This document shows, in pieces, positions 1-64,000 of a stretch of 64,000 nucleotides of DNA; the stretch's first letter is position 1; every line of letters starts with the position of its first letter. A model generated the notes under the pieces. The model saw nothing but the letters and a program-made list of their open reading frames with translations, was not told where the DNA came from and did not search any database. The position numbers and the translations under genes were made by a program. Source of the DNA: Saccharopolyspora sp. NFXS83 (lineage in GTDB: Bacteria > Actinomycetota > Actinomycetes > Mycobacteriales > Pseudonocardiaceae); assembly GCF_026241095.1 (NCBI RefSeq), contig NZ_JAPFGB010000023.1, positions 1 through 64,000 of the forward strand. The letters are read 5' to 3'.

Positions 1-69
1 AAGCTAAGCCCTCCAGCGCCGATGGTACTGCACTCGATAGGGTGTGGGAGAGTAGGACACCGCCGACAA
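1..69 (+). rRNA. rrf: 5S rRNA, 3' part (5' end outside window)
   Basis: The first bases match the conserved 3' half of bacterial 5S rRNA: the helix and loop with CAGCGCCGATGGTACTGC, then GTGGGAGAGTAGGACACCGCCGACA. The 5' half lies before the window. A strong hairpin with a T-run follows directly, as expected at the end of an rRNA operon. The exact 3' end (about 67-69) is judged by family resemblance. In M. tuberculosis no rRNA operon stands next to the Rv1691-Rv1713 block that follows here, so the junction is a lineage-specific arrangement. Confidence 0.92.
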
Positions 70-81
70 TACTCATCAGAA

Positions 82-131
82 GGGGCCGACCGGGCCCGTC
101 CAACGGGACGGACCGGTCGGCCCCTTTTTTT
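82..131 (+). terminator. Rho-independent terminator of the rRNA operon
   Basis: GGGGCCGACCGG (82-93) pairs perfectly with CCGGTCGGCCCC (113-124) and is followed by seven T residues (125-131). A second small stem can form inside the loop. This is the only canonical stem plus T-run terminator in the window; the other hairpins lack long T-runs. Confidence 0.95.
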
Positions 132-246
132 CGTGCCGCGGACCGGTGCTGCACCGTCCGGCATCGCACGCAGGCGCTCCCGACTGAGCGGTGGCGCCGA
201 GGTCTACGCTGGTAGTTAACCGAGTTGTACGTTTCCAGGAGGTCTG

Positions 247-2352
247 GTGTCCGGGTCCGACGACACACGTGGCGGCGGCGACCGCCGCGGAGCCGATTCC
301 GGCCGTAGCGGCCAGGCCGGCAGGAATGGGTCGGCCGGACGCGGGTTCGGCGGCGCCAAGAACGACCGAGGCCGCGACGGCGGGTCGCGCGGCTCGGCGA
401 ACGACCGCGGACGTCAGGGTCGTGGTGGCGGCGATCGGTTCGGGAACAAGGATCGACGGGACGATCGTCGCAGCGGTCCTCGCATCGAGGACCGTCGCGC
501 CGACGGTGGTCACCGCCAGCGAGCGTTCGGCCAAGGTCGCGATGAGCAGACCTGGGGCGGTCCGGGCGGCAAGGACGACTCGAAGTACCGCAACGACGGT
601 AAGGGCCGTTCGGGCGACAAGGGCGGTTTCCGGCGGGACTCGAAGTTCGATGACCGCAAGGGCGGACGTCCCTCCGATCAGCGTCGTGGCGCCCCCCGGG
701 ACGACCGGCGCAGCGACGGTGGCCGGGGTACTGGTGGAGGTCCGCGTCGTTTCGATCGGCAGGACGACCGCGGCCGTCGATTCGACCGCGATGACCGTCC
801 GAGCCGGCCGCAGCGCGACGATCGCGGGCGCGACGACCGCAATCGTGGTGAATTCCGCGGTGGTGACCGCAGGGACAAGCCGCGGTTCGATGACCGACGT
901 GACCGGCCCAACTCGAACTTCAAGCGGGACGACCGTCGTCCGGACAACCGGCGCGACGACGATCGGCGCGGTGGTGGCCGTCCGGACGACAACCGGCAAG
1001 GCGGCAACCGCTATCAGGGCGGCGGACAGCGCCCCGACGATCGTCGACGGGACGACCGGCCGAGGTCCGACCGTTCGTGGAACGACCGCAAGAACGAGGG
1101 TCGCGACCGCAATGACCGCCCCTGGGCGGACAAGCGCCGTGATGATCGTGGCGGGAATCGGCGGTACAACGACGACCGGCGCGACGACCGCGGTGGCCGC
1201 CCGGCGAATGACCGCCAGCGCGACGACCGCCGGGGTGGACCTCGGCCGCAAGGCAAGCGCGAGCGCTTCGACAACGACCGTCCGCGCCGTGACGACCGGC
1301 AGCGCCCGCCTTCGAACGACCGCGGGCCCGGCGGTCCGCGTCGGGACGATCGCGGGCGCAACCCTCGACAGGGAACGCCGGCGGGCGAAGCCGTAGACAC
1401 GAGGCCAGTGGAGGCGGCTCCCGAACTGCCGGAGGACGTCGACGCCTCCGAGCTGCACGGTGAGATTCGTCGTGACATGCGTTCGCTGCCAAAGGGGCTC
1501 GCGGACAAGGTCGCGGCCCACCTCGTCGCGGCCGGCAAGTTGATGGACACCGACCCGGAACAGGCTTTGGTGCACGCCCGCTACGCCCGGCATCGTGCGT
1601 CGCGGATCGGCGCGGCACGCGAAGCGAACGGTCTGTGCGCCTACCAGATGGGCGAGTGGACCGAGGCGCTGTCGGAGCTGCGCGCGGCCCGCCGCATGGG
1701 CGGCGGCCCCGGCCACATCGCGATCATGGCGGACTGCGAGCGCGCCCTGGGGCGCCCGGAGCGCGCCCTCGAGCTGAGCCGGAGCGCCGAGGCGGCCGAG
1801 CTGGTCGGCGGGGAAGCCGTCGAGCTGCGGATCGTGGCGGCCGGTGCTCGCCGGGACCTCGGTGAAGTCGACGCGTCGGTGGTGAGCCTGCAGATCCCGG
1901 AACTCGACCCGAAGCTGCAGGAACCCTGGAGCGCTCGGCTGTTCTACGCGTACGCGGACAACCTGCTCGCGGCCGACCGGGTTCAGGAGTCGTTCACGTG
2001 GTTCGTGCACGCGGCCCACGCGGACGACGAGGGTGAGACCGACGCACCGGAACGCTTGGACGAACTGGTCGTCCAGCTCGGCGGTGACGTCGACGCGGAG
2101 GAACTCGTGGCAGAGGCCACGGCAGCGGGCTCGGCCGCCGTCGTGGGGGCCGCTGAGACCGACGACGCCGCGGAGGAGTCCGTCGAGGACGACCAGCACC
2201 TCGACGCGACGACGGCAGAAGTCGTGGTCGCCGACGCCGAGGTGGACGAGTCCGCGTCGGACGCCGCGATCTCGAAGGACCCCGATGACGAGGCGGCGCA
2301 GACCGACCGTGCAGTGAAGGCGAGTGACCCGCGAGGGGACGAATCGCAGTGA
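247..2352 (+). CDS. TPR-repeat protein with disordered Arg/Asp/Gly-rich N-terminus (Rv1691-like)
   Basis: The 701-residue product has two unlike halves. Residues 1 to about 380 are low-complexity, built from repeated D-D-R, G-G-R and R-R-D-D units, and look intrinsically disordered, similar in composition to RGG-type RNA-binding or condensate-forming tails. Residues about 385-620 are alpha-helical with TPR-like helix pairs (A-Y-Q-M-G-E-W-T-E-A-L), and the last 80 residues are acidic. The GTG start has AGGAGG at 237-242. The stop overlaps the next GTG. Position before the HAD phosphatase, small protein and tlyA matches Rv1691 of M. tuberculosis, whose function is unknown. A role in RNA or ribosome metabolism is only suggested by composition and by proximity to rRNA genes and tlyA. 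Confidence 0.85.
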   Translation: MSGSDDTRGGGDRRGADSGRSGQAGRNGSAGRGFGGAKNDRGRDGGSRGSANDRGRQGRGGGDRFGNKDRRDDRRSGPRIEDRRADGGHRQRAFGQGRDEQTWGGPGGKDDSKYRNDGKGRSGDKGGFRRDSKFDDRKGGRPSDQRRGAPRDDRRSDGGRGTGGGPRRFDRQDDRGRRFDRDDRPSRPQRDDRGRDDRNRGEFRGGDRRDKPRFDDRRDRPNSNFKRDDRRPDNRRDDDRRGGGRPDDNRQGGNRYQGGGQRPDDRRRDDRPRSDRSWNDRKNEGRDRNDRPWADKRRDDRGGNRRYNDDRRDDRGGRPANDRQRDDRRGGPRPQGKRERFDNDRPRRDDRQRPPSNDRGPGGPRRDDRGRNPRQGTPAGEAVDTRPVEAAPELPEDVDASELHGEIRRDMRSLPKGLADKVAAHLVAAGKLMDTDPEQALVHARYARHRASRIGAAREANGLCAYQMGEWTEALSELRAARRMGGGPGHIAIMADCERALGRPERALELSRSAEAAELVGGEAVELRIVAAGARRDLGEVDASVVSLQIPELDPKLQEPWSARLFYAYADNLLAADRVQESFTWFVHAAHADDEGETDAPERLDELVVQLGGDVDAEELVAEATAAGSAAVVGAAETDDAAEESVEDDQHLDATTAEVVVADAEVDESASDAAISKDPDDEAAQTDRAVKASDPRGDESQ

Positions 2353-3380
2353 CCGGCACCTTGCTCGATCACCACGACGTGGTGCTGCTCGATCTCGACG
2401 GCACTGTGTACCGCGGTGGGCAGCTCGCTCCCGGCGCTGACGAAGCCATCGCAGAGGTGCGTGCTCGAGGCGTGCTGGTGCGGTACGTGACCAACAACGC
2501 CTCGAAGCCGGCGCAGGCCGTGTCCGAGCACTTGAACTCGCTTGGTTTGAGCGCCACCACCGACGAGGTGAGCACCAGTTCGCAAGCGGGTGCGGCACTG
2601 CTCGCCGAGCAGTTGCCCGCCGGAGCGAAGGTGCTGGTCGTCGGCTCGGAAGCGTTGGCGGACGAGGTCGCGCAAGTCGGGCTCACCCCGGTCCGGGAGA
2701 ACGCGGACGAGCCGGTCGCGGTGGTTCAAGGGCATTCACCCGACACCGGCTGGTGGAACCTCGCTGAGGCGTGTCTGGCGATCCGGGACGGAGCGTTGTG
2801 GGTCGCGTGCAATGCCGACGCCACTTTGCCGACCGAACGCGGCGAACTGCCGGGCAACGGTTCGATGGTCGCCGCGCTTCGCGCGGCGACCAAGCAGGAG
2901 CCGCAGGTCGCGGGCAAACCGGAACGGCCGTTGCTGGCTCGGGCCGTGTCCTCGGCGCAGGCGGGTCGTCCGCTGATGGTGGGCGATCGGCTGGACACCG
3001 ACATCGGTGGCGCCGTCCGGTCCGGGATGCCATCGCTGATGGTGCTGACCGGCGTCGGTACGGCCGCCGACGTGCTGTTCGCCCTGGTGGGGGAACGTCC
3101 GGACCACGTCGCGGACGATCTGCGCGGACTGCACCTCCCCCAAGCGGCCACGGTGATCGGTGAACAGCCGGGTTGGAAGGTTCGCGTCGGCGAAGGGGTG
3201 CTGGAGTTGGCGGCGGACTCCGCGCAACCGCAGCCGGACTCCACTGAGGCACGGGCCGCGGCTCTCGGTGCGCTCCGCGCGTTGTGCGCGGCCTGGTGGC
3301 CGCTCGGCTCCGGGCCCGTCGAGGTTCGCGCGGAGGATTCCACGTCCGGCGACGCGTTGCGCGAGTTGGACCTGGGCTGA
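2349..3380 (+). CDS. HAD-superfamily phosphatase, NagD-like (Rv1692-like)
   Basis: The 343-residue protein carries the HAD nucleophile motif L-L-D-L-D-G-T-V-Y near residues 13-21 (Asp15 and Asp17), a threonine motif after Y-V-T-N-N, and a late G-D-R-L-D-T-D-I motif near residue 217. This layout is that of the NagD/PGP (class IIA) phosphatases. In M. tuberculosis the syntenic Rv1692 is described as a glycerol-3-phosphate phosphatase, so that is the best functional guess. About 80 C-terminal residues extend beyond the core fold. The GTG start overlaps the previous stop by four bases (GTGA), implying translational coupling. Confidence 0.85.
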   Translation: MTGTLLDHHDVVLLDLDGTVYRGGQLAPGADEAIAEVRARGVLVRYVTNNASKPAQAVSEHLNSLGLSATTDEVSTSSQAGAALLAEQLPAGAKVLVVGSEALADEVAQVGLTPVRENADEPVAVVQGHSPDTGWWNLAEACLAIRDGALWVACNADATLPTERGELPGNGSMVAALRAATKQEPQVAGKPERPLLARAVSSAQAGRPLMVGDRLDTDIGGAVRSGMPSLMVLTGVGTAADVLFALVGERPDHVADDLRGLHLPQAATVIGEQPGWKVRVGEGVLELAADSAQPQPDSTEARAAALGALRALCAAWWPLGSGPVEVRAEDSTSGDALRELDLG

Positions 3381-3476
3381 AGCGGCCAGGGTTCGCACAC
3401 CGGCCGTCCTGGTCGGATAGCGTTGATGTAGTCGTCGTGACACGTCCGGCGACGTGGGCGACAGAAGCGGGAGACG

Positions 3477-3713
3477 ATGACCTCTCCAGGACAGGGCGGT
3501 TCTCACGCCCCGAACCCGTCGATGTTGGCGAGACCGTCGGAGGACGGTTCGGCGGCCGAACACGCGATCGGCGAGGCCCTCGCGCGTCTTGACGAGGTGC
3601 GAGAACTGCCGGTGGCGGACCACGTCGAACGGTTCGAAGCCGTCCACACGGCGCTGTCGGACGCGTTGAGCAAAGCCGAGAACATGCTGTCCGGCTCGAC
3701 CGGCGGTGGGTGA
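3477..3713 (+). CDS. Small conserved protein upstream of tlyA (Rv1693-like)
   Basis: A 78-residue protein with a Ser/Pro-rich start and a helical C-terminal half containing A-L-A-R-L-D-E-V-R-E-L-P-V-A-D-H. Its stop overlaps the tlyA start. A small ORF sits at the same position in M. tuberculosis (Rv1693), which supports a real gene. There is no catalytic motif and no known function; it may be a partner or translation-coupling leader for TlyA. ATG at 3477 is the only plausible start. Confidence 0.72.
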   Translation: MTSPGQGGSHAPNPSMLARPSEDGSAAEHAIGEALARLDEVRELPVADHVERFEAVHTALSDALSKAENMLSGSTGGG

Positions 3714-4606
3714 TCAGGATGCCGCGCAAGGCGCGTTTGGACGCTGAACTCGTACGGCGCGGGCAGGCCCGGTCCCGCGAGCACGCCGCGGAGTTGATCG
3801 CCGCGGGCCGGGTGACGGTACGGGGCATGCTCGCCCGCAAATCCGCTACCGCCGTCGAGATCGACGCTCCGGTGGTCGTGACCGAGGACGTCGAAGATCC
3901 GCGATGGGCCTCCCGCGGCGCGCACAAGCTGCTGGGCGCGCTGGATGTGTTCGGGGAGGCAGGCCTGTCCGTCGAGGGACGCCGTTGCCTTGATGCCGGC
4001 GCGTCGACAGGTGGATTCACCGACGTGCTGCTGCGCCGAGGGGCGCGCGAGGTCGTGGCAGTGGACGTGGGGTACGGCCAGCTGGTGTGGGCGTTGCAGA
4101 CCGATGAGCGGGTACGGATCCACGATCGTACGAACGTCCGCGCACTCGAACCGGCTGACATCGACGGTCCGGTGGACCTCGTGGTCGCCGATCTGTCGTT
4201 CATCTCGCTGAAGCTGGTGCTGCCCGCATTGCTGGCGTGTTCAAGTCCGGGTGCCGACCTGGTTCCGATGGTCAAACCGCAGTTCGAGGTGGGCAAGCAG
4301 CGATTGGGCTCCGGCGGTGTGGTGCGCGATCCTGGATTGCGCGCGGAGGCCGTGCTCGACGTCGTGCGCTTCGCCGCAGAGGCCGGGATGGGCCTGCAGG
4401 GCGTCGAGGCCAGCCCGCTACCGGGCCCGTCGGGCAACGTCGAGTTCTTCGTCTGGTTGCGGGCGGGGGCGAGCACGGAACCCGCGGTGGCCTCGGAACT
4501 CGTCGAGGACGCGGTGCGCCGAGGCCCCCAGACGACGGGGAAGAACGGCGCTGCCGGGGAGACCACCGTCGGAACGACCGAGCACCGACAAGGGAGCCGG
4601 AGTTGA
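3710..4606 (+). CDS. tlyA: TlyA family rRNA (cytidine-2'-O)-methyltransferase
   Basis: The 298-residue protein starts with an S4 RNA-binding domain (R-L-D-A-E-L-V-R-R-G-Q-A-R-S-R, about residues 6-60) followed by an FtsJ-like Rossmann methyltransferase. SAM-binding motif I is C-L-D-A-G-A-S-T-G-G-F-T-D near residue 96, and the later V-V-A-D-L-S-F-I-S and M-V-K-P-Q-F-E motifs supply the catalytic Asp/Lys. The family 2'-O-methylates cytidines in 16S and 23S rRNA and confers capreomycin sensitivity in mycobacteria. GTG 3710 overlaps the preceding stop; ATG 3719 is an alternative. About 45 C-terminal residues are low-complexity and beyond the usual fold. Confidence 0.95.
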   Translation: MIRMPRKARLDAELVRRGQARSREHAAELIAAGRVTVRGMLARKSATAVEIDAPVVVTEDVEDPRWASRGAHKLLGALDVFGEAGLSVEGRRCLDAGASTGGFTDVLLRRGAREVVAVDVGYGQLVWALQTDERVRIHDRTNVRALEPADIDGPVDLVVADLSFISLKLVLPALLACSSPGADLVPMVKPQFEVGKQRLGSGGVVRDPGLRAEAVLDVVRFAAEAGMGLQGVEASPLPGPSGNVEFFVWLRAGASTEPAVASELVEDAVRRGPQTTGKNGAAGETTVGTTEHRQGSRS

Positions 4607-5496
4607 CCCGAGAGGTGCTGCTGGTGGTCCACACCGGTAAACAGCACAATCTGCGCACGGCGGAGAAGGTCGCCGGGCAGCTGGTCGGAGCCGGGGTGCG
4701 CGTTCGGGTGCTGGAGGACGAGGCGCGTGACCTCAGCCCAGGCTGCTACACCCAGGCCGTGTCGTCCGGGCCGCACGCGGCCGCGGGAACGGAGCTGGTG
4801 TTCGTCCTCGGCGGGGACGGCACGCTCCTGCGGGCCGCCGAACTCGCCCGGTTGCCCGGAGTCCCGGTTTTCGGGGTCAACCTCGGACGCGTCGGGTTCC
4901 TCGCCGGAGCCGACTCCGACGCGCTCGACCAAGCGGTGCTCGCGGTCGTCGAAGGGCGCTACCACGTCGAAGAACGCATGACGATCGACATCACCGCGAT
5001 GCTCGACGGGCGGGTGCTGGCCACCACGTGGGCGTTGAACGAGGCCAGCGTCGAGAAGAGCAGCAGGGAGCGCATCCTCGACGTGGTCGTCGAGGTCGAC
5101 GGTCATCCTGTGTCGGCGTTCGGGTGCGACGGAGTGCTGTGCTCGACCCCGACCGGTTCCACCGCATACGCGTTCTCCGCCGGCGGGCCGGTCGTCTGGC
5201 CCGAGGTGGAGGCCTTGTTGGTGGTGCCGAGCAACGCGCACGCGTTGTTCGCCCGACCGCTGGTGGTGTCGCGAAATTCGACGGTCGCGTTGGAGATCGA
5301 CCACGGGGGGCATGACGCGGTGCTGTGCTGCGACGGGCAGCGGCACTTCGACCTGCCCGCGGGCGCCAGGGTCGAGGTCATCGCCGGGGCGAACCCGTTG
5401 CGGCTGGTTCGGTTGTACGACACGTCCTTCACCGATCGTCTGGTGCGGAAGTTCGAACTGCCGGTGCAAGGGTGGCGCGGCCCGGCAGCTGACTGA
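4603..5496 (+). CDS. nadK: NAD kinase
   Basis: A 297-residue ATP- or polyphosphate-dependent NAD kinase that makes NADP. It has the G-G-D-G-T motif within F-V-L-G-G-D-G-T-L-L-R-A, the N-E-A-S-V/E-K segment, and the long C-S-T-P-T-G-S-T-A-Y-A-F-S-A-G-G-P glycine-rich motif. I place the start at TTG 4603, which overlaps the tlyA stop (TTGA) and gives the family-typical start T-R-E-V-L-L-V-V-H-T-G. A longer open frame runs upstream but lies inside tlyA. A hairpin overlaps its stop codon. Confidence 0.95.
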   Translation: MTREVLLVVHTGKQHNLRTAEKVAGQLVGAGVRVRVLEDEARDLSPGCYTQAVSSGPHAAAGTELVFVLGGDGTLLRAAELARLPGVPVFGVNLGRVGFLAGADSDALDQAVLAVVEGRYHVEERMTIDITAMLDGRVLATTWALNEASVEKSSRERILDVVVEVDGHPVSAFGCDGVLCSTPTGSTAYAFSAGGPVVWPEVEALLVVPSNAHALFARPLVVSRNSTVALEIDHGGHDAVLCCDGQRHFDLPAGARVEVIAGANPLRLVRLYDTSFTDRLVRKFELPVQGWRGPAAD

Positions 5497-5516
5497 CCGG
5501 CCACGATCGGCCGGTC
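5495..5516 (+). terminator. Hairpin at the end of nadK
   Basis: GACCGGCC (5495-5502) and GGCCGGTC (5509-5516) form a perfect 8-bp stem with a 6-base loop overlapping the nadK stop. There is no T-run, so it may be a weak or Rho-assisted terminator separating nadK from recN, which appears to have its own promoter. Confidence 0.5.
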
Positions 5517-5597
5517 GGAGCGTCTGGGGTTCACGTCCCCGCTCGGATCGGCGGCATTGATCGGGCTGGCGGGGCTCGGGCGGTCGGGGCCGACCGC

Positions 5598-5603
5598 TAG
5601 GGT
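5598..5603 (+). promoter_or_regulatory. Candidate leaderless promoter of recN (-10 TAGGGT)
   Basis: TAGGGT fits the actinobacterial TANNNT -10 consensus and stands 7 bases before GTG 5611. That places the transcription start on or next to the start codon. No Shine-Dalgarno sequence precedes recN and no clear -35 is visible. The same arrangement recurs before the Nudix gene at 12809. Confidence 0.5.
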
Positions 5604-5610
5604 GCTTGAT

Positions 5611-7419
5611 GTGTTGGCTGAGATGCGCATCCAAGGTTTGGGAGTCATCGACGATGCCACGCTGGAGCTGCACCCTGGCCTGACCGTGGTGACCGGTGAG
5701 ACCGGAGCTGGCAAGACGATGGTGGTCACAGGGCTGCATCTGCTCAGCGGTGGGCGCGCCGATGCTTCGCGAGTCCGATCCGATAGTCCTCGGGCTCTGG
5801 TGGAAGGGCGGTTCGAGGTCGCCCCTGAGACGGGGGCGGCGAAAGTCGCCAGGGACGCCGGTGCGGAACCGGACGATGACGGCAGCCTCATCGCGCTGCG
5901 CAGCGTGAACAACGATGGTCGTTCCCGCGCGCACTTGGGCGGTCGGGCGGTGCCGAACGCGGTGCTCTCGGAGTTGTCGGAGCAGCTGCTGGCGGTGCAC
6001 GGGCAGAACGATCAGCTTCGGCTGTTGCGCGCTGGCGAGCAGCGGGCGGTGCTGGACCGGTTCGCCGGACACCCGGTGTCCGACGTGCTCGCCCAGTACC
6101 AGCGGGTGCGCGCCGAGTGGGCCGACACGGTGCGGGAACTGACCGAACGCACGGAGCGTGCTCGCGAATGGGCTCGTGAGGCCGAGATGCTCCGGCACGG
6201 AGTGGACGAGATCGAGGCCGTCGCCCCCGAGCAGGGGGAGGACACGGCGCTGGTCGATGAGGCGCGACGGCTCTCCGACGTGGACCAGTTGCGCGAGATC
6301 GCCGCAGGCGCTCAGCACGCGGTGAGCGGGGCGGCGGACGGCGATCCTGAGTCTCCCGGTGCGATGGGATTGCTCGGTGATGCGCGCCGTCGGCTCGGCG
6401 GAGCCGAGGACCCCGTGCTGCGCGAGCTGGACTCGAGGGTCGCTGAGGCCACCGCTGTGCTGGCCGATGTCGGCGCCGAGCTCGGCGGTTACCTGGATCG
6501 GTTGGACGCCGATCCCGGGCGGCTGGAGCAGGTGCTGGCTCGGCAGGCCGAGTTGAAGAACTTGACGAAGAAGTACGCCGCCGACGTCGACGGCGTCCTC
6601 GCTTGGGCGGCCGACGCGCGTGAACGCCTGGCGGGGATGGACACCTCGGACGAGGCCCTCGCCGCGCTCGCACAGCGCCGGGATGAGCTCGCCGTCGAAC
6701 TCGCCGAGCACGCCCAGGTGTTGTCCCGGGAACGGCAGGAAGCGGCCGTCGGGCTCGCGGCGGCGGTGTCCGAAGAGCTCACCGGATTGGCCATGGCGCA
6801 GGCCCGGTTGGAGGTCGTGGTCGAGCCCAAGGAGACCGACGAGTCCGACTCGTCCGCCCTGCGAGTGGGCGACCGGACCTTGGCCGCGGGCCCGGAAGGG
6901 ACCGACGAGGTCGAGCTCCGCCTGATCGCGCATTCTGGAGCGCCGTCGCTTCCGATCCACAAGGGAGCCTCGGGCGGTGAGCTCTCGCGGGTGATGCTCG
7001 GGCTCGAAGTGGTGCTGGCGGACGCCGACACGGTGCCTACGCTGGTGTTCGACGAGGTCGATGCCGGGGTGGGCGGGCGTGCGGCCGTCGAGATTGGTCG
7101 GCGGCTGGCGCGGCTGGCCCGAACCCACCAGGTCGTGGTGGTCACCCACCTCGCCCAGGTCGCCGCGTACGCCGATCGGCACCTGGTGGTCGACAAGGGA
7201 TCGAACGACACCGGGCTGACCCGTAGCGACGTGCGCACGGTCGCCGACGGGAAGCGGGTGGCCGAGCTGGCCCGGATGCTGGCCGGCTTGGATTCCACGG
7301 CGACGGGGCGCGCCCACGCCGAGGAGTTGTTGGCGACCGCCGCCTCCCACAAGTCGATGGCCGAACCCGGCCGCGGGCAGGGCCGTGGCAAGAAGAAGGA
7401 CGCCGCGGGACGCCACTGA
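5611..7419 (+). CDS. recN: DNA repair protein RecN
   Basis: A 602-residue SMC-like ATPase acting in double-strand break repair. Walker A is G-E-T-G-A-G-K-T-M near residue 29, the ABC signature K-G-A-S-G-G-E-L-S-R-V-M-L-G is near residue 452, and Walker B is L-V-F-D-E-V-D-A-G-V-G-G near residue 477. A long charged, probably coiled-coil middle separates them. GTG 5611 yields V/M-L-A-E-M-R-I, the usual family N-terminus; ATG 5623 is a shorter alternative. The steA/steB genes follow, as in M. tuberculosis (Rv1696-Rv1698). Confidence 0.95.
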   Translation: MLAEMRIQGLGVIDDATLELHPGLTVVTGETGAGKTMVVTGLHLLSGGRADASRVRSDSPRALVEGRFEVAPETGAAKVARDAGAEPDDDGSLIALRSVNNDGRSRAHLGGRAVPNAVLSELSEQLLAVHGQNDQLRLLRAGEQRAVLDRFAGHPVSDVLAQYQRVRAEWADTVRELTERTERAREWAREAEMLRHGVDEIEAVAPEQGEDTALVDEARRLSDVDQLREIAAGAQHAVSGAADGDPESPGAMGLLGDARRRLGGAEDPVLRELDSRVAEATAVLADVGAELGGYLDRLDADPGRLEQVLARQAELKNLTKKYAADVDGVLAWAADARERLAGMDTSDEALAALAQRRDELAVELAEHAQVLSRERQEAAVGLAAAVSEELTGLAMAQARLEVVVEPKETDESDSSALRVGDRTLAAGPEGTDEVELRLIAHSGAPSLPIHKGASGGELSRVMLGLEVVLADADTVPTLVFDEVDAGVGGRAAVEIGRRLARLARTHQVVVVTHLAQVAAYADRHLVVDKGSNDTGLTRSDVRTVADGKRVAELARMLAGLDSTATGRAHAEELLATAASHKSMAEPGRGQGRGKKKDAAGRH

Positions 7420-7518
7420 CCCTATTGGTCCATTTGGATCAATCAAGATGGGCCGATCGGGCCTACGCGTACGGCGTGGCAGCCTCTCGGGCGGTGATCC
7501 CTTTGTCACCATCGGTCC

Positions 7519-8703
7519 ATGAAGCTCAGTGGTCTGCTCGCACGCCAGGAGGAAGTTCGGCCGGGAGTGACCGGAACGGCACGGGTTCCACGTCGTCCCG
7601 GCGAGCTGCCGCAGCGGCTCGGTCCCGGTGACATCGTCCTGCTGGATCAGGTCGACCTCGATCGCCGGACGGCGGATGCCTTGGTGGCGGCCGGTGTCGT
7701 CGCCGTGGTCAACGCCGCCCCCTCGATCTCGGGCCGGTTTCCCAACTTGGGGCCGGAAGTGCTGTCCGCTGCCGGGGTCACCTTGATCGATCGCGTCGGG
7801 AGGGAGCCGATGCGAGTGATCAAAGACGGTGCTCGGCTGCGGTTGTACGAGGGCCGGGTGTACTCCGGTGATCGTGAGCTCGCCCGCGGAGCCGAACAGG
7901 ACGCCGACTCGATCGCGGATCAGCTGATCGAGGCGAAGGCCGGGATGACCGCGCAGCTCGAAGCGTTCTCGGCCGACACCATCGAGTTCTTGCGCACCGA
8001 GCGGATGCTCATCCTCGACGGCGTCGGCGTCCCTGCGGTCACCGTGCCGATCGAGGGGCGTCACGTGCTCGTGCTGGTGCCCGGTTACGGGCACGCCGAC
8101 GATCTGAAGCGCCTCAAGCGCTACATCAAGCACTACCGGCCGGTGCTGATCGGCGTGGACGCCGGAGCCGACACGCTGCTGCGCGCCGGATACCACCCCG
8201 ACGTGATCGTCGGCGATCCGTGCGGAATCGCGACCGACACGTTGAAGCGGGCGACGGAAGTGGTCGTGCCGGCCCATCTGGACGGCCATGCGCCGGGGAT
8301 CGAGCGCATCCAAGATCTCGGCATCGGTGCGCTGACGTTCCCGGCCTCCGGGAACCCGGAGGACCTCGCCTTGCTGATCGCAGATGCTCACAACGCCCGC
8401 CTCGTGGTGACGGTCGGGTTCCAGGCGACGTTGCACGAGTTCCTCGATCGCGGTCGGTCCGGCTCGAACCCGTCCACGTTCCTGACGAGGTTGCGGTTGG
8501 GCAGCAGGCTCGTCGACGGTGCGGCGGTCGCTTCGTTGCAGCGGGCCGCCGGATCGAACGGTGCGCTCGCCATGCTCCTGGTGGCCGCCCTCGTGGTGTT
8601 GGCGGTGGCGTTGGCGGTGTCCGGCTTCGGTACCTCCTTCCTCGCCGTGCTCGTCGACTTCGCGCGTTCCGCGTTCGGCCGGTTGGGGGAGTGGTTCGCA
8701 TGA
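7519..8703 (+). CDS. steA: SteA-like cytokinetic ring protein
   Basis: The 394-residue protein resembles Rv1697/SteA: a thiamine-pyrophosphokinase-like cytoplasmic fold (G-D-P-C-G-I-A-T-D, V-T-V-G-F-Q-A-T-L-H-E-F) followed by a transmembrane helix near residues 350-375 and a short outer tail. In Corynebacterium SteA and the membrane protein SteB form a complex at the division septum, and the gene pair is kept here with an ATGA overlap (8700-8703). Presence between recN and pyrG matches mycobacterial synteny. An ATG start at 7519 is used; no strong ribosome binding site is seen. Confidence 0.88.
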   Translation: MKLSGLLARQEEVRPGVTGTARVPRRPGELPQRLGPGDIVLLDQVDLDRRTADALVAAGVVAVVNAAPSISGRFPNLGPEVLSAAGVTLIDRVGREPMRVIKDGARLRLYEGRVYSGDRELARGAEQDADSIADQLIEAKAGMTAQLEAFSADTIEFLRTERMLILDGVGVPAVTVPIEGRHVLVLVPGYGHADDLKRLKRYIKHYRPVLIGVDAGADTLLRAGYHPDVIVGDPCGIATDTLKRATEVVVPAHLDGHAPGIERIQDLGIGALTFPASGNPEDLALLIADAHNARLVVTVGFQATLHEFLDRGRSGSNPSTFLTRLRLGSRLVDGAAVASLQRAAGSNGALAMLLVAALVVLAVALAVSGFGTSFLAVLVDFARSAFGRLGEWFA

Positions 8704-9647
8704 TCTCGCTGCGGCACCACGTGATCTCGCTGATCGCGGTCCTGCTGGCGCTGGCCGTGGGCATCGTGCTTGGGTCGACGTCGCTGAGCGAACGGCTGCT
8801 CTCGCACGTTGGGCAGGAACGCGACTCCCTGGGGCGTCAGGTCGAGGAGTTGGAAGCCGACCGGGCCGCGTTGCGCGGGGAGCTCGACGGTGCGCACCGG
8901 TTCAGCGCCGCGACCGCGCCGCTGGCCGTGCAGGGCCGGCTCGCCGACCGCGGCGTCGTTCTCTTCAGCTCCTGGGACGTGCCGGAGCAGGACAGGGCGG
9001 CGATGCGCGGGATGGTCGAAGCCTCGGGTGCGCAGGTCACCGGTGAGGTGCGCCTGTCCGAGGCCGTGGCGGATCCGGACCGGTCCGATCAGGTGCGCCG
9101 ATTGGTGACCCGGCTGCTGCCCGCCGGGGTGCAGCTGCCCACCGCTACCGACGTCGGCACGCTCACCGGTGGGCTGCTCGGGCCGCTGACCTTGGTCGAT
9201 CAGCGGACGGGCGCACCCCAGGTCTCCCCGGAGGAACGTTCGGCCGCGATCTCCGGACTGACCGAGGGAGGCTTCGCCACCGCGGTGGGCGAGGTGCGTT
9301 CCGCGCCGCTCGCGCTCGTGCTCACCGGTCAGGGGTCCGGTGGTGCCGAATCGGCGGGCGCTGCCGATCGGGCGGCGTTCTTCGCCCGCTTCGCGTCCCA
9401 GCTGGACCGCTCCGGCGGCGGTGCGGTGCTCGCGGGCGGGCGCGGCTCCGCCGCCGGTGATGGGGCGGTCGGGTTCGCACGGGCCGACACGGCGGTCTCC
9501 TCCGCCTTGTCGACGGTGGACAACGCGGACACCCCCCAGGGTGAGGTGGCCGCGGTGCTGGCGCTGCGGGAACAGCTCGACCGCCGGGCCGGGCACTACG
9601 GCACGGCCAGCAGCGCCGAGGGCATGGTGCCCGGTACGCGCGACTGA
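8700..9647 (+). CDS. steB: SteB/MctB-like membrane-anchored protein
   Basis: A 315-residue protein with an N-terminal signal anchor (residues about 8-27, L-I-A-V-L-L-A-L-A-V-G-I-V-L-G), a short coiled coil (G-R-Q-V-E-E-L-E-A-D-R-A-A-L) and a large extracytoplasmic domain. Homologues are called copper transporter MctB (Rv1698) in M. tuberculosis and SteB, partner of SteA, in Corynebacterium. The ATG overlaps the steA stop, so the cell-division role is favoured by context. The open frame extends far upstream, but this lies inside steA. Confidence 0.87.
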   Translation: MISLRHHVISLIAVLLALAVGIVLGSTSLSERLLSHVGQERDSLGRQVEELEADRAALRGELDGAHRFSAATAPLAVQGRLADRGVVLFSSWDVPEQDRAAMRGMVEASGAQVTGEVRLSEAVADPDRSDQVRRLVTRLLPAGVQLPTATDVGTLTGGLLGPLTLVDQRTGAPQVSPEERSAAISGLTEGGFATAVGEVRSAPLALVLTGQGSGGAESAGAADRAAFFARFASQLDRSGGGAVLAGGRGSAAGDGAVGFARADTAVSSALSTVDNADTPQGEVAAVLALREQLDRRAGHYGTASSAEGMVPGTRD

Positions 9648-9818
9648 GCGGGTCCGTGCCCGGCCCGGCGGTGTGGCCGCGCCGGGCGGCGCATACGCGA
9701 GTGCGCCGCCCGGCTGGGCGGCCCGGCGCACCGGTCGTGTCCGGGGGAGGGGCCGGACGCGAACGGACGGGGCGGCGCCGGGCGGGGATTCGAGGTCCAT
9801 GCCATCGATGATGTTCGA

Positions 9819-9842
9819 GAATTATTCGAATCGCGATAATTC
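9819..9842. repeat. AT-rich inverted repeat upstream of the HTH gene, candidate operator
   Basis: GAATTAT (9819-9825) and ATAATTC (9836-9842) form a perfect 7-bp inverted repeat with a 10-base gap, within a short AT-rich island in otherwise very GC-rich sequence. It lies 53 bases before the HTH regulator start at 9895, so it could be its operator or promoter. Confidence 0.5.
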
Positions 9843-9894
9843 GATGGAGTGACATTCCTGGACCGTGCGGCACGGCGTGACCAGACTTGGGTCC

Positions 9895-10884
9895 ATGAGC
9901 GAAACGCGATCCACTCAGCACGGCCGTGCCGAGGACTTCGACTCCGGCCGGTCCGAGCAGACCGACGCCAGGGGTGTTCCAGCGGGAATCCGGCGGGGAG
10001 ACCTCGGCCAGGACCCCGCGAGTCCGCTTGGTCGCGCGTCGGGCAGTCCGATGGTTCGGCGCCACCTGCTCGCCGGGGAGCTGCGGAGGCTGCGGCACGC
10101 GGCCCGGCTGACCCACGCCGACATCGCCGCCCGGCTGGACTGGCCGCAGGCGAAGATCAGCAAGATCGAGGGGGCGCGGCAGCACGTCGGGGTCGACGCG
10201 GTCATCGCGCTCGCGGACATTTGCCACGCCGCCTCCGAGCATCGAGATCGACTGGTGGCGCTGGCGCACTCCGCTCGGCAGCGCGGGTGGTGGGAGTCCT
10301 ACCGGGACGTGTTGTCCCCGGATGCGCGGCAGCACATCGGGTTCGAGGCGGAAGCGGCGGCGGTGCAGGTGTTCGCCACCGAGGCGGTGCCAGAGCTGGT
10401 GCAGACCGCCGAGTACGCGGCGGCCATCAGGGCGGTACGACTGGCGGACCGGTCCGCGTCGGAGGTCGAGCGGTCGCTCGAAGTGCTCCGCCGTCGGCAG
10501 CAGCGGGTGGCGTCCGGCGAGGTCCGGCTCGACTTGACGCTCGCCGAATCATCGCTGCGCCGCGAGGTCGGTGGCCGAGACGTGCTGGAGCGGCAACGTG
10601 GCAGGCTGCGGGAGCTGGCGCGGCGGGAGGACGTGACCGTCCGGGTGCTGCCGTTCAGCACGGGAGCGTTGGCGGCCGATGAACCGTTCTCGCTGCTCTC
10701 GTTCGACCTGGAGCTGCCCGAAGCGGTGGTGAGCACGTTCGGGTCGAGCACCAGCCTGATCGACGATCCGGCGGCGGTGCAGAACCACCGCGCCCTGTTG
10801 CAGAGGCTTCAGGCGACCGCGCTGTCACCCGACGACTCGATTCGCTGGCTCGACGTGGCGGGAACGTCACCGGCGGTCGGGTGA
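9895..10884 (+). CDS. Scr1-family helix-turn-helix regulator (XRE HTH + DUF5753)
   Basis: A 329-residue protein. After about 45 variable residues, an XRE helix-turn-helix (L-R-R-L-R-H-A-A-R-L-T-H-A-D-I-A-A-R-L-D-W, then Q-A-K-I-S-K-I-E) is followed by the W-W-E-S-Y motif and a DUF5753 ligand/effector domain. This is the large actinomycete family often paired with a small DUF397 protein. No DUF397 partner is present: the next gene is pyrG. ATG 9895 is chosen over an in-frame start at 9865. An AT-rich inverted repeat stands just upstream. Confidence 0.85.
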   Translation: MSETRSTQHGRAEDFDSGRSEQTDARGVPAGIRRGDLGQDPASPLGRASGSPMVRRHLLAGELRRLRHAARLTHADIAARLDWPQAKISKIEGARQHVGVDAVIALADICHAASEHRDRLVALAHSARQRGWWESYRDVLSPDARQHIGFEAEAAAVQVFATEAVPELVQTAEYAAAIRAVRLADRSASEVERSLEVLRRRQQRVASGEVRLDLTLAESSLRREVGGRDVLERQRGRLRELARREDVTVRVLPFSTGALAADEPFSLLSFDLELPEAVVSTFGSSTSLIDDPAAVQNHRALLQRLQATALSPDDSIRWLDVAGTSPAVG

Positions 10885-11007
10885 CGGGTGAGGCGGGTGG
10901 GTGTGCCGGTGACCGGAGTGACGCGTGCACCAACGGCGGTTGACCTGGAGCTCCGCATCGTGTTCCAAGCCATGCGGGTCGCCGTGTACCGGCGGTTCAT
11001 CGTGCGT

Positions 11008-11013
11008 TAGGCT
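11008..11013 (+). promoter_or_regulatory. Candidate -10 box (TAGGCT) for pyrG
   Basis: TAGGCT fits the actinobacterial -10 consensus and lies about 90 bases before the pyrG start in a 216-base intergenic region. No convincing -35 is seen 17 bases upstream (TGTACC). The leader between this box and the GTG could allow regulation of pyrG expression, but I see no attenuator hairpin. Confidence 0.35.
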
Positions 11014-11100
11014 GAAATCCCGTGGGAGAGACGGAATCAGCCGTCCTGCCAGCGCAGATTCACTAGCCCGGCGACGGCTTGACCACGGGGAGCCTTCTTG

Positions 11101-12798
11101 GTGCCGCAAGCACGCACGATCAAGCACGTGTTCGTCACGGGAGGTGTCGCCTCCTCACTCGGCAAAGGCCTGACCGCGTCGAGTCTCGGCGAACTCCTGA
11201 CCTCCCGCGGCCTGCGGGTGACGATGCAGAAGCTCGATCCTTACCTCAACGTCGACCCTGGAACGATGAACCCGTTCCAGCACGGCGAGGTCTTCGTCAC
11301 CGAGGACGGGGCGGAAACCGACCTCGACATCGGACATTACGAACGGTTCCTTGACCGGGACCTCACCAAGAACGCGAACGTGACGACCGGCCAGGTCTAC
11401 TCGGCGGTCATCGCGAAAGAACGCCGCGGCGAATACTTGGGCGACACGGTCCAGGTCATCCCGCACATCACCGACCAGATCATCGCGCGCATCCGCGCGA
11501 TGTCCGAGCCGGACGAGGACGGCCGGACGCCGGACGTGGTCATCACCGAGGTCGGTGGCACGGTCGGCGACATCGAATCCCTGCCGTTCCTGGAGGCCTG
11601 CCGCCAGATGCGGCACGACGTCGGCCGGGACAACTGCTTCTTCCTGCACGTGTCGCTGGTGCCGTACCTGGCTCCGTCGGGCGAGCTGAAGACGAAGCCC
11701 ACCCAGCACTCGGTGGCCGCGCTGCGCAACATCGGCATCCAGCCCGATGCGCTGGTGTGCCGTGCCGACCGGGACCTCCCCGAGGACCTCAAGCGCAAGA
11801 TCGCGCTGATGTGCGACGTGGACTCCGATGGGGTCGTCGCCTGCCCGGACGCCCCGTCGATCTACGACATCCCGCGGGTGCTGCACGGCGAAGGGCTGGA
11901 CGCCTACCTGGTCCGGCGCCTCGGGCTGCCGTTCCGGGACGTCGACTGGACGGTGTGGGGCGACCTGCTGGACCGGGTGCACAAGCCGACCGAGCGAGTG
12001 CGGATCGCACTGGTCGGCAAGTACGTGGACCTGCCCGATGCCTACCTGTCGGTCACCGAGGCGTTGCGCGCCGGTGGCTTCGCGCATCGCGCGAAGGTCG
12101 AGATCGCGTGGGTCCCGTCCGACGAATGCGAGACGGACGCGGGTGCCGCGCACGCTCTCGCCGGCATGGACGGCGTCCTGATCCCCGGTGGCTTCGGGGT
12201 CCGCGGGATCGAAGGGAAGCTGGGAGCGATCCGGTACACCCGCACCCACGGCATCCCGACTCTCGGCCTCTGCCTGGGCCTGCAGTGCATGGTGATCGAG
12301 GTGGCCCGCTCGCTGGCCGAGCTCAAGCGGGCGAACTCGGCGGAGTTCGAGGAACCCTGCCAGCACCCGGTGATCAGCACCATGGCGGACCAGCGCGACG
12401 TGCTCTCGGGAGACCGGGACATGGGCGGCACGATGCGGCTCGGTTCGTACCCGGCGAAGCTGGTCGAAGGTTCGGTGGTCGCCGAGGCGTACGGCACGAC
12501 CGAGGTCGCTGAGCGGCACCGGCACCGTTACGAGGTGAACAACGCCTACCGGGACCGGCTGGCCAAGGCGGGCCTGGTGTTCTCGGGCACCTCGCCCGAC
12601 GACCGCTTGGTCGAGTTCGTGGAGCTCTCCACCGAACAGCACCCGTTCTTCGTCGGAACGCAGGCGCACCCCGAGCTCAAGAGCCGCCCGACCCGTCCGC
12701 ATCCGCTGTTCGCCGCCTTCGTCCGGGCCGCCGTCGACTACCGCGCGGCGGAGCGGCTCCCGGTCGAGTTGACGGACAACGTGCAGGCAGGGGTCTGA
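11101..12798 (+). CDS. pyrG: CTP synthase
   Basis: A 565-residue CTP synthase that aminates UTP with glutamine. The N-terminal synthase domain begins with [18 protein letters not shown], and the C-terminal class I glutamine amidotransferase domain carries the G-L-C-L-G-L-Q Cys motif near residue 395 and the late His-Pro-Glu triad (A-H-P-E-L-K). I choose GTG 11101, which has a GGGGAG element 11087-11092 ahead; TTG 11098 would add one residue. It is followed by a Nudix gene as in M. tuberculosis (Rv1699-Rv1700). Confidence 0.97.
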
Positions 12799-12808
12799 CC
12801 TCCACCCG

Positions 12809-12814
12809 TAGGGT
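12809..12814 (+). promoter_or_regulatory. Candidate leaderless promoter of the Nudix gene (-10 TAGGGT)
   Basis: TAGGGT is followed by 6 bases and then GTG 12821, the geometry of a leaderless transcript. No ribosome binding site is visible in the 22-base gap after pyrG. It is the same hexamer and nearly the same spacing as before recN. Confidence 0.5.
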
Positions 12815-12820
12815 GGCGCC

Positions 12821-13486
12821 GTGAGCGCAGACAGCACGAACGACGGCGAGATCGAACGGACCGACGGCACGCATCGGTTCGCCACCGTGGCGTCCCAGGA
12901 CGTCTACGTGGGGAAGATCCTGGCGTTGCGGGCCGACGAGGTCGCGATGCCAGGTGGTGGTCAGGCCCGCCGCGAGGTCGTCGAACACCTCGGCGCCGTG
13001 TCCGTGGTCGCGCTCGACGCGGACGATCAGGTGGTCCTGATCCACCAGTACCGCTATCCGGTGGGGCGGCGGCTCTGGGAGCTCCCCGCGGGCCTGCTCG
13101 ACATCGCAGGTGAGGACCCGCTGCGGACGGCGCAGCGGGAACTCCTAGAAGAAGTCGGGCTGGCCGCGGGGACTTGGTCGGTGCTGGCCGACATCGCCTC
13201 ATCGCCGGGGTTCACCGATCAGAGCGAGCGCGTGTTCTTGGCGCGCGAGCTCACCGATGTGGGTCGACCGGCGGCCACCGGTGACGAAGAGGCCGACCTG
13301 GTGATCCGCCGGTTCCCGTTCGACGAGGCGCTGCGCATGGTCTTCGCCGGGGAGATCGTGAACGCTCCCGCGGTCGCAGGTCTGCTCGCGGCGCACGCGG
13401 TGCGGTCCGGTGCCGGCGAGGCGCGGCCCGCTTCCGCGCAGTGGATCGACCGGCCGCGCCGGATGAGCTCCCGGCTGCACGGGTAA
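12821..13486 (+). CDS. Nudix hydrolase, ADP-ribose pyrophosphatase type
   Basis: A 221-residue Nudix protein. The Nudix box is intact: G-L-L-D-I-A-G-E-D-P-L-R-T-A-Q-R-E-L-L-E-E-V-G, with the REXXEE glutamates that bind metal, at about residues 89-111. The upstream V-V-L-I-H-Q-Y-R-Y and L-P-A-G segments resemble ADP-ribose pyrophosphatases (NudF, Rv1700). The expected reaction is ADP-ribose to AMP plus ribose 5-phosphate. A leaderless GTG start at 12821 is supported by TAGGGT six bases upstream. Confidence 0.92.
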   Translation: MSADSTNDGEIERTDGTHRFATVASQDVYVGKILALRADEVAMPGGGQARREVVEHLGAVSVVALDADDQVVLIHQYRYPVGRRLWELPAGLLDIAGEDPLRTAQRELLEEVGLAAGTWSVLADIASSPGFTDQSERVFLARELTDVGRPAATGDEEADLVIRRFPFDEALRMVFAGEIVNAPAVAGLLAAHAVRSGAGEARPASAQWIDRPRRMSSRLHG

Positions 13487-13574
13487 CGGCGTCGTCGCGG
13501 GGACGACGCACCCGTATCGGCGGCGCGGTCCGCCGCTAGGGGCAACGCCCTGCACCGGCAGCGTGCACGCCTGG

Positions 13575-14099
13575 TCAGGAGGACAGGGCGCGTCCGTGCG
13601 CGTCGGTGCTCTCGGTGCTCAGGAGGACGATTCCGTCGACCACGCACCAGATCACCGCAGCGACGGAACCGACGCCGCAGGTGATCATCCCGCCCAGGAA
13701 GAACAGCAGCAGCTGGGCCACCGCGATACCGGTGTGGCCGGTGTAGAACCTGCCGATTCCGAACGGAAGCAGGATCTGCAGGAGTCCCGCGGCGAGCCGT
13801 GACTTGTCGGACCTCGTCCGGTTCTCGAACGGGTGCGGTGGCATCCCGTACGGCATCGGCGCGAGGCTCATCGGCTGCGGGATCTGCGCGAAACCGATCG
13901 GTGGTCGTGGTGCGGGCAGGTCGCTGAACAGCGCCATCAGGTCGTCGCGGGTGACGGATCCTGTCGCGCGGTCGACGCGTTCCTCGTATTCGGTCAGGGA
14001 CAGCCTGCTCAAGGCGTAGTGCTCGCCGAGCGCCTGGATCGCTTGCGCGCGTTCGTGATCGCCGATGCGCATCCGGCCGGGATCGTGCGGGGAGCTCAC
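13575..14099 (-). CDS. DUF1707 + TM2 domain membrane protein
   Basis: The 174-residue protein begins with a DUF1707 domain ([15 protein letters not shown], then [13 protein letters not shown]), has a Pro/Met-rich linker and ends in a TM2 domain with two membrane helices ([13 protein letters not shown] and a C-terminal helix ending in W-C-V-V-D-G). TM2 proteins are common but of unclear function. The open frame runs further upstream; GTG 14099 is favoured because a TATTCT box lies 7 bases ahead of it. ATG 14072 is an alternative. It is divergent from xerD and interrupts the conserved core order. Confidence 0.85.
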
Positions 14100-14106
14100 C
14101 TTGATC

Positions 14107-14112
14107 AGAATA
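14107..14112 (-). promoter_or_regulatory. Candidate leaderless promoter of the TM2 gene (-10 TATTCT)
   Basis: On the minus strand TATTCT is followed by 7 bases and GTG 14099. It lies in an AT-richer stretch between the divergent TM2 and xerD genes. No convincing -35 is seen. Confidence 0.45.
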
Positions 14113-14310
14113 GACGAGCAGAGGGATTCTGCGGTGAACGGCCGAACGAAGATGCATTCGTTCGGCGCAATGGTTCCTCCGCCGTTCCCCTGCCCGAGGT
14201 ACGCAATGATCGAGGTTGTTCGGAATTGGGCACGATGGCGGGTGGCCGGAGGTCCGGCGGCGTGGCGTCCTAAGCTGCGACCTGTTCGTTTCGCGCAGAG
14301 GAGTCCGGCA

Positions 14311-15261
14311 GTGAAAGCCTTCGAGGATCTTCCCGAGGCATTGCGCTCCGCGTGCGCCGGATTCCTGGACCACTTGGCCGTGGAACGTGGAAGCGCGCGC
14401 AGCACCCTGGACTCCTACTCGCGGGATCTGCGCCGGTACGGCCTGCACGTGGCGGAGGCCGGCGCGCGGACCTTGCGCGACGTCGACGCGCGGCACCTGG
14501 CCTCGTTCGCCGCGGAATTGCGCGAAGGACGTGGCGAACACGTCCCGCTCGCACCGTCTTCGGCGGCACGAGCGCTGGTCGCGGTGCGCGGGCTGCACCG
14601 GTTCGCCCACGCCGAAGGGTGGGTTGAAGTGGACGTGGCGCGGGAGGTCTCGCCGCCCAGTCCTGCCCGGCGGTTGCCCAAGGCGCTGCCGGTGGACGAC
14701 GTGCTCCGGCTGCTCGACGGCGCCGACGGGCGGGATGTCCGCGGCCTGCGGGACCGCGCACTGCTGGAGTTGCTGTACTCCTCGGGCGCTCGCATCTCGG
14801 AAGCCGTGGGCCTCGACGTCGACGACGTCGACTCGGGTGAGCGCACGGTGCTGCTCAACGGTAAGGGCGGGCGGCAGCGGCTGGTGCCGATCGGACGCCC
14901 GGCGCTGGAAGCGCTGGACGCGTACCTGGTTCGGGCCCGCCCGGTGCTGGCGGCGCGGGGCAGAGGTGCTTCGGCGGTCTTCCTGAATTCGCACGGCAGC
15001 AGGTTGTCGAGGCAGAGCGCGTGGAACGCGTTGAAATCCGCGGCGGGCCGAGCCGGGATCAGCAGTGCCGTGTCGCCGCACGTGCTCCGCCATTCGTTCG
15101 CCACGCATCTGCTGGAGGGCGGCGCGGACGTGCGGGTGGTGCAGGAATTGCTGGGCCACGCCTCGGTCACCACTACGCAGGTGTACACGCTGGTGACGGT
15201 GAACACGCTGCGCGAGGTGTACGCGACCGCCCATCCGCGGGCGCTGCGGCGCGATACTTGA
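14311..15261 (+). CDS. xerD: Site-specific tyrosine recombinase XerD
   Basis: A 316-residue recombinase that resolves chromosome dimers at dif with XerC and FtsK. The catalytic set is complete: Arg161 (S-G-A-R-I-S-E-A), Lys185 (N-G-K-G-G), His257 and Arg260 (H-V-L-R-H-S-F), His283 (L-G-H-A-S) and nucleophile Tyr292 (Q-V-Y-T). The N-terminal SAM-like domain ([10 protein letters not shown]) is normal. GTG 14311 has GAGGAG about 10 bases upstream. A much longer in-frame ORF extends into the divergent promoter region and is rejected. It stands next to parA/scpAB, a chromosome-segregation block. Confidence 0.93.
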
Positions 15262-15353
15262 ACTCGATGGAGTGGGGTGGCACGCATTTCGCTGGGACTC
15301 GGCGAGGCGCGTTGCCGCAGGTAGTGAATGCCACTTAGGCTGCGGTCGATCGG

Positions 15354-15359
15354 TATGAT
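15354..15359 (+). promoter_or_regulatory. Candidate -10 box (TATGAT) for parA
   Basis: TATGAT is close to the sigma-70 -10 consensus and lies 31 bases before the parA ATG in the 128-base xerD-parA gap. AAGGAG follows at 15374-15379 as ribosome binding site. The -35 is not clear. Confidence 0.45.
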
Positions 15360-15389
15360 CGTCACCGGCAGACAAGGAGTCCTAGCGCC

Positions 15390-16331
15390 ATGTCGACACC
15401 GCAGCCCTCCGCCGAAGGGCGGTCCCGGGGCGCGGTCGACCTGAGCATCGCCCCGCACAAGCCGTCGGCTTCGGGCGGTGAAGCCGAATTGTCACCCGAC
15501 GGGAACGTCGGCCCGACCGGCAGGCCGCGCAGGCACGTCCCGGAGCCGCCGCTGCTGGATCGGCACGGTCCCGCCTCGGTGCTCGCCATGTGCAACCAGA
15601 AAGGCGGCGTCGGCAAGACGACGTCGACGATCAACCTGGGTGCCGCGCTCGCCGAGTACGGGCGGCGGGTGCTGCTGGTGGACTTCGACCCGCAGGGTGC
15701 GCTCTCGGTCGGCCTGGGAGTGCAGCCGCACCAGCTGGACCAGACGATCTACAACGTGATCATGGAGCGGGCGGTGGACGTCCGCGACGTCGTGATGTCC
15801 ACGACGGTCGAGGGCATGGACCTGCTGCCGAGCAACATCGACCTGTCCGCCGCCGAGGTGCAGCTGGTCGCCGAGGTCGGTCGCGAGCAGACGCTGCAGC
15901 GCGTGCTGTTCCCGGCGATGAAGGAGTACGACTTCATCCTGGTCGACTGCCAGCCGTCGCTGGGCCTGCTGACGGTGAACGCGCTCGCCGCCGCCGACGG
16001 CGTGATCATTCCGCTGGAGTGCGAGTTCTTCAGCCTCCGCGGGGTCGCCCTGCTGATCGACACGATCGAGAAGGTGCAGGAACGGCTGAACCCGAAGCTC
16101 GAGATCAGCGGCATCCTGGCGACGATGTTCGACCCGCGCACCTTGCACTCGCGCGAGGTGATGGCCCGGGTGGTGGAGGCGTTCGGCGATGTCGTGTTCG
16201 ACAGCGTGATCAACCGGACGGTGCGGTTCCCGGAGACCACGGTGGCGGGTGAGCCGATCACCAGGTGGGCGCCGCGGTCGGCGGGGGCGCAGGCCTACCG
16301 CTCGCTGGCTCGTGAGGTGATCGCGCGGTGA
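15390..16331 (+). CDS. ParA/Soj family ATPase (Rv1708-like)
   Basis: A 313-residue ParA-type ATPase. About 60 disordered residues precede the deviant Walker A motif K-G-G-V-G-K-T-T near residue 71, then D-F-D-P-Q-G near residue 100 and D-C-Q-P-S near residue 188. It is not the chromosomal parAB copy, since no parB follows. In M. tuberculosis the syntenic Rv1708 also precedes scpA/scpB. A function in loading or positioning the SMC-ScpAB complex is inferred from context only. Confidence 0.88.
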   Translation: MSTPQPSAEGRSRGAVDLSIAPHKPSASGGEAELSPDGNVGPTGRPRRHVPEPPLLDRHGPASVLAMCNQKGGVGKTTSTINLGAALAEYGRRVLLVDFDPQGALSVGLGVQPHQLDQTIYNVIMERAVDVRDVVMSTTVEGMDLLPSNIDLSAAEVQLVAEVGREQTLQRVLFPAMKEYDFILVDCQPSLGLLTVNALAAADGVIIPLECEFFSLRGVALLIDTIEKVQERLNPKLEISGILATMFDPRTLHSREVMARVVEAFGDVVFDSVINRTVRFPETTVAGEPITRWAPRSAGAQAYRSLAREVIAR

Positions 16332-16365
16332 TCGTTCCCGTGCGGCTGGGCGCAGGGGAGGGCGT

Positions 16366-16716
16366 GTGAGGCGTCGTGCCGAGTTGCCCGGTGCATCCGA
16401 GCTGTTCCGGACGACGGTGCGCACGCCGGAGGCGCCGGCCGAGCACCGCGCCGCCCCCGAGGCGCCCGCCGGTGGGCGGCAGGACAGGTCGGGGTCGGGG
16501 CGTCGCAAGCACGATGCGAAAATCACCGTGTACGTCTCCGATGAGGAGTTGCTGGCGTTGGAACAGGCCCGGCTCGCCCTGCGCGCTGAGCACGGTATCG
16601 CGGTGGATCGCGGCAGGGTCGTGCGTGAAGGGGTGGCGATGCTGCTCGCTGATCTTGATGCGCGTGGCGCGGATTCGGTGCTGGTGCGCAGGCTGCTGGC
16701 GGAGTCCGGCGAGTGA
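16366..16716 (+). CDS. Ribbon-helix-helix-like small protein between parA and scpA
   Basis: A 116-residue basic protein. About 50 disordered residues precede a compact domain K-I-T-V-Y-V-S-D-E-E-L-L-A-L-E-Q-A-R followed by a helix ending V-V-R-E-G-V-A-M-L-L. The beta-strand/helix/helix order resembles ribbon-helix-helix DNA-binding proteins such as the small partners of ParA ATPases. GTG 16366 has GGGGAGGG upstream; its stop overlaps scpA. M. tuberculosis lacks a gene here. It may be the DNA-binding partner of the orphan ParA, which is an inference. Confidence 0.72.
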   Translation: MRRRAELPGASELFRTTVRTPEAPAEHRAAPEAPAGGRQDRSGSGRRKHDAKITVYVSDEELLALEQARLALRAEHGIAVDRGRVVREGVAMLLADLDARGADSVLVRRLLAESGE

Positions 16717-17627
16717 CCGATTCCGTCACCGGCGGGGTCGAAGCCGATCCGGTGCAGGACCAGGTCGATGCCGCCGCGCCAGACGCCGCGCCCGTTCCCG
16801 CCGCTGCGCAGGAGCAGGCGCAGTCCTCGGGGCGCTTCACGGTGCGGCTGGACAACTTCGAGGGTCCGTTCGACCTGCTGCTGCAGCTGATCTCCCAGCA
16901 CCGGATGGACGTCACCGAGGTCGCGCTGCACAAGGTGACCGATGAGTTCATCGCCTACACCAAGGCCTTAGGGGAGCACTGGAACCTCGACGAGACCACC
17001 GAGTTCCTGGTCGTCGCGGCGACGTTGCTGGACCTGAAGGCCGCGCGGTTGCTCCCTGCCGCGGAGGTGGAGGACGAAGACGACCTGGCCTTGCTGGAGG
17101 CGCGCGACCTGCTGTTCGCGCGGTTGTTGCAGTACCGGGCGTACAAGCAGGTCGCGGCGTTGTTCGGCGAGCTGGAGGCGGGGGCGCTGCGGCGGTATCC
17201 GCGGTCGGTGGCGCTGGAACCGCGGTTCGAGGGGCTGTTGCCCGAGGTGATGATCGGGGTCGGCCCGCAGCGGCTGGCGGAGATCGCCGCTGCGGTCTTC
17301 CGGCCGAAACCGCCGCCTTCGGTGTCGCTGGACCACATCCACCAGCACCAGGTGTCGGTGCGGGAACACGCGGCGATGTTGCGGGTGCGGCTGGCCGAGC
17401 TGGGCGCCGCGGACTTCTCGACGCTGGTGGAGGACTGCGAGCACACGGTGGAGATCGTGGCTCGTTTCCTGGCGTTGCTGGAGTTGTTCCGGGAGAAGGT
17501 GCTCGCCTTCGAGCAGGAGGACCCGCTAGGGGATCTGCTGGTGCGGTGGGTCGGCGGCAGCCTGGAGGAGGCGCGGGCGACGGCCGAGGCGGACCGGCGG
17601 AGCGCGCACGACGAGGAATACGGGTGA
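16713..17627 (+). CDS. scpA: Segregation and condensation protein A
   Basis: A 304-residue kleisin subunit bridging SMC heads. After a 40-residue Ala/Pro-rich tail comes the family signature F-E-G-P-F-D-L-L-L-Q-L-I near residue 47, the M-D-V-T-E-V-A-L segment, and a C-terminal winged-helix region. GTG 16713 overlaps the previous stop (GTGA), and its own stop overlaps the scpB start. This is typical of the ParA-ScpA-ScpB-RluB operon. Confidence 0.94.
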   Translation: MTDSVTGGVEADPVQDQVDAAAPDAAPVPAAAQEQAQSSGRFTVRLDNFEGPFDLLLQLISQHRMDVTEVALHKVTDEFIAYTKALGEHWNLDETTEFLVVAATLLDLKAARLLPAAEVEDEDDLALLEARDLLFARLLQYRAYKQVAALFGELEAGALRRYPRSVALEPRFEGLLPEVMIGVGPQRLAEIAAAVFRPKPPPSVSLDHIHQHQVSVREHAAMLRVRLAELGAADFSTLVEDCEHTVEIVARFLALLELFREKVLAFEQEDPLGDLLVRWVGGSLEEARATAEADRRSAHDEEYG

Positions 17628-18361
17628 AGGCAGTGAACGACGACGCTTCCGGCGCGGAGCCCCAGGTCGAGCAGGAACGGATCGCGGAAGACCTCGCCGA
17701 CTCCGGTGCCACCGTGCCCGGCGCGGCTGAGCAGGCGACCCCGGATCCCGCGGCTGAGGCGGCCGAGCAGCCTCGCGCGGATGCGTCGGGTGCCCCGGTG
17801 TCGCGCACGCCGCCGGACCTGACCGCGGACGAGGCCTTGGACTCGGCGTTGGAGGCGCTGCTGCTCGTGGTCGACGTTCCGGCGGGGGAGGAGCTGCTGG
17901 CGGACACCCTGGAGCAGCCGGTCGCCCGGATCCGCACCGCGCTGCAGCGGTTGGCGCAGGGCTACGAGGAGTCCGAGCGGGGCATCGACCTGCGCCGAGT
18001 CGGCGAGGGCTGGCGCTTCTACACCCGCGAGACCTACGCGCCGTACGTCGAGCGGTACCTGCTCGACGGGCAGCGGGCGAAGCTGACCAGGGCGGCCTTG
18101 GAGACGCTCGCGGTGATCTCGTACCGGCAGCCGGTGACGCGTGCGAGGGTGGCGGCGGTACGCGGTGTCAACGTCGACGGCGTCATCCGTACCCTGGTGG
18201 GGCGCGGCCTTGTCGAGGAGGCCGGTACCGACCCGGAGACCGGCGGGTTCCTGTACTGCACGACGGAGCTGTTCTTGGAACGGCTCGGACTGTCGTCGCT
18301 GAAGGATCTTCCGCCGCTGGCTCCCTTGTTGCCTGAAGTGGATACGATCGACGATGTCTGA
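17624..18361 (+). CDS. scpB: Segregation and condensation protein B
   Basis: A 245-residue ScpB with a disordered acidic N-terminus (about 60 residues) and tandem winged-helix domains (A-L-E-A-L-L-L-V-V-D-V-P-A, then L-E-T-L-A-V-I-S-Y-R-Q-P-V-T-R and R-G-V-N-V-D-G-V-I-R-T-L). GTG 17624 overlaps the scpA stop; GTG 17633 is an equally possible second start. It works with ScpA and SMC in chromosome compaction. Confidence 0.93.
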   Translation: MKAVNDDASGAEPQVEQERIAEDLADSGATVPGAAEQATPDPAAEAAEQPRADASGAPVSRTPPDLTADEALDSALEALLLVVDVPAGEELLADTLEQPVARIRTALQRLAQGYEESERGIDLRRVGEGWRFYTRETYAPYVERYLLDGQRAKLTRAALETLAVISYRQPVTRARVAAVRGVNVDGVIRTLVGRGLVEEAGTDPETGGFLYCTTELFLERLGLSSLKDLPPLAPLLPEVDTIDDV

Positions 18362-19127
18362 ACACCGTGCCCCGGCTTCTTCGTCCGCTGCGGATTCGCA
18401 GCCGGAGGGCATCCGGCTGCAGAAGGTGCTGTCCCGTGCGGGGGTGGCTTCGCGTCGCGCCGCGGAGGGCATGATCACCCAAGGTCGCATCGAGGTGGAC
18501 GGCGAGGTCGTCACCGAGCTCGGACGCCGGGTGGACCCGCAGACGTCGGTGATCCACGTGGACGGTTCCAGAGTGGTCGTCAACGAGGACGTGCAGCACC
18601 TGCTGCTGAACAAGCCGCAGGGCATCCTGTGCTCCATGTCCGATGACCAGGGGCGTCCCTGCATCGGTGATTACCTGCGGGAGCGCGACGGCAAGCTGTT
18701 CCACGTCGGGCGGCTGGACGTCGACACCGAGGGCCTGCTGCTGATCACGAACGACGGCGAGCTGGCACACCGGCTGATGCACCCGTCGTACCAGGTGCTC
18801 AAGACGTACCTGGCGGAGGTGCCGGGGCCGATCGCGAAGGACCTGGGCAAGCAGCTGCGCTCCGGGGTGCAGCTCGACGACGGTCCGGTGAAGGTCGACA
18901 AGTTCCGGCTGGTCGACGTCAACGAGGGCCGTGCGCTGGTCGAGGTCGTCCTGCACGAGGGGCGCAAGCACGTGGTGCGGCGAATGCTGGAGCAGGTCGG
19001 TCACCCGGTGCGGCGCCTGGTGCGCACCGCGATCGACGAGGTGAAGCTGACCAGCGAGCGTCCTGGCGCGATCCGCAGGCTGGACCGCAAGGAGATCGGC
19101 GCGCTCTACCGGGCCGTCGGCATGTGA
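18354..19127 (+). CDS. rluB: rRNA pseudouridine synthase RluB-like
   Basis: A 257-residue RsuA/RluB-family enzyme. An S4 domain (I-R-L-Q-K-V-L-S-R-A-G-V-A-S-R-R) precedes the catalytic domain with G-R-L-D-V-D-T-E-G-L-L-L-I-T-N-D-G, where the Asp after R-L is the catalytic residue. The usual target is a uridine in 23S rRNA. The ATG lies inside the end of scpB (8-base overlap). Matches Rv1711 in order. Confidence 0.93.
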   Translation: MSEHRAPASSSAADSQPEGIRLQKVLSRAGVASRRAAEGMITQGRIEVDGEVVTELGRRVDPQTSVIHVDGSRVVVNEDVQHLLLNKPQGILCSMSDDQGRPCIGDYLRERDGKLFHVGRLDVDTEGLLLITNDGELAHRLMHPSYQVLKTYLAEVPGPIAKDLGKQLRSGVQLDDGPVKVDKFRLVDVNEGRALVEVVLHEGRKHVVRRMLEQVGHPVRRLVRTAIDEVKLTSERPGAIRRLDRKEIGALYRAVGM

Positions 19128-19133
19128 TCTTCG

Positions 19134-19158
19134 GAAGTGATTCGGTTCGGATCACTTC
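19134..19158. repeat. Inverted repeat just after rluB
   Basis: GAAGTGAT (19134-19141) and ATCACTTC (19151-19158) form a perfect 8-bp inverted repeat, 9-base gap, beginning 7 bases after the rluB stop. It can fold as a terminator stem, though no T-run follows. A second stem, CCGGTTC/GAACCGG, lies at 19223-19240. Confidence 0.5.
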
Positions 19159-19258
19159 ACGCGCGACCTGTTCGATGGTCGTGATTTGTTCAGTGCCGAG
19201 TGAAATTTTTCCTAGGTCTGGTCCGGTTCGCTCGAACCGGGAAAACTCGCAATGACAG

Positions 19259-19315
19259 GTCAGGCCGGGGACGCGGACGTTCGATCAGCGGACCGTCCGG
19301 TGTCCCCGGCCTGAC
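19259..19315. terminator. Bidirectional terminator between rluB and the antiporter gene
   Basis: GTCAGGCCGGGGAC (19259-19272) pairs perfectly with GTCCCCGGCCTGAC (19302-19315), a 14-bp stem whose loop contains further pairing GCGGACG/CGTCCG. It sits between two convergent genes and can serve both strands. Confidence 0.8.
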
Positions 19316-19341
19316 TTCGTGCGGAGCGGGCGCGGTTCGGC

Positions 19342-20520
19342 TCAGGCCTGGGTCTGCGGCTTCCGCGAGACGACCAGCCGGGCGACGGGCTCGACGACCC
19401 GTGCCGCTACCGGCCCCAAGATGGCCATGAGCAGGACGTACGCGGTGGCCAGGGCGGCGAGTTCGCCGGAGACGGCTCCGGAGCCGACAGCGAGCCCGGC
19501 GATGACGATAGAGAACTCACCGCGGGCGACGAGCGCAGCACCGGCTCGGGCGCGGCCCATCTTGCCGATGCCCTGGGAACGGGCGGCGAACCAGCCGGTA
19601 CCGATCTTCGTGATGGCGGTGACCACGGCCAGCAGCAGGGCGAACCCGAGCACCGGCGGAATCTGCGACGGATCGGTGTTGAGCCCGAAGACCACGAAGA
19701 ACACCGCCGCGAACAGGTCGCGCAACGGCTCCAGCATCCGGGTCGCGTTCTGCGCGGTGGAACCGGAGATCGCGATGCCGAGCAGGAACGAACCCACCGC
19801 GGCCGAGACCTGCAGCTCCGAGGCGATGCCTGCGACCAGCAGGGCCGAACCCAGCAGGCGCAGCAGGAACACCTCAGGATCGGGGCTGTCGATCAGTGCG
19901 GAGACGTAGCGCCCGAACTTCAAGGCGACGACGAGCACGATCGAGATCACGATCAGCGAGACGCCGACGGCGGTCAGCCCGCCGAGCAGGCTGACCCCGC
20001 CCAGGACCGCCGTGAGGATCGGGAGGTAGAGCGCCATCGCCAGGTCCTCGAAGACCAGGATGGACAGCACGACAGGTGTTTCGCGGTTACCGAGCCGACC
20101 GAGGTCGCCGAGGACTTTCGCGATGATGCCGGAAGAAGAGATGTAGGTGACGCCCGCCATGGTCAGCGCGCCGATCGGACCCCAGCCCAGCATCAGGGCG
20201 ACGATCGCCCCGGGGGCCGTGTTCAGCACCAGATCGACCAGACCGGCCAGCCAAGAACGCCGGAGCCCCGTGACGAGTTCGCCAGCCGAGTACTCCAGCC
20301 CGAGTAGGAGCAACAGCAGCACCACGCCTATTTCGGAGGCTAGATGCGTGAACGGTTCGATCCCGTGCAGCGGTATCAATCCGCCGGTGCCGAAGGCGAT
20401 TCCACCTATGAGGTAAAGCGGGATCGGTGAGATGCCGATTTTCCAGGCGAGGCGGCCTAATACGCCGAGACCGAAGAACACCGCTCCCAGTTCGATGAGG
20501 GAGATCGCCGTGTCGTGCAC
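19342..20520 (-). CDS. Cation:proton antiporter, CPA2/KhtU-like
   Basis: A 392-residue integral membrane protein with about 12 hydrophobic helices (L-G-V-L-G-R-L-A-W-K-I-G, G-V-V-L-L-L-L-L-L-G-L-E-Y at about residues 64-76, F-E-D-L-A-M-A near 153). This is the Na+/H+ or K+/H+ exchanger domain of the CPA2 family. There is no fused TrkA-N domain; the regulatory part is a separate gene just upstream on the same strand, the Bacillus KhtT/KhtU arrangement. GTG 20520 is used. A K+ efflux role is inferred from that pairing. Confidence 0.88.
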   Translation of the reverse strand: MHDTAISLIELGAVFFGLGVLGRLAWKIGISPIPLYLIGGIAFGTGGLIPLHGIEPFTHLASEIGVVLLLLLLGLEYSAGELVTGLRRSWLAGLVDLVLNTAPGAIVALMLGWGPIGALTMAGVTYISSSGIIAKVLGDLGRLGNRETPVVLSILVFEDLAMALYLPILTAVLGGVSLLGGLTAVGVSLIVISIVLVVALKFGRYVSALIDSPDPEVFLLRLLGSALLVAGIASELQVSAAVGSFLLGIAISGSTAQNATRMLEPLRDLFAAVFFVVFGLNTDPSQIPPVLGFALLLAVVTAITKIGTGWFAARSQGIGKMGRARAGAALVARGEFSIVIAGLAVGSGAVSGELAALATAYVLLMAILGPVAARVVEPVARLVVSRKPQTQA

Positions 20521-20587
20521 CGTGTTTCCTCTCGCCCCTGTCCGAGTACCTATTCAGTTGTCCCGCTGCTTGAGCGCACGGGGTTTC

Positions 20588-20614
20588 CGCCCAAGAGCGC
20601 GGTGCTCTTGGGCG
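20588..20614 (-). terminator. Intercistronic hairpin between regulator and antiporter
   Basis: CGCCCAAGAGC and GCTCTTGGGCG (20588-20598 and 20604-20614) form a perfect 11-bp stem with a 5-base loop in the 135-base gap between the two cotranscribed genes. It could attenuate or stabilise mRNA and so set the ratio of subunits. Confidence 0.6.
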
Positions 20615-20655
20615 GGTGCGGACGACCTTGTCCTCTGCGGGGCTCGGCTCTGCGT

Positions 20656-21138
20656 CTAGCCCCGTTCGAGGATTTCGCCTGCGGCCCGGAGTCCGTCGGC
20701 GGTGCCGACCACGACCACCAGGTCGCCGGCGCTGAACTCGAAGTCGGGGCGCGGTGACGGGTGCACGGTCCCGCCGCGGACGACGGCGACGATCGACGCC
20801 GAGGTGCGGGTGCGCATCTCGGTGTCGCCGAGGGCTCGTCCTTCGTACGGCGAGCCCTGGTTCACCGGGAGCTGCCAGGTGTTGATCCCAGCGACCCCGC
20901 GCTGCTGCTCGCTCAAGCGCGCCACCAGTTGAGGGGCGCCGAGCAGGTTGGCGAGGGTGTTGGTCTCCTCGGCGGTCAGCCCGGCCGAGGCGGCGACCTT
21001 GTCCGGGTCGTCGTGGCCGGAGACGATCAGCTCGAAGCGTCCGTCGCGATACGTGATCACACCGATCCTGTGCCCGGAACGAGTGACGAAGTCCTGTTGG
21101 GTCCCGAGTCCCGGAAGCGGGGTCACTGTGACGTCCAC
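20656..21138 (-). CDS. Antiporter regulatory subunit, KhtT-like (TrkA-C domain)
   Basis: A 160-residue soluble protein starting D-V-T-V-T-P-L-P-G-L-G-T-Q-Q-D-F, as in KhtT-like antiporter regulators, and ending in a TrkA-C (RCK-C) domain (F-S-A-G-D-L-V-V-V-V-G-T). It probably senses a nucleotide or cation and gates the neighbouring antiporter. GTG 21138 is preferred because a good promoter ends 10 bases before it; a longer reading frame to 21291 lacks family support. Confidence 0.85.
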   Translation of the reverse strand: MDVTVTPLPGLGTQQDFVTRSGHRIGVITYRDGRFELIVSGHDDPDKVAASAGLTAEETNTLANLLGAPQLVARLSEQQRGVAGINTWQLPVNQGSPYEGRALGDTEMRTRTSASIVAVVRGGTVHPSPRPDFEFSAGDLVVVVGTADGLRAAGEILERG

Positions 21139-21148
21139 GTGTTCGAGC

Positions 21149-21177
21149 GTAATACAAGAAGGCGTGCGCGTGAGCAA
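21149..21177 (-). promoter_or_regulatory. Promoter of the antiporter operon
   Basis: On the minus strand TTGCTC (21177-21172) and TATTAC (21154-21149) are separated by exactly 17 bases, a good sigma-70-like pair. The -10 ends 10 bases before GTG 21138, leaving a leader of only 3-4 bases, so the mRNA is nearly leaderless. Confidence 0.65.
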
Positions 21178-21348
21178 CACCTGGACCGAACCGGCGAGGA
21201 CCGACTCGGAACACGCCCGATGGGCGCGTGCCGTGAGCGGCGTGCCGCCGATCGTGGACGCAAGTGGGGAACCCATCGGTGGAGCAGGCACAATGAGTGG
21301 TTGGTCCGGCGTTTCCTCGGCCGGCGGTGACTAAGGAGGAGACTCGAC

Positions 21349-22071
21349 GTGGCACACGCCGAGCTTCGTGGGGTGGTGGCCCTCGACGGCCCCTCGGGCA
21401 CTGGGAAGTCGACGGTGGCCCGGAAGCTGGCCGCGGCGCTGTCTGCGTCGTACCTCGACACGGGCGCGATGTACCGGGCGGTCACGCTCGCGGTGCTGCG
21501 CGCGGAGGTGCCGGTCGCCGATGAGGCCGCGGTGGCCGAGGTGGCCGCGTCGGCGCTGCCGGTGATGGGCACGAACCCGCTGCTGCCGACCGTGACCCTC
21601 GCGGGCGAAGACGTGGGGCAGGAAATCCGCGGCGCCGCGGTGACCGGTGCGGTCTCGGCGGTCTCGGCGGTCGCGCGGGTGCGCGAGCTGCTGGTCGACG
21701 AGCAGCGCAGGCTCATCCGGGAGGCGCTGGGCGAACCTGGTGGTGTGGTGGTCGAGGGCCGCGACATCGGCACGGTCGTCGCGCGCGACGCCGAGTTGAA
21801 GGTGTACTTGACCGCTTCGTCGCAGGCGCGGGCGCGCCGCCGCAGCGATCAGGATTCGGCGGCCGGCCGGGTCTCCGATCTGGAGAGCACGCATGCCGAC
21901 GTGCAGCGACGGGACGCGTTCGACTCCGGTCGCGCGGTGTCGCCGCTGCGGATGGCGGACGACGCCGTCGAACTCGACACCACCGAGCTGGACGTCGCTG
22001 GCGTGTTGGAGCAGCTGCGGACGCTGGTGGACACCAGGGGGCTGTTCGCAGGGGTGGAGTCGACGCGATGA
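21349..22071 (+). CDS. cmk: Cytidylate kinase
   Basis: A 240-residue (d)CMP kinase. The P-loop G-P-S-G-T-G-K-S-T lies at about residues 15-23, followed by the NMP-binding Y-L-D-T-G-A-M-Y-R segment, and G-R-D-I-G-T-V-V and the lid region A-R-A-R-R-R-S-D-Q are present. GTG 21349 has a strong AAGGAGGAG ahead. It begins the cmk-plsC-der operon; its stop overlaps the next ATG. Confidence 0.95.
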   Translation: MAHAELRGVVALDGPSGTGKSTVARKLAAALSASYLDTGAMYRAVTLAVLRAEVPVADEAAVAEVAASALPVMGTNPLLPTVTLAGEDVGQEIRGAAVTGAVSAVSAVARVRELLVDEQRRLIREALGEPGGVVVEGRDIGTVVARDAELKVYLTASSQARARRRSDQDSAAGRVSDLESTHADVQRRDAFDSGRAVSPLRMADDAVELDTTELDVAGVLEQLRTLVDTRGLFAGVESTR

Positions 22072-22745
22072 GCGCGGGAGATCTGCCGGAGGGCGCGTCG
22101 CGGCGACTGCACCGGGTGGGCCGCTGGATCGGGAAGACCTTCGTGCGGCTGCCGTACCGGGTGCGGGTGCACCACCTCGATCGGGTTCCGCGCACCGGCC
22201 CGCTGGTGCTGGTGGCCAACCACAGTTCGCTGCTGGAAGCTCCGCTGCTGTTCGGAATCCTGCCGCGCAACGTGGTGTTCCTGGTCAAGCACGAGTTGTT
22301 CCGAGGGCCGCTCGGCTGGTTCCTGCGCCGGATCGGGCAGATCCCGGTGCGCCGCGGGGAACCGGACCGGACTCCGCTGCTGGCGGCGGTGCGGGTGTTG
22401 CGGGCGGACGGGTTGGTAGGCGTGTTCCCGGAAGGAACTCGCGGTGATGGTGAGGTGTCCAACGCGCAGCACGGTGCCGCGTGGTTGGCGAGGACTTCCG
22501 GTGCGCGGCTGCTGCCGGTGGCCTGCCGGGGCACGCACCGTCCGGCTGGGCAGGGCCGTAGGCTGTTGCCCAGGGTGGATGTGCTGTTCGGCGAGCCGGT
22601 GACGTTGCCGGTGGCCAAGGGGCGCGCCGGGTTGACGGCAGCGACCGAGCAGGTCCGCAATGAACTGGTCGGGCTGATCGCCGAATTGGACGGGCTGATC
22701 GCCGAGACCTCCGAAAGCGACGATGCGAGAGGGAAACGAGCGTGA
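22068..22745 (+). CDS. PlsC-like 1-acyl-glycerol-3-phosphate acyltransferase
   Basis: A 225-residue acyltransferase (LPLAT/AGPAT) for phospholipid synthesis. It shows V-A-N-H-S-S-L-L-E near residue 46, G-Q-I-P-V-R-R-G-E, and the F-P-E-G-T-R block IV motif near residue 121. The block I motif is normally N-H-x4-D; here the acidic residue is Glu. The His is retained, so activity is likely but the change is worth noting. ATG 22068 overlaps the cmk stop and its own stop overlaps der, as in many actinomycetes. Confidence 0.88.
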
Positions 22746-24208
22746 CCGAAGAGTCGGTGGGCCGCCCGGAAGATGTGGGTGCGCCGCTCGACGGCGGCCT
22801 GGACGGTACGTGGTCGGACGAGGCCGAATGGACCGAGTTCGACGGGGTCGAGGGCGCCGAGGACGCCGCCGAGGGCGGGCCGCAGCCGGTGCTGGCCGTC
22901 GTGGGCAGGCCGAACGTGGGCAAGTCGACGCTGGTGAACAGGCTGCTGGGGCGCCGCGAGGCGGTCGTGCAGGACCAGCCGGGCGTGACGCGGGACCGCG
23001 TGTCCTACGACGCGTTGTGGAACGGCAGGCGTTTCACGGTGGTCGACACGGGCGGCTGGGAGCCGAGCGCCAAGGGGCTGCAGGCGGCTGTCGCCCAGCA
23101 GGCGGAGATGGCGATGTCCACGGCGGACGCGGTGCTGCTCGTGGTGGACGCCCAGGTCGGCGCGACCGCGACGGAAGAGGCCGTGGCGCGGGTGCTGCGC
23201 CGTTCGAAGCGGCCGGTGCTGCTGGCGGCGAACAAGGTCGACGACGAGCGGACCTACGCGGACGCGGCGGCCCTGTGGTCGCTCGGGCTGGGAGAACCGC
23301 GGCCGATCAGCGGTCTGCACGGGCGTGGTTCCGGTGACCTGCTGGACGCGGTCCTGGACGTCTTCCCGGACGTGCCGCACGAGCAGTTCGGTGTCACCGG
23401 CGGGCCTCGCCGGGTCGCGCTGGTGGGAAAGCCGAATGTGGGCAAGTCGAGCCTGCTCAACCGGCTGACCGGTGAGCAGCGTTCGGTGGTGCACGACGTC
23501 GCGGGGACCACGGTCGACCCGGTCGACTCGCTGGTCGAGCTCGACGGCGAGGTGTGGCGGTTCGTCGACACGGCGGGGCTGCGCAAGCGGGTCCGGACCG
23601 CGAGCGGCACCGAGTACTACGCGTCGCTGCGGACGAAGGCCGCGATCGAGGCGGCGGAGGTGGCGGTCGTGCTGATCGACGCTTCCGAGCCGTTGACCGA
23701 GCAGGACCTGCGGGTGATCAGCATGGTCATCGATGCGGGTCGTGCGCTGGTGCTGCTGTGCAACAAGTGGGACCTGGTCGACGACGACCGCAGGCGGCGG
23801 CTGGACAACGAGCTGGACCGCGAGATGGTGCGGGCCCGGTGGGCGGAGCGGGTGAACGTCTCCGCGGAGACGGGGCGTTCGGTGGCGAAGCTGGCGCCGG
23901 TGCTGCGCACCGCGCTGGAGTCCTGGGACACCCGGGTGCCGACCGGTCGGCTCAACTCCTGGCTGTCGGATCTGGTCGCGGCGAGCCCGCCGCCGGTGCG
24001 CGGCGGCAAGCAGCCGAAGATCCTGTTCGCGACGCAGGCGCATCCGCGTCCGCCGACACTGGTGCTGTTCACCACCGGGTTCCTGGAGGCCGGTTACCGG
24101 CGGTTCGTGGAGCGCAAGTTCCGCGAGGAGTTCGGGTTCACCGGCAGCCCGGTTCGGATCTCGGTGCGAGTTCGGGAACGCAAGGACGGGCGCAAAGCAC
24201 GCCGCTGA
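22742..24208 (+). CDS. der: Ribosome biogenesis GTPase Der (EngA)
   Basis: A 488-residue double-GTPase needed for 50S assembly. Two G domains are visible: G-R-P-N-V-G-K-S-T (residues 55-63) and G-K-P-N-V-G-K-S-S near residue 227, each with D-T-G-G/D-T-A-G and N-K-V-D/N-K-W-D motifs, then a C-terminal KH-like domain ending in basic R-K-D-G-R-K-A-R-R. An acidic 50-residue N-terminal extension is typical of actinobacteria. GTG 22742 overlaps the previous stop. Confidence 0.95.
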
Positions 24209-24297
24209 TCGGACCAGTGGCCGGGTACTGCACGCAGACCAAGATTGCCTTGCCGATAGCCTTCGGTCGGCCCTTTGCACAGGGGAGGTGACCCAGG

Positions 24298-24996
24298 GTG
24301 CGTGCTGATTCCGCCGCGGAGGGTTCCGCGACGCGGCCTATCCGGCTGGTGTTGGCCGATGACGAGGTGATGTTGCGGCGGGGCCTGCGGGTCCTGCTGG
24401 AGCATGACGGCCTGATCCGGGTGGTCGCCGAGGCGGGTACCGGTGATGAGTTGCTGTCGGTGGTGCGAACGCACCAACCGGATGTGGCGTTGATCGACGT
24501 GCAGATGCCGGGCAAGGACGGGCTGGCCGCGTTACGGGAGTTGCGCGGGCTGCCGCGTCCTCCGGTGTGCGCGGTGCTCACGACCTTCGACTTGGACGAC
24601 TACGTCGCGGAGGCGTTGCGCCTGGGTGCGCACGGCTTCTTGCTGAAGGACGCGGAGCCGGAGGCGTTGGTCCGCGCGGTGCAGGACTTGGCCGCCGGCG
24701 GCGCGGTGCTGGATCCGCGGATCGCGGTGCGGTTGTTGCCGCGGTTCCGCTCGCTGGGCGACTCGGCGCACGAGGTCCGGTTGGTTCGGAGCTTGTCGGC
24801 GCGGGAACGTCAGGTGCTGGAGCTGCTCGGCGCGGGGCGTTCCAACGCGCACATCGGCGAGCAGCTGGGGTTGACCGAGGCCACGGTGAAAAGCTATGTC
24901 TCAACGGTGTTGAGCAAGCTGGGGGCCGAGAACCGCGTGCAGGCCGCGTTGATCGCGCAGCGCGTCGCGGGGACGGGTGAGGGCGAGCGGCGTTGA
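24298..24996 (+). CDS. NarL/LuxR-family response regulator
   Basis: A 232-residue response regulator with an N-terminal receiver (D-D-E motif at residues 21-23, phospho-acceptor Asp67 in A-L-I-D-V-Q-M-P-G, Lys in L-L-K-D-A) and a C-terminal GerE/LuxR HTH (L-S-A-R-E-R-Q-V-L-E-L-L-G and T-E-A-T-V-K-S-Y-V-S-T-V-L-S-K-L). It is coupled to the histidine kinase by a 4-base overlap. GTG 24298 is preceded by GGGGAGGTGA. No target gene is evident; neighbours are der and an S9 peptidase. Confidence 0.92.
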   Translation: MRADSAAEGSATRPIRLVLADDEVMLRRGLRVLLEHDGLIRVVAEAGTGDELLSVVRTHQPDVALIDVQMPGKDGLAALRELRGLPRPPVCAVLTTFDLDDYVAEALRLGAHGFLLKDAEPEALVRAVQDLAAGGAVLDPRIAVRLLPRFRSLGDSAHEVRLVRSLSARERQVLELLGAGRSNAHIGEQLGLTEATVKSYVSTVLSKLGAENRVQAALIAQRVAGTGEGERR

Positions 24997-26111
24997 GCGG
25001 GCTCACCGAGTCGCGTCCGCGGCGGTTGCTGCTGGACGTTTTGGCGGTGCTGCTTCCCGTCGTGGCGGTGTTGCTGGCGCAGAACGGGTCGACGTGGGCC
25101 CTGGTGACGGGGTTGATCGCGTCCGCCGGGCTCGTCTTGCGGCATTGGTCGCCGCGGTTGGCGTTGGTCCTGTGCCTTCCGGGGTTGGCAGGCGGTCTCG
25201 GCTGGGCGGCTGCGTTCGTCGCGTTGTTCCGGTTGGGGCGCGCCCGGTCGCAGACCTGGTGGCTGGTGGGCTGGGTGTCGCTGGCCGCGGCGAGTGCGTT
25301 GCTGCCGGTGCTGATCTGGCAGTCGTTGCCGCCCGCGGACTTGGCCTTGACGGTGACGGTGGTGCTGATCGCTGCGGGGAGTCCGGCGGTGATCGGTACG
25401 TTGATCTCGACTCGGGCCCAGTTGACGACCAGCATGCGCCGCTTGCAGGACGCGACCGATGCGGAGCTGTCCGCGAAGGCCGACACCGCTCGCGCCGAGG
25501 AGCGCGCCCGGATCGCCCGTGAGATCCACGATGCGGTGGGCCATCACGTCACGTTGATCGCGGTGGAGGCGGCGGCGCTGGCCGCGACGACCGCGGAACC
25601 GGACGTCCGAGACTCGGCGATCCGGGTGCGGGGCTTGGCGAAGGAAGCGCTGGGCGAAATGCGTTCGACGTTGGGCCTGGTGGCGGAGGAGCGGGACTCG
25701 ACGAGTGCGCGGGCCATTCCGGAACTGGTGGCGCGGGCTCAGCGGTCTGGCGTCAGGGCGACGCTCAGCGATGAGTGCTCGCAAGCGGTGCAGTTGTCGT
25801 CCGGGGTGAGCCGGGCCGTGTACCGCGTGGTGCAGGAGGCGCTGACGAACGTCTCGAAGCACGCGCCGGGCGCGGAAGTCCTGGTGGCGCTGACCGGGGA
25901 CGACGAGCTGCTGCGAGTCGTGGTGCGCAACGGTGCTTCGATGCTGAGCGCTCGCGCGGTGAGCGTGGGAACTGCGCCGGACGTGGGCCGTGGCGGTTCG
26001 GGGCTGGCCGGGTTGTCGGAGCGGGTGCGGATGCTGGGCGGCACGTTGGACGCGGCGCCGTCGGACGAGGGCTTCGAACTCAGAGCAGAACTCCCGCTGA
26101 ACCGGTCGTAG
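24993..26111 (+). CDS. Sensor histidine kinase, DesK/NarX (HisKA_3) type
   Basis: A 372-residue membrane kinase with about four or five hydrophobic helices in residues 10-135, a HisKA_3 domain with phospho-acceptor His179 (R-E-I-H-D-A-V-G-H-H) and an HATPase_c domain (V-V-Q-E-A-L-T-N-V-S-K-H-A, G-G-S-G-L-A-G-L). TTG 24993 overlaps the regulator's stop. No extracytoplasmic sensor domain is present, so it may sense the membrane itself, as DesK does. Confidence 0.92.
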   Translation: MSGLTESRPRRLLLDVLAVLLPVVAVLLAQNGSTWALVTGLIASAGLVLRHWSPRLALVLCLPGLAGGLGWAAAFVALFRLGRARSQTWWLVGWVSLAAASALLPVLIWQSLPPADLALTVTVVLIAAGSPAVIGTLISTRAQLTTSMRRLQDATDAELSAKADTARAEERARIAREIHDAVGHHVTLIAVEAAALAATTAEPDVRDSAIRVRGLAKEALGEMRSTLGLVAEERDSTSARAIPELVARAQRSGVRATLSDECSQAVQLSSGVSRAVYRVVQEALTNVSKHAPGAEVLVALTGDDELLRVVVRNGASMLSARAVSVGTAPDVGRGGSGLAGLSERVRMLGGTLDAAPSDEGFELRAELPLNRS

Positions 26112-26258
26112 CCCGGCTCCCCTCTTTGCTTTGGTGGCGGGGAACCTCGGCGTTCTCCCGCTGCGGGTCACTTTTCGAGTGGCTCCGCCACGCGCACCAG
26201 TGCTGTCTTCGCGCGAAGAACGCTGAGAACCGCTGGGTGGTCCGGCTGCGGTGGCCGC

Positions 26259-26283
26259 TGCTCAGCGGCTTCGCCGCTGAGCA
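26259..26283 (+). terminator. Hairpin downstream of the two-component system
   Basis: TGCTCAGCGGC (26259-26269) and GCCGCTGAGCA (26273-26283) form a perfect 11-bp stem with loop TTC. Similar AGCGGC-TTC/TCC-GCCGCT stems occur at 43606-43740 and 51069-51090, so this may be a family of intergenic hairpins in this genome. No T-run follows. Confidence 0.6.
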
Positions 26284-26328
26284 GGACGATGGTGGATCCG
26301 ATTCAGTGGGATCTTGCGGGTTCCGCGG

Positions 26329-26354
26329 GCGGGGGCGGCTGGGGCCGCCCCCGC
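26329..26354 (-). terminator. Terminator of the S9 peptidase gene
   Basis: GCGGGGGCGGC (26329-26339) pairs with GCCGCCCCCGC (26344-26354) in a perfect 11-bp GC-only stem with a 4-base loop, ending 13 bases past the peptidase stop on the minus strand. There is no U-run. Confidence 0.7.
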
Positions 26355-26367
26355 GTTGTCGTTCTGG

Positions 26368-28467
26368 TCAGGCTTCGGAGGTGCGGTCGGTGCCGCCCAG
26401 AGCCGCGCGCAGGAATTCGATTTGGAGCAGCAGCAGGTTCTCCGACGTGATCTCGTCGGTGGGCATGTGGCTCACACCGGGCAGCGACAGCATGGTGTGC
26501 GGGCGTGCCGCTGCTTGCAACGCCGCCGACAGGCGCAGCGAATGCGCGGGGAAGACGTTGTCGTCGACGGTGCCGTGCAGCAGCAGCAGCGGTCGGTGCA
26601 GGTTCTCCGCGTCGTCGGCGAGCGAACTCGCGGCGTAGTCCTGCGGGTTCCGCGCGGGGTCGCCGAGGTAGCGCTCGGTGTAGTGGGTGTCGTAGAGCCG
26701 CCAGTCGGTCACGGGGGCGCCCGCGATGGCGGCGTGGAACACGTCGGGGCGGCGGAGCACCGCGAGCGCGGCCAGGTAGCCGCCGAAGGACCAGCCGCGG
26801 ATCGCGACCCGGCTCAGGTCGATCTCGGAGCGCTGCTCCGCCAGCGCGTGCAGCGCGTCGACCTGGTCCTGCAGCGGAGGTTCCGCCAGGTCGCCGCTGA
26901 TCGCGCGGTCCCAGGAGGGGCCGCGGCCGGTCATGCCGCGACCGTCGACGACGACGACCGCGTAGCCCTGGTCGGCGAACCACTGGGAGGTCAGATAACC
27001 CTGCCGCCGGGCGAGCACGCGCTGCGCCTGCGGCCCACCGTAGGGATCGAGCAGCACCGGCAGCGGCCCGTCGTCGTCGGTGTGGCCCTGCGGCAGCAGC
27101 AGCGCGGTCCGGAGCTCGCGATCACCGAGGCGCAGCAGCTCCACGTTGGGCGTGATCGACGGGGTCTCCGGGTGGGAGCCGATCTCGCCGAGGACGCGTT
27201 CGCCGTCGGCCACCCGGAAGCGGGAGTGCTGGGACTCCAGGCCGGAGTGGGCGAGCAGGGTGGTCGTCCCGGTGCGGACGGCGCTGTGCACGCCGGGTTC
27301 GGTGCTGACGCGTTCGGCGCCGTCGGCGGTGCAGCGGTACAGGTGGATCTCGGCGGGATCCTCGGCGGAGGCCGAGATCAGGACGTCCTCGCCGATGTCG
27401 ATGATCGACCGCACTTGCAGCGACTCCGGGGTCCACGGCACGTCGCCGACGAACAGGCGGTAGCTGTCGCCGTCGACGCCGATGCGGACGAGCTCACCGC
27501 TGGGGTGCCAGGCGGGCCAGCCGGGCTTGATCTCGATCCAGTGCTCGTCGGTGTCGCGGTGCACCTCGCGGGTGCGACCGGTGGCGGGGTCGACCACCAG
27601 CACCAGCTGGACTCGCTGGTCGCGGCTCTGCACCGCGATCAGCGGTGGTCCGCCGCGGGACCAGTGCGCGGTGACCAGGTACGGGTGGGCTTCGCGGTCC
27701 CACTCGACGTCGACGGGCGCGGTGTCCACGCCGAGCACGGTGAGGCGGACTTCGGCGTTGGCGGTGCCCGCCGCGGGGTAGCGCAGGGTTCGCGGTGCCT
27801 TCGCCGGATCGGCAGGGTCGGCGAGGTACCAGTGCTGAACCGGTTGCTCGTCCACGCGGGCCGCGAGCACCGCGGTGCCTTCCGGGGACCACCAGTAGCC
27901 GCGGTAGCGGGCCATCTCCTCGGCCGCGATGAACTCGGCGGCTCCCCAGGTGACGGTGTCGGTCTCGGGTTCGGCCAAGGCCCGGTCGCCGGCGCCGTCG
28001 GTGCCGATCAGGCGCAGCGCCCCGCCGGAGAGGTAGGCGACCCAGCGGCCGTGCGGGTCCGGTCGCGGGTCGGCGACGGGCTGCTGAGCGGGCAGTTCGC
28101 GGACGGCCGCGGTGCTCAGGTCGGCGTGGAACAGCCTGCCGGACAGGGTGAACGCCACCTGGGTCCCGGCGCTGTCGGTGGCGTAGCCGGTGATGCCGGT
28201 GGCCCGTTCCCTGGAACGTTCGCGCCGGGCCTGCTCCTCGTCGGAGACCTCGTCGTCGATGAGCAGTGTGGCCGGATCGGCGACCAGCGTCTCGGTGCCG
28301 GTCGTGACGTCCCAGCGCCACAGGGCGTTGCTGCGGTCCGTTCCGCTGGCGGAGCGCAGGAACAGCACTGTCTTGCCATCGGGGGTGATGGTGAAGGTCC
28401 GCGGCACGCCGAGGGTGAAGCCCTGGGTGCGCGCGCTGTGGCGGGGAAACGACGGAACGGACTGCAT
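26368..28467 (-). CDS. S9 family prolyl oligopeptidase / dipeptidyl-peptidase IV-like
   Basis: A 699-residue serine peptidase. The N-terminal two thirds form a DPP-IV-like beta-propeller (L-W-R-W-D-V-T-T-G-T-E, I-E-I-K-P-G-W-P-A-W), and the C-terminal alpha/beta hydrolase has nucleophile Ser560 in G-W-S-F-G-G-Y, the Asp in H-G-T-V-D-D-N-V-F and the His in G-V-S-H-M. There is no signal peptide, so it is probably cytoplasmic and cleaves short Pro-containing peptides. ATG 28467 is the start. It is monocistronic and divergent from the GH43 gene. Confidence 0.92.
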   Translation of the reverse strand: MQSVPSFPRHSARTQGFTLGVPRTFTITPDGKTVLFLRSASGTDRSNALWRWDVTTGTETLVADPATLLIDDEVSDEEQARRERSRERATGITGYATDSAGTQVAFTLSGRLFHADLSTAAVRELPAQQPVADPRPDPHGRWVAYLSGGALRLIGTDGAGDRALAEPETDTVTWGAAEFIAAEEMARYRGYWWSPEGTAVLAARVDEQPVQHWYLADPADPAKAPRTLRYPAAGTANAEVRLTVLGVDTAPVDVEWDREAHPYLVTAHWSRGGPPLIAVQSRDQRVQLVLVVDPATGRTREVHRDTDEHWIEIKPGWPAWHPSGELVRIGVDGDSYRLFVGDVPWTPESLQVRSIIDIGEDVLISASAEDPAEIHLYRCTADGAERVSTEPGVHSAVRTGTTTLLAHSGLESQHSRFRVADGERVLGEIGSHPETPSITPNVELLRLGDRELRTALLLPQGHTDDDGPLPVLLDPYGGPQAQRVLARRQGYLTSQWFADQGYAVVVVDGRGMTGRGPSWDRAISGDLAEPPLQDQVDALHALAEQRSEIDLSRVAIRGWSFGGYLAALAVLRRPDVFHAAIAGAPVTDWRLYDTHYTERYLGDPARNPQDYAASSLADDAENLHRPLLLLHGTVDDNVFPAHSLRLSAALQAAARPHTMLSLPGVSHMPTDEITSENLLLLQIEFLRAALGGTDRTSEA

Positions 28468-28541
28468 ACCTGCACTTTGCCAGCTTTCCGGGCATGAGCG
28501 GGAGCCAGGTGGCGTCGGCGTGTCGGCTCTTGATCAAAGTC

Positions 28542-28557
28542 TTGACAACCTACGTTG
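28542..28557 (+). promoter_or_regulatory. -35 TTGACA with overlapping CAAC-CTAC-GTTG operator-like palindrome
   Basis: TTGACA (28542-28547) is a consensus -35. It overlaps the near-palindrome CAACCTACGTTG (28546-28557, 10 of 12 positions symmetric), of the kind bound by LacI-family repressors. It lies 62-77 bases before the GH43 start. The -10 is weak. Sugar-responsive control is inferred; no LacI gene lies nearby. Confidence 0.45.
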
Positions 28558-28618
28558 GCCGACGGAATCGTTCACTGCGGGTGTTCGTCCGAGTCCGTTG
28601 CGTGTTGAGGAGGATCGA

Positions 28619-30682
28619 GTGGCGATCCGGTGGTCGCGGGTGCGCGGGATCTTGTTCGCGCTACCGATCCTGCTGGCCGCCACGGCGCCCGGCTCCGCCG
28701 CCGCACCGCGGCCGGCCAGTGACGCGACCTACTACAACGACGCGGCGCTGCCCGCGGCCGACCCGTTCGTGCTGCGGGATCCGCGCAGCGGCGACTACTT
28801 CGCCTACTCGACCGACGGAGCCGATCCCGGTCACGAGTTCGCGATCTACCGCTCACCGGATCTCGTGACGTGGCAGCGGCTTCCCGGTGGCGCGCTGGAC
28901 ATGGGCGACGGCGAGCAGTGGGGCCGGGACTGGTTCTGGGCGCCGGAGGTGTATCACAACCCCGCCACGGGCCGGTACTTCCTGTTCTACTCGGCGCGCT
29001 TGCGCGACGGGGTCGCCGAGCACTTCGGCTATGCCGATTTCGAGGAACCCAGCAAGGTCGGCGTCGCGGTGTCCGACTCGCCCGCCGGTCCGTTCCGCAA
29101 CATCACGCCGGGACCGATCGACTACCACCCCTACGATCCCGACTACCACGACGTGAACCTCATCATGGACGCCGAGCAGAAGAAGCCACCGGCGACCCTG
29201 GAGGAGGGCCGCACGGCGCCGTTGGGCACCTACATCCCGTTCATCGACCCGAACGTGTTCTTCGACGACGGGCGGATCTTCCTGTACTACTCCCGCAACG
29301 CCTACCGGAACTGGGTGTGGGACCACGGGCTCGGGAAGTACATCGAGGAGTCCAACGTCCTGGTCGTGGAACTGACGGCGGAGTGGTGGAACGACCCCAC
29401 GGGCACGACGATGCCGCAGATCGCGCCGGGCTACCGCGACGCCAACCGGTCCCCGGACGATCCGCCGGGGGTGCGCAAGGACGGGTTCACCCCGATCGTC
29501 GACTACGGTTCCGATCCGCAGCAGTGGGAGAACGCGCACGTCGACGACTACGCCGAGACCGGCGGTGCGGAGAAGGACCGGCGGTGGTCGGAGGGGTCCA
29601 CGGTCGTCCGGACGACCACTCGGGACGGCAGGCCGCGGTACTTCCTGACGTATTCGGCGAACAACTTCGCCAACAGCTTCTACGGAGTCGGGTACGCGGT
29701 GGCCGACGATCCGCTCGGTCCGTGGCGCAAGAGCCCGGCGAATCCGGTGCTGTCGCAGGACGAACGGCAGGGCATGTACTCCACCGGGCACGGCAGCGTG
29801 ATCGCCGCGCCGGACTCGGCCGAGCTGTACTACGTCCACCACGGCCGCCCGTCCGCGGAGATCGACCGCAGGCTCTACACGTCGCGGCTGCACATCGACC
29901 CGGACCGGTCGTCGCTGCGCATCGACGGGACGACCGAGGATCGGCCGGTTCCTTCCGGTGTCGCGCCGTATTCGCTGGTCGCGGATCGGCCGCTGATCGA
30001 CGTCAGCGGCGGCCGGGGTGAGGTCGGGTGGCGCGTCGGCACCGCCTCCGGAACGGCGATGCCGTTGGGGAACTCGCTGAACCGGGTGGAGCCCCAGGTC
30101 GATCCGGCGAGCGGGCTGACCGTGGAACCCGCCGCGGACGGGGCGGTGGTGCACGGTTCGCCAGCAGGGGTGGTCCCGCTGCGGTTGAGCTACCAGCGTC
30201 GGCTCGCCGCCGGCCCTTACGCCGAGGTGCATCAGGACGCGGGGCCGGTGGCGATCACGGTCCCGGTCGCGGACTGCGCGACGACGGTGGCCGGTGAGCA
30301 GGCGGACATCGTGGTTTCCGAGGGCGTGACCTGCCTCGTGGACGCTCAGGTCCGCGGTTCGGTGCGGGTCGCGCCGGGTGCGTCGCTGATCGCGGTGAAC
30401 TCGACCGTCGACGGGGCGGTGCACGCGGAATCACCGGGCGCGGTGTGGCTCTCGGGAGGTTCGGTAGCCGGGCAGGTCCGGGTGCGCGGGGCGGTGGGCC
30501 CGGTGCGGGTCGACGGTGTGGAGGTGGACGGTTCGGTGACGTTGACCGGCAACTCCGGTCCGGTCGTCGCGGGCTCCGTCATCGGCGGGGCGCTGCGCTG
30601 CTGGGGCAATCCCGCGCCGGTCGGCGAGGGGCGGGCCAACGAGGTGCGCGGGGCCGTCCGGGGGCAGTGCGGCGAGCTGTAG
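28619..30682 (+). CDS. Secreted GH43-like glycoside hydrolase with beta-helical C-terminal tail
   Basis: A 687-residue exported protein. A signal peptide (V-A-I-R-W-S-R-V-R-G, hydrophobic core, cut near A-A-A) precedes a five-bladed-propeller GH43-like domain: catalytic base Asp in A-A-D-P-F-V-L, pKa-modulating Asp in F-I-D-P-N-V-F-F-D-D-G, and probable acid Glu in W-S-E-G-S. The last about 130 residues are a repetitive V-R-G-S-V-R-V / V-D-G-A-V-H-A pattern resembling bactofilin or polymer-forming beta-helices. The substrate may be an arabinose- or xylose-containing polymer. GTG 28619 has GAGGAGGA just ahead; the open frame upstream is rejected because it would bury the signal peptide. Confidence 0.86.
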   Translation: MAIRWSRVRGILFALPILLAATAPGSAAAPRPASDATYYNDAALPAADPFVLRDPRSGDYFAYSTDGADPGHEFAIYRSPDLVTWQRLPGGALDMGDGEQWGRDWFWAPEVYHNPATGRYFLFYSARLRDGVAEHFGYADFEEPSKVGVAVSDSPAGPFRNITPGPIDYHPYDPDYHDVNLIMDAEQKKPPATLEEGRTAPLGTYIPFIDPNVFFDDGRIFLYYSRNAYRNWVWDHGLGKYIEESNVLVVELTAEWWNDPTGTTMPQIAPGYRDANRSPDDPPGVRKDGFTPIVDYGSDPQQWENAHVDDYAETGGAEKDRRWSEGSTVVRTTTRDGRPRYFLTYSANNFANSFYGVGYAVADDPLGPWRKSPANPVLSQDERQGMYSTGHGSVIAAPDSAELYYVHHGRPSAEIDRRLYTSRLHIDPDRSSLRIDGTTEDRPVPSGVAPYSLVADRPLIDVSGGRGEVGWRVGTASGTAMPLGNSLNRVEPQVDPASGLTVEPAADGAVVHGSPAGVVPLRLSYQRRLAAGPYAEVHQDAGPVAITVPVADCATTVAGEQADIVVSEGVTCLVDAQVRGSVRVAPGASLIAVNSTVDGAVHAESPGAVWLSGGSVAGQVRVRGAVGPVRVDGVEVDGSVTLTGNSGPVVAGSVIGGALRCWGNPAPVGEGRANEVRGAVRGQCGEL

Positions 30683-30896
30683 TTCTCTTTGCCGCGCGGT
30701 GGATTCCACTGGTGGCCGTCGAGTGGGATCCGTGTCGATTTCGGGTGCGCGACGCCGTGATTTCTCCCCCGCAGGAGTTATTCGCCGGTGTGTCGGACGG
30801 GGGTGCGGGGCCGCGGATTCCTACGTTCGCGGTGCCCGAAACGCCCCTCGCACCGCGTCGCCGCCGGCGGTGGTGCCGTCCGGATGAGAGCTGTCC

Positions 30897-31862
30897 ATGG
30901 ATCTCACGGTCGTCGTTCCCTGCTACAACGAACAAGACGGAATTCCCCGCCTGCACGCGGAATTGCTGCGGGTGCTGCCCGGCGTCGCCGCCGACTACGA
31001 GGTGGTGGCCGTCGATGACGGCAGCACCGACCGGACCCTGCCGAGGTTGCGCGAGCTCGCGGCGTCCGATCCGCGGTTCCGGTACCTGTCGCTGAGCCGC
31101 AACTTCGGCAAGGAGGCTGCGGTGCTGGCCGGTCTCCGGCGCGCGCACGGCCGTCGCGTCGTGATCATGGACGCGGATCTGCAGCATCCACCGGAACTGC
31201 TGGGTCGGATGCTGGCGGTGCTGGACTCCGGGCACGACCAGGTCGTGGCCTGCCGGGACCGCTCCGGTGAGCCGTTGTCGCGACGACTGACCGCGCGGGT
31301 TTTCTACCGGCTGCTCAACAGGTTCTGCGAGATCCGGGTGCCCGATGGCGCCGGTGATTTCCGGATGTTGACCCGGCGAGCGGTGCAGGCGCTGCTCGCG
31401 CTGCCCGAACAGCACCGGTTCTCCAAAGGCCTGTTCGCGTGGATCGGGTTCGACACCGCGCACGTGCCGTTCCGGGGTGGTGCCCGGCAGGGCGGTCGGT
31501 CGCGGTGGACGTGGCGCGCTCTCGTCGAGCACGGGGTGGACGGCTTGTTCTCCTTCCACCGCAGGCCGTTGCGCTGCGCGGGCTACCTCGGTGCGCTCGT
31601 CGCCGCGGCGGGCGCGGGCCAGGCGTTCCGGGAGTTGGCGAGCGGTGGGCCGCTGCTGGCGCCGGTGCTGCTGTGCGTGGCCGGGGTGCAGATGCTGCTG
31701 CTCGGCGTGGTCGGGGAGTACCTGGGCCGGATCCACCTCGAAACGATGGGCCGGCCGCACTTCCTGGTGAAGGAGTCCGGCGGCCTCGCGTTCGGGATCG
31801 GTGGCGCGGCGGGCGATCGCGGGTACGACGCGCTGTGCGCGGCGTCCGCCGAGCGGGTGTAG
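30897..31862 (+). CDS. Family 2 glycosyltransferase, DPM1/GtrB-like
   Basis: A 321-residue glycosyltransferase. The N-terminal GT-A domain starts M-D-L-T-V-V-V-P-C-Y-N-E and holds M-D-A-D-L-Q-H-P-P-E (DXD) near residue 83. The C-terminus carries two membrane helices (C-A-G-Y-L-G-A-L-V-A-A-A-G and L-L-L-G-V-V-G-E-Y-L-G). This architecture makes polyprenyl-phosphate-linked sugars. The next gene encodes a GtrA-like flippase, so the pair should make and flip a lipid-linked sugar for glycan decoration outside the cell. Confidence 0.92.
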   Translation: MDLTVVVPCYNEQDGIPRLHAELLRVLPGVAADYEVVAVDDGSTDRTLPRLRELAASDPRFRYLSLSRNFGKEAAVLAGLRRAHGRRVVIMDADLQHPPELLGRMLAVLDSGHDQVVACRDRSGEPLSRRLTARVFYRLLNRFCEIRVPDGAGDFRMLTRRAVQALLALPEQHRFSKGLFAWIGFDTAHVPFRGGARQGGRSRWTWRALVEHGVDGLFSFHRRPLRCAGYLGALVAAAGAGQAFRELASGGPLLAPVLLCVAGVQMLLLGVVGEYLGRIHLETMGRPHFLVKESGGLAFGIGGAAGDRGYDALCAASAERV

Positions 31863-32267
31863 GTGGTGTCGGCGAACAGGGGCGGGTGGCCCCTGCTGCG
31901 CTTCGCCGGTGTGGGCGGGGTGAACACCGCCGTGCACTACGGCGTCTACATCGGACTGTCCGCGGTGATGTCGGTGCTGTCGGCGCACGTGGCTGCGACG
32001 GTTACCGCGATGGGGTGCTCGTACCTGCTGAACTGCCGGTTCACCTTCGGTGTGGCGCCGAGCGCGCGGTCCTTGCTGCGGTACCCGCTGTCGCACTTGG
32101 GAGATCTGGTCGCCGGTACGGCCGCGATGGCGGTGCTGACCAGAACGGCGGAGATCGACGCGCGGGTGGCGACGGTCGCGGCGGGTGTGGTCGCGATGCC
32201 CGCCACCTTCTTGATCACCCGTGCCGTGCTGACTCGCGGCGCGCGGGGCGACGGGAGGCTGCGATGA
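31863..32267 (+). CDS. GtrA-family membrane protein (lipid-linked sugar flippase)
   Basis: A 134-residue protein with four membrane helices, including F-A-G-V-G-G-V-N-T-A-V-H-Y-G-V-Y and Y-L-L-N-C-R-F-T-F, the GtrA signature. GTG 31863 follows the previous stop with no gap, and its stop overlaps the next ATG. It is thought to translocate the polyprenyl-phosphate sugar made by the GT2 enzyme. Confidence 0.9.
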   Translation: MVSANRGGWPLLRFAGVGGVNTAVHYGVYIGLSAVMSVLSAHVAATVTAMGCSYLLNCRFTFGVAPSARSLLRYPLSHLGDLVAGTAAMAVLTRTAEIDARVATVAAGVVAMPATFLITRAVLTRGARGDGRLR

Positions 32268-34396
32268 GGGCGCCGATCGTGGCAGGCCCGTGGCGTCGGG
32301 ACCTTGGCGCCGCCTGCGGGGTGGCGGTGGTCGTGGCGCTGCTGGCGCAGTTGCCGGTGCTGGTGAATCCGGCGTTCTACTTCTGGGACGACAGCGCCGC
32401 GCAGTTCCTGCCGATGTGGCACCGGCTGGGCGAACGGGTGCTAGCCGGGCAATGGCCGCCGCTGCTGGAACCGGACTCGTGGATGGGCGGTGACATCGCG
32501 GCGGAGGCGTTGTTCGGCGTGTGGAATCCCGTGCACCTGGTGGAATTCGTGCTCGTCGTCGCCATCGGTGACCTGGCGGTCGCGGCCGTCGTGGTCAAGA
32601 CGCAGTTCTTGGTGCTGCTGGGAGTGGGCACGCACGTGCTGTGCCGGGAGTACGGCGCCTCCCGCCCGGTGGCCGCGGTGTTCGGCGTGGCGCTGCCGGT
32701 GTCCGGTTTCGTGCTGTACTTCCAGGCCGCCACCTGGGCGGGCGGGTTGATGGGCCTGGCCTGGGTGCCGTGGGCGTGGTGGGCGCTGCGGCGGGCTGGT
32801 CGCGATCGCGCTCCGGTGTGGGTGGCGTTCGTGTTCGGGTACCTGTGCGTGTCGGCCGGTGATCCGTACGCGGTGCTCGCGCTGGTGCTGGTCGGCGCGG
32901 GACTGCTGCTGGAGCTCAGGTTCGCGCGGCTCGGGGTGCGGCGGTTGCTGCTCGCGGCAGTGCCGGTGGCGATGGTGGTGCCGCTGGTGTTCGTGCCGGT
33001 GCTGGCGACGGCGCCGGTCGGCTGGCGCACGGGTCTGCTGCTGTTCAACGCGGGGCTGCTGGCTCCGGATGCGGGTGATCTGCTGAACCTGAGCGTCGCC
33101 GGGTTCGTGCCGCAGATCCGTTCGTTCGGCTCGTTCCGGATGACGGTGCCCGCGCTGTACTTCACCTGGTTCGCGCTGCCGTTGGCTCCTTGGCTGGACT
33201 GGCGGGTGTTGCGCGCGCGGGCGCGGCACTGCGCGGGCGTGTTCGTCGTCGCCGGTGCGGGCGTGCTGCTGTGCCTCGGCCCGTCGCAGGTCGGGATGCT
33301 GCGGTGGCCGCTGCGGCACCTCCCGGTCGTGTACCTGGCGTTGGCGGTCGTGCTGGCGGTGGCGCTGAGCTCGGGAGTGCGGACCGAGCACCGCCGGACG
33401 CGAACGCTGATCACGCTGCTGGCGGTGGCGCTGTGCGGGTACTTGTCGTTCGCCGCCTGGCCGTCGTTGTGGGCGCGGCACGTCGTGTCGGTGGTGCTGA
33501 TGGGATCGGTGCTCGGCTTGGTGGCGCTGGGCCGGCGTGCGCTCGTGCCGTGGGGGCTGCAGCTGGGCACTGTCGTCGCGCTGGTGTGCCAGGTGTGCTG
33601 GTTCCCGGCGAACCACGACGTCGCGGTGTACTCCTTCCCCTCCGACGTGCGGCGGATCCGCGCTGACTTCGCGCACCTGCGTTCGGGAACGGTCGTGCAG
33701 ATCGCCGACCGGTCGCGCATCGCGGCGCGCGACGTCGAGTCGGGTGCGGCATGGCGGCAGCTGCTGTTCGGGAACATGCACGCGGTGGCCGGGGTGCCGA
33801 GCCTGGTGTCCTACACCGGGATCGGATTCCGCTCGCTGCACGAACGGCTGTGCCTGGGGTACTTCGGCGCGCAGTGCCCGGACGCGTACCGCCGGTTGTG
33901 GGAGGCGGACGAGACCGGTGCGCCGTTGGCGGACCAGTTGCGGGTGCGCCACGTCGTGGTGCAGCGCCGATCGCTCGACTTCCCGGTCGCGCCGCCCGGC
34001 TGGCGGGTGGTCCACCGGGATGCGGCCGTCACCCGGCTGCAGCGGTCGGAGCCGGTGCCGTGGCCCGCGGGCCGGTTGAGCGTGGCGTCCGACGTGCGCG
34101 TGCTCGCCGACGACGAACGCTCGGCGCGGTCCGAACAGGTGCGCTTCGACCGCGCGGGGCCGCGGGCGGAGCTGGTGTTCGCCCGTCTGGCCTGGCCCGG
34201 ATATCGAGCCACCGCGGACGGAGCGGAGTTGCCGGTCCGCGCGACCTCCGCGGGACTCGTGCGGGTCGAACTTCCCGAAGGGACCCGTGCGGGCACGGTG
34301 CGGCTGGACTGGAGTCCGCCGGGGTATCGAGTGGGGATCGCGCTGGCGCTCGCAGGGGCGCTGCTGGCGTTGCTCGGCGGCAGGAGGTGGGCCTGA
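32264..34396 (+). CDS. Large polytopic membrane protein, YfhO/GT-C-like
   Basis: A 710-residue integral membrane protein with about a dozen hydrophobic segments in residues 15-440 and a soluble C-terminal part. An acidic loop after the first helix (Y-F-W-D-D-S-A-A-Q-F-L-P) is typical of GT-C glycosyltransferases, which use polyprenyl-phosphate sugars. The general look is that of YfhO-like proteins that decorate teichoic acids or other wall glycans. The start is ATG 32264, overlapping gtrA by four bases; the open frame before it lies inside the preceding genes. It is the probable acceptor-side transferase of the cassette. Confidence 0.82.
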   Translation: MRAPIVAGPWRRDLGAACGVAVVVALLAQLPVLVNPAFYFWDDSAAQFLPMWHRLGERVLAGQWPPLLEPDSWMGGDIAAEALFGVWNPVHLVEFVLVVAIGDLAVAAVVVKTQFLVLLGVGTHVLCREYGASRPVAAVFGVALPVSGFVLYFQAATWAGGLMGLAWVPWAWWALRRAGRDRAPVWVAFVFGYLCVSAGDPYAVLALVLVGAGLLLELRFARLGVRRLLLAAVPVAMVVPLVFVPVLATAPVGWRTGLLLFNAGLLAPDAGDLLNLSVAGFVPQIRSFGSFRMTVPALYFTWFALPLAPWLDWRVLRARARHCAGVFVVAGAGVLLCLGPSQVGMLRWPLRHLPVVYLALAVVLAVALSSGVRTEHRRTRTLITLLAVALCGYLSFAAWPSLWARHVVSVVLMGSVLGLVALGRRALVPWGLQLGTVVALVCQVCWFPANHDVAVYSFPSDVRRIRADFAHLRSGTVVQIADRSRIAARDVESGAAWRQLLFGNMHAVAGVPSLVSYTGIGFRSLHERLCLGYFGAQCPDAYRRLWEADETGAPLADQLRVRHVVVQRRSLDFPVAPPGWRVVHRDAAVTRLQRSEPVPWPAGRLSVASDVRVLADDERSARSEQVRFDRAGPRAELVFARLAWPGYRATADGAELPVRATSAGLVRVELPEGTRAGTVRLDWSPPGYRVGIALALAGALLALLGGRRWA

Positions 34397-36423
34397 TGCG
34401 GGGAAGTTGGCGTGCGTCGGTTCTGGCGGTGACGGCCTGCGTGCCGCTGTCGTTCGCCCCGACGCCCGGGGCGGCGGACACCGGTGGAGCGCGGTACGTG
34501 CAGGTGGTGGCGCATCCCGACGACGACATCCTGTTCATGAACCCGGACCTCCGCACGGCCGTGCGATCCGGGGCGCCGGTGACCACGGTGTACCTGACGG
34601 CGGGGGAGAGCGATGTGCGGCCCGCCGAGCCGTACGCGGCCGGCAGGCAGGCCGGGAGCCGTGCCGCGTTCGCGGAGATGGCGGCAGCACCCGACGAGTG
34701 GGAACGCTCGGCCACCGAGGTCCTGCCCGGTCGCTTCGCCGAGGTGCACGCGCTGCGGACGCGTCCGGCGATCCGGCTGGTGTTCTTGAACCTGCCGGAC
34801 GACAACGATCCGCTCGCAGCGGGCGGAAAGCACGCGTTGAGTCGACTGTGGGCGGGCGGTGGGCCGGTGCGCACCGTGGTGCCGGAGGGCGCTCCGCTGC
34901 CCGGCCCGTCCGAGTACGGCCGGGACCAGCTGATCGGCGCTCTGGCCGAGCTGTTGCGCCGGTACGACCCGACGGTGCTGCGGACGCAAGATCCGTTGCC
35001 GGATCCTCGGTACCAAGCGCACTGGGACGGGCACGACCACCCGGACCACGTGGCGACCACCCGGTTCGCGACGGCGGCAGCGGCGCGGCACGACGGGCCG
35101 GTCCGCGTGGTGCACTACCGCGGTTACAACGTCGCCGACGCCGCGCCGAACCTCTCACCGGACGTCGTGGAGACCAAGCGGCGGATCTTCGCGCGCTACG
35201 CGCCGCACGATCCGATGGTCGGGCTGGGCGAACCGTACGGGACTTGGCTGCGCAGCATGCGCTACCGCTGGCCCGCGAGCGGGCACCGGGTCGAGCGGGA
35301 CGACCGCGGGCGGCTGCACTTCGCGGACGTGCGCGGTGGGCGACTGCTGCTCGGCGAACGGGACGGGTCGCGGATCGAGCCGGTACCGCTGCCCGCGCCG
35401 CCGGTGGGGTCCGGTGATGTCGCGTTCTTGCGGGGAGGGGACGGGCTCCGCGTGGTGGTGCGGGACTTCCGGACCGGAGCGTCGTACTCGACGAGCCAGG
35501 ACGCGGGCGGGCGTTGGAGGCCGAGGTGGCGGACCGTGGCGCCACCGGGCGACGGGGCGGCGCTGGGAAACATGGCCACTTCCTCCACCGCGGACGGCCG
35601 GTTGGTGGTGGCGCGTTCGGACGCGAGATCCGGGGTGAACGTCCGGATCGGTGATGGGCCGTGGATTCGGCTCCACGCCGAGGACGTCGGCGACGTCGCG
35701 GTGGTCCGCGGGCGAGGCGGGGTCGTGCACGTCTTCGCCGCCACGCCCGACGGCATGACGCACTGGGAGTCCGCCGGGGACGAGTTCGTCTCGGCGCCGG
35801 TCCCGCCCGGATTGCGCCCGGCCGGGCCGATCGGGGCCACGGCCGCCGCGGACGGCACGGCGCTGCTCGCGTTCCGGCAGGCCGACGACGGTGCGCTCGT
35901 GGTGCTCGCCGAGCCGGATGAGCCCGCCCGCGGGTGGCGGGTCCGGGCACGGCTGCGCTCCTCCGGCGGCGGATCCGGCCCGGCGCTGGCGGCGGCGAGC
36001 GCGACGAGCCTGGTGCTGGCCGTGCGCACCGGACTCGGCGGCACCGAGGTGTTCCGCCTGAGTCCGCGCGGGGTGCACCGGACCGTGCTCCGCGGCTCGG
36101 TGGCGGACCGGCCGTCGCTGAGCGCCGACGGCACGCTGGCGGCCACCGCCGACGACGGCGCACTGCTCGTCAGCGAGCCCGGACCCGACGGCGCGTACCG
36201 GCGGTGGGAGAGGCTCGCGGCGCCCGTCCCGGCCGGACGGCCGCGGCGGGACGGGCGCACCTGCCGGGGCGGCGGTGTCGGTGGCTGCCGTCTCCGCGGG
36301 CGGCCCCGGCTCGCGAACACCGCGCAGCCTGGTCGTACGGCACGGGAAAATACCAATATCAATGTTAAAGATGCCAGGGAGGCTGTGAACGGTGCTGCGG
36401 GCGGGGTCGGGTGGGCCTCCTGA
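34396..36423 (+). CDS. Secreted PIG-L/LmbE-type deacetylase with beta-propeller-like C-terminus
   Basis: A 675-residue exported protein. A signal peptide ends near A-A-D. The PIG-L domain (residues about 33-290) shows V-V-A-H-P-D-D-D (zinc ligands His40 and Asp43) and the later G-H-D-H-P-D-H zinc His motif, so it should remove N-acetyl groups from GlcNAc-type sugars. Residues about 290-615 contain repeats (W-R-P-R-W-R-T-V-A-P-P, P-G-L-R-P-A-G-P-I-G) like the sialidase-type propellers of other actinomycete PIG-L proteins. The last about 60 residues are Cys/Arg-rich and atypical; a frameshift near 36215 would explain them. The ATG overlaps the previous stop (TGATG), with AGGAGG at 34382-34387. 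Confidence 0.85.
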   Translation: MRGSWRASVLAVTACVPLSFAPTPGAADTGGARYVQVVAHPDDDILFMNPDLRTAVRSGAPVTTVYLTAGESDVRPAEPYAAGRQAGSRAAFAEMAAAPDEWERSATEVLPGRFAEVHALRTRPAIRLVFLNLPDDNDPLAAGGKHALSRLWAGGGPVRTVVPEGAPLPGPSEYGRDQLIGALAELLRRYDPTVLRTQDPLPDPRYQAHWDGHDHPDHVATTRFATAAAARHDGPVRVVHYRGYNVADAAPNLSPDVVETKRRIFARYAPHDPMVGLGEPYGTWLRSMRYRWPASGHRVERDDRGRLHFADVRGGRLLLGERDGSRIEPVPLPAPPVGSGDVAFLRGGDGLRVVVRDFRTGASYSTSQDAGGRWRPRWRTVAPPGDGAALGNMATSSTADGRLVVARSDARSGVNVRIGDGPWIRLHAEDVGDVAVVRGRGGVVHVFAATPDGMTHWESAGDEFVSAPVPPGLRPAGPIGATAAADGTALLAFRQADDGALVVLAEPDEPARGWRVRARLRSSGGGSGPALAAASATSLVLAVRTGLGGTEVFRLSPRGVHRTVLRGSVADRPSLSADGTLAATADDGALLVSEPGPDGAYRRWERLAAPVPAGRPRRDGRTCRGGGVGGCRLRGRPRLANTAQPGRTARENTNINVKDAREAVNGAAGGVGWAS

Positions 36424-36485
36424 GCAGGGCGGGCGCGGGTCTCCGCCTCGCGGGGCGGCACGAGGTGGCACGTGCGAGCGCAGGC

Positions 36486-37283
36486 TCAGCCCAGGGGGAC
36501 GAGCCGCACATCGGAGTGCTCGCGCATCGACTCCACCAGTGCGGGATCGAGCTCCCCGGCCAGCAGCACGTGGTCGAAGTCGGCGACGGGGGCGAGCCGG
36601 TGCAGCGCGGCGCGGCCGACCTTGCTCGAATCCATCATCAGCACCCGCGTGCTGGCACTGTTGATCATCGCCCGCTTCACCAGCACGATCTCCTGCTCCT
36701 GGTGGAAGGTCATCTCGGCGTTCATCGCCGAGGTGGACAAGAACATCAGGTCCACCGACAACCCGCTGATCATCTCTTGGCAGGGCAGTCCGATGAAGGA
36801 GTCGTGCGTGCGGGAGTACTCGCCGCCGATGCTGATCAACCGGATGTCCGGAGCCTCTCGCAGCGTCTCGTGCACCTGCCGGTAATTGCTGACCACGGTC
36901 AGCGGTCCGACGTCGGGCAGCAGGTGGGCCAGGGCGAGAGCCGTGGTCGAGTCGTCCAGCAGCACCGACATGCCGGGGGCGATCAGGGGCAGCGCGGCGG
37001 CGGCCAGCGCTTCCTTCTCCTTGGTGTGGGTGTGCAGGCGGAAGTCCGAGCTGCTCTCGAACACGGTGGAGGGTTGCGCGGAGACGCCGCCGTGGAACTT
37101 GCGCAGCAGTCCGCGGCTGACCAGATCGTCGATGTCGCGGTGCACCGTCATCAGGCTGACCCCGGTCAGCGCGGACAGCTCCGCTGCGCTGGCGAAGCCG
37201 CCCTCGACGACGTGGTCGATGATCTGCTGCTGGCGCAGGAGCCGGGGGGACTGCTTCTTGGATGCGGACGCCATGGCCGCCAT
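36486..37283 (-). CDS. DeoR/GlpR-family transcriptional repressor
   Basis: A 265-residue regulator with an N-terminal DeoR winged HTH (R-Q-Q-Q-I-I-D-H-V, then S-L-M-T-V-H-R-D-I-D-D-L, followed by L-R-K-F-H-G-G-V) and a DeoRC sugar-phosphate sensor (M-S-V-L-L-D-D-S-T-T, L-M-M-D-S-S-K-V-G). ATG 37283 has AAGGAGGC directly upstream, which decides the start over the longer frame. It is divergent from the sugar-phosphate operon at 37409 and probably represses it, with a phosphorylated intermediate as inducer. Confidence 0.92.
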   Translation of the reverse strand: MAAMASASKKQSPRLLRQQQIIDHVVEGGFASAAELSALTGVSLMTVHRDIDDLVSRGLLRKFHGGVSAQPSTVFESSSDFRLHTHTKEKEALAAAALPLIAPGMSVLLDDSTTALALAHLLPDVGPLTVVSNYRQVHETLREAPDIRLISIGGEYSRTHDSFIGLPCQEMISGLSVDLMFLSTSAMNAEMTFHQEQEIVLVKRAMINSASTRVLMMDSSKVGRAALHRLAPVADFDHVLLAGELDPALVESMREHSDVRLVPLG

Positions 37284-37343
37284 CTTGCCTCCTTGCTGCA
37301 CTGGACCGCGGGACCGGCCGAAGCCGACCAAGTATCATCGATG

Positions 37344-37373
37344 TAGTGACAATTAACTACCCCGATGTTAATT
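37344..37373. promoter_or_regulatory. Divergent promoter/operator region of the sugar operon
   Basis: AATTAAC (37351-37357) and GTTAATT (37367-37373) form a perfect 7-bp inverted repeat, 9-base gap, in an AT-rich island between the DeoR gene and its divergent operon. For the rightward operon TAGTGA (37344-37349) and GTTAAT (37367-37372) are spaced 17 bases as -35/-10, so a repressor on the repeat would block the promoter. Confidence 0.62.
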
Positions 37374-37408
37374 TGAGCGCCGTCACTGAACGACTGGGAG
37401 GTACACCG

Positions 37409-38107
37409 ATGACGCAGCCCGACCGCGCGCCGGGCGCGCACCGAGCGGTCGTCTTCGACATGGACGGCGTCCTGGTCGACAGCGAGCACCTGTGGGAGCG
37501 GATGTGGGCGCGTTTCGCAGCCGCCCGCGACCAGACCTGGACGGCCGAGCAGACCCGCCAGGTGCAGGGCATGAGCGCTCCGGAGTGGTCGGCGTTCCTG
37601 GCCCGCTTCAGCCTCGCCGAGGAATCCGCCTCGGAGACCGAGCGCATCGTGGTCGACGACATGATCGTCGCGCTGGAGGCGGGGGAGATCGAGCTGCTGC
37701 CCGGCGCCGAGCGCATGGTGCTGGAGGTGTCGGAGCGGGTGGTCATCGGCCTGGCCTCATCGGCCCCGCGCAGGCTCATCGACGCCGTGCTCGATCTGCA
37801 CGCGCTGAGCGACTGCTTCAGCGCGACCGTGTCCAGCGCCGAGGTGCCGCGCGGGAAACCGAGCCCCGACGTGTACCTGGCTGCCGCGAACAAGTTGGGC
37901 AGGCACCCGCGAGAATGCCTGGCCGTGGAGGACTCCAGCAACGGGTTGCGCTCGGCCGCGGCGGCCGAGATGACGGTGGTGGCCATCCCCAGCGCCGACT
38001 ACCCACCCGCCGAGGACGCGTTGACCGGCGCGTCTTTCGTGGCCGCGGACCTCGACGAAGTGCGCGTCCGGCTGCTCGAATCGTTGACGACGCCCGTTGT
38101 GGGCTGA
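37409..38107 (+). CDS. HAD phosphatase, beta-phosphoglucomutase-like subfamily
   Basis: A 232-residue HAD enzyme with V-V-F-D-M-D-G-V-L-V-D-S-E (nucleophile Asp16) and G-L-A-S-S-A-P (motif II), G-K-P-S-P-D-V-Y (Lys) and V-E-D-S-S-N-G motifs. The cap type is that of sugar-phosphate phosphatases and beta-phosphoglucomutases. ATG 37409 has GGGAGG about 6 bases ahead. As first gene of the DeoR-controlled operon it may clear a toxic or regulatory sugar phosphate. Confidence 0.9.
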   Translation: MTQPDRAPGAHRAVVFDMDGVLVDSEHLWERMWARFAAARDQTWTAEQTRQVQGMSAPEWSAFLARFSLAEESASETERIVVDDMIVALEAGEIELLPGAERMVLEVSERVVIGLASSAPRRLIDAVLDLHALSDCFSATVSSAEVPRGKPSPDVYLAAANKLGRHPRECLAVEDSSNGLRSAAAAEMTVVAIPSADYPPAEDALTGASFVAADLDEVRVRLLESLTTPVVG

Positions 38108-38132
38108 CCGACTCGGACGGAGGAGTCTGGAC

Positions 38133-39191
38133 ATGACGAAGGTTCTCGCCGCGGGTGACCGCTTCGTGGACCCGCAGCTGTTCGTGAGCGCGCTGACCGA
38201 ACGGGCGGTCGGGCACGACCTGAGCTTCAGCACGATGAAGACGGGCTGGCCGGTGGAACCGTTCGGCCCGGTCGGGGGCGTGCGCGAGGCCAGCGGAACC
38301 GAGCAGCAGGTGCTCGAAGCACTGGGCGACGCCGAGATCCTCGCCACCCAGATGGCTCCGGTGACCGCGGAAGTGCTGGGCAAGAGCCCGAACTTGCGGT
38401 TCGTCGGCGTCGCCCGCGGCGGGCCGGTCAACGTCGACCTCGCCGCGGCCACCGAGGCGGGCGTGATCGTCAGCTACACCCCCGCGCGCAACGCGGCGGC
38501 GGCAGCGGAATTCGCGGTCGGCCTGATCCTGGCCGCGATGCGGCGCATCGCCGACTCGAACGCGGAGCTGAAGAACGGCAACTGGCGCGGCGACTACTAC
38601 GCCTACGAGCAGGCAGGACTCGAACTCGAAGGCGCCACGGTCGGTCTGGTCGGCTACGGAGCGATCGGGCGCATCGTGGCGCGGGTGCTGTCCGCGTTCG
38701 GCGCGCACGTCCTGGTCTCCGACCCGTTCGTCGGCCGGGCCGAAGCGGACCGGGACGGCGTGCGGCTGGTCGAGCTCGACGACCTGCTGCGCGCGAGCTC
38801 CGTGGTGAGCCTGCACGCGCGGCTCACCCCGGAGACCGAGCACCTGATCAACGCCGAGAACTTGGCGCTGCTGCCCGAGGGCGCAGTGCTGGTGAACTCC
38901 GCGCGAGGCGGGCTGCTGGACTACGCGCCGCTGCCGGAGCTGCTCGAATCGGGCCGGTTGGGGGGCCTGGCCCTCGACGTGTACGACATCGAGCCGCCGC
39001 CGCGGGACTGGCCGCTGTTCAACGCGCCGAACGTGATCACCACCCCGCACCTGGCCGGGGCGACCCGCCGGACCGCCGACCGCGCCGCGGCCATCGTGGC
39101 GGGCGACGCGGCGCTGTTCCTCGACGGACGACGGCCGCGCCACGTGGCCAACCCGGAGGTCCTGGAACGGCTGGAGGGCCTGAGCCCATGA
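38133..39191 (+). CDS. D-2-hydroxyacid dehydrogenase, phosphoglycerate dehydrogenase-like
   Basis: A 352-residue NAD-dependent dehydrogenase. The Rossmann motif is V-G-L-V-G-Y-G-A-I-G-R near residue 170; the catalytic Arg is in N-S-A-R-G-G and the catalytic His in T-P-H-L-A-G-A-T. It lacks the ACT domain of SerA, so serine synthesis is unlikely. In this sugar operon it probably reduces or oxidises a 2-keto or 2-hydroxy sugar acid. AGGAG lies 11 bases before ATG 38133; its stop overlaps the kinase start. Confidence 0.88.
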   Translation: MTKVLAAGDRFVDPQLFVSALTERAVGHDLSFSTMKTGWPVEPFGPVGGVREASGTEQQVLEALGDAEILATQMAPVTAEVLGKSPNLRFVGVARGGPVNVDLAAATEAGVIVSYTPARNAAAAAEFAVGLILAAMRRIADSNAELKNGNWRGDYYAYEQAGLELEGATVGLVGYGAIGRIVARVLSAFGAHVLVSDPFVGRAEADRDGVRLVELDDLLRASSVVSLHARLTPETEHLINAENLALLPEGAVLVNSARGGLLDYAPLPELLESGRLGGLALDVYDIEPPPRDWPLFNAPNVITTPHLAGATRRTADRAAAIVAGDAALFLDGRRPRHVANPEVLERLEGLSP

Positions 39192-40654
39192 TCATCGGAG
39201 TCGATGTCGGTACCTCGGTGACGAAGGCGTCGCTGCTGGGCCGCGACGGCTCGGCCCGAGTCACCCACAGCGTGCGCAGCACCCTGCACCGCTCGACGGG
39301 CGGGCGGGTGGAGCAGGACCTCGACGAGGTCGTGGCTTCGGTGATCAGCGTGGTGCGCTCGGTCGCCGCCGAGGCGGATGCGCCGGTGCAGGCCCTGGCG
39401 ATCACCGGCCAGGGCGACGGCCTGTGGCTGCGCGACGCCGCGGGCGCCCAGATCGGCCCCGGGCTGTCCTGGCTGGACGCCAGGTCGGCGCCGGTGCTGG
39501 AGCGCTGGGAATCGGAGGGCGTGCTGCGCCGGGTGTACGGCTTGACGGGCTCGGGCATGTTCCCGGGTTCGGCGGCGCCGCTGCTGGCGCACGTGGCCGA
39601 GCACGAACCGCAGCGGCTGGACCGGGCGGAGGTCGCGGGCTACTGCGTGGACGCGATAGTGCAGCGGCTCACCGGCGAGATCACGGTCGACGCCTCCGAC
39701 GCGTCGCTGCCGTTCCTCGACGTGCCCACTCGCGCTTACAACGCGGCGGTGCTCGAAGCCTGCGGGTTGAGCGGATTCCGCGCGCTGCTGGCGGAACCGG
39801 CGCCGCCGGGCAAGCTGTTCGCGCTGGATTCGCGCAGTGCCGCCGAGCTCGGGCTGCCTCCAGGCCTGCCCGTATCGGCGGGTCCCTTCGACCTGCCCGC
39901 CTGCGCGTTCGGCTCGGGAGTGCGCGCGGACGGCGACGCCGCCCTGGTGATCGGCACGACGCTGGGCTGCCAGGTGCTGCGCGACGAGGTCACCATCGAC
40001 CCGGACGCGGATGCCGCGGGCATGTGGCTGGCCACGCCGGACCCGGACCGGTACCTGCGGGTGATGCCGGCGATGGTCGGCACCGCGAACCTGGACTGGG
40101 TGCTGCGCATGGTCGGCGCGGGCGTGCACGACCTGGAGGCCCTGCTTGCGGCGAGCCCGGCCGGGGCCAACGGAGTGTCGGCGTTGTCGTTCCTGTCGTC
40201 CTCCGGTGAACGAGCCCCGTTCGTCGAGCCGCACGCCCGCGGCCAGTTCACCGGGCTGTCGTTGGAGACGACCCCGGCGGACCTGGTGCGGGCGTTGTGC
40301 GAGGCGGTCGCGTACGCGGCGCGGCACAACCTGGAGTCCGCCGGTTTGACGGGAGAAGTCGCCGCCTGCGGTGGCGGCGCGCGGTCGGCGGCGTGGAGCC
40401 GGATCTTCGCCAGCGTGCTGGGACGGCCGCTGCACGTGCCGCACGAAGAAGGCGTCGGTGCGCGCGGGGCGGCGATGACCGCGTGGGATTCGCTGGGTGA
40501 ACCGGTGGATCGCGAGCTGTGGGCGAACGCCCGGCACACGGTGGAGCCGGACGCGGCGGCGGTGGAGTTCTACGAGCGCGGGTATCGCGCATATCTGGAA
40601 TCGATCGATCGGGCCCGACCGGTGTGGCGGTCGGGGGGAGGAGCATCCGGATGA
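39188..40654 (+). CDS. FGGY-family carbohydrate kinase
   Basis: A 488-residue kinase related to xylulokinase and erythritol kinase. Its phosphate-1 motif is G-V-D-V-G-T-S-V-T-K at residues 4-13, the substrate region shows I-T-G-Q-G-D-G and W-L-D-A-R-S, and the C-terminal ATP motif is A-C-G-G-G-A-R-S. The ATG overlaps the dehydrogenase stop (ATGA) and its stop overlaps the DhaK-DhaL start. The substrate is uncertain: C4-C5 ketoses or polyols are the usual ones in such company. Confidence 0.9.
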   Translation: MIIGVDVGTSVTKASLLGRDGSARVTHSVRSTLHRSTGGRVEQDLDEVVASVISVVRSVAAEADAPVQALAITGQGDGLWLRDAAGAQIGPGLSWLDARSAPVLERWESEGVLRRVYGLTGSGMFPGSAAPLLAHVAEHEPQRLDRAEVAGYCVDAIVQRLTGEITVDASDASLPFLDVPTRAYNAAVLEACGLSGFRALLAEPAPPGKLFALDSRSAAELGLPPGLPVSAGPFDLPACAFGSGVRADGDAALVIGTTLGCQVLRDEVTIDPDADAAGMWLATPDPDRYLRVMPAMVGTANLDWVLRMVGAGVHDLEALLAASPAGANGVSALSFLSSSGERAPFVEPHARGQFTGLSLETTPADLVRALCEAVAYAARHNLESAGLTGEVAACGGGARSAAWSRIFASVLGRPLHVPHEEGVGARGAAMTAWDSLGEPVDRELWANARHTVEPDAAAVEFYERGYRAYLESIDRARPVWRSGGGASG

Positions 40655-42402
40655 CTCGTCTGTACGACGATCCGGCGACGTTCACCGAGGACATGGTGGC
40701 CGGTTTCGTGGCCGCGAACCCCGGTTACGTGCGCGAGGTGCGCGGCGGCGTGGTGCGGGCGCGGCGTGCGCGCCGCGGCAAGGTCGCCGTGGTCACCGGC
40801 GGCGGATCCGGGCACTACCCGGCGTTCTGCGGGGTGGTCGGTCCTGGTTTCGCCGACGGCGCGGTGATCGGCAACATCTTCACGTCCCCGTCGGCGGAGG
40901 ACGCCTATTCGGTGGCGAAGGCCGCCGACACCGGTGCGGGTGTGGTGTTCTCGTTCGGCAACTACGCCGGGGACAACATGAACTTCGGGCTGGCCGTGGA
41001 GCGGCTGCGCCGGGAGGGGATCGCCGCGCACAACGTGGTCGTGACCGACGACGTGGCGAGCGCGTCGGCGCAGGACATCGGCAAACGCCGTGGTGTGGTG
41101 GGCGATTTCGTGGTGTTCAAGGTCGCCTCGGCCGCCGCGGAGGAGGGCTACTCGTTCGACGAGGTGGTGCGGGTCGCCGAGCACGCCAACGACCGCACCC
41201 GCAGCCTGGGCGTGGCCTTCGACGGCTGCACGTTGCCGGGCAGCCCGCAACCGCTGTTCGAGGTTCCGAACGGCCGGATGGGGTTGGGCCTGGGCATCCA
41301 CGGCGAACCCGGTGTGTCCGAAGTGGACATGCCCAGTGCGGCGGAGCTCGCCCGCACGCTCGTCGACGGGGTGCTCGCCGAAGCGCCCGAGGGAACGGGG
41401 ACGCGTCGCGTGGCGGCGATCCTCAACGGGCTGGGCGCCACGAAGTACGAAGAACTGTTCGTGGTGTGGAAGACCGCGTCCCGGCTGTTGGCCGAGGCGG
41501 GTGTCGAAGTGGTGCAGCCGGAGGTCGGTGAGCTGGTGACCAGCCTCGACATGGCCGGATGCTCGTTGACGCTGACCTGGCTGGACCCGGAGCTGGAGCG
41601 GCTCTGGAGTGCGCCCGCCGATTCCCCCGCCTACCGCAAGGGAAGCATCGTCGAGTCCGATGTGGACGATGAAGTGGTGGAGGAGGCCGCCGAGGTGGTC
41701 GCGGCGGCGACCGTCGTGGCCCCGCAGATCGGTCAGGACACCGCGCGGCTCGTGGTCGCGGGACTGCGGTCGCTCAGCGAGCTGATGCACGAGTCCGAGG
41801 ACGAGCTGGGCAGGCTGGACGCGGTGGCCGGCGACGGTGATCACGGCCGGGGCATGTCGCGCGGCAGCGGCGCCGCGCTGGAGGCGGCGGAGCGCGCCGC
41901 CACCGCGGGTGCGGGTCCCGCCGCCGTGCTGATGGCCGCGGGCGACGAGTGGGCTGCGAAGGCGGGCGGCACCTCGGGCGCGTTGTGGGGCGCGGGGCTG
42001 CGGTCGTTCGGCGACCTGCTGCCCGACGACCGGGAGGCCACGGCCGCCGACCTGCTCGCCGGGTCGCGGGCCGCGCTGGAAGCTGTGCAACGGCTCGGCC
42101 GCGCCGAAGCGGGTGACAAGACGCTGGTGGACGCGCTGATCCCGTTCGTCGACGCGTTGGAAGCCGCGGTCGGGGACGGGGCCGGAACGGGCGAGGCGGT
42201 CCGGCGGGCGACGCGGGAGGCGACCGCCGCCGCGGAGCGGACGGCCGAGCTCACCCCGCGCACCGGGCGGGCGCGCCCGCTGGCGGAACGCAGCGTCGGC
42301 ACTCCCGACCCGGGAGCCACTTCGCTGGCGATGGCGCTGAACCGAGCAGCGGAAGTCCTCGGTGGACGGAACACGCAACTCGACACGACTGAGGTGAAGT
42401 GA
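40651..42402 (+). CDS. Dihydroxyacetone/erythrulose kinase, DhaK-DhaL fusion
   Basis: A 583-residue ATP-dependent ketose kinase. The DhaK half has G-G-G-S-G-H (His55) and the substrate-binding His217 in G-I-H-G-E-P-G. The DhaL half has A-G-D-G-D-H-G near residue 395, whose Asp residues bind Mg-ATP. Fused kinases with an RpiB neighbour in mycobacteria are the L-/D-erythrulose kinases of tetritol catabolism, so a ketotetrose is a strong candidate substrate, with dihydroxyacetone the alternative. The start is ATG 40651 (GGGGGGAGGAG ahead). Confidence 0.9.
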
Positions 42403-42896
42403 CGATCATGGCGGACGAGCAGGCCGGCTGGCGCGTCGTCGTCGGCTCCGATGACGCGGGGCTGGACTACAAGGACGTGCTCAAGGCCGATTTGGAGAAG
42501 GACCCCAGGGTGGCCTCTGTGGTCGACGTGGGCGTCGGTTCCGACGAGCACACCGACTACCCGCACGTCGCCGTCAACGCCGCGCGCAAGGTCGCCGCGG
42601 GTGAGGCGGACCGGGCGCTGCTGGTGTGCGGCACCGGGCTCGGCGTGGCGATCAGCGCGAACAAGGTGCCGGGGGTGCGCGCGGTGACCGCGCACGACAG
42701 CTACTCGGTGCAGCGCTCCGTGCTGAGCAACAACGCCCAGGTGCTGTGCTTCGGGCAGCGCGTGGTGGGCCTGGAGCTGGCGCGGCTGCTCGCGGCGGAG
42801 TGGCTGGACCTGCGCTTCGACGAGAACTCGGCGTCGGCGCAGAAGGTCGCGGCCATCGGCGAGTACGAGGGTGGCTCCACCGGCGGGACGTGTTGA
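42399..42896 (+). CDS. RpiB/LacAB-type sugar-phosphate isomerase
   Basis: A 165-residue isomerase with [10 protein letters not shown] near residue 16 and the catalytic-Cys motif [13 protein letters not shown] near residue 71. The N-terminal motif is the D-D-A-G variant, seen in erythrulose-phosphate isomerases (EryI/DerI), rather than D-H-A-G of ribose-5-phosphate isomerase. GTG 42399 overlaps the kinase stop; ATG 42408 is an alternative start. It probably converts the ketotetrose phosphate into erythrose 4-phosphate. Confidence 0.9.
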
Positions 42897-43531
42897 GCCC
42901 GTTGCTGGTCGAGGAGCGCGCGGAGGTCATCCGCATCGCCCAGAAAATGATCACCGATGGTCTGGTGGTGGGCACGTCCGGCAACGTGTCGGTGCGCAGC
43001 GGTGAGCTGGTCGCGGTGACACCGTCCGGAGTGGACTACGACGGTCTGACCGTCGGTGACATCGCGGTGGTCCGGCTCGACGGCACCTTGGTCGAGGGCG
43101 ATCTGCCCCCGACCTCGGAGCTGCCGATGCACCTGACGGCCTACGTCGAGCACGGGGTGCAGGCCGTGGTGCACACGCATTCCCTGCACGCCACGGCGTT
43201 GTCGTTGCTGCGCGACGACGTCCCCGCGGTGCACTACCAGCTGGCGGAGATGGGCGGTGTGGTGCGGGTCGCCGAGTACGCGACCTTCGGCACCGATCAG
43301 CTGGCCCGCAACATGTCGGCCGCGCTGGAGGGCCGGGGCGCGTGCGTCCTGCGCAACCACGGCACGGTCGCGGTCGGTTCGACGCCGGCCGCGGCCTACA
43401 ACCGGGCCCGGCAGCTGGAATGGCTCAGCGAACTGTGGCTCACGGCGCGGCGAGCAGGTGAACCGAGTCTGCTCGACGACGAGGAACTGTCCCGCTGCGC
43501 AGCCCAGTTCCACCACATCAGCGCCCGCTGA
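42893..43531 (+). CDS. Class II aldolase, FucA/AraD family
   Basis: A 212-residue zinc aldolase/epimerase. The expected ligands are present: Glu in S-E-L-P-M-H, the pair in V-V-H-T-H-S, and His in R-N-H-G-T-V. It would cleave a ketose 1-phosphate into dihydroxyacetone phosphate and an aldehyde. The start is probably TTG 42893, overlapping the rpiB stop (TTGA) with GGCGGGA at 42882-42888; GTG 42890 is possible. It is the last gene of the six-gene operon. Confidence 0.9.
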
Positions 43532-43605
43532 CCGCAGTGCGGCGACGCCTGACGCGGCCACCACACCCCGCCAGAGCGTCGCCGCACCAAGGGCCCACCC
43601 CTGTC

Positions 43606-43740
43606 TTGTCAGCGGCGAAGCCCGCGAAGGCGCGGCGAAGCAAGCCTGCCTCGCGGCCGAAGGCCGTGCCTTGCGGCGAAGCCGTGCTCGGATGCGCGAA
43701 GCGCATAGCCCACGTCGAGAAGCCGCTCACCCGCTGAGGT
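43606..43740. repeat. GCGAAG-rich intergenic repeat region
   Basis: Between the aldolase gene and the convergent dehydrogenase gene the sequence repeats GCGGCGAAGC-like units (AGCGGCGAAGCC, GCGCGGCGAAGC, TTGCGGCGAAGCC, GCGCGAAGCGC, GAAGCCGC). Several can pair with each other as short hairpins. Short frames through it encode only Arg/Ala/Pro-rich nonsense, so it is regarded as non-coding, possibly a terminator-like or genome-wide repeat element. Confidence 0.5.
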
Positions 43741-43766
43741 TCCGCTACCGGGCAACCTGAGCGAAG

Positions 43767-44630
43767 TCACCCCGACGCCCCGGGAAAAGAAGCGAAGTAC
43801 GCCGCTGCCATGTCTTCGTTGCCGTGGCCTGCTTCTGCTGCGCGGCGAAACCGTTCGCGCACGGCTTCGGCCACGTCGAGCCGCAACTCGCCGGCCGCTT
43901 CGGCGATGAGGCTCGCGTCCTTGTGCGCGCCGCTCACGGTGAACGAGGGGGTGTAGTCCCCGGACACGATGGCGCCGCCCTTGATGTGGGCGTACGGGGA
44001 GTCGACGGCACCGCCGGAGATGGCGTCCAGGAACAGTTGTGGCCGCACGCCGAGGGATTCGGCGAGCGCGATCGATTCTCCGACGGCGTTGGTCAACGAC
44101 AGCACCCAGTTGTTCGCGGCGAGCTTGAGCCGAGTCCCGTCTCCGTGCGCCGCGTCCGCGCCGAGCCACAGGGTGCGGGCACCGACCGCGTCGAACACTG
44201 GTCCCGCCTGGTCGCGGATCTGTTCCGGTCCGGCGGCGAGCACCGTCAGCGTGCCTTGCACGGCGGGACCGCGGGTGCCGAGCACGGGTGCGTCCACCAG
44301 GGTCAGCTCGCCCGCGATCTCGGCGATCTCGGCGATGCCCGTCAGGCCGATCGTCGCCATCTGCAGCCATGGGGCGCCCGCGGGCAGTTCGGGGGCGGCG
44401 GCGCGCCCTGCGGCGGCGGTCGATTCCGCGTCGAGCAGCATCGTGACGAGCACGTCCGCGCCGCGCGCCGCGTCGGCCGGGCTTTCGGCGATGGTGGCGC
44501 CGTCGGCGGCGAGTTCTTCGGCGCGGGACCGGGTCCGGTTCCAGGCGCGCACCGCGAAGCCGTGCGCGAGCAGGTTGCGCACCATCGGTGCGCCCATCGT
44601 CCCGGTTCCGAGGAAGGCCACGGTTGTCAT
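43767..44630 (-). CDS. NAD(P)-dependent beta-hydroxyacid dehydrogenase (HIBADH-like)
   Basis: A 287-residue dehydrogenase of the 3-hydroxyisobutyrate/6-phosphogluconate family. It begins V-A-F-L-G-T-G-T-M-G-A-P-M, the NADP-binding G-x-G-x-x-G motif, and has the substrate-binding Gly-rich segment and catalytic Lys within S-G-A-H-K-D-A-S-L. ATG 44630 gives the family's normal N-terminus; the frame extends upstream without support. It is convergent with the sugar operon and monocistronic. Tartronate-semialdehyde reductase or glyoxylate reductase activity is possible. Confidence 0.9.
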   Translation of the reverse strand: MTTVAFLGTGTMGAPMVRNLLAHGFAVRAWNRTRSRAEELAADGATIAESPADAARGADVLVTMLLDAESTAAAGRAAAPELPAGAPWLQMATIGLTGIAEIAEIAGELTLVDAPVLGTRGPAVQGTLTVLAAGPEQIRDQAGPVFDAVGARTLWLGADAAHGDGTRLKLAANNWVLSLTNAVGESIALAESLGVRPQLFLDAISGGAVDSPYAHIKGGAIVSGDYTPSFTVSGAHKDASLIAEAAGELRLDVAEAVRERFRRAAEAGHGNEDMAAAYFASFPGASG

Positions 44631-44855
44631 CGTTCGCGTCCCAACATGTCGCTGATCGTCGGAGCGGGGGCCGGAGCCGCCCTGCGCTGATTGTGCGCGT
44701 CCGCCCGGCCCCCGTCCGCCGGGCGCTGCCGCGGCGAGTCCATGACCTTGGCTGGATCTTGTCGCTAAATGGCGTTGCCGCCACTCGAAACGCCGCTGGG
44801 CGCGCCGCATGCTTGTGGCAGCTCACCGAACAGCCTTCGAGAAGGGAACCCGACG

Positions 44856-45053
44856 ATGCGTGCACTGCTCACCGCTTGCGGGAACGTCGTCCGAGACTTC
44901 GCCTACGGCATCGATGCCGGTCACGCCATCAAGCACGGGGCCGCTCCGGCTCCGCAGCCCGCGCTGCGGGTGGCGAGCCGGCGTCGCGCCGAGGCGCCGA
45001 TCCGCACCCGCGTCCACCGCCCCGTCAGCGCCCGGTTGGAAGTGGCGGGATAG
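44856..45053 (+). CDS. 65-residue small basic protein, unknown
   Basis: A 65-residue protein (start M-R-A-L-L-T-A-C-G-N-V-V-R-D-F-A-Y-G) with an Ala/Pro/Arg-rich basic C-terminal half. I do not recognise it. Support comes from GAAGGGA about 9 bases before ATG 44856 and from a perfect 10-bp terminator hairpin that begins 6 bases after the stop, which frames a monocistronic unit. The lack of any known relatives keeps confidence low. Confidence 0.5.
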   Translation: MRALLTACGNVVRDFAYGIDAGHAIKHGAAPAPQPALRVASRRRAEAPIRTRVHRPVSARLEVAG

Positions 45054-45059
45054 GGGCCG

Positions 45060-45085
45060 GTCCCCGCGGGACGGTCCGCGGGGAC
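45060..45085 (+). terminator. Hairpin after the 65-residue ORF
   Basis: GTCCCCGCGG (45060-45069) and CCGCGGGGAC (45076-45085) pair perfectly around a 6-base loop. It begins 6 bases after the stop of the small ORF. Confidence 0.7.
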
Positions 45086-45306
45086 GTCCCGTCGCCATCC
45101 GGGACACCACGCCGACAGGAGGTGCGACACCGGCGGCCCCGGTTGCGGCAGACCATTTCGATCACCTGTTCACCGGTACCCGGGTACGTCTGATCGGACG
45201 TGGTTCGCGGGACCGAACGGACCTCGCCGACCTTCGGCGGATTCAGCGGAGCTCACTGGCCTCGGATCCGCTCCTGCTCTCCTACCAGTGCCGATGTCCG
45301 GAAAAC

Positions 45307-45396
45307 CCGCATTCGCGGGTCCCGCCACCTGGGCGGGAACGCGGATCGAAGCGGGAACGGCATCTCTTCCGGGACCCGGATGCTGACGCATCCGGG
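45307..45396. other. Intergenic stretch 45054-45483 with tandem hairpins before the regulator gene
   Basis: The 430-base gap holds no convincing gene. It carries the terminator at 45060-45085 and then stem-loops CCCGC/GCGGG (about 45307-45320), CCCGCC/GGGCGGG (about 45322-45342) and CCCGGATGC/GCATCCGGG (45375-45396, a perfect 9-bp stem). These lie 90-180 bases upstream of the LuxR gene and could be a structured leader or terminators. A minus-strand frame of 107 codons crosses the region but has no start signal. Confidence 0.5.
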
Positions 45397-45483
45397 CCGT
45401 TAGAGTGAGCTGGTTTCGGTCGTATCGGTTCTCCCAGTTCAACGGGCTTCGCGGTCCGAGCAACTGCCAGGAGGAGACGGAGA

Positions 45484-46485
45484 ATGCAGGCACGGTTGTC
45501 CCCCGAGTCGGTCGCGCTGTACAAGTTCGCGGTGTCCACTCCGTCCTGGACGAACGGGCAGGCCGCGCGTGAACTGGGCCTGACCGAACGCGAGGTGGTG
45601 GACGCCGAGCAGTTGTTGCTGGCGCTGCGGCTGCTGCGCGTGTCGCCGGACGGCCAGCGCGAACACGACGCCGTGGGCCCGGAAACGGCGCTCGCGGAGC
45701 TGTTGTACGACGACGAGGCGGAGATCCGTCGCAGGCAGGTCGAGCTGGCGCGGATGCGTGGCGAGGTGATGTGCCTGCTGCCGACCTACTACGAGGGTCG
45801 GCGGGCGCAGCGGCGGCACGAGGCGATCGACGTGATCGAGGACGTCGCCACCATCAACCAGCTGATCGCCGACAGCGCCCGCCAGGCCGCCCAGCAGGTC
45901 CTGATCGCGCATCCCGGTGGAGGTATGGACGCCGGCAACATCGACCGCATCCTCCAGGTGGACTTGGACATCCTGGCGCGCGGAATCGAACTGCGGATCC
46001 TGCTGCAGCACTCGACGCGGTCGCATCCGCCGTCGCAGGAGCACGCCAGGAAGGTCTCCGAAGCGGGTGGGCTGATCAAGACGGTGCCGATCGTGCCGCG
46101 CCGGCTGCTGGTCTACGACCGGGAGGTCGCCTACATCCCGCTGGACGGCGGGGACGTCTCGAAGGGCGCGCTGCGCATCAAGGAACCCGCGGTGGTCGAC
46201 TTCGTGACCGCCACGTTCACGTCCATGTGGGATGCGGGGCGACCGATGGGGGTCGGTCCCGACGACGAGGTCGACGACATCCGCTCCGAGCTGACGCGTT
46301 CGATCCTGGGGCAGCTGGCGACCGGGGCGAAGGACGAACTGATCGCGCGGCGACTGGGGATGTCGGTCCGGACCTGCCGCAGGCACATCGCGGCGATCAT
46401 GTCGCACCTGCGGGCGGAGAGCCGGTTCCAGGCGGGTGCTCTCTCGGAGCACCTCGGCCTGCTCGAAGACGAGGGGTACCGCTGA
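45484..46485 (+). CDS. LuxR-type regulator with TrmB-like N-terminus
   Basis: A 333-residue regulator. The N-terminus (Y-K-F-A-V-S-T-P-S-W, A-A-R-E-L-G-L-T-E-R-E-V-V-D-A) is a TrmB-like winged helix, the middle (residues about 120-240) resembles a PLD-like sensor domain, and the C-terminus is a GerE/LuxR HTH (I-A-R-R-L-G-M-S-V-R-T-C-R-R-H-I). There is no receiver domain. Such proteins are frequent pathway-specific regulators in actinomycetes. AGGAGGAG lies just before ATG 45484. It heads the putative biosynthetic locus and stands beside a small peptide gene. Confidence 0.88.
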   Translation: MQARLSPESVALYKFAVSTPSWTNGQAARELGLTEREVVDAEQLLLALRLLRVSPDGQREHDAVGPETALAELLYDDEAEIRRRQVELARMRGEVMCLLPTYYEGRRAQRRHEAIDVIEDVATINQLIADSARQAAQQVLIAHPGGGMDAGNIDRILQVDLDILARGIELRILLQHSTRSHPPSQEHARKVSEAGGLIKTVPIVPRRLLVYDREVAYIPLDGGDVSKGALRIKEPAVVDFVTATFTSMWDAGRPMGVGPDDEVDDIRSELTRSILGQLATGAKDELIARRLGMSVRTCRRHIAAIMSHLRAESRFQAGALSEHLGLLEDEGYR

Positions 46486-46497
46486 TTCGGCGTATTT

Positions 46498-46518
46498 GCA
46501 CCCTCGCGATGCGGGTGC
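46498..46518 (+). terminator. Short hairpin after the LuxR regulator gene
   Basis: GCACCC (46498-46503) pairs with GGGTGC (46513-46518) 13 bases after the stop. Only 6 bp and no T-run, so a weak terminator at best; another small stem CTTCG-TTG-CGAAG lies at about 46568-46580. Confidence 0.35.
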
Positions 46519-46668
46519 GCGTGGTAGTTCGCTGCCAGTCAGGAAGCTGACAGCCGACGTATCTGGACTTCGTTGCGAAGCACGCACGATGATTGTGTCA
46601 CCGAGGCAAGGGGTTAATCGAAAGTCTCGGAACCACAGTCGCAGCACTTCGCAAAAAAGGGGACCACA

Positions 46669-46845
46669 GTGAACGCGAAGACCACTTCCATGGTGATCAT
46701 TGCCGGCGCGCTCGTTTTCCCGCACGTGGCAGAGGGAGGCACCCCGGGGCTCGCCGGTGGTTCCGCCATCGTGTCGGAATCCGCTCTGGGATTCGGCGCG
46801 CAGGACGGCAACGGCAACGGCTGGCGGATGACGAACGCGGTGTGA
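46669..46845 (+). CDS. 58-residue putative secreted/signalling peptide
   Basis: A 58-residue peptide that starts (M)N-A-K-T-T-S with a hydrophobic core M-V-I-I-A-G-A-L-V-F and ends D-G-N-G-N-G-W-R-M-T-N-A-V. The N-terminal half looks like a weak signal sequence and the C-terminal half is Gly/Asn-rich and polar. GTG 46669 is preceded by an excellent ribosome binding site, AAAAAAGGGG at 46652-46661, in a 183-base intergenic region. It lies between a LuxR/TrmB regulator and a hotdog protein. It could be a peptide pheromone or a RiPP-like precursor; no modification enzyme of a known RiPP class is nearby. Confidence 0.6.
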   Translation: MNAKTTSMVIIAGALVFPHVAEGGTPGLAGGSAIVSESALGFGAQDGNGNGWRMTNAV

Positions 46846-46902
46846 GCGCCTCCCACTTTGCGACGAGGACATGAGGCGACCAGGCCCGGGAATGAGGATG
46901 TG

Positions 46903-47307
46903 GTGAACCCGAACAAGGTGCGCAGCCACGTTGAGATCGACCACGTCGTCGGCCCGTCGGACACCGCGCAGCGCTGGGGCGGCGATCTCCCGGTGCTGGC
47001 GACCCCGGTTCTGGTGTGGTTGAGCGAGGTCGCCGCCGTCGAATCCCTCGAAGCGGCGCTCGACGAGGACGAGGCGAGCGTGAGCGTCCGGCACGACGCG
47101 CGGCAGCTGACCACCGTCGTCGAAGGCAGTGCCGTGGTCGTCCGGGTCACCTCCGTCGGCGCCTCCCCGCGGGTCGCCGTGTTCGACATCGAGGCGAGCG
47201 ACCACAACGGGATCATGTTCCGCTCGATGCACGTCCGGGAGATCGTCAAGGTGCACGGTTCGGACGACGTCTGCCACGGTTACCGCGGGTTGTTCGGCGT
47301 GCGCTAG
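46903..47307 (+). CDS. FlK-like hotdog thioesterase
   Basis: A 134-residue hotdog-fold protein resembling fluoroacetyl-CoA thioesterase FlK. The three FlK catalytic residues have counterparts: Thr34 (L-A-T-P), Glu42 (L-S-E-V, eight residues on, as in FlK Thr42/Glu50) and His64 (V-R-H-D-A). The substrate is unlikely to be fluoroacetyl-CoA, and these proteins occur widely as housekeeping or pathway thioesterases. GTG 46903 has GAGG at 46894-46897; GTG 46900 is an alternative. Confidence 0.75.
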   Translation: MNPNKVRSHVEIDHVVGPSDTAQRWGGDLPVLATPVLVWLSEVAAVESLEAALDEDEASVSVRHDARQLTTVVEGSAVVVRVTSVGASPRVAVFDIEASDHNGIMFRSMHVREIVKVHGSDDVCHGYRGLFGVR

Positions 47308-47533
47308 TCCGCCGCGAAATCCGGTCGGCAGCCGGACGCCGATCGGGTCCATTCGGTGCCGCGGACGGCCGAACCGCACCCCGTCATTCTTCTCCCTCGC
47401 GCGACCGCATCAGCCGTTGAATGCGATTTAGAGAATTATTCCCCGGAAGCAGTGCGCCCTGAATCGTTCCTTTCTCGTTCGGTGGCCGCTGTTCGAGTGA
47501 AGGCGAATTCAGGCTATCCGGAAAGTGGGCGAC

Positions 47534-48232
47534 ATGGACGTGGAACTGATCGTGTTCGACTGCGACGGCGTGCTCGTAGACAGCGAACGGCTCAGCGCCG
47601 AGGTGCTGCGGGACATGGCAGCCGAACTGGGGATCGCCTTCACCTCGGGCGCGGCGCTGGAGCACCTCCGGGGACGCAAGGTCGCCGAGTGGGTGGCGGA
47701 ACTGGCCGGCCTGCGCCGGGGCGGGGTGCCCGCCGACTTCACTGACGAATTCCGCAGGCGCACGGCCGAGGCGTTCGACGCGCAGCTGGTCCCGGTACCG
47801 GGAGTGCGCGAGGTCCTCGACGTCGTGGACGTGCCCTACTGCGTCGCGTCCAGCGCTCCGCTGCACAAGATCCACCACACGCTCGGGCTCACCGGACTGC
47901 TGTCGTACTTCGGCGACCGCGTCCACAGCGCGTACGAGGTCGGTTCCTGGAAACCGGACCCGGACCTGTTCCTGCACGCCGCCCGCGACGCCGGGGTCGA
48001 CCCCGCGCACTGCGTCGTCGTCGAGGACAGCGTTCCCGGCGTCCGCGCCGGAGTCGCCGCAGGCATGACCGTCCTCGGTTACGCCCCGCCCGGCAGCGGG
48101 ATGGGCCCGGTGCTCGCGGAACGTGGCGCGCACCCCTTCCCCGCGATGTCCGAACTGCCGCGGTTGATCGACCGGCTGCGGAGCTCGGGAGGTCTCGTCG
48201 ACGCGGTGGCGCACCCGTCCGCCGCGTCCTGA
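47534..48232 (+). CDS. HAD phosphatase, beta-phosphoglucomutase-like
   Basis: A 232-residue HAD enzyme with V-F-D-C-D-G-V-L-V-D-S-E (Asp9 and Asp11), C-V-A-S-S-A-P (motif II), the Lys in W-K-P-D-P-D-L and V-V-E-D-S-V-P-G. It is of the same subfamily as the HAD at 37409 but clearly not a recent copy. Next to a transaldolase-family gene it may dephosphorylate the transaldolase product. ATG 47534 is preferred; GTG 47525 is possible. Confidence 0.88.
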   Translation: MDVELIVFDCDGVLVDSERLSAEVLRDMAAELGIAFTSGAALEHLRGRKVAEWVAELAGLRRGGVPADFTDEFRRRTAEAFDAQLVPVPGVREVLDVVDVPYCVASSAPLHKIHHTLGLTGLLSYFGDRVHSAYEVGSWKPDPDLFLHAARDAGVDPAHCVVVEDSVPGVRAGVAAGMTVLGYAPPGSGMGPVLAERGAHPFPAMSELPRLIDRLRSSGGLVDAVAHPSAAS

Positions 48233-48269
48233 ACGTCCTTCACCGGTACGAGAAGCGAGGTTGATCCAC

Positions 48270-49484
48270 TTGTCACGCGTTTTGGAAAAGCTGCAGCGCA
48301 CCCACGACACGGCCGAGATCTGGTGGGACTCCTCACCGCTCGACTTCCCCGCTTGGCGCGACGGGCTGCTCGCCTCCGCGCCGGACTCCGCGACCCGCGA
48401 GCGCTGGGCCGGGCGGCTCGACCGGTTCCTGGATCCCGAGGATCCGGGCAGATCGCTGGTGCGGGGGGTGACGACGAACCCGTCGCTGGTGTCGGCGAGC
48501 GTGCTCTCCGGTTCCCGCAAGTGGGCGGGGTGGTTGCGCGAAACCGGGCTCACCGACCCTGAGGACGCGTTCAGCACCGTCTACGAGGAGGTGCTGCGCC
48601 GGGCCGCGAACCACATGCGACCGCAGTGGGACGCCACCGAGGGCCGCTACGGCTGGGTCTCCGGCCAGCTCGACCCGCGGGTGATGTTCCAGGCACAGCG
48701 GATGCGGGAGCAGGGCAGGAGGTTCGCCGCGATCGCGCCGAACCTGATGGTGAAGGTGCCCGGCACCGCGCAGGGCTACCAGGTGGTCCGCGACCTGGTA
48801 GCCGAAGGCATCTCGATCAACGGGACGTTGTCGTACACGGTGCCGCAGTTCGCGGCCTGCGTGCGAGCGGTCGAGGACGGGTTGGTCGAAGCACGGGCCG
48901 CAGGCCGAGACCTCTCCCGGTGGCGCGCGGTGTTCACGCACATGATCGGCCGGTTCGGCGCGAACGTCGACCTGCAGCTGGAGGCCGCCGCGCGGGGCAT
49001 CACCTTGGAGACCCGCGACCTGCGGTGGGCGGAACTGGCGATCCTCAAGCGGATCCACTCGATGATCCGGCAGCGCGGGCTCCCGATCAAGCTGCTGCTG
49101 TCGAGCCTGCAGACCGACGATCCCGCCGACGGCTGGCTCAGCGCTCACCTGGAGCAGAGCGCGGGTGCGGACATCGCCTACACCTGCAAGCCGTCGTTCA
49201 TCGCGGAACTCCTCCGCCGCGAGGACGAGTTCGGCGAGTTCCGCCCCGGTGCCATCGACGACGAGGTGCCCGACGACGTGCTGCGCAAGCTCGACCGGCT
49301 CCCGTCGTTCCGCGACGCCTACGCCGTCAACGGCATGGCACCCGCGGAGTTCGGGCAGTACGGCTGCTTCATCTCCACCTACGCCGAGGTGATGCAGAAC
49401 AACCGGGCGCTGCTGGACTTCGCCGCCCGCCAGGCGCACCAGGGAGACCGGCACCGGACGCCGCTGCTGGCGGCCTCCAGCTGA
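48270..49484 (+). CDS. Transaldolase-family enzyme
   Basis: A 404-residue enzyme with the transaldolase signature R-G-V-T-T-N-P-S-L near residue 67, Schiff-base Lys162 in L-M-V-K-V-P-G-T, and G-I-S-I-N-G-T-L-S-Y-T. It is longer than classical TalB (about 317 residues) and differs in its N-terminal start T-H-D-T-A-E-I-W-W-D-S-S. As a housekeeping transaldolase would be misplaced here, a dedicated C3-unit transfer in the pathway is likely, for example to build an unusual sugar. TTG 48270 has GAGG at nine bases; TTG 48261 is an alternative start. Confidence 0.85.
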   Translation: MSRVLEKLQRTHDTAEIWWDSSPLDFPAWRDGLLASAPDSATRERWAGRLDRFLDPEDPGRSLVRGVTTNPSLVSASVLSGSRKWAGWLRETGLTDPEDAFSTVYEEVLRRAANHMRPQWDATEGRYGWVSGQLDPRVMFQAQRMREQGRRFAAIAPNLMVKVPGTAQGYQVVRDLVAEGISINGTLSYTVPQFAACVRAVEDGLVEARAAGRDLSRWRAVFTHMIGRFGANVDLQLEAAARGITLETRDLRWAELAILKRIHSMIRQRGLPIKLLLSSLQTDDPADGWLSAHLEQSAGADIAYTCKPSFIAELLRREDEFGEFRPGAIDDEVPDDVLRKLDRLPSFRDAYAVNGMAPAEFGQYGCFISTYAEVMQNNRALLDFAARQAHQGDRHRTPLLAASS

Positions 49485-49522
49485 CCGTCCAGGGATCACG
49501 ACTACGCAAGGGAAAGAGGAAC

Positions 49523-50320
49523 ATGCACCGGTCCATCACGTTGTGGAGCCATCCCCGTTCGATGTCGACGGCGCTGGAGCGCTCCTTCATCGAACGCGGG
49601 GACTTCACGGTCTTCCACGAGGAGTTCGCCTACCTGTTCTTCGTGCACGAGCAGCGCGCCGACATCCCGCACAAGAACCCCGACCCCGACCACCCGATGA
49701 CCTATCCGGACATCCGGGACCGCATGCGCGCCGCGCGCCGCGAGGCCCCGGTGTTCCACAAGGACTTCCCCTACCACGCCTTGGAGGAATTGCTGGCCGA
49801 CCCGGAGTTCCTGCTGGGGCAGACCAACACCTTCCTCATCCGCGACCCCGCGGAGGCCGTGCTCTCGCACGCCACCGTGCACCCCGGTCTCACCCGCGAG
49901 GTGCTCGGCTACGAGCAGCTGGCCCGGCTGTTCGACGAGGTCCGCGAGCTGACCGGCGAGGTCCCGGCGCTGATCAACGCCGCCGACCTGGCCACCGACC
50001 CCCAAGGCACGCTCGCCGCCTACTGCGCCGCGATCGGGCTCGATTTCCGCGCAGAGGCGCTGAACTGGTCCTCCGGCGAGGCGCCGGAGTGGAAGACGTG
50101 GAGCGGCTGGCACGACGACGTGGCGGCCAGCAGCGGTTTTGCGAAACCCGCGCGCAACTACCGGTTCTCGCTGGCCGACGAGCCGCGGCTGCGGGAGTTC
50201 GTGGACCACTGCCAGCCCTACTACGACCACCTCGACCGGTTCCGGATCCACCCCGCGCCGCGCGGCGCGTTCGACATCCCCGAACAGGCGGGGCGGCCCG
50301 AGATGGAGACGACGCCATGA
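49523..50320 (+). CDS. Sulfotransferase-like protein (PAPS-dependent)
   Basis: A 265-residue protein with a sulfotransferase-type P-loop S-H-P-R-S-M-S-T-A-L-E-R (residues 9-20, the 5'-phosphosulfate loop) and a 3'-phosphate motif I-R-D-P-A-E-A-V-L-S-H (106-116). This family is often labelled sulfotransferase-like. The presence of cysC, cysD and cysN in the same gene set strongly supports a true PAPS-dependent sulfotransferase. AAGAGGA lies just before ATG 49523; the stop overlaps the SDR start. The acceptor is unknown, presumably a hydroxyl on the transaldolase-derived or N-methylated product. Confidence 0.82.
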   Translation: MHRSITLWSHPRSMSTALERSFIERGDFTVFHEEFAYLFFVHEQRADIPHKNPDPDHPMTYPDIRDRMRAARREAPVFHKDFPYHALEELLADPEFLLGQTNTFLIRDPAEAVLSHATVHPGLTREVLGYEQLARLFDEVRELTGEVPALINAADLATDPQGTLAAYCAAIGLDFRAEALNWSSGEAPEWKTWSGWHDDVAASSGFAKPARNYRFSLADEPRLREFVDHCQPYYDHLDRFRIHPAPRGAFDIPEQAGRPEMETTP

Positions 50321-51048
50321 GCATCGAGAAGGTCATCATCACCGGCGGCGCCAACGGCGTCGGACGTGCCCTGGTGCGGCGCTGCCTCGACGACGGCCAG
50401 ACCGTGATCGCGGGCGACATCGACGAACCCGGCCTCAAGGCCCTCGCCGACGAGCACGCGGGCCGGCCGCTGGAGGTGCACACCGTCGACGTCGGCGCGC
50501 ACGAGTCCTGCGACGCGTTCCTGGACGTGGTGCTCGCCGCGCACCCCGAGGTGACCGGCCTGGTGAACAACGCCGGGCTCTACCTGGGGCAGCCGGTGCA
50601 GCAGTACGACGACGCCACGATCGACCGGGTCATCGACGTCAACGTGAAGGGGCCGGTGTGGCTCTCGCGCCGGTTCGCCGGGCACGTCATCGCCGAGGGT
50701 CGCCGCGGCGCCATCGTCAACCTCGCCTCGGTGGCAGGTGAGGTCGGCAGCTCCGATGCGCTCTACGGCACGGTGAAGGCCGGTGTGATCGGCCTGACCA
50801 AGTCGAACGCGATGAACTTCGCCCCGCACCTGCGGGTGAACGTGGTCTCGCCGGGCCTGATCATCCGGACGGCCATCGCCGACCGGATCCCGGACTACCG
50901 CTACGCCGAGTACAAGCGCCAGGAGCAGCTCGACGGCGACATCACGCCCGAAGCGGTGGCCGACGTGTGCGCCTACCTCCTCAGCGACCGGTCCGCGCTG
51001 ATGACCGGAGCAGTCCTCCGCGCCGACAACGGCTGCTACCCGCGCTGA
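50317..51048 (+). CDS. Short-chain dehydrogenase/reductase
   Basis: A 243-residue classical SDR: T-G-G-A-N-G-V-G (residues 9-16), N-N-A-G (84-87), and the catalytic Ser138, Tyr150 and Lys154 (Y-G-T-V-K). It is translationally coupled to the sulfotransferase gene (ATGA), which argues that both act in the same pathway. Substrate unknown, probably a sugar-like alcohol. Confidence 0.92.
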   Translation: MSIEKVIITGGANGVGRALVRRCLDDGQTVIAGDIDEPGLKALADEHAGRPLEVHTVDVGAHESCDAFLDVVLAAHPEVTGLVNNAGLYLGQPVQQYDDATIDRVIDVNVKGPVWLSRRFAGHVIAEGRRGAIVNLASVAGEVGSSDALYGTVKAGVIGLTKSNAMNFAPHLRVNVVSPGLIIRTAIADRIPDYRYAEYKRQEQLDGDITPEAVADVCAYLLSDRSALMTGAVLRADNGCYPR

Positions 51049-51132
51049 GGAGCCTTCGCGGGCGGTTCGGGCAGCGGCTCCGCCGCTGGCGAGACACCGA
51101 TCGACTCCGTTGCGCGAAGACTTCCGAGCGGA

Positions 51133-51165
51133 ACTCCGCCGCCCGTCCCGCGCGGGCGGCGGAGT
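51133..51165 (+). terminator. Strong hairpin dividing the locus
   Basis: ACTCCGCCGCCCG (51133-51145) and CGGGCGGCGGAGT (51153-51165) form a perfect 13-bp stem in the 159-base gap between the SDR and the NAD-binding protein. No T-run follows. A second stem CAGCGGC-TCC-GCCGCTG lies about 51072-51088. Either partial termination or mRNA processing could occur here. Confidence 0.65.
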
Positions 51166-51207
51166 CCCCGCGCCGAATCCGTCCCGCATTCCCTCCGAGG
51201 AGGACGC

Positions 51208-52353
51208 ATGAACGACCGATCCGCATCGGACAAGCCGCTGATCATGTTGGTGGGCATGGGAGATCTGTCCTCCCGGGTGCTCACGATGCTGCTGAACGAC
51301 CCGGCGACCTCGCGCCTCGTCGTGGCCGGACGCGACGTCGAGGCGATCCGGCGCCGGGCGAACCTCGCCCGCTTCACCGCCGCCAACCTGGGCGTGCACG
51401 GCACCGTCGACGCCGTTCACGTCGACCTGCACGACGTGGACGCCACCGCGGAGACGCTGGCCCGGGTGCGCCCGGACATCGTGTTCATGGGCGCCTCGTT
51501 GCAGTCGTGGCGCATCATCACCGGCCTGCCGCCCGCCGTGTTCGACGAGCTGGACCAGGCCCAGTTCGGTCCGTGGCTGCCGATGCACCTCACCCTCAAC
51601 CACCTGCTGATGCGAGCGGTCCAGAGCTCCGGCGCGCAGCCGGTCGTCGTCAACGCAGCGTTCCCGGACGCGGTGGGGCCGGTGCTCGATGCGGTGGGGC
51701 TCGCCCCGACGGTCGGCGTCGGCAACGTCGCCAACATCATCCCGGCGCTGACGTTCGGGTTCGCCGACGAGCTCGGCGTGGACCCGGCGGCGGTGCGGCT
51801 GCGGCTGGTCGCCCAGCACTACTTCAGCCACTACGTTCCGCGCGCCGGCGACGCGGGCGGCGGTTCCTACCACCTCGACGTGGAGGTCGACGGACGAGCC
51901 CCGAGCAGGGACGTGCCGCACACCGACGTGTTCGGGCAGCTCAACGGCAGGCTCAAGCGCCTCGGCGGGGTGGACGGCCAGCTGCTCACGGCGTCCTCGG
52001 CGGTGCGGGTGCTCACCGGCATCGCCACCGACAGCGGGATCCACGCCCACGCCCCGGCACCGGGCGGTCTGCCCGGTGGTTACCCGGTCCGGGTGGGCCG
52101 CCACGGCGCGACCCTCGACCTGCCCGCCGGACTGCAGCGAGCCGAGGCCGTCCGGATCAACGAGCGCTGCCAGGCCGCCGACGGCATCGAGCACATCGAC
52201 GCCGACGGCACCGTGACCTTCACCGAACCCGAGATGTCGATCATGCGGCGGTTGCTCGGCTACGAGTGCAAAACCATGAAGCTCGCCGACAGCGCGGACC
52301 ACGCCGACGAGCTCGCCGCCAAGTACCGGGCGTTCGCCGCGGTGCACGCGTGA
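51208..52353 (+). CDS. NAD(P)-binding protein, saccharopine-dehydrogenase/MDH-like, unknown substrate
   Basis: A 381-residue protein with an N-terminal Rossmann segment L-V-G-M-G-D-L-S-S-R-V-L (residues 14-25), D-I-V-F-M-G-A-S and G-V-G-N-V-A-N, and a long C-terminal catalytic region. It recalls saccharopine dehydrogenase-like and malate dehydrogenase-like proteins, but I cannot assign a reaction. GAGGAGGA lies just before ATG 51208. With the SDR it gives the pathway two oxidoreductases. Confidence 0.72.
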   Translation: MNDRSASDKPLIMLVGMGDLSSRVLTMLLNDPATSRLVVAGRDVEAIRRRANLARFTAANLGVHGTVDAVHVDLHDVDATAETLARVRPDIVFMGASLQSWRIITGLPPAVFDELDQAQFGPWLPMHLTLNHLLMRAVQSSGAQPVVVNAAFPDAVGPVLDAVGLAPTVGVGNVANIIPALTFGFADELGVDPAAVRLRLVAQHYFSHYVPRAGDAGGGSYHLDVEVDGRAPSRDVPHTDVFGQLNGRLKRLGGVDGQLLTASSAVRVLTGIATDSGIHAHAPAPGGLPGGYPVRVGRHGATLDLPAGLQRAEAVRINERCQAADGIEHIDADGTVTFTEPEMSIMRRLLGYECKTMKLADSADHADELAAKYRAFAAVHA

Positions 52354-52399
52354 CCGGGCCCGCCCGACCTCTCGTCCACTCCCAGCTCCGGAGGACATC

Positions 52400-53170
52400 A
52401 TGACCGCACGCGCGACCACGCCCGAACCCGCCGTCGAAGACGGTGCGGGCCAGTACGTCCAATCCCTCGTGGACCACTGGGACGAGCTCATCGACTGGGA
52501 GCAGCGCAAAGCCGGTGAAGGCGGGTTCTTCGACTCGCTGCTGTCCCGCGCCGGTGCCCGCCGGGTGCTCGACGCGGCGGCCGGGACCGGCTTCCACTCG
52601 GTCACCCTCGCCGAAGCCGGCTACGACGTCACCGCCACCGACGGCAGCCAGGCGATGATCGACCGCGCCGCGAGCAACGCGCGATCCCGCGGCGTGCGGC
52701 TGCCGACGATCCGCAGCGACTGGAACGACCTGCACGACACCGTCGACGGCCGCTTCGACGCCGTGCTGTGCCTGGGCAGTTCGTTCCCGCACCTGTTCGA
52801 CCCGGCGGAGCGCGCCGCAGTGCTCCGCGAGTTCCACGACGCCCTCGAACCCGGGGGAGTGCTCGTCCTCGACCACCGCAACTTCGACGCGATCCGGGCG
52901 CACCGCTACCGCAGCAGCGGCAACTACTACTACTGCGGCGACGGGGTGCAGGTGTCGGTGGCCCACGTCGACTCCGAGCGATGCCGGTTCCGCTACGAGT
53001 TCGCCGGGCGGGTGACCCACCACCTGGAGGTGTACCCGGTGCTCGCCGACGAACTCGCGGACCTCTTGCGCGAAGCCGGATTCGACTCCGTCGAGCGGTT
53101 CGGCGACTTCCACGCCGAGTACGACCCGTACGCGGCCGACTTCATCATCCAAGTCGCCCGCAAGGCCTAA
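52400..53170 (+). CDS. SAM-dependent N-methyltransferase, glycine/sarcosine methyltransferase-like
   Basis: A 256-residue class I methyltransferase. Its N-terminus Q-Y-V-Q-S-L-V-D-H-W-D-E-L-I-D-W, motif I V-L-D-A-A-A-G-T-G-F-H-S (56-67), L-G-S-S-F-P-H-L-F, D-H-R-N-F-D and N-Y-Y-Y-C-G match the pattern of glycine/sarcosine N-methyltransferases of betaine synthesis. No dimethylglycine methyltransferase follows, so here it probably methylates an amino group of the pathway product. AGGA precedes ATG 52400. Confidence 0.86.
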   Translation: MTARATTPEPAVEDGAGQYVQSLVDHWDELIDWEQRKAGEGGFFDSLLSRAGARRVLDAAAGTGFHSVTLAEAGYDVTATDGSQAMIDRAASNARSRGVRLPTIRSDWNDLHDTVDGRFDAVLCLGSSFPHLFDPAERAAVLREFHDALEPGGVLVLDHRNFDAIRAHRYRSSGNYYYCGDGVQVSVAHVDSERCRFRYEFAGRVTHHLEVYPVLADELADLLREAGFDSVERFGDFHAEYDPYAADFIIQVARKA

Positions 53171-53182
53171 AAGGATCACCTC

Positions 53183-54511
53183 ATGAACGCATCAACGCAC
53201 CATGTGCGCACGCAGCGCAGCCCGCTGATCGGCTTCGTCGTCACGGTGCTGCTGACGAGCTTCGTCGCCGCGACCTACGGTTTCGGCTTCTACCTGTTCT
53301 CGCAGATCGTGACGGACATGCGTCTCGACCTGGGGTTCGGCTTCACCGCGGTCGGCACCATCACGGCCGCCGGTCAGCTCGGGTTCCTGGTGTTCGCCCT
53401 GTTGGGGACGTGGCTGTCCACCCGCATCGGTGGCGGCCAGATGACGCTGGGCTCGGCGATCCTGTGCGGGCTGTGCCTGCTACTGGTCCCGGTCACCGAC
53501 AACATCGTGGTGATCGGCGTGCTGCTGACCATCCTCGGCGGCACCGCCGCGTCGGTGTACGTGCCGCTCGTCGAGATCGTCGGGCGCATCATCGACTACA
53601 AGCACCGCGGCAAGGTGCTCGGGCTCATCTCCAGCGGCACCAGCTACGGCGTGTTCGTCAACAGCATGCTGGTGCCGTCGTTCGTCAGCGACGACAACTG
53701 GCGCGGGCTCTGGTACTCCGTCGGATTCGGCACGCTCATGGTCACCGCGGTCGCCGCGTTCACCTTCTGGCGGATCGGCATCCTGTCCAATGCGGACACG
53801 ACGGCCCCCACCGGCGGCGCGGCGCCCGACAGCGCCAAGGCCGGCTGGAAGATGGTGCTGGTCCGCTGGGTCGTGATCGTCTGGGTGATGAAGTTCCTCA
53901 ACGGCTTCGCGTCCATGCCGTTCCAGAACTACTTCTCCCCGTACCTGCGGGAAGATCTGGGCTTCGACATCGAGTTCGCCTCCTACGCCTGGGGTGTCAT
54001 CGGAGTCGTCGGCATGGTCGCCGGGTTCGCGGTCGGCTGGCTCTCGGACAAGATCGGCGTTCGTGCCGCGCTCGTCCTGTGCTACTCGTGCTTCTTCATC
54101 GCCGCCGCGCTGCTCGTCGTGGCGCCGGTGGGCGTGCTGCCGATCGTGTCCGGAGTGCTGTTCGGGCTCGCCTTCTACCCGATCTACGGCCTGGTTCCCG
54201 CCTACGTGGCCAAGACCGCCAGCGGGGCCGCGGCGACCATCATCTTCGGCGTCACCAACGTCACCCAAGGCGTCGGCGGCATCGCGGGCAACTACCTGGC
54301 CGGTGCGCTGAAGAACCTCACCGGCGGATTCATGTGGTACTACGTCGTGATCGCCGTGACGACCGTGGTCCTCGGAATCCTCACCCTCCAGCTCCCGCGC
54401 GAAGGATCCGTCGCCGGCGGACCCGATCAGGACGCGCCGGACCCCACTCCCGAAGCCGCCGACCCGGCGCCCGTTGCGGCGGCCCGTCCGATCACGGAGG
54501 TAGTGCGATGA
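53183..54511 (+). CDS. MFS transporter
   Basis: A 442-residue major facilitator with 12 predicted helices in two six-helix halves joined by a charged loop near residues 205-225, and a Pro/Ala-rich cytoplasmic tail of about 40 residues. No drug-efflux signature decides the substrate. It begins 12 bases after the methyltransferase stop and overlaps cysC by four bases, so it probably exports the product; uptake is possible. Confidence 0.9.
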   Translation: MNASTHHVRTQRSPLIGFVVTVLLTSFVAATYGFGFYLFSQIVTDMRLDLGFGFTAVGTITAAGQLGFLVFALLGTWLSTRIGGGQMTLGSAILCGLCLLLVPVTDNIVVIGVLLTILGGTAASVYVPLVEIVGRIIDYKHRGKVLGLISSGTSYGVFVNSMLVPSFVSDDNWRGLWYSVGFGTLMVTAVAAFTFWRIGILSNADTTAPTGGAAPDSAKAGWKMVLVRWVVIVWVMKFLNGFASMPFQNYFSPYLREDLGFDIEFASYAWGVIGVVGMVAGFAVGWLSDKIGVRAALVLCYSCFFIAAALLVVAPVGVLPIVSGVLFGLAFYPIYGLVPAYVAKTASGAAATIIFGVTNVTQGVGGIAGNYLAGALKNLTGGFMWYYVVIAVTTVVLGILTLQLPREGSVAGGPDQDAPDPTPEAADPAPVAAARPITEVVR

Positions 54512-55101
54512 CCCTTGCTCCGAGTTCCCCTTCGCCCACCACGACCGGAACCCGTTGGTGCACCTGCCGTCCCGGCGCGACGGTGTGGCTGACCGGCCTG
54601 CCCAGCGCGGGCAAGACCACCCTCGCCCTCGCCCTGTCCGCGGTGCTGCGCGAGGAGGGCCGCCGCGTCGAGGTGCTCGACGGCGACGTCATGCGCTCGA
54701 CGCTGTCGGCGGGCCTGGGCTTCTCCCGCGAGGACCGCGAAGCCAACGTCGCGCGGATCGGCCTCATGGCGGAAGTCCTGTCCCGCAACGGAGTGCTCAC
54801 CCTCGTCCCGGTGATCGCCCCGTTCGCCGAGAGCCGTGCCGCGGTGCGCGAGCGCCACGACCGCAGCGCCACGAACTTCCTCGAAGTGCACGTCGCCACG
54901 TCGGTGCAGCTGTGCGAGGCCCGTGACGTGAAAGGCCTCTACGCCAAGCACAAGGCGGGCCGGCTCACCGGGCTCACCGGGGTCGACGCGCCCTACGAAG
55001 CGCCGGCGCGGCCGGACCTGCGGATCGAGACCGACGCGCACAGCGTCGAGGAATCCGTGGTGAGCCTGCGGGCGCTGCTGTTCCAGAGGGGGTTGGCATG
55101 A
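54508..55101 (+). CDS. cysC: Adenylylsulfate (APS) kinase
   Basis: A 197-residue APS kinase that phosphorylates APS to PAPS. The P-loop is G-L-P-S-A-G-K-T-T (30-38), with D-G-D-V-M-R, the G-F-S-R-E-D-R segment and K-G-L-Y-A-K/A-H-K-A-G motifs of the family. It is a free-standing enzyme, not fused to CysN. The ATG overlaps the transporter stop; its own stop overlaps cysD. Confidence 0.94.
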   Translation: MTLAPSSPSPTTTGTRWCTCRPGATVWLTGLPSAGKTTLALALSAVLREEGRRVEVLDGDVMRSTLSAGLGFSREDREANVARIGLMAEVLSRNGVLTLVPVIAPFAESRAAVRERHDRSATNFLEVHVATSVQLCEARDVKGLYAKHKAGRLTGLTGVDAPYEAPARPDLRIETDAHSVEESVVSLRALLFQRGLA

Positions 55102-56036
55102 CCACGGTGGCCGGACCGATCACCGACATCGCCGAACTCGCGGGCGGCCTGTCGCACCTCGACGTCCTCGAATCCGAAGGCGTGCACATCATCCGGGAGG
55201 TCGTGGGGGAGTTCGAACGACCCGTGCTGCTGTTCTCCGGCGGCAAGGACTCCATCGTGATGCTGCACCTGGCGCTGAAGGCGTTCGCCCCCGCACCCGT
55301 CCCGTTCGCGCTGCTGCACGTCGATACCGGGCACAACTTCCCGGAGGTGCTCGAACACCGGGACCGCACCGCCGCGCGGCACGGGCTGCGGCTGCACGTG
55401 GCGTCCGTGCAGGAGTTCATCGACCAGGGGAGGCTGCGCGAACGTCCCGACGGCACCCGCAACCCGCTGCAGACCGAACCGCTGCTCGACGCGATCCGCA
55501 CCGGCCGGTTCGACGCCGTGTTCGGCGGCGGGCGGCGCGACGAGGAGAAGGCGCGCGCCAAGGAACGCGTGTTCTCGTTGCGCGACGAGTTCGGCGGCTG
55601 GGACCCGCGCAGGCAGCGGCCCGAGCTGTGGCAGCTCTACAACGGCAGGCACGCCCCCGGCGAGCACGTGCGGGTGTTCCCGCTGAGCAACTGGACCGAA
55701 CTCGACGTGTGGCAGTACATCGAGCGGGAGCGCATCGAACTGCCCGAGATCTACTTCGCGCACGACCGGGAGGTGTTCTCCCGCGCGGGGATGTGGCTGG
55801 CGCCCGGCGAATGGGGCGGGCCGCGCGAGGACGAGCGGCTGGTGAGCCGGACCGTGCGCTACCGCACCGTCGGGGACATGTCCTGCACCGGCGCCGTCGA
55901 ATCGGAGGCGGACACGGTGCCCAAGGTGATCTCCGAGATCGTCGAGTCCCGGATGACCGAGCGCGGTTCCTCCCGCGCCGACGACAAGCTGTCCGAATCC
56001 GCCATGGAAGACCGCAAACGTGAGGGGTACTTCTGA
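55098..56036 (+). CDS. cysD: Sulfate adenylyltransferase subunit 2
   Basis: A 312-residue ATP sulfurylase subunit of the PAPS-reductase-like fold. The PP-loop is S-G-G-K-D-S (47-52), followed by L-H-V-D-T-G-H-N-F-P, the G-G-G-R-R-D-E-E-K segment and S-N-W-T-E-L-D-V-W. With CysN it makes APS from ATP and sulfate. Coupled to cysC and cysN by overlapping codons. Confidence 0.95.
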   Translation: MTTVAGPITDIAELAGGLSHLDVLESEGVHIIREVVGEFERPVLLFSGGKDSIVMLHLALKAFAPAPVPFALLHVDTGHNFPEVLEHRDRTAARHGLRLHVASVQEFIDQGRLRERPDGTRNPLQTEPLLDAIRTGRFDAVFGGGRRDEEKARAKERVFSLRDEFGGWDPRRQRPELWQLYNGRHAPGEHVRVFPLSNWTELDVWQYIERERIELPEIYFAHDREVFSRAGMWLAPGEWGGPREDERLVSRTVRYRTVGDMSCTGAVESEADTVPKVISEIVESRMTERGSSRADDKLSESAMEDRKREGYF

Positions 56037-57307
56037 TGGGCGTCACCGAGCAGACCCGCGCGATGTCGTTGCTGCGCTTCGCGACCGCCGGTTCCGTGGA
56101 CGACGGGAAGTCCACTCTCGTCGGCCGGCTGCTGCACGACTCGAAGTCCGTGCTCTCCGACCAGCTGGAGTCGATCACCCGCGGTTCGCGCCACCTGGGC
56201 GAGACCGCGGTGGACCTCGCGCTGCTCACCGACGGCCTGCGAGCCGAACGCGAGCAGGGCATCACCATCGACGTCGCCTACCGGTACTTCGCCACTCCGC
56301 GCAGGCGGTTCATCCTGGCCGACACGCCCGGACACGTGCAGTACACCCGCAACATGGTGACCGGGGCGTCGACCGCCGACCTGGCCGTGGTGCTCGTCGA
56401 CGCCCGCCACGGCCTCGTCGAGCAGACCCGGCGTCACGCCGCGGTCGCGGCGCTGCTGCGGGTGCCGCACCTGGTGCTCGTGGTGAACAAGATGGACCTC
56501 GTCGGGTGGTCCGAGCAGCGGTTCACCGAGATCGTCGACGAGTTCGTCGCCTACGCCGCGTCGCTGGGCGCGGACGACGTCCTCGCCATCCCGATCTCCG
56601 CGCTGGAGGGCGACAACGTCGTGCTCCCGTCGCGGCACATGGACTGGTACGGCGGGCCGACCGTGCTGGAGCACCTGGAGGCGGTGCCCGCCGACCGCGA
56701 CCCGGCGGCTGATCCCGCGCGGTTCCCCGTGCAGCACGTGATCCGGCCGCAGACCGCGGCGCACCTCGACTACCGGGGCTACGCGGGCAGGTTGTCGTCC
56801 GGGACGCTGCGGGTCGGCCAGCGGGTGACCGTGCTGCCGTCCGGGCTCACCAGCACCATCGCCGCCATCGACGTCCTGGGAGTGCCCGCCGCCGATGCCC
56901 GCGCGCCCCAGTCGGTGACGGTGCGGCTGGCCGATGACCTGGACGTGAGCCGCGGCGACCTCATCGTCCCCGCCGAAAGCCCGCTGCGGCCCCGGCGCGA
57001 CGTGTCCGCGACCGTGTGCCACCTGCACGACCGGCCGCTGGTGCCCGGCAGACGGGTGCTGCTCAAGCACACGACCAGGACGGTGCAGGCGATCGTGCGG
57101 GACATCGAGTACCGGCTCACCCCGGAGACGCTCGGCCGCACACCCGCTCCGGAACGGCTGGAGGTGAACGACATCGGCGGTATCGCACTGCGCACCGCGG
57201 AACCGCTGCCGGTGGACTCGTACGCGGCATCGCGCACCACCGGATCGCTGCTGCTGATCGATCCGTCGGACGGCGCGACGTTGGCGGCCGGTATGGCATC
57301 GGAGTGA
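56036..57307 (+). CDS. cysN: Sulfate adenylyltransferase subunit 1 (GTPase)
   Basis: A 423-residue translation-factor-like GTPase. G1 is A-G-S-V-D-D-G-K-S-T near residue 17, followed by R-G-I/Q-G-I-T-I-D-V-A-Y-R-Y-F, D-T-P-G-H and N-K-M-D. Its GTP hydrolysis drives CysD. There is no C-terminal APS kinase fusion, consistent with the separate cysC. The ATG overlaps the cysD stop (TGATG). No cysH, cysI or sirA is present in the window. Confidence 0.95.
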   Translation: MGVTEQTRAMSLLRFATAGSVDDGKSTLVGRLLHDSKSVLSDQLESITRGSRHLGETAVDLALLTDGLRAEREQGITIDVAYRYFATPRRRFILADTPGHVQYTRNMVTGASTADLAVVLVDARHGLVEQTRRHAAVAALLRVPHLVLVVNKMDLVGWSEQRFTEIVDEFVAYAASLGADDVLAIPISALEGDNVVLPSRHMDWYGGPTVLEHLEAVPADRDPAADPARFPVQHVIRPQTAAHLDYRGYAGRLSSGTLRVGQRVTVLPSGLTSTIAAIDVLGVPAADARAPQSVTVRLADDLDVSRGDLIVPAESPLRPRRDVSATVCHLHDRPLVPGRRVLLKHTTRTVQAIVRDIEYRLTPETLGRTPAPERLEVNDIGGIALRTAEPLPVDSYAASRTTGSLLLIDPSDGATLAAGMASE

Positions 57308-57390
57308 TCGGCGATTCGCATTCCCGCGGGGCTGGCATACTTTCCGGTCGAATAGTGACGACGATCCGGAAAAGTTGACGAGGAGCTTTC

Positions 57391-58221
57391 GTGCAGGAGT
57401 GGGAACTCGGTCGAGTCCACCGCAGCAGCATCGGCGATGTTCGCTGGGATCGCCTCGGCGAAGAGGAGAAGGAACCGGTCGTGCTCTTGCACGGCACGCC
57501 CTTCTCCTCTTTTGTCTGGCGAGGCGTCGCCCGCGCGTTGGCGCCGCATTTCCGGGTGTACGTCTGGGACATGCCGGGTTACGGCGCGTCGGACAAGCAC
57601 GACGGCCAGGACGTGTCGCTGGCCGCGCAGGGGCAGGTGTTCGCGGAACTGCTCCAGCACTGGGAACTGGACCGGCCCGCCGTGATCGCGCACGACTTCG
57701 GCGGCGCCGTCGCGTTGCGCGCGCACCTGCTGCACGGCGCGCGGTACGAGCGGCTCGCCGTGGTCGACCCGGTGGCGCTCGCCCCGTGGGGATCGCCGTT
57801 CTTCCGGTTGATCGGGCAGCACGTGGAGGTCTTCGAACAGCTGCCCCCGGCCATGCACCGGGCGCTGGTGCGCGAGTACATCAGGTCGGCGAGCCACCGC
57901 GGCCTCGACGACGCCCTGGTCGACGCGCTGACCGAGCCGTGGCTGGGGGAATCCGGGCAGCCGGCGTTCTACCGCCAGATCGCCCAGGCGGATCAGCGCT
58001 ACACCGACGAAGTGCAGCACTCCTACGGCGAGCTCGACCTGCCCGCGATGGTGTGCTGGGGAGCGGAGGACACCTGGATCCCGGTGCAGAAGGGCCACGA
58101 ACTCGCCGGACTCGTTCCCGGCGCGCAGTTGCGGGTGATCCCGGGAGCGGGGCACCTGGTGCAGGAGGACGCGCCCGCCGAACTGGCAGCGGCCCTTTTC
58201 GCATTCCTCCGCGACCGGTGA
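57391..58221 (+). CDS. Alpha/beta hydrolase with Asp nucleophile (dehalogenase/epoxide-hydrolase-like)
   Basis: A 276-residue alpha/beta hydrolase. The oxyanion motif is L-H-G-T-P (33-37), the nucleophile elbow reads A-H-D-F-G-G with Asp102 instead of Ser, and the acid and base are in E-D-T-W-I-P and G-A-G-H (about His255). An Asp nucleophile is typical of haloalkane and fluoroacetate dehalogenases and epoxide hydrolases. AGGAGC lies 10 bases before GTG 57391. It follows cysN after 83 bases and may belong to the locus, or be independent. Confidence 0.85.
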   Translation: MQEWELGRVHRSSIGDVRWDRLGEEEKEPVVLLHGTPFSSFVWRGVARALAPHFRVYVWDMPGYGASDKHDGQDVSLAAQGQVFAELLQHWELDRPAVIAHDFGGAVALRAHLLHGARYERLAVVDPVALAPWGSPFFRLIGQHVEVFEQLPPAMHRALVREYIRSASHRGLDDALVDALTEPWLGESGQPAFYRQIAQADQRYTDEVQHSYGELDLPAMVCWGAEDTWIPVQKGHELAGLVPGAQLRVIPGAGHLVQEDAPAELAAALFAFLRDR

Positions 58222-58362
58222 GCGAGCTGTCCTCGTTTGCCGGTCGAGGTGGTCAGGTGAAGAACCTCGGCTGTCCTCGCGAGAATGCAGCTGAGAACCT
58301 GCGGCGGATCCTTCTGCGGCTCTTCGCAGATGTGCGCGTGGTGCCTGCCGGTCGGTCCTGAC

Positions 58363-58381
58363 GCACTTCAAAGTGCCTTTT
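58363..58381 (+). terminator. Possible terminator after the hydrolase gene
   Basis: GCACTT (58363-58368) and AAGTGC (58371-58376) can form a short stem followed by CTTTT. It closes the presumed operon 142 bases after the hydrolase stop. The stem is short and the loop tight, so this is weakly supported. Confidence 0.4.
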
Positions 58382-58454
58382 GTAAGCCTTCTCCTGCTCA
58401 TTCACGATGGGGTTACGAACTACTGGTGAGGTGAGCAGGGTGGTTGAGCGGCTA

Positions 58455-59123
58455 ATGCAATCCGAGGAGGCGCAGGTCGTCGTCGAGGTGTGGTCCGACC
58501 TGGGCTGCCCGTGGTGCTACGTCGGGAAGCACCGACTCCAGGCCGCGATCGCGCAGCGCCCGGACGAAGCTCGGTTCGAGATCGCAATGCGGTCGTTCGA
58601 GCTGGACCCGGGCGCACCGCGGGAGCCGGAGAAGAACGAGAAGAGCTTCATCCGCGCGCACGGCGGCACCGCCGCCGACGTCCTCCGGGCCGAGCGCCGG
58701 ATGCAGGTGATCGCGCGCGAGGAGGGGCTCGAGTTCTCTCCGGACCGGCTGAACGCCAACACGTTCGACCTGCACCGCGTGGTCCAGTTCGCCAACGACC
58801 AGGGCCGCGGGTTCGAGTTCTTCTCGGACGTCCAGAACGGCTTCTTCGCCGGCGCCCTCGACCCCCACGCCCCGGGCGTGCTCGCAGGCGTCGCGGAGGC
58901 GGTCGGGCTGGACGGGCAGCGAGTCCGCGAGATCCTCGCTGGCGACGAGTACGCCAACCGCGTGCGCGCCGACCGGACCGAGGGCCTGGAGCTGGGTGCG
59001 ACCGGCGTCCCGTTCGTCGTCTTCGGACGCCGGGTGGCCGCCCCGGGCGCCCAGGAGGTCCCCGTCTACGGCCGGTTGCTGGAGCGAGTAGCGGGGCCCG
59101 TGCCGAGTGAGCGCGTGTCATGA
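58455..59123 (+). CDS. DsbA-family (FrnE-like) thiol oxidoreductase
   Basis: A 222-residue thioredoxin-fold protein with the active-site C-P-W-C (Cys18 and Cys21, V-E-V-W-S-D-L-G-C-P-W-C-Y) and a long helical insert, followed by cis-Pro in T-G-V-P-F. FrnE proteins are cytosolic disulfide isomerases and oxidative-stress factors. There is no signal peptide. ATG 58455 gives the common N-terminus, but starts at GTG 58431 or ATG 58407 are also in frame. Confidence 0.9.
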   Translation: MQSEEAQVVVEVWSDLGCPWCYVGKHRLQAAIAQRPDEARFEIAMRSFELDPGAPREPEKNEKSFIRAHGGTAADVLRAERRMQVIAREEGLEFSPDRLNANTFDLHRVVQFANDQGRGFEFFSDVQNGFFAGALDPHAPGVLAGVAEAVGLDGQRVREILAGDEYANRVRADRTEGLELGATGVPFVVFGRRVAAPGAQEVPVYGRLLERVAGPVPSERVS

Positions 59124-59254
59124 ACGAGGCGAAGGACGGGTTCGAGATCGTGGCGACCCCTCCAGCGGGCGATGCGATCCTGCTACCGGAACGTGCTGCA
59201 TCGACACCGACGACGAGGCAACGACCGTGGAAACGAGCGATGAGCACCGGCGGC

Positions 59255-59677
59255 TCAGCCTGCCGACGCGCTGACCTTGGTCTTGCCTCGGCCGACTCCT
59301 GTGAGTTCACTGGCCGCCCGGTTGCCGGCGATCTCGCCGTGGTGGGCGGCGGCCCAGCCGGCCATCGCCATCACCGCATCCATCAGGGACCGGCCCAGAT
59401 CCGTCAGCTCGTACTCCACTCGCGGCGGGACCTCGGCGTACGCGGTCCGCGTGATCAGACCATCTCGCTCGAGGTTCTTGAGCGTCTGGGTCAGCATTCG
59501 CTGCGAGATCCCGGGGATGCTCGCCTGTAGTTCGGAGTAGCGCAGCGTCCCGCCGCCGAGCGTGCTGATGATCAACACGGTCCACTTGTCGCCGATCCGG
59601 TCGAGCACCTCGCGGATGAACGCGCTGTCTTCGGGCCATGCCTGACACGGCCCGCTGATGCTCGTCGGTGCCACCAT
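59255..59677 (-). CDS. HxlR-family transcriptional regulator
   Basis: A 140-residue winged-helix regulator: F-I-R-E-V-L-D-R-I-G-D-K-W-T-V-L, G-I-S-Q-R-M-L-T-Q-T-L-K-N-L-E and Y-E-L-T-D-L-G-R are family signatures. HxlR proteins often sense quinones or aldehydes through Cys residues; the only Cys is at residue 11. It is divergent from the SDR at 59807, the usual arrangement with its target gene. ATG 59677 is the start. Confidence 0.92.
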   Translation of the reverse strand: MVAPTSISGPCQAWPEDSAFIREVLDRIGDKWTVLIISTLGGGTLRYSELQASIPGISQRMLTQTLKNLERDGLITRTAYAEVPPRVEYELTDLGRSLMDAVMAMAGWAAAHHGEIAGNRAASELTGVGRGKTKVSASAG

Positions 59678-59726
59678 CTCGTCCGCCTCCCGTGGGGGCT
59701 CACCAGCTTACAGACCTTTCAGCCTG

Positions 59727-59744
59727 TTACCGCACGATCAGTAA
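59727..59744. promoter_or_regulatory. Candidate HxlR operator between divergent genes
   Basis: TTAC (59727-59730) and GTAA (59741-59744) form an inverted repeat with a 10-base gap, and a further CTTAC copy lies at 59707-59711. The 129-base intergenic region separates the HxlR gene from the SDR. Such TTAC/GTAA half-sites are compatible with HxlR-type regulators. Confidence 0.4.
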
Positions 59745-59806
59745 GTAGCAGCCGATCGAACTCGCGGGGCCACCTCGCCGCGCGATCATGGAAAGGGAGA
59801 CCCGCC

Positions 59807-60487
59807 ATGCCCACCATCGCCATCGTCGGAGCCGGACCCGGACTCGGCCTGTCCATCGCCAAGGCCTTCGGGGACAACGGATTCTCCGTCGCGCTCGTCG
59901 CCCGCACCCAGGAGAAGCTCGATGCCCTCGCCGCTGAGCTGAACGAGGCCGGGATCGAGGCCGCCGGCTTCGCCGCCGACGTCATGGACCCGGCCTCGGT
60001 CGCCGCCGCCTTCGACCTGATCAAGGAGCGCTTCGGAGCCGTGGACGTCCTGGAGTACTCGCCCGCCCCGCACACCCCCGTCCCCGGCCTGAGCAACCCG
60101 GCCCCGTTGCAGGCGAGCAGAGCGAACATCCAGCCGCAGATCGACTACTACCTCTACGGCGGGATCGCAGCCACCGAGCAGGTGCTGCCCACCATGATCG
60201 AGCGCGGCAGCGGCACGATCCTCTACACCACCGGCGGCACTTCCCAGGACCCGCTCGCCGGGCCCGCCGAGTTCACCACGACCACCATCGGCAGCGGTGC
60301 GCTGCGCACCTACGCGTTGAAGCTGCACCAGGCGACCGCGGGCACCGGTGTGCACGTCGCGCACGTCCCGATCTTCGCCTGGATCGGCACCGGCGGGCCC
60401 GAGACCCAGCCCGAAACCATCGCTCAGCACTACTGGACCGCCCACACCACGCGCGACGGAGCTGAGCAGCCCTACGTCGCCCTGTGA
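59807..60487 (+). CDS. SDR-fold oxidoreductase lacking the usual YxxxK motif
   Basis: A 226-residue Rossmann protein with V-G-A-G-P-G-L-G (residues 7-14), and the V-A-L-V-A-R-T and A-A-D-V-M-D-P segments of SDRs. The canonical catalytic Y-x-x-x-K is missing: the corresponding stretch reads G-S-G-A-L-R-T-Y-A-L-K-L. It may be an atypical SDR or NAD-binding regulator. GAAAGGGAG lies before ATG 59807. Probably controlled by the divergent HxlR gene. Confidence 0.85.
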   Translation: MPTIAIVGAGPGLGLSIAKAFGDNGFSVALVARTQEKLDALAAELNEAGIEAAGFAADVMDPASVAAAFDLIKERFGAVDVLEYSPAPHTPVPGLSNPAPLQASRANIQPQIDYYLYGGIAATEQVLPTMIERGSGTILYTTGGTSQDPLAGPAEFTTTTIGSGALRTYALKLHQATAGTGVHVAHVPIFAWIGTGGPETQPETIAQHYWTAHTTRDGAEQPYVAL

Positions 60488-60520
60488 CAGGACGGTCGCC
60501 TGCTCTCTCGCGCGCGGGCA

Positions 60521-61543
60521 CTACGCGCTTCGGCGCGCGAGATTCTTCGGGTTCTCGGGGGCCTGCGGGGTGTGGAACATCCGGCGGTACGCCGATGGGG
60601 AGGTCCGCATGATCCTGCTGAAGTGGTACCGGTAGGTCACCACGGATTCGAAGCCGACGGCCTCGGCCACCTCGTCCACCGAATCGCGGGTCTTCTCCAG
60701 CAGCGGCAGGCTCGCGCGGACTCGCTGCGAGGTGAGCCAGCGCATCGGCGAACTCCCCGTGGTGTGCGCGAAGTGCCGCAGGTAGCTGCGCTCGGACATG
60801 TGCGCCGCGCCCGCCATCAGCTCGACCGTCAGCGGTTCCTTGAGGTGCTCCAGCGCCCAGTTCATGCTCCGCGCCACGCCGTCGTTCTCCGGTGAGCCGG
60901 CCACCGGCGACTCGACGTACTGCGCCTGCCCGCCTTCCCGGTGCGGCGGGATGACGAGCCTGCGGGCGACGGTGTTGGCGAGGTCGGCGCCGAGGTCCTT
61001 GCGCACCAGGTGCAGGCACAGGTCGAGGCTCGCCGCGCTGCCCGCGCTGGTCAGCACGTCGTCCTCGTCGATGTACAGCGGCGCCGGGTCGACCTCCACC
61101 AGCGGATACCGGGTGCGCAGCAGGTCGGCGTAGCGCCAGTGCGTGGTGGCCCGGCGCCCGTCCAGCACTCCGGCGGCGGCGAGGGCGAACGCCCCGGTGC
61201 AGGTGGACACGAGCCGGGCGCCGCGGTGGCGGGCCGAGCGCAGCGCCTCCACGAGTTCGGCCGACGGGTGCTCGTGCGGGTCCGCGCGGCTGGTGACGAT
61301 GACGGTGTCGGCGGCGGCGAGGTCGTCGAGACCGTGCGGTGTGCTCATCACGGCCCCACCGGCCAGCGGCACCGCCCCGGGCGCTTCGGAGCACACGGTC
61401 AGCTCGTACCGGCTCGGGATCAGGTCGAGCAGGTAGTGGCCGAACACGGCGGAGATCACGCCCAGCTCGAAGGGGGCCGTCCCGGTGGTCGGCAGCACCG
61501 CCACCCGGTGCCGCCGTTCGTGCCGCTCACCCGAAGTCGCCAT
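60521..61543 (-). CDS. GlxA-type AraC regulator (DJ-1/PfpI domain + AraC HTH)
   Basis: A 340-residue regulator. The N-terminal DJ-1/PfpI domain includes V-S-T-C-T-G-A-F-A-L-A-A-A-G near residue 112, and the C-terminal AraC HTH has M-S-E-R-S-Y-L-R-H-F and V-A-E-A-V-G-F-E-S. This is the GlxA family, common in actinomycetes, often activating catabolic or stress genes. It is convergent with the SDR gene. Confidence 0.92.
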   Translation of the reverse strand: MATSGERHERRHRVAVLPTTGTAPFELGVISAVFGHYLLDLIPSRYELTVCSEAPGAVPLAGGAVMSTPHGLDDLAAADTVIVTSRADPHEHPSAELVEALRSARHRGARLVSTCTGAFALAAAGVLDGRRATTHWRYADLLRTRYPLVEVDPAPLYIDEDDVLTSAGSAASLDLCLHLVRKDLGADLANTVARRLVIPPHREGGQAQYVESPVAGSPENDGVARSMNWALEHLKEPLTVELMAGAAHMSERSYLRHFAHTTGSSPMRWLTSQRVRASLPLLEKTRDSVDEVAEAVGFESVVTYRYHFSRIMRTSPSAYRRMFHTPQAPENPKNLARRSA

Positions 61544-61693
61544 GGCGTCATCTTAGCGTACTGCGTGGTTACCGCCAGGCCTGTTCAGGGGAAAGCACCG
61601 GCGAGACCCTGCGGCGGGCGACCGGGCACGGCCGTTAACGAGAAGGTCATGGCAGGTCGACGCGGGGAAACATCCGGCCCGCACCGTGAAGAC

Positions 61694-63016
61694 ATGACAG
61701 CTGAAGGCGGGAACGGGGCGGAGTCCACCGCCGCGCGCCGCGGGGGAACGTGGACGCGCGAAGTGGTCGAGCTCGCCGCGCTGTGCGCGGTCGCCGGGAT
61801 CGTGCACCTGATCGGCGCCGGGCCGCGCGCCTTCGACCTGGCGGCCTGGGGGCTCGTCACGCTCGGCGCGCTGCTCGTGGCGGGCGCGGCGCTGCACTCG
61901 ACCTGGCCGCGCGGCGGCGGTTACCCGGCGGCCGATTCCGCCACCGAACGAGGATCCCCGGGTACGGACCTCGCGGGCGGCGAGCGCGCGCTGTGGCGGT
62001 TGCGCGCGTCGGTGTCCGACAGCCCCGGACGGCTCGCCGACGTGGCACGGGGACTCGCCGGACTGGGCGGTGACATCCGCGCGCTGCACGTGCACCCGGT
62101 CGCGGACGGAGCCGTCGACGACGTGCTCGTGCACGTGCCCGCGACGGTGGGGGAGGGCGATCTGATCCGGGCGGTCGCAGCCGCGGGTGGCCGCGACGTC
62201 ACAGCCCGCCGCGCGGAGGTCCGCGAACTCGACGACGTCCCGACGCGGACGCTGAACCTGGCGGCGGACCTGGTCGATGGGCGCGGAGACCTGGAGCGGG
62301 CGTTGCGCAGCACGCTCGGCGCGATCGAGGTGCGCTGCCAGGAGGAACCGCACCCCGCGGCCGGGCTCGACGGCGTGGCGAGCGGGGTGATCTGCCTGGC
62401 CGCGCCCGGCGGTGGCGCGCTGGTGCTGGAGCGGACAGGTGCCGCGTTCACGCCGGCCGAGTTCGCGCGGGCGCGGGCGATGGTGGAGCTGGCCGCGGCC
62501 TGCCGCAGGCGGCTGCGCCCGGAGAGGCAGGCACTGACCACCACCGACGGTGCGCGGCTCACCGTGCGCGTGGCCGGCCGCGAGGATCTGGACCTGGTCA
62601 CCGAGTTCCACACCCGGTGCTCGCCGGCCGCGCGGTACCGCCGCTACTTCAGCGCGGGCCCGCCGGGCGGTGAGCGCGGAACGCTGCGCCTGCTGACGCC
62701 CGCGCTGGGCGGTTCGCTGCTGGTGCAGGGACCGGACGGTGAGGTCGTGGCGGTGGGCAACCTGATGCGCGAGGGACGGACCGCGGAGGTCGCCCTGCTG
62801 GTCCGCGATGATTGGCAGCGCCGCGGCATCGGCACCAGGCTGGCCGCGAAGCTGGTGGAGCAGGCGGAGGCAGCGGGGCTCGCCACCGTCCAGGCCCACA
62901 CCCGCGTCGACGACACCGCGATCGCCCGCACCCTGCGAGCGGCCGGGCTCAAGCTCGTCGGCGTCCCCGAGCCGGGCGAGTGGAGCTGGTCCCGCTCGCT
63001 GACCGGCGCCCGCTGA
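61694..63016 (+). CDS. Membrane-anchored ACT-domain GNAT acetyltransferase
   Basis: A 440-residue protein with two N-terminal membrane helices (V-V-E-L-A-A-L-C-A-V-A-G-I-V-H and W-G-L-V-T-L-G-A-L-L-V-A-G), an ACT-like domain (L-R-A-S-V-S-D-S-P-G-R-L-A-D-V-A), a middle region, and a C-terminal GNAT domain with R-R-G-I-G-T-R-L as the acetyl-CoA P-loop near residue 377. The fusion is unusual. ATG 61694 is used, though ATG 61649 (AGAAGG close by) is possible. An amino-acid-sensing acetyltransferase is a reasonable inference. Confidence 0.8.
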   Translation: MTAEGGNGAESTAARRGGTWTREVVELAALCAVAGIVHLIGAGPRAFDLAAWGLVTLGALLVAGAALHSTWPRGGGYPAADSATERGSPGTDLAGGERALWRLRASVSDSPGRLADVARGLAGLGGDIRALHVHPVADGAVDDVLVHVPATVGEGDLIRAVAAAGGRDVTARRAEVRELDDVPTRTLNLAADLVDGRGDLERALRSTLGAIEVRCQEEPHPAAGLDGVASGVICLAAPGGGALVLERTGAAFTPAEFARARAMVELAAACRRRLRPERQALTTTDGARLTVRVAGREDLDLVTEFHTRCSPAARYRRYFSAGPPGGERGTLRLLTPALGGSLLVQGPDGEVVAVGNLMREGRTAEVALLVRDDWQRRGIGTRLAAKLVEQAEAAGLATVQAHTRVDDTAIARTLRAAGLKLVGVPEPGEWSWSRSLTGAR

Positions 63017-63073
63017 ACCTTCCGGCCCGCTCGCGACGCGCAGGTCGGCGGCGGTGGCTGTCACGATGGGCCG

Positions 63074-63406
63074 ATGGACGAGGACGTCATCCCGATCATC
63101 AGGGTGGAAGCGGCCGACGTGGCGCTGAAGTGGTACGCGCTGCTCGGCTTCACCGCGCAGTGGGAGCACCGGTTCGAGCCGCACCTGCCCGCCTTCGTCG
63201 AGGTCATGCGCGGGGGAGTGCGCCTGTTCCTGTCCGAGCACGAAGGCGACGCTCGTCCCGGCACGCTGATCTACCTGCGGGTCAGCGACGTGGACGAGAT
63301 CGCCGAGCGCTTCGGGATGCGCCCGGAACCGACCCCGTGGGCGCGGGAGATCGAACTGCACGACCCCGACGGCAACCGCCTCCGCATCGGCACCCCGCTG
63401 GGGTGA
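63074..63406 (+). CDS. VOC/glyoxalase-fold protein
   Basis: A 110-residue single-domain VOC protein with I-P-I-I-R-V-E-A-A-D-V-A-L-K-W-Y at the start and the metal-ligand region E-L-H-D-P-D-G-N-R at the end. The family includes bleomycin-resistance and fosfomycin-type proteins. Substrate unknown. ATG 63074. Confidence 0.88.
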   Translation: MDEDVIPIIRVEAADVALKWYALLGFTAQWEHRFEPHLPAFVEVMRGGVRLFLSEHEGDARPGTLIYLRVSDVDEIAERFGMRPEPTPWAREIELHDPDGNRLRIGTPLG

Positions 63407-63442
63407 ACGACCCGGCCCGCTGAGCGGATCATTCCGGCTAGG

Positions 63443-64000
63443 TCACCAAGCCCGGTCGGTGGCGGCGGTGAGGAGTTCGGTGAGCATGCCGTGCACGTGG
63501 TTCGGGACGCGCATCGCGGCCAGCGCGTCGCGGGCCGAGTCGGCGCGGCGGGTGATGAGGCGTTCGCATTCGGCCAGCGCCCCGCTGTCCACGACGATCG
63601 ACTGGATGCGCCGCACCTGCTCGTCGTCGAGGTCGCCCGCGGCGAAGGCGCGGTCGACCTCGTCCAGCTGCGCGGCGTCGGCGCGGCGCCGGGTGGTGGC
63701 CAGCAGCACGGTGGGCTTGCGGGTCCGCAGGTCGTCGCCGACGGGCTTGCCGGTGATCGCGGCGTCGCCGAACACGCCGAGCACGTCGTCGCGCAGCTGG
63801 AACGCCTCGCCCAGCGGCAGCGCGTAGGCGGTGTAGGAGTCGAGCAGCGCCGCGTCGGCCCCGGCGAGCAGACCGCCCAGGTGCAGCGGGCGCTCGATGG
63901 TGTACTTCGCCGTCTTGTAGTGGATGATCGTGCACGCCCGTTCCACGGAGTGCGTGGACCGGGCCTGTTCGGCGACGTCGAGGTATTGGCCGAGCACGAG
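63443..64000 (-). CDS. Polyprenyl diphosphate synthase, 3' part (gene runs off the window)
   Basis: The last about 186 residues of an isoprenyl diphosphate synthase. The second Asp-rich motif D-D-V-L-G-V-F-G-D is visible, with Q-L-R before it, and Y-K-T-A-K-Y-T earlier. The first DDxxD lies beyond position 64000. The frame is open to the window edge, so it is partial at its 5' end. It would make geranylgeranyl or longer polyprenyl diphosphates. Confidence 0.9.
   Translation of the reverse strand, partial: LVLGQYLDVAEQARSTHSVERACTIIHYKTAKYTIERPLHLGGLLAGADAALLDSYTAYALPLGEAFQLRDDVLGVFGDAAITGKPVGDDLRTRKPTVLLATTRRRADAAQLDEVDRAFAAGDLDDEQVRRIQSIVVDSGALAECERLITRRADSARDALAAMRVPNHVHGMLTELLTAATDRAW

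Follow-up and report, generated by a model that had tools for sequence, protein, structure and literature searches.

In a 64,000-nucleotide stretch of Saccharopolyspora sp. NFXS83 (contig NZ_JAPFGB010000023.1, hereafter the window), a conserved unit was located at 47525–57307, with the order HAD phosphatase (HAD), transaldolase-like enzyme (TAL), sulfotransferase (ST), short-chain dehydrogenase (SDR), a protein of an unnamed oxidoreductase family (NAD), methyltransferase (MT), MFS transporter, CysC, CysD and CysN. The biosynthetic unit is real and linked, is apparently undescribed, and brings along a PAPS supply; no description of the unit or its product was found in open-licence full texts (articles without their supplements). 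We tentatively read it, at a little under an even chance, as a specialised-metabolite operon for the putative building, N-methylation, O-sulfation and export of a polyhydroxy amino or imino acid. The metabolite is probably an amino acid some of whose carbons come from a sugar, and the unit would be a compact cross-phylum pathway lacking PKS, NRPS and terpene enzymes, present in many Pseudomonas and in some Streptomyces.

All genes of the locus lie on the forward strand. The unit begins with HAD (47525–48232; PF00702, 6.1e-25), followed by the divergent TAL (48261–49484; PF00923, 2.9e-27), ST of the Sulfotransfer_5 family (49523–50320; PF19798, 7.5e-20), SDR (50317–51048; PF13561, 1.7e-43), NAD (51208–52353), a glycine/sarcosine N-methyltransferase (GSMT)-like MT (52400–53170) and the MFS transporter (53183–54511; PF07690, 1.1e-32). 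The APS kinase CysC (54508–55101; PF01583, 9.2e-55) and the sulfate adenylyltransferase subunits 2 (CysD, 55098–56036; PF01507, 1.5e-44) and 1 (CysN, 56036–57307; PF00009, 4.3e-43) complete it. Overlaps of 4 bases were seen at ST/SDR, MFS/CysC and CysC/CysD and of 1 base at CysD/CysN, confirming the overlapping stop and start codons by which a first-pass annotation had tied the exporter to cysC-cysD-cysN and ST to SDR. All the genes that it had listed, these and a LuxR regulator, were present, with profile matches for all but NAD, and its statement that genes for sulfate reduction and for PKS, NRPS and terpene enzymes are missing from the locus held among the annotated ORFs from 45484 to 59123.

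The same annotation had drawn the locus as 45484–58221; the core at 47525–57307 stood, and the LuxR regulator and alpha/beta hydrolase at its ends were found not to co-travel. The LuxR-type (GerE) regulator (45484–46485; PF00196, 5.2e-7) had no tblastn match at 1e-6 in 80 loci (see below), and the alpha/beta hydrolase (57391–58221; PF00561, 9.4e-25) had only 23–25% matches there, on the opposite strand. An FlK-type (fluoroacetyl-CoA thioesterase family) protein, previously overlooked, is encoded at about 46900–47307 (PF22636, 3.6e-16 on the ORF from 46858; the start is our choice), and this was likewise unmatched in the 80 loci by tblastn at 1e-6. The regulator, the thioesterase and the hydrolase are neighbours that do not travel with the unit. 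A small ORF (46669–46839) had no match in these loci and a DsbA protein a single one of 30% (tblastn, 1e-6).

The 80 loci were retrieved using the NAD protein as query, and the window proteins were compared with them by tblastn at 1e-6. TAL, ST, SDR and NAD occurred in one order in 35 of them, from seven genera of Actinomycetota and Pseudomonadota, and this ordered linkage over two phyla exceeds chance; many of the carriers are Pseudomonas and Streptomyces. HAD was matched in 34 of the 35 full loci, CysC in 30 (two of the five without it are cut by contig ends) and CysD/CysN in only four, some others being cut. The genes of the unit diverge in step, i.e. they are co-inherited: the Mantel r of protein distances against NAD was 0.98–0.99 for 33 loci and the window (23 of the 33 being Pseudomonas) and 0.86–0.95 in a chosen set of nine distant rows. 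A search with ST in 295 Streptomyces genomes detected five close homologues, all inside the same block, although some of these genomes may overlap the 80-locus set. Scattered homologues without conserved linkage, which the first-pass annotation had named as evidence against its proposal, were thus not what was found. The genome studied here was the sole carrier among six of its genus.

A CysH-like gene, sulfite reductase and cysDN form a separate set on another contig (C4) of the same genome, where CysD is 73% and CysN 60% identical to the proteins of the unit. The cysCDN genes of the unit are thus not the only sulfate-assimilation set of the genome, the other case that had been set against the proposal, and because a separate assimilatory set exists they constitute a spare PAPS supply. 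ST is linked to PAPS-making genes and not to reduction genes, as is expected of a PAPS-dependent sulfation cluster. Its PRSxST motif was found in 34 of 36 homologues and Arg107 and Ser115 in all 36; comparison with PDB sequences gave chance-level matches only. Three variant loci (L084, L090 and L091) kept CysCDN, HAD, TAL and NAD and had a sulfotransferase of another family (PF13469 for L084, with homologues at 48% and 75% in L090/L091). Judging from this change of family, sulfation seems to have been recruited twice around a TAL/HAD/NAD core.

All 41 homologues of TAL found at 1e-15 share its Lys165, Asn187, Thr189 and Arg231, and PF00923 together with the Schiff-base lysine, Lys165, assigned it to the transaldolase family. 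It scored far under the curated cut-offs of the named transaldolase models (best NCBIfam 103.8 bits vs 367), and a search of 296 genomes of the class gave, among the matches listed and apart from its own gene, identities of 27–38%. An argument about phosphate binding from position 284 (Glu, Lys, Gln and others) was dropped, the alignment to known transaldolases there being by motif. L085 contained a class II aldolase (PF01116) and no TAL match, and in L118 and L119 class II aldolase homologues are some 4 kb away from NAD. Transaldolases and class II aldolases, as families, both use a dihydroxyacetone unit.

No Pfam model matched the NAD protein at 1e-3. In a Foldseek search it showed a lactate/malate dehydrogenase fold over most of the chain, with TM-scores by query length of 0.50–0.57 among the matches listed. 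Enzymes of this fold use a catalytic Asp-His pair and a substrate Arg; in the NAD family, His204 was present in 34 of 39 members and in 13/13 type A rows. Asn173 (37/39) and Asn176 (35/39) stand at what we take, by motif, to be the places of the lactate/malate dehydrogenase Asp and Arg; these two residues, by which such enzymes take a 2-keto acid, seem by motif to be missing. A saccharopine-dehydrogenase reading, suggested by weak N-terminal Pfam matches in 24 of the 39 members at E ≤1 (best 1.1e-7, window 0.15) and by weak matches among PDB sequences, was abandoned after the fold search.

MT matched MpGSMT (PDB 5h02) over nearly its full length (1.1e-65) and the NCBIfam GSMT model NF051855 at 3e-81, with 272.8 bits, under the cut-off of 350. 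The equivalents of the carboxylate-binding Arg167 and Tyr206, and of His138, were kept in all 36 homologues, whereas on the amine side Asn134 was replaced by Ser and Met218 by Val in all 36 and in the window. Retention of the carboxylate residues with these changes near the amine points to an alpha-amino acid substrate that is bulkier or carries an N-substituent. The N-methyl amine proposed in the first-pass annotation was hence strengthened toward an N-methylated amino acid.

From these genes we infer the substrates, step order, export and product as follows. CysD, CysN and CysC would supply dedicated PAPS, allowing sulfation without drawing on assimilation. TAL would extend an aldehyde already bearing the amino acid part by the three carbons of a dihydroxyacetone unit, the aldehyde being, as we guess, an amino acid semialdehyde; no amine-introducing enzyme is encoded, so the amine would have to come with the substrate. 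HAD would take the phosphate off an intermediate, NAD, with its lactate/malate dehydrogenase fold, and SDR would set the oxidation state, MT would N-methylate an alpha-amino (or ring imino) acid and the Sulfotransfer_5 enzyme would put sulfate on a hydroxyl. The product, predicted to be a polyhydroxy amino or imino acid with O-sulfate and N-methyl groups, may be exported by the MFS protein. Several observations count against this proposal: besides the missing amine-introducing enzyme, the HAD step is left unexplained if the transaldolase takes an aldehyde that carries no phosphate; CysC was not found in 5/35 loci (two of them cut by contig ends) nor HAD in one, and CysD/CysN were found in only 4/35 (some others cut); MT is under the GSMT cut-off and TAL far under those for transaldolases; and NAD seems by motif to lack the Asp and Arg for a 2-keto acid, with a TM-score by query length of only 0.50–0.57 among the matches listed. 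A more specific scheme, which we consider a long shot, has a transaldolase extend aspartate semialdehyde by three sugar carbons to a C7 amino ketose, which would close to a six-membered imine and be reduced to a polyhydroxylated pipecolic acid to be N-methylated, O-sulfated and exported, with the TAL/HAD/NAD core serving also in capsid-bearing, NRPS-linked and perhaps RiPP-linked clusters. If true, one unrecognised building-block pathway would feed several natural-product classes in two phyla.

Sulfation might instead be cryptic, the sulfate acting as a leaving group for ring closure (e.g. to an aziridine) and the exported product being sulfate-free, which we regard as rather unlikely. In azinomycin biosynthesis, a review reports, a C7 amino acid formed by two-carbon extension of a glutamate semialdehyde is sulfated and the neighbouring amine displaces the sulfate to give an aziridine (PMC9570651, in the part on this residue). 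Such chemistry would suit an amino acid lengthened by sugar carbons. This azinomycin/vazabitide (DADH) route shares with our proposal the idea of a semialdehyde and sugar carbons followed by sulfation, but there a transketolase (C2) acts on a protected glutamate (PMC9570651, same part), whereas the unit has TAL (C3) and no carrier protein was seen. The genes annotated in the unit include no transketolase, no aminotransferase and no amino-group carrier protein, and a fully N-methylated amine would be unable to close such a ring.

A sulfated betaine-like osmolyte, or a sulfur or methyl-group store, in place of a bioactive compound would suit the GSMT-like enzyme, the SAM synthetase genes near the block in 4/35 loci (L077, L079, L080 and L088), CysC in 30/35 and the marine habitat that we presume, from their names, for some carrier genera. 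The MFS transporter within the unit, SARP-type regulators in five of the 35 loci, all Streptomyces, and the patchy spread (5/295 Streptomyces, one genome among six of its genus) make such a product unlikely. Organofluorine or fluoroacetate chemistry, suggested by the FlK family match (3.6e-16) and by the Asp in the nucleophile position of the alpha/beta hydrolase (HDFGG motif, by eye), is very improbable, since neither of these genes co-travels with the unit across the 80 loci. It is also improbable that product and pathway are already known under other names or in other journals: for family 3 encapsulin clusters containing paired sulfotransferase and SDR genes, described in 2021, pathways are proposed in supplementary figures (PMC8346489, as its main text indicates), but the open-licence search, which covered articles and not supplements, returned no match.

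In L084, L090 and L091 a capsid-like gene lies between NAD and the sulfotransferase, a feature reminiscent of family 3 (natural product) encapsulin clusters. The L090 protein matched PF05065 at 25.2 bits (cut-off 24.2) and is 47–48% identical to those of L084/L091, the L091 protein itself having no Pfam match. Such Pfam labels, often with sulfotransferase and SDR pairs, occur in family 3 clusters, including that for the chloromyxamides (substituted pipecolic acid) (PMC8346489, in the part on these clusters), and we read the three loci as clusters of this family. The capsid-like gene was absent from the window (tblastn of two such proteins, 1e-3) and from all 35 full loci, and among the 80 loci matched only in L084, L090 and L091 (tblastn, 1e-8).

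An NRPS cluster on a plasmid of Streptomyces sp. NBC_01343 (NZ_CP108363.1) has a 37% identical sulfotransferase; close to it are cysC, cysD and a cysN-like gene for a GTP-binding protein, with gene order as in the unit. Unlike the unit, this module is embedded in NRPS genes, and the 25 kb shown has no annotated gene for TAL, HAD, a methyltransferase or the NAD family. PAPS genes also serve sulfation in specialised metabolism in the ascamycin and nucleocidin sulfamate clusters, but there the substrates are nucleosides, the enzymes are of the Sulfotransfer_1/3 type and an amidinotransferase is present (PMC10946740 and PMC9113183, in their cluster descriptions); the unit's Pfam-annotated genes include none of these enzymes and no nucleoside genes. 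Two handles for finding further loci are the NAD family and the Ser/Val signature of the GSMT-like enzyme. The NAD family, an unnamed group of oxidoreductases, is linked with enzymes of aldolase type, with capsid-bearing clusters and, in NRPS surroundings, with ATP-grasp genes. Galactosyrin, an iminosugar of P. syringae, was considered because Pseudomonas carry the unit, and was set aside: its five genes, gsnA–E, are different ones, encoding three enzymes, one protein of unknown function and one transporter (PMC11844564, in the part on these genes).

The window carries a ten-gene unit (47525–57307, forward strand) encoding, in that order, a HAD phosphatase, a transaldolase-like enzyme (TAL), a Sulfotransfer_5-family sulfotransferase (ST), a short-chain dehydrogenase (SDR), an NAD-binding oxidoreductase of unnamed family with a lactate/malate dehydrogenase fold (NAD), an N-methyltransferase resembling glycine/sarcosine N-methyltransferase, GSMT (MT), an MFS transporter, CysC, CysD and CysN. 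Gaps within the unit were at most 159 bases, and four pairs of neighboring genes overlapped. Upstream lay a LuxR-type regulator, as listed by the first-pass annotation, and between it and the HAD gene a FlK-type thioesterase gene (about 46900–47307; PF22636, 3.6e-16), which that list had overlooked and which found no match among 80 NAD loci (tblastn of window proteins). Genes for an alpha/beta hydrolase and a DsbA-type protein followed the unit. Further upstream, consecutive genes for dihydroxyacetone kinase (Dak1/Dak2), an RpiB-type isomerase and a class II aldolase (PF00596) occupied 40519–43528 and may form an operon for the catabolism of a sugar alcohol or tetrose; a tRNA-Ala called by ARAGORN within the aldolase gene span (43318–43397) was probably false.

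To collect the 80 loci, the NAD alignment was scanned against one genome per species (84,980 species); 106 stretches fitted the patterns and 80 loci, the maximum for such a scan, were taken, so counts among them are not prevalences. A script classed as full those loci in which TAL, ST, SDR and NAD each matched the window protein at 28% identity or more by tblastn. Full loci numbered 35 (24 Pseudomonas, 5 Streptomyces, 2 Salinarimonas, and one each of Puniceibacterium, Aurantimonas, Burkholderia and Paraburkholderia), and all 35 kept the window order for the genes detected, except that in the two Salinarimonas loci CysD-CysN preceded CysC (the three 34–39% identical). HAD was present in 34/35, MT in 34/35, MFS in 33/35, CysC in 30/35 and CysD with CysN in 4/35; L076, L079, L081 and L138 stop at contig borders inside the block. 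The other 45 comprised three variants with a different sulfotransferase, three loci with TAL and NAD only, 12 with HAD and NAD only, and 27 others. Among the last, the cut locus L078 read NAD-MT-MFS-CysC-CysD, and L150 (Pseudomonas sp. UMAB-08, 7000–9300) had no match for HAD or TAL and an ST truncated at its start; the block there seems to be decaying. An unrelated ORF upstream in L150 looked phage-like by eye.

In a 78-row NAD tree the window grouped among Streptomyces loci; the full type required 5 changes, where shuffling gave 26 on average. For TAL, ST, SDR, MT and MFS, protein distances tracked those of NAD (33 loci plus the window; Mantel r 0.98–0.99, 0/999 shuffles as high); nine chosen distant rows gave r 0.86–0.95, the fairer number because 23 of the 33 loci were from Pseudomonas. 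As a check independent of NAD, ST was searched in 295 Streptomyces genomes. Matches at 1e-30 occurred in 32, five at 69–71% and the remainder at ≤41%; all five close matches, some of which may recur from the NAD scan, were surrounded by TAL-ST-SDR-NAD, and in five inspected of the 27 genomes with distant matches ST stood alone within 1.5 kb either side. The linkage supposed by the first-pass annotation for a sulfated-metabolite locus was thus borne out. Nearer the source, ST was present in one of six genomes of the genus, the source genome itself, and of the 346 genomes surveyed for the family, 20 had an NAD match at 1e-10, the other 19 at ≤49%; loci of Actinophytocola, Lentzea and Saccharothrix, placed in Pseudonocardiaceae, are probably among them. 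The unit is a rare trait in the family, probably transferred there.

The same annotation had proposed a dedicated PAPS supply, to be abandoned if cysCDN of the window were the genome's sole assimilation set, with cysH and cysI side by side elsewhere. Four PF01507 matches were found in the source genome: the window CysD, two on contig C4 and one on contig C56. C4 carries a CysD 73% identical to that of the window, an adjoining CysN (60%), a second PF01507 protein taken by eye as CysH from its size and place, and a sulfite reductase (PF01077). The C4 set serves assimilation, and CysCDN of the window is a spare PAPS supply; the condition for abandoning the proposal does not hold. C56 (L069, 5707–13626) has a third CysD and CysN (63% and 58% to the window's), an APS kinase-domain protein with a weak ATP-sulfurylase match just under the cut-off, and, nearby, an arylsulfotransferase (ASST, PF14269).

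TAL was 27–38% identical to transaldolase-family proteins, among the matches listed, and 44% to a Shinella enzyme located in a dehydrogenase-complex operon. Lys165, Asn187, Thr189 and Arg231 were invariant in 41/41 homologues (1e-15); alignment to the transaldolase family marks Lys165 as the Schiff-base lysine. The PRSxST motif of ST was complete in 34/36 rows, one row having Ser replaced by Ala and one, probably the cut L150, being without that stretch; Arg107 and Ser115 were invariant in all 36. The nearest solved structures to MT were those of MpGSMT, in which, according to PMC5146677, Arg167 and Tyr206 bind the sarcosine carboxylate, Asn134 binds the amine, and His138 and Met218 surround the methyl. 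These residues were mapped onto MT by ungapped alignment with a chain offset of 20, our own assignment. In 36/36 homologues at 1e-15 (excluding two weaker matches, L084 at 34% and L094 at 27%) the Arg, Tyr and His equivalents were conserved, Asn was replaced by Ser and Met by Val; because of this pattern, the MT substrate may be read as an alpha-amino acid with more room at nitrogen.

What the genes are, how they are linked and inherited together, which residues are conserved or altered, and one fold are directly supported; the substrates, step order, transport direction and role of the unit are inferred. In this reading the unit would make an amino or imino acid that is O-sulfated, N-methylated and partly built from sugar carbons, and export it. 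The main rival, in which sulfate departs as a leaving group, the mechanism reported for the aziridine of azinomycin (PMC9570651), appears unlikely. A search of open literature, supplements aside, on the unit and its product, encapsulin clusters, GSMT residues and the DADH route returned no account of the unit.

NAD also occurred in other contexts. In the variants L084, L090 and L091, CysC, CysD, CysN, HAD, TAL and NAD were accompanied by a Sulfotransfer_3-type enzyme and a family 3 encapsulin-like capsid gene (11203–12100, 11150–12073 and 11318–12205, respectively); their MFS gene was not homologous to that of the window at 1e-6. The L090 capsid-like protein matched PF05065 (25.2 bits, cut-off 24.2) and was 47–48% identical to its counterparts, that of L091 being without a Pfam match. 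These loci fit the family 3 natural product encapsulins, of which, according to PMC8346489, the sole studied cluster yields peptides with 6-chloromethyl-5-methoxypipecolic acid. An ATP-grasp gene lay immediately upstream in 11/12 HAD-NAD loci (Pfam shown for L129), with NRPS surroundings as judged by eye, and some 4 kb from TAL-NAD in L086, a locus that by eye also has a LanB-like gene. L085 had a class II aldolase (PF01116) in place of TAL; in L118 and L119, homologues of this aldolase lay at a distance of about 4 kb from NAD. On rhizobial plasmids, alanine racemase and a different HAD family adjoined NAD. In L095 (8857–12608) and L096 (8654–13701), from Desulfobacterales and Deltaproteobacteria MAGs, NAD stood between choline-kinase-like and trimethylamine-methyltransferase-type genes, perhaps a catabolic counterpart. 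A theme shared by these contexts may be amino acid-like substrates with phosphate removal or addition, though this is no more than suggestive.

A CGNR zinc-finger/ABATE-type gene (Pfam assignment shown for L100) followed the block, after CysC, in Pseudomonas loci L098–L117 (near 13.8 kb in most), and weak homologues (29–37%) stood directly before HAD in L083, L087, L092 and L093; it is perhaps a regulator in those loci. On a plasmid of Streptomyces sp. NBC_01343 (L075, 6183–12726), ST, cysC, cysD and a cysN-like gene for a GTP-binding protein adjoined a penicillin-acylase gene within an NRPS cluster.

What the first reader, a model, noticed from the sequence alone, without database searches (positions are those of the whole stretch)
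45484..58221. Undescribed locus for a sulfated, N-methylated small metabolite with its own PAPS supply
The locus contains the full route from sulfate to PAPS (CysD, CysN, CysC) and one sulfotransferase-like protein, with no sulfate-reduction genes. It also has a transaldolase-family enzyme with a HAD phosphatase, an SDR, an NAD-binding protein, a betaine-type N-methyltransferase, an MFS exporter and a LuxR regulator. No PKS, NRPS, terpene or cyclitol cyclase is present, so antiSMASH-type rules could easily miss it. Gene order and overlapping stop/start codons tie the exporter to cysC-cysD-cysN, and the sulfotransferase to the SDR. The product class (C3-extended sugar-like backbone, sulfate ester, N-methyl amine, possibly an osmolyte or antibiotic) is inference.
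Basis: partly seen in the sequence, partly recalled or inferred. Interest (0 to 1): 0.85.

Follow-up and report, generated by a model that had tools for sequence, protein, structure and literature searches.

The report
Conserved sulfation cluster of unknown product
This stretch holds a conserved ten-gene pathway that makes its own activated sulfate and most likely builds, sulfates, methylates and exports an unknown small molecule; its sister clusters carry a virus-derived protein shell, so comparing the two could show what such shells do.

Summary
Ten co-directional genes, HAD-TAL-ST-SDR-NADb-MT-MFS-CysC-CysD-CysN (47525-57307), recur in the same order, as far as contigs reach, in 8 of 8 Streptomyces type A loci read. 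Close TAL occurs in 8 of 392 Streptomyces genomes, each time in such a cluster. ST has a PAPS-sulfotransferase fold, MT is a diverged glycine/sarcosine methyltransferase paralogue, NADb has an LDH/MDH-like fold without sequence support. New: three Streptomyces loci carry the same CysCDN-HAD-TAL-NADb core but a family 3 encapsulin shell gene, another sulfotransferase and another MFS in place of ST, SDR, MT and MFS. In the TAL tree they nest among shell-less clusters, so the shell was probably added later. The product is unknown; whether sulfate stays on it or is a leaving group is open. PAPS-supplying sulfation clusters are known, so this is a new variant of a known kind.

The parts
45484..46485 (+). 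LuxR-type regulator (333 aa); window-specific at this position, most Streptomyces clusters have a SARP instead
   Evidence: Pfam GerE 29.6 bits; no hit in relatives; SARP in relatives
46669..46845 (+). small ORF, 58 aa, unknown; no hit in the loci searched
   Evidence: read from sequence
46903..47307 (+). hotdog thioesterase of FlK family; no hit in the loci searched
   Evidence: PF22636 60 bits, cut-off 27
47525..48232 (+). HAD phosphatase (sugar-phosphatase type)
   Evidence: PF00702 89 bits; best NCBIfam model 6-phosphogluconate phosphatase, below its cut-off (153 vs 211); fused to TAL in P0185
48261..49484 (+). transaldolase-like class I aldolase (TAL); likely start TTG 48270
   Evidence: PF00923 96 bits; Lys165 and Gln136 invariant in 20 of 20 aligned sequences
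49523..50320 (+). PAPS sulfotransferase (ST), PF19798
50317..51048 (+). short-chain dehydrogenase (SDR), overlaps ST by 4 bases
   Evidence: PF13561 149 bits; overlap
51208..52353 (+). NADb: NAD-binding protein with LDH/MDH-like fold, no Pfam or NCBIfam family
52400..53170 (+). SAM methyltransferase (MT), paralogue of glycine/sarcosine N-methyltransferase
   Evidence: NF051855 272.8 bits, cut-off 350; 5h02 E 1.1e-65; GSMT over the cut-off elsewhere in the genome, 486 bits
53183..54511 (+). MFS transporter, probable exporter
   Evidence: PF07690 114 bits; overlaps CysC
54508..55101 (+). CysC, APS kinase
   Evidence: named from its sequence; conserved order in relatives
55098..56036 (+). CysD, sulfate adenylyltransferase subunit 2
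   Evidence: PF01507 153 bits
56036..57307 (+). CysN, sulfate adenylyltransferase subunit 1
   Evidence: named from its sequence; conserved order in relatives
57391..58221 (+). alpha/beta hydrolase, possible accessory
   Evidence: 83 bases after CysN; homologue within about 15 kb of TAL in 4 Streptomyces type A genomes, but present in 52 of 121 Streptomyces genomes

Best explanation
A biosynthetic gene cluster for an exported small sulfated metabolite. Proposed order: the TAL-like class I aldolase joins a C3 ketol unit to an aldehyde (probably a sugar phosphate), HAD removes the phosphate, the LDH-fold dehydrogenase NADb and the SDR set the oxidation state of hydroxyl or keto groups, the GSMT-derived enzyme N-methylates an anion-bearing amine, ST transfers sulfate from PAPS made on site by CysD/CysN/CysC, and the MFS protein exports the product with the sulfate still on it. 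Shown: gene content, order, conserved linkage, predicted folds of ST and NADb, paralogy of MT. Inferred: substrates, reaction order, retention of the sulfate, export direction.
For: Conserved ten-gene order in 8 of 8 type A loci as far as contigs reach, and a reduced core in 3 of 3 type B loci. TAL in 8 of 392 Streptomyces genomes, all 8 in such clusters, and close TAL in only 1 of 297 genomes of the window's own family (own, E 1e-277; the next is 4e-25; the 5 same-genus genomes listed have none at 1e-20): the profile of a specialised rather than a primary pathway. HAD and TAL fused in P0185. 14 database contigs, including one of Puniceibacterium, seem to carry NADb, TAL and ST together by equal longest-contig length. 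Separate assimilatory locus with cysH in the own genome. ST fold. SARP regulator beside 7 of 8 type A clusters (not L005). SAM-recycling genes (MetK, MTHFR, adenosine kinase) upstream in 3 of the 6 type A loci read at least 5 kb upstream (L006, L008, L009; not L007, L068, L070), which fits heavy methylation. MT keeps an Arg that aligns with Arg of GSMT (R160; its role is recalled) and has a fixed change to basic residues within 166-169 in 8 of 8 cluster MTs.
Confidence: 0.55

Rival explanations
1. Sulfate is a leaving group, not part of the product: ST activates a hydroxyl so that an amine or carbanion displaces it, giving a strained N-ring or an alkene.
For: STs closest in fold are those of the curacin and olefin synthase pathways, which as recalled activate a hydroxyl for elimination. 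Type B STs are 53-54% identical to STs of five encapsulin loci with CysC, four of them with CysD and CysN in the stretch; the one of these whose ORFs I listed, L108, also has LysW-like, ATP-grasp-like and transketolase-like ORFs (by eye), a set that recalls azinomycin/vazabitide, where aziridine forms via sulfate elimination (Kurosawa 2022; only its reference entry seen; content recalled).
Against: No obvious eliminating enzyme in type A or B; the window ST matches another Pfam family than the type B STs, and is only 38-39% identical to the STs beside other shell genes. Fold ranks are tied within 1 Z.
Confidence: 0.2
2. A zwitterionic compatible solute (sulfated betaine, functionally like choline-O-sulfate) for salt stress.
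For: MT is a GSMT paralogue. Several carriers come, as recalled, from saline or alkaline habitats. MFS proteins can be importers.
Against: The genome already has a GSMT over the family cut-off, in a 569-aa ORF beside a MetK-like ORF. SARP regulators beside 7 of 8 type A clusters; the TAL gene is rare (8 of 392); type B lacks the MT.
Confidence: 0.1
3. A polymer or lipid decoration: the cluster makes and sulfates a surface glycan or envelope component.
For: HAD and TAL are sugar-phosphate enzymes; sulfation cassettes occur in capsule clusters (PMC11641403, search listing with start of abstract only).
Against: No glycosyltransferase, flippase or polymerase among the conserved ten genes.
Confidence: 0.05
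4. Ordinary sulfate assimilation operon with unrelated neighbours.
For: CysD and CysN are 73% and 60% identical to those of this genome's cysH locus.
Against: cysH-cysD-cysN lie elsewhere; conserved order with ST across genomes.
Confidence: 0.03

Closest known systems
Family 3 (natural product) encapsulin gene clusters (PMC8346489; passages and section 9 seen)
   Same: Three loci (L069, L071, L072) share CysC-CysD-CysN-HAD-TAL-NADb with the window and add the shell gene (NF041188, 334-336 bits, cut-off 180) and a sulfotransferase (PF13469 in the two scanned). Homologues of the window ST (38-39%) lie beside the shell gene in 7 further loci, in one of which the shell gene is in two pieces. The paper notes ST-SDR pairs, as here.
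   Different: The window and its genome have no shell gene. HAD, TAL, NADb and MT were found in none of the 12 other encapsulin stretches read.
adp cluster, sulfated adipostatins of Streptomyces davaonensis (PMC12135136, passages seen)
   Same: Dedicated APS kinase and two-subunit sulfate adenylyltransferase genes co-operonic with one sulfotransferase.
   Different: adp has a PKS for the scaffold; here the scaffold genes are TAL, HAD, NADb, SDR and MT.
Ascamycin/nucleocidin clusters (PMC9113183, passages seen)
   Same: Cluster-borne PAPS supply plus sulfotransferase (ascamycin).
   Different: Adenosine-based, with amidinotransferase, halogenase and tRNA-synthetase genes; none among the proteins scanned here.
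Glycine betaine synthesis (GSMT)
   Same: MT is a close paralogue of GSMT (5h02 E 1.1e-65).
   Different: Below the equivalog cut-off; 25 fixed differences between 8 cluster MTs and two GSMTs.
Azinomycin/vazabitide aziridine route (recalled)
   Same: Sulfate activation and a ketol-transfer enzyme (transketolase there, TAL here).
   Different: No amino-group carrier protein or ATP-grasp enzyme was noticed here.

Membership tests
PAPS-dependent sulfotransferase | sulfotransferase family profile and fold | tested here: met
PAPS-dependent sulfotransferase | binds PAPS and transfers sulfate | not testable with these tools
   needs an assay
Cluster with dedicated PAPS cassette (adp type) | CysC, CysD, CysN co-operonic with a sulfotransferase, separate from assimilation genes | tested here: met
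Cluster with dedicated PAPS cassette (adp type) | PKS scaffold gene | tested here: not met
   none of the nine cluster proteins scanned is a PKS; the rest are CysC, CysD, CysN
Family 3 encapsulin cluster | HK97-fold family 3 shell gene in the cluster | tested here: not met
   0 matches to NF041188 in the own genome; no ENC hit in the window
Family 3 encapsulin cluster | sulfotransferase-SDR pair (common, not universal) | tested here: met
   ST and SDR overlap by 4 bases
Glycine/sarcosine N-methyltransferase equivalog | NF051855 cut-off 350 bits | tested here: not met
   272.8 bits; another protein of the same genome scores 486
Transaldolase/FSA superfamily | TAL_FSA profile and Schiff-base lysine | tested here: met
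   96 bits, cut-off 27; K165 aligns with the Lys of the KIPAT motif and is invariant in 20 of 20
Canonical transaldolase equivalog | NCBIfam cut-offs; Glu in the VSIEVDP motif | tested here: not met
   79.2 vs 233.75 and 103.8 vs 367 bits; Gln136 aligns with Glu in the three PDB chains shown
LDH/MDH family | sequence profile of the family | tested here: not met
Azinomycin/vazabitide-type carrier-protein cluster | LysW-type amino-group carrier protein | tested here: inconclusive
   not seen among ORFs of the cluster; no profile search of the genome was made
Osmolyte synthesis | intracellular accumulation under salt | not testable with these tools
   needs culture

The most novel reading that the evidence does not exclude
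The window shows the older, shell-less form of a pathway that in some Streptomyces has been moved into, or tied to, a virus-derived protein shell: the shell gene and a sulfotransferase of another Pfam family replaced this ST, SDR and MT around one unchanged TAL/HAD/NADb/PAPS core. That would make the two cluster types a natural experiment on what encapsulin shells do in natural product synthesis, around a metabolite class assembled by an aldolase instead of PKS, NRPS or terpene enzymes, with sulfate possibly used as a leaving group.
Probability: 0.35. Interest if true: 0.75.

Novelty: new variant of a known kind. Interest (0 to 1): 0.6.

Why it matters
The conserved set gives a concrete handle, TAL + NADb + CysCDN, on a cluster type without PKS, NRPS or terpene genes that rule-based finders may pass over. 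The sister clusters with an encapsulin shell offer a direct test of an open question, what family 3 shells do: the same core enzymes occur with and without the shell, even within one genus.

Tried and rejected
Plain sulfate assimilation: rejected, since the genome has cysH, cysD and cysN on contig C4 and a further CysD/CysN set on C56. Scattered homologues: rejected. NADb as a member of LDH/MDH by sequence: not supported; only the fold agrees. NADb by context: of 21 plasmid records with a match I read five; in three rhizobial ones it sits beside an alanine-racemase gene, a TIGR01459 HAD and, in two of the three, a DMT transporter, in Planktothrix and Martelella in other settings; this hints at amino acid chemistry but fixes no reaction. 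TAL in plasmids: 4 records, all Shinella; the one read has it among sugar-use genes and served as outgroup. Class-wide search with NADb: only the own genome of 394 at E 1e-40. Sequence search of PDB with ST: best E 0.0086, mostly antibody chains, no sulfotransferase among the 60 of 136 rows shown. Viral contigs with the TAL alignment: 0 of 38 candidate stretches confirmed. Alpha/beta hydrolase as a core gene: doubtful; it lies within about 15 kb of TAL in 4 type A genomes but is also present in 52 of 121 Streptomyces genomes. Promoter and terminator scans were uninformative: 0 promoter-like sites, 2 terminator-like sites against 4.6 expected. ORFs in scripts were picked by a GC-content rule, which can miss or misplace genes. 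Literature: ten searches listed no paper whose title or abstract start describes a transaldolase-sulfotransferase cluster of this kind; only open-licence full texts are held, and the supplement of PMC8346489 could not be read.
Full report
What is there. The window is contig C16:1-64000 of a 6.9 Mb draft genome; the closest named database copies of NADb and ST are from a Saccharopolyspora (88% and 80%), so it probably belongs to that genus (inference). From 45484 to 58221 the genes run on the + strand. Spacing: HAD-TAL 28, TAL-ST 38, ST/SDR -4, SDR-NADb 159, NADb-MT 46, MT-MFS 12, MFS/CysC -4, CysC/CysD -4, CysD/CysN -1 bases. Domains were assigned with Pfam and NCBIfam.

Conserved linkage. The single genome-contig scan with TAL gave 6 loci, all Streptomyces; a search of 392 Streptomyces genomes gave 8 with TAL at E 1e-60 or better, three of them the same genomes. 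I read DNA of 11 distinct loci. In 8 (L005-L010, L068, L070; 'type A') the order HAD-TAL-ST-SDR-NADb-MT-MFS-CysC-CysD-CysN matches the window as far as the held sequence reaches: ST in 8 of 8; SDR, NADb and MT in 7 (L005 ends after ST); MFS and CysC in 6 (L006 ends after MT); all of CysCDN in 4 (L008, L009, L068, L070), the rest being cut by contig ends. In the window's own family only the own genome of 297 has the close TAL; the next match is 37% over part of the protein, and the 5 same-genus genomes listed have none at 1e-20. A SARP-type regulator gene lies beside 7 of 8 type A clusters (L005, with 2.5 kb upstream, has none), a second MFS gene beside 5. MetK, MTHFR and an adenosine-kinase-like gene lie upstream in 3 of the 6 type A loci read at least 5 kb upstream (L006, L008, L009 yes; L007, L068, L070 no). 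MetK and MTHFR are named by eye from their translations.

Not the assimilation genes. PF01507 finds four places in the own genome: the cluster CysD, two neighbours on C4 taken as cysH and cysD, and a further cysD on C56. On C4 a 570-aa ORF that looks like a sulfite or nitrite reductase precedes cysH, cysD and cysN (partly by eye).

The sister clusters with a shell. L069, L071 and L072 ('type B') hold CysC-CysD-CysN-HAD-TAL-NADb, then a gene matching NF041188, family 3 encapsulin shell protein (334.6-335.6 bits, cut-off 180; L069 also), then a sulfotransferase (PF13469 in L071 and L072), with another MFS; this ST, SDR, MT and MFS were not found in the cluster (a weak SDR hit lies at the edge of L071, outside the cluster). 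CysN of L071 is split in two frames. NF041188 is over its cut-off in 15 of 392 Streptomyces genomes: 3 are type B. I read 12 further encapsulin stretches: 11 of the other 12 over the cut-off, plus G836, whose shell gene is in two pieces below the cut-off; the remaining one, L080 (G733), was seen only over 3.8 kb (ENC and type B-like ST), and the other 25 genomes with weaker matches were not examined. Five of the 12 have a type B-like ST (53-54%) with CysC, four of them with CysD and CysN in the stretch; seven have a homologue of the window's ST (38-39%) beside the shell gene (in G836 the shell gene was not found by tblastn). None of the 12 shows HAD, TAL, NADb or MT. The own genome has no shell gene; of eight other type A genomes searched, two have one elsewhere (G691, G717).

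Which form is older. In a maximum-likelihood tree of 34 TAL proteins with five outgroup TALs, among them the Shinella sugar-use TAL, the three type B rows, with P0160 (not typed), form one clade (100/100) that nests inside a well supported clade in which rows with the window's ST family branch both nearer and further out. For database rows the ST label rests on equal longest-contig lengths (14 NADb-TAL-ST triples, and for P0173 and P0181 TAL-ST only), an indirect sign; their SDR and MT are unknown. The simplest reading is that the layout without shell is older and that shell plus second ST were acquired once. Five of 31 inner branches are weak.

What it does. I commit to a secreted, sulfated small molecule whose carbon frame is built by the TAL-like aldolase and trimmed by HAD, NADb and SDR, N-methylated in type A, and supplied with PAPS on site (confidence 0.55). 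The main rival is that sulfate is a leaving group, as recalled for curacin-type and aziridine pathways (0.2). An osmolyte role is less likely, given SARP neighbours, rarity and a separate GSMT locus (0.1). No step has been shown biochemically.

Compared with what is known. Cassette-type PAPS supply with a dedicated ST is published for adipostatins (PMC12135136, passages) and ascamycin (PMC9113183, passages). Family 3 encapsulin clusters with ST-SDR pairs are published (PMC8346489, passages and section 9), without the word transaldolase in the main text. No paper on this gene set came up in ten searches of the held library (listed under Tried and rejected). Hence: a new variant of a known kind.

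Noticed in passing
window 46903-47307: FlK-family hotdog thioesterase ORF (PF22636, 60 bits) between LuxR and HAD; no hit in the Streptomyces clusters searched.
   Followed up: partly
window 46669-46845: 58-aa ORF after LuxR, no homologue found in the relatives; could be a small peptide or chance.
   Followed up: no
window 40519-44810: Genes that look by eye like dihydroxyacetone/erythrulose kinase, RpiB, class II aldolase and a 6PGDH-type dehydrogenase (the last on the other strand): a C4 sugar or threonate use set just upstream.
   Followed up: no
window 59807-60487 and L069:1315-1995: Similar-looking SDR-like proteins (by eye) near both the window cluster and one type B cluster; GlxA-type AraC genes also lie near both (window 60521-61543, L069:14877-16037).
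   Followed up: no
L071:11998-13241: CysN of one type B cluster is split into two frames; not repaired or explained.
   Followed up: no
L075 (own genome C56:48000-63000): A further sulfate-activation set: CysD, CysN and an ORF with a CysC-like part; no sulfotransferase noticed by eye.
   Followed up: partly
L042, L043, L044: Rhizobial plasmids carry a NADb homologue (42-45%) beside an alanine racemase gene and a TIGR01459 HAD, a possible second pathway using this uncharacterised family.
   Followed up: partly
L113-L119: Encapsulin loci with a homologue of the window ST directly beside the shell gene; L113, the one whose ORFs I listed, also has AMP-binding/NRPS-like and aldo-keto-reductase-like ORFs (by eye).
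   Followed up: partly
L006, L008, L009, L070: A second transaldolase-type gene (with the usual Glu motif in L006) lies near type A clusters; in L006, L008 and L009 also a PabAB-like gene.
   Followed up: partly
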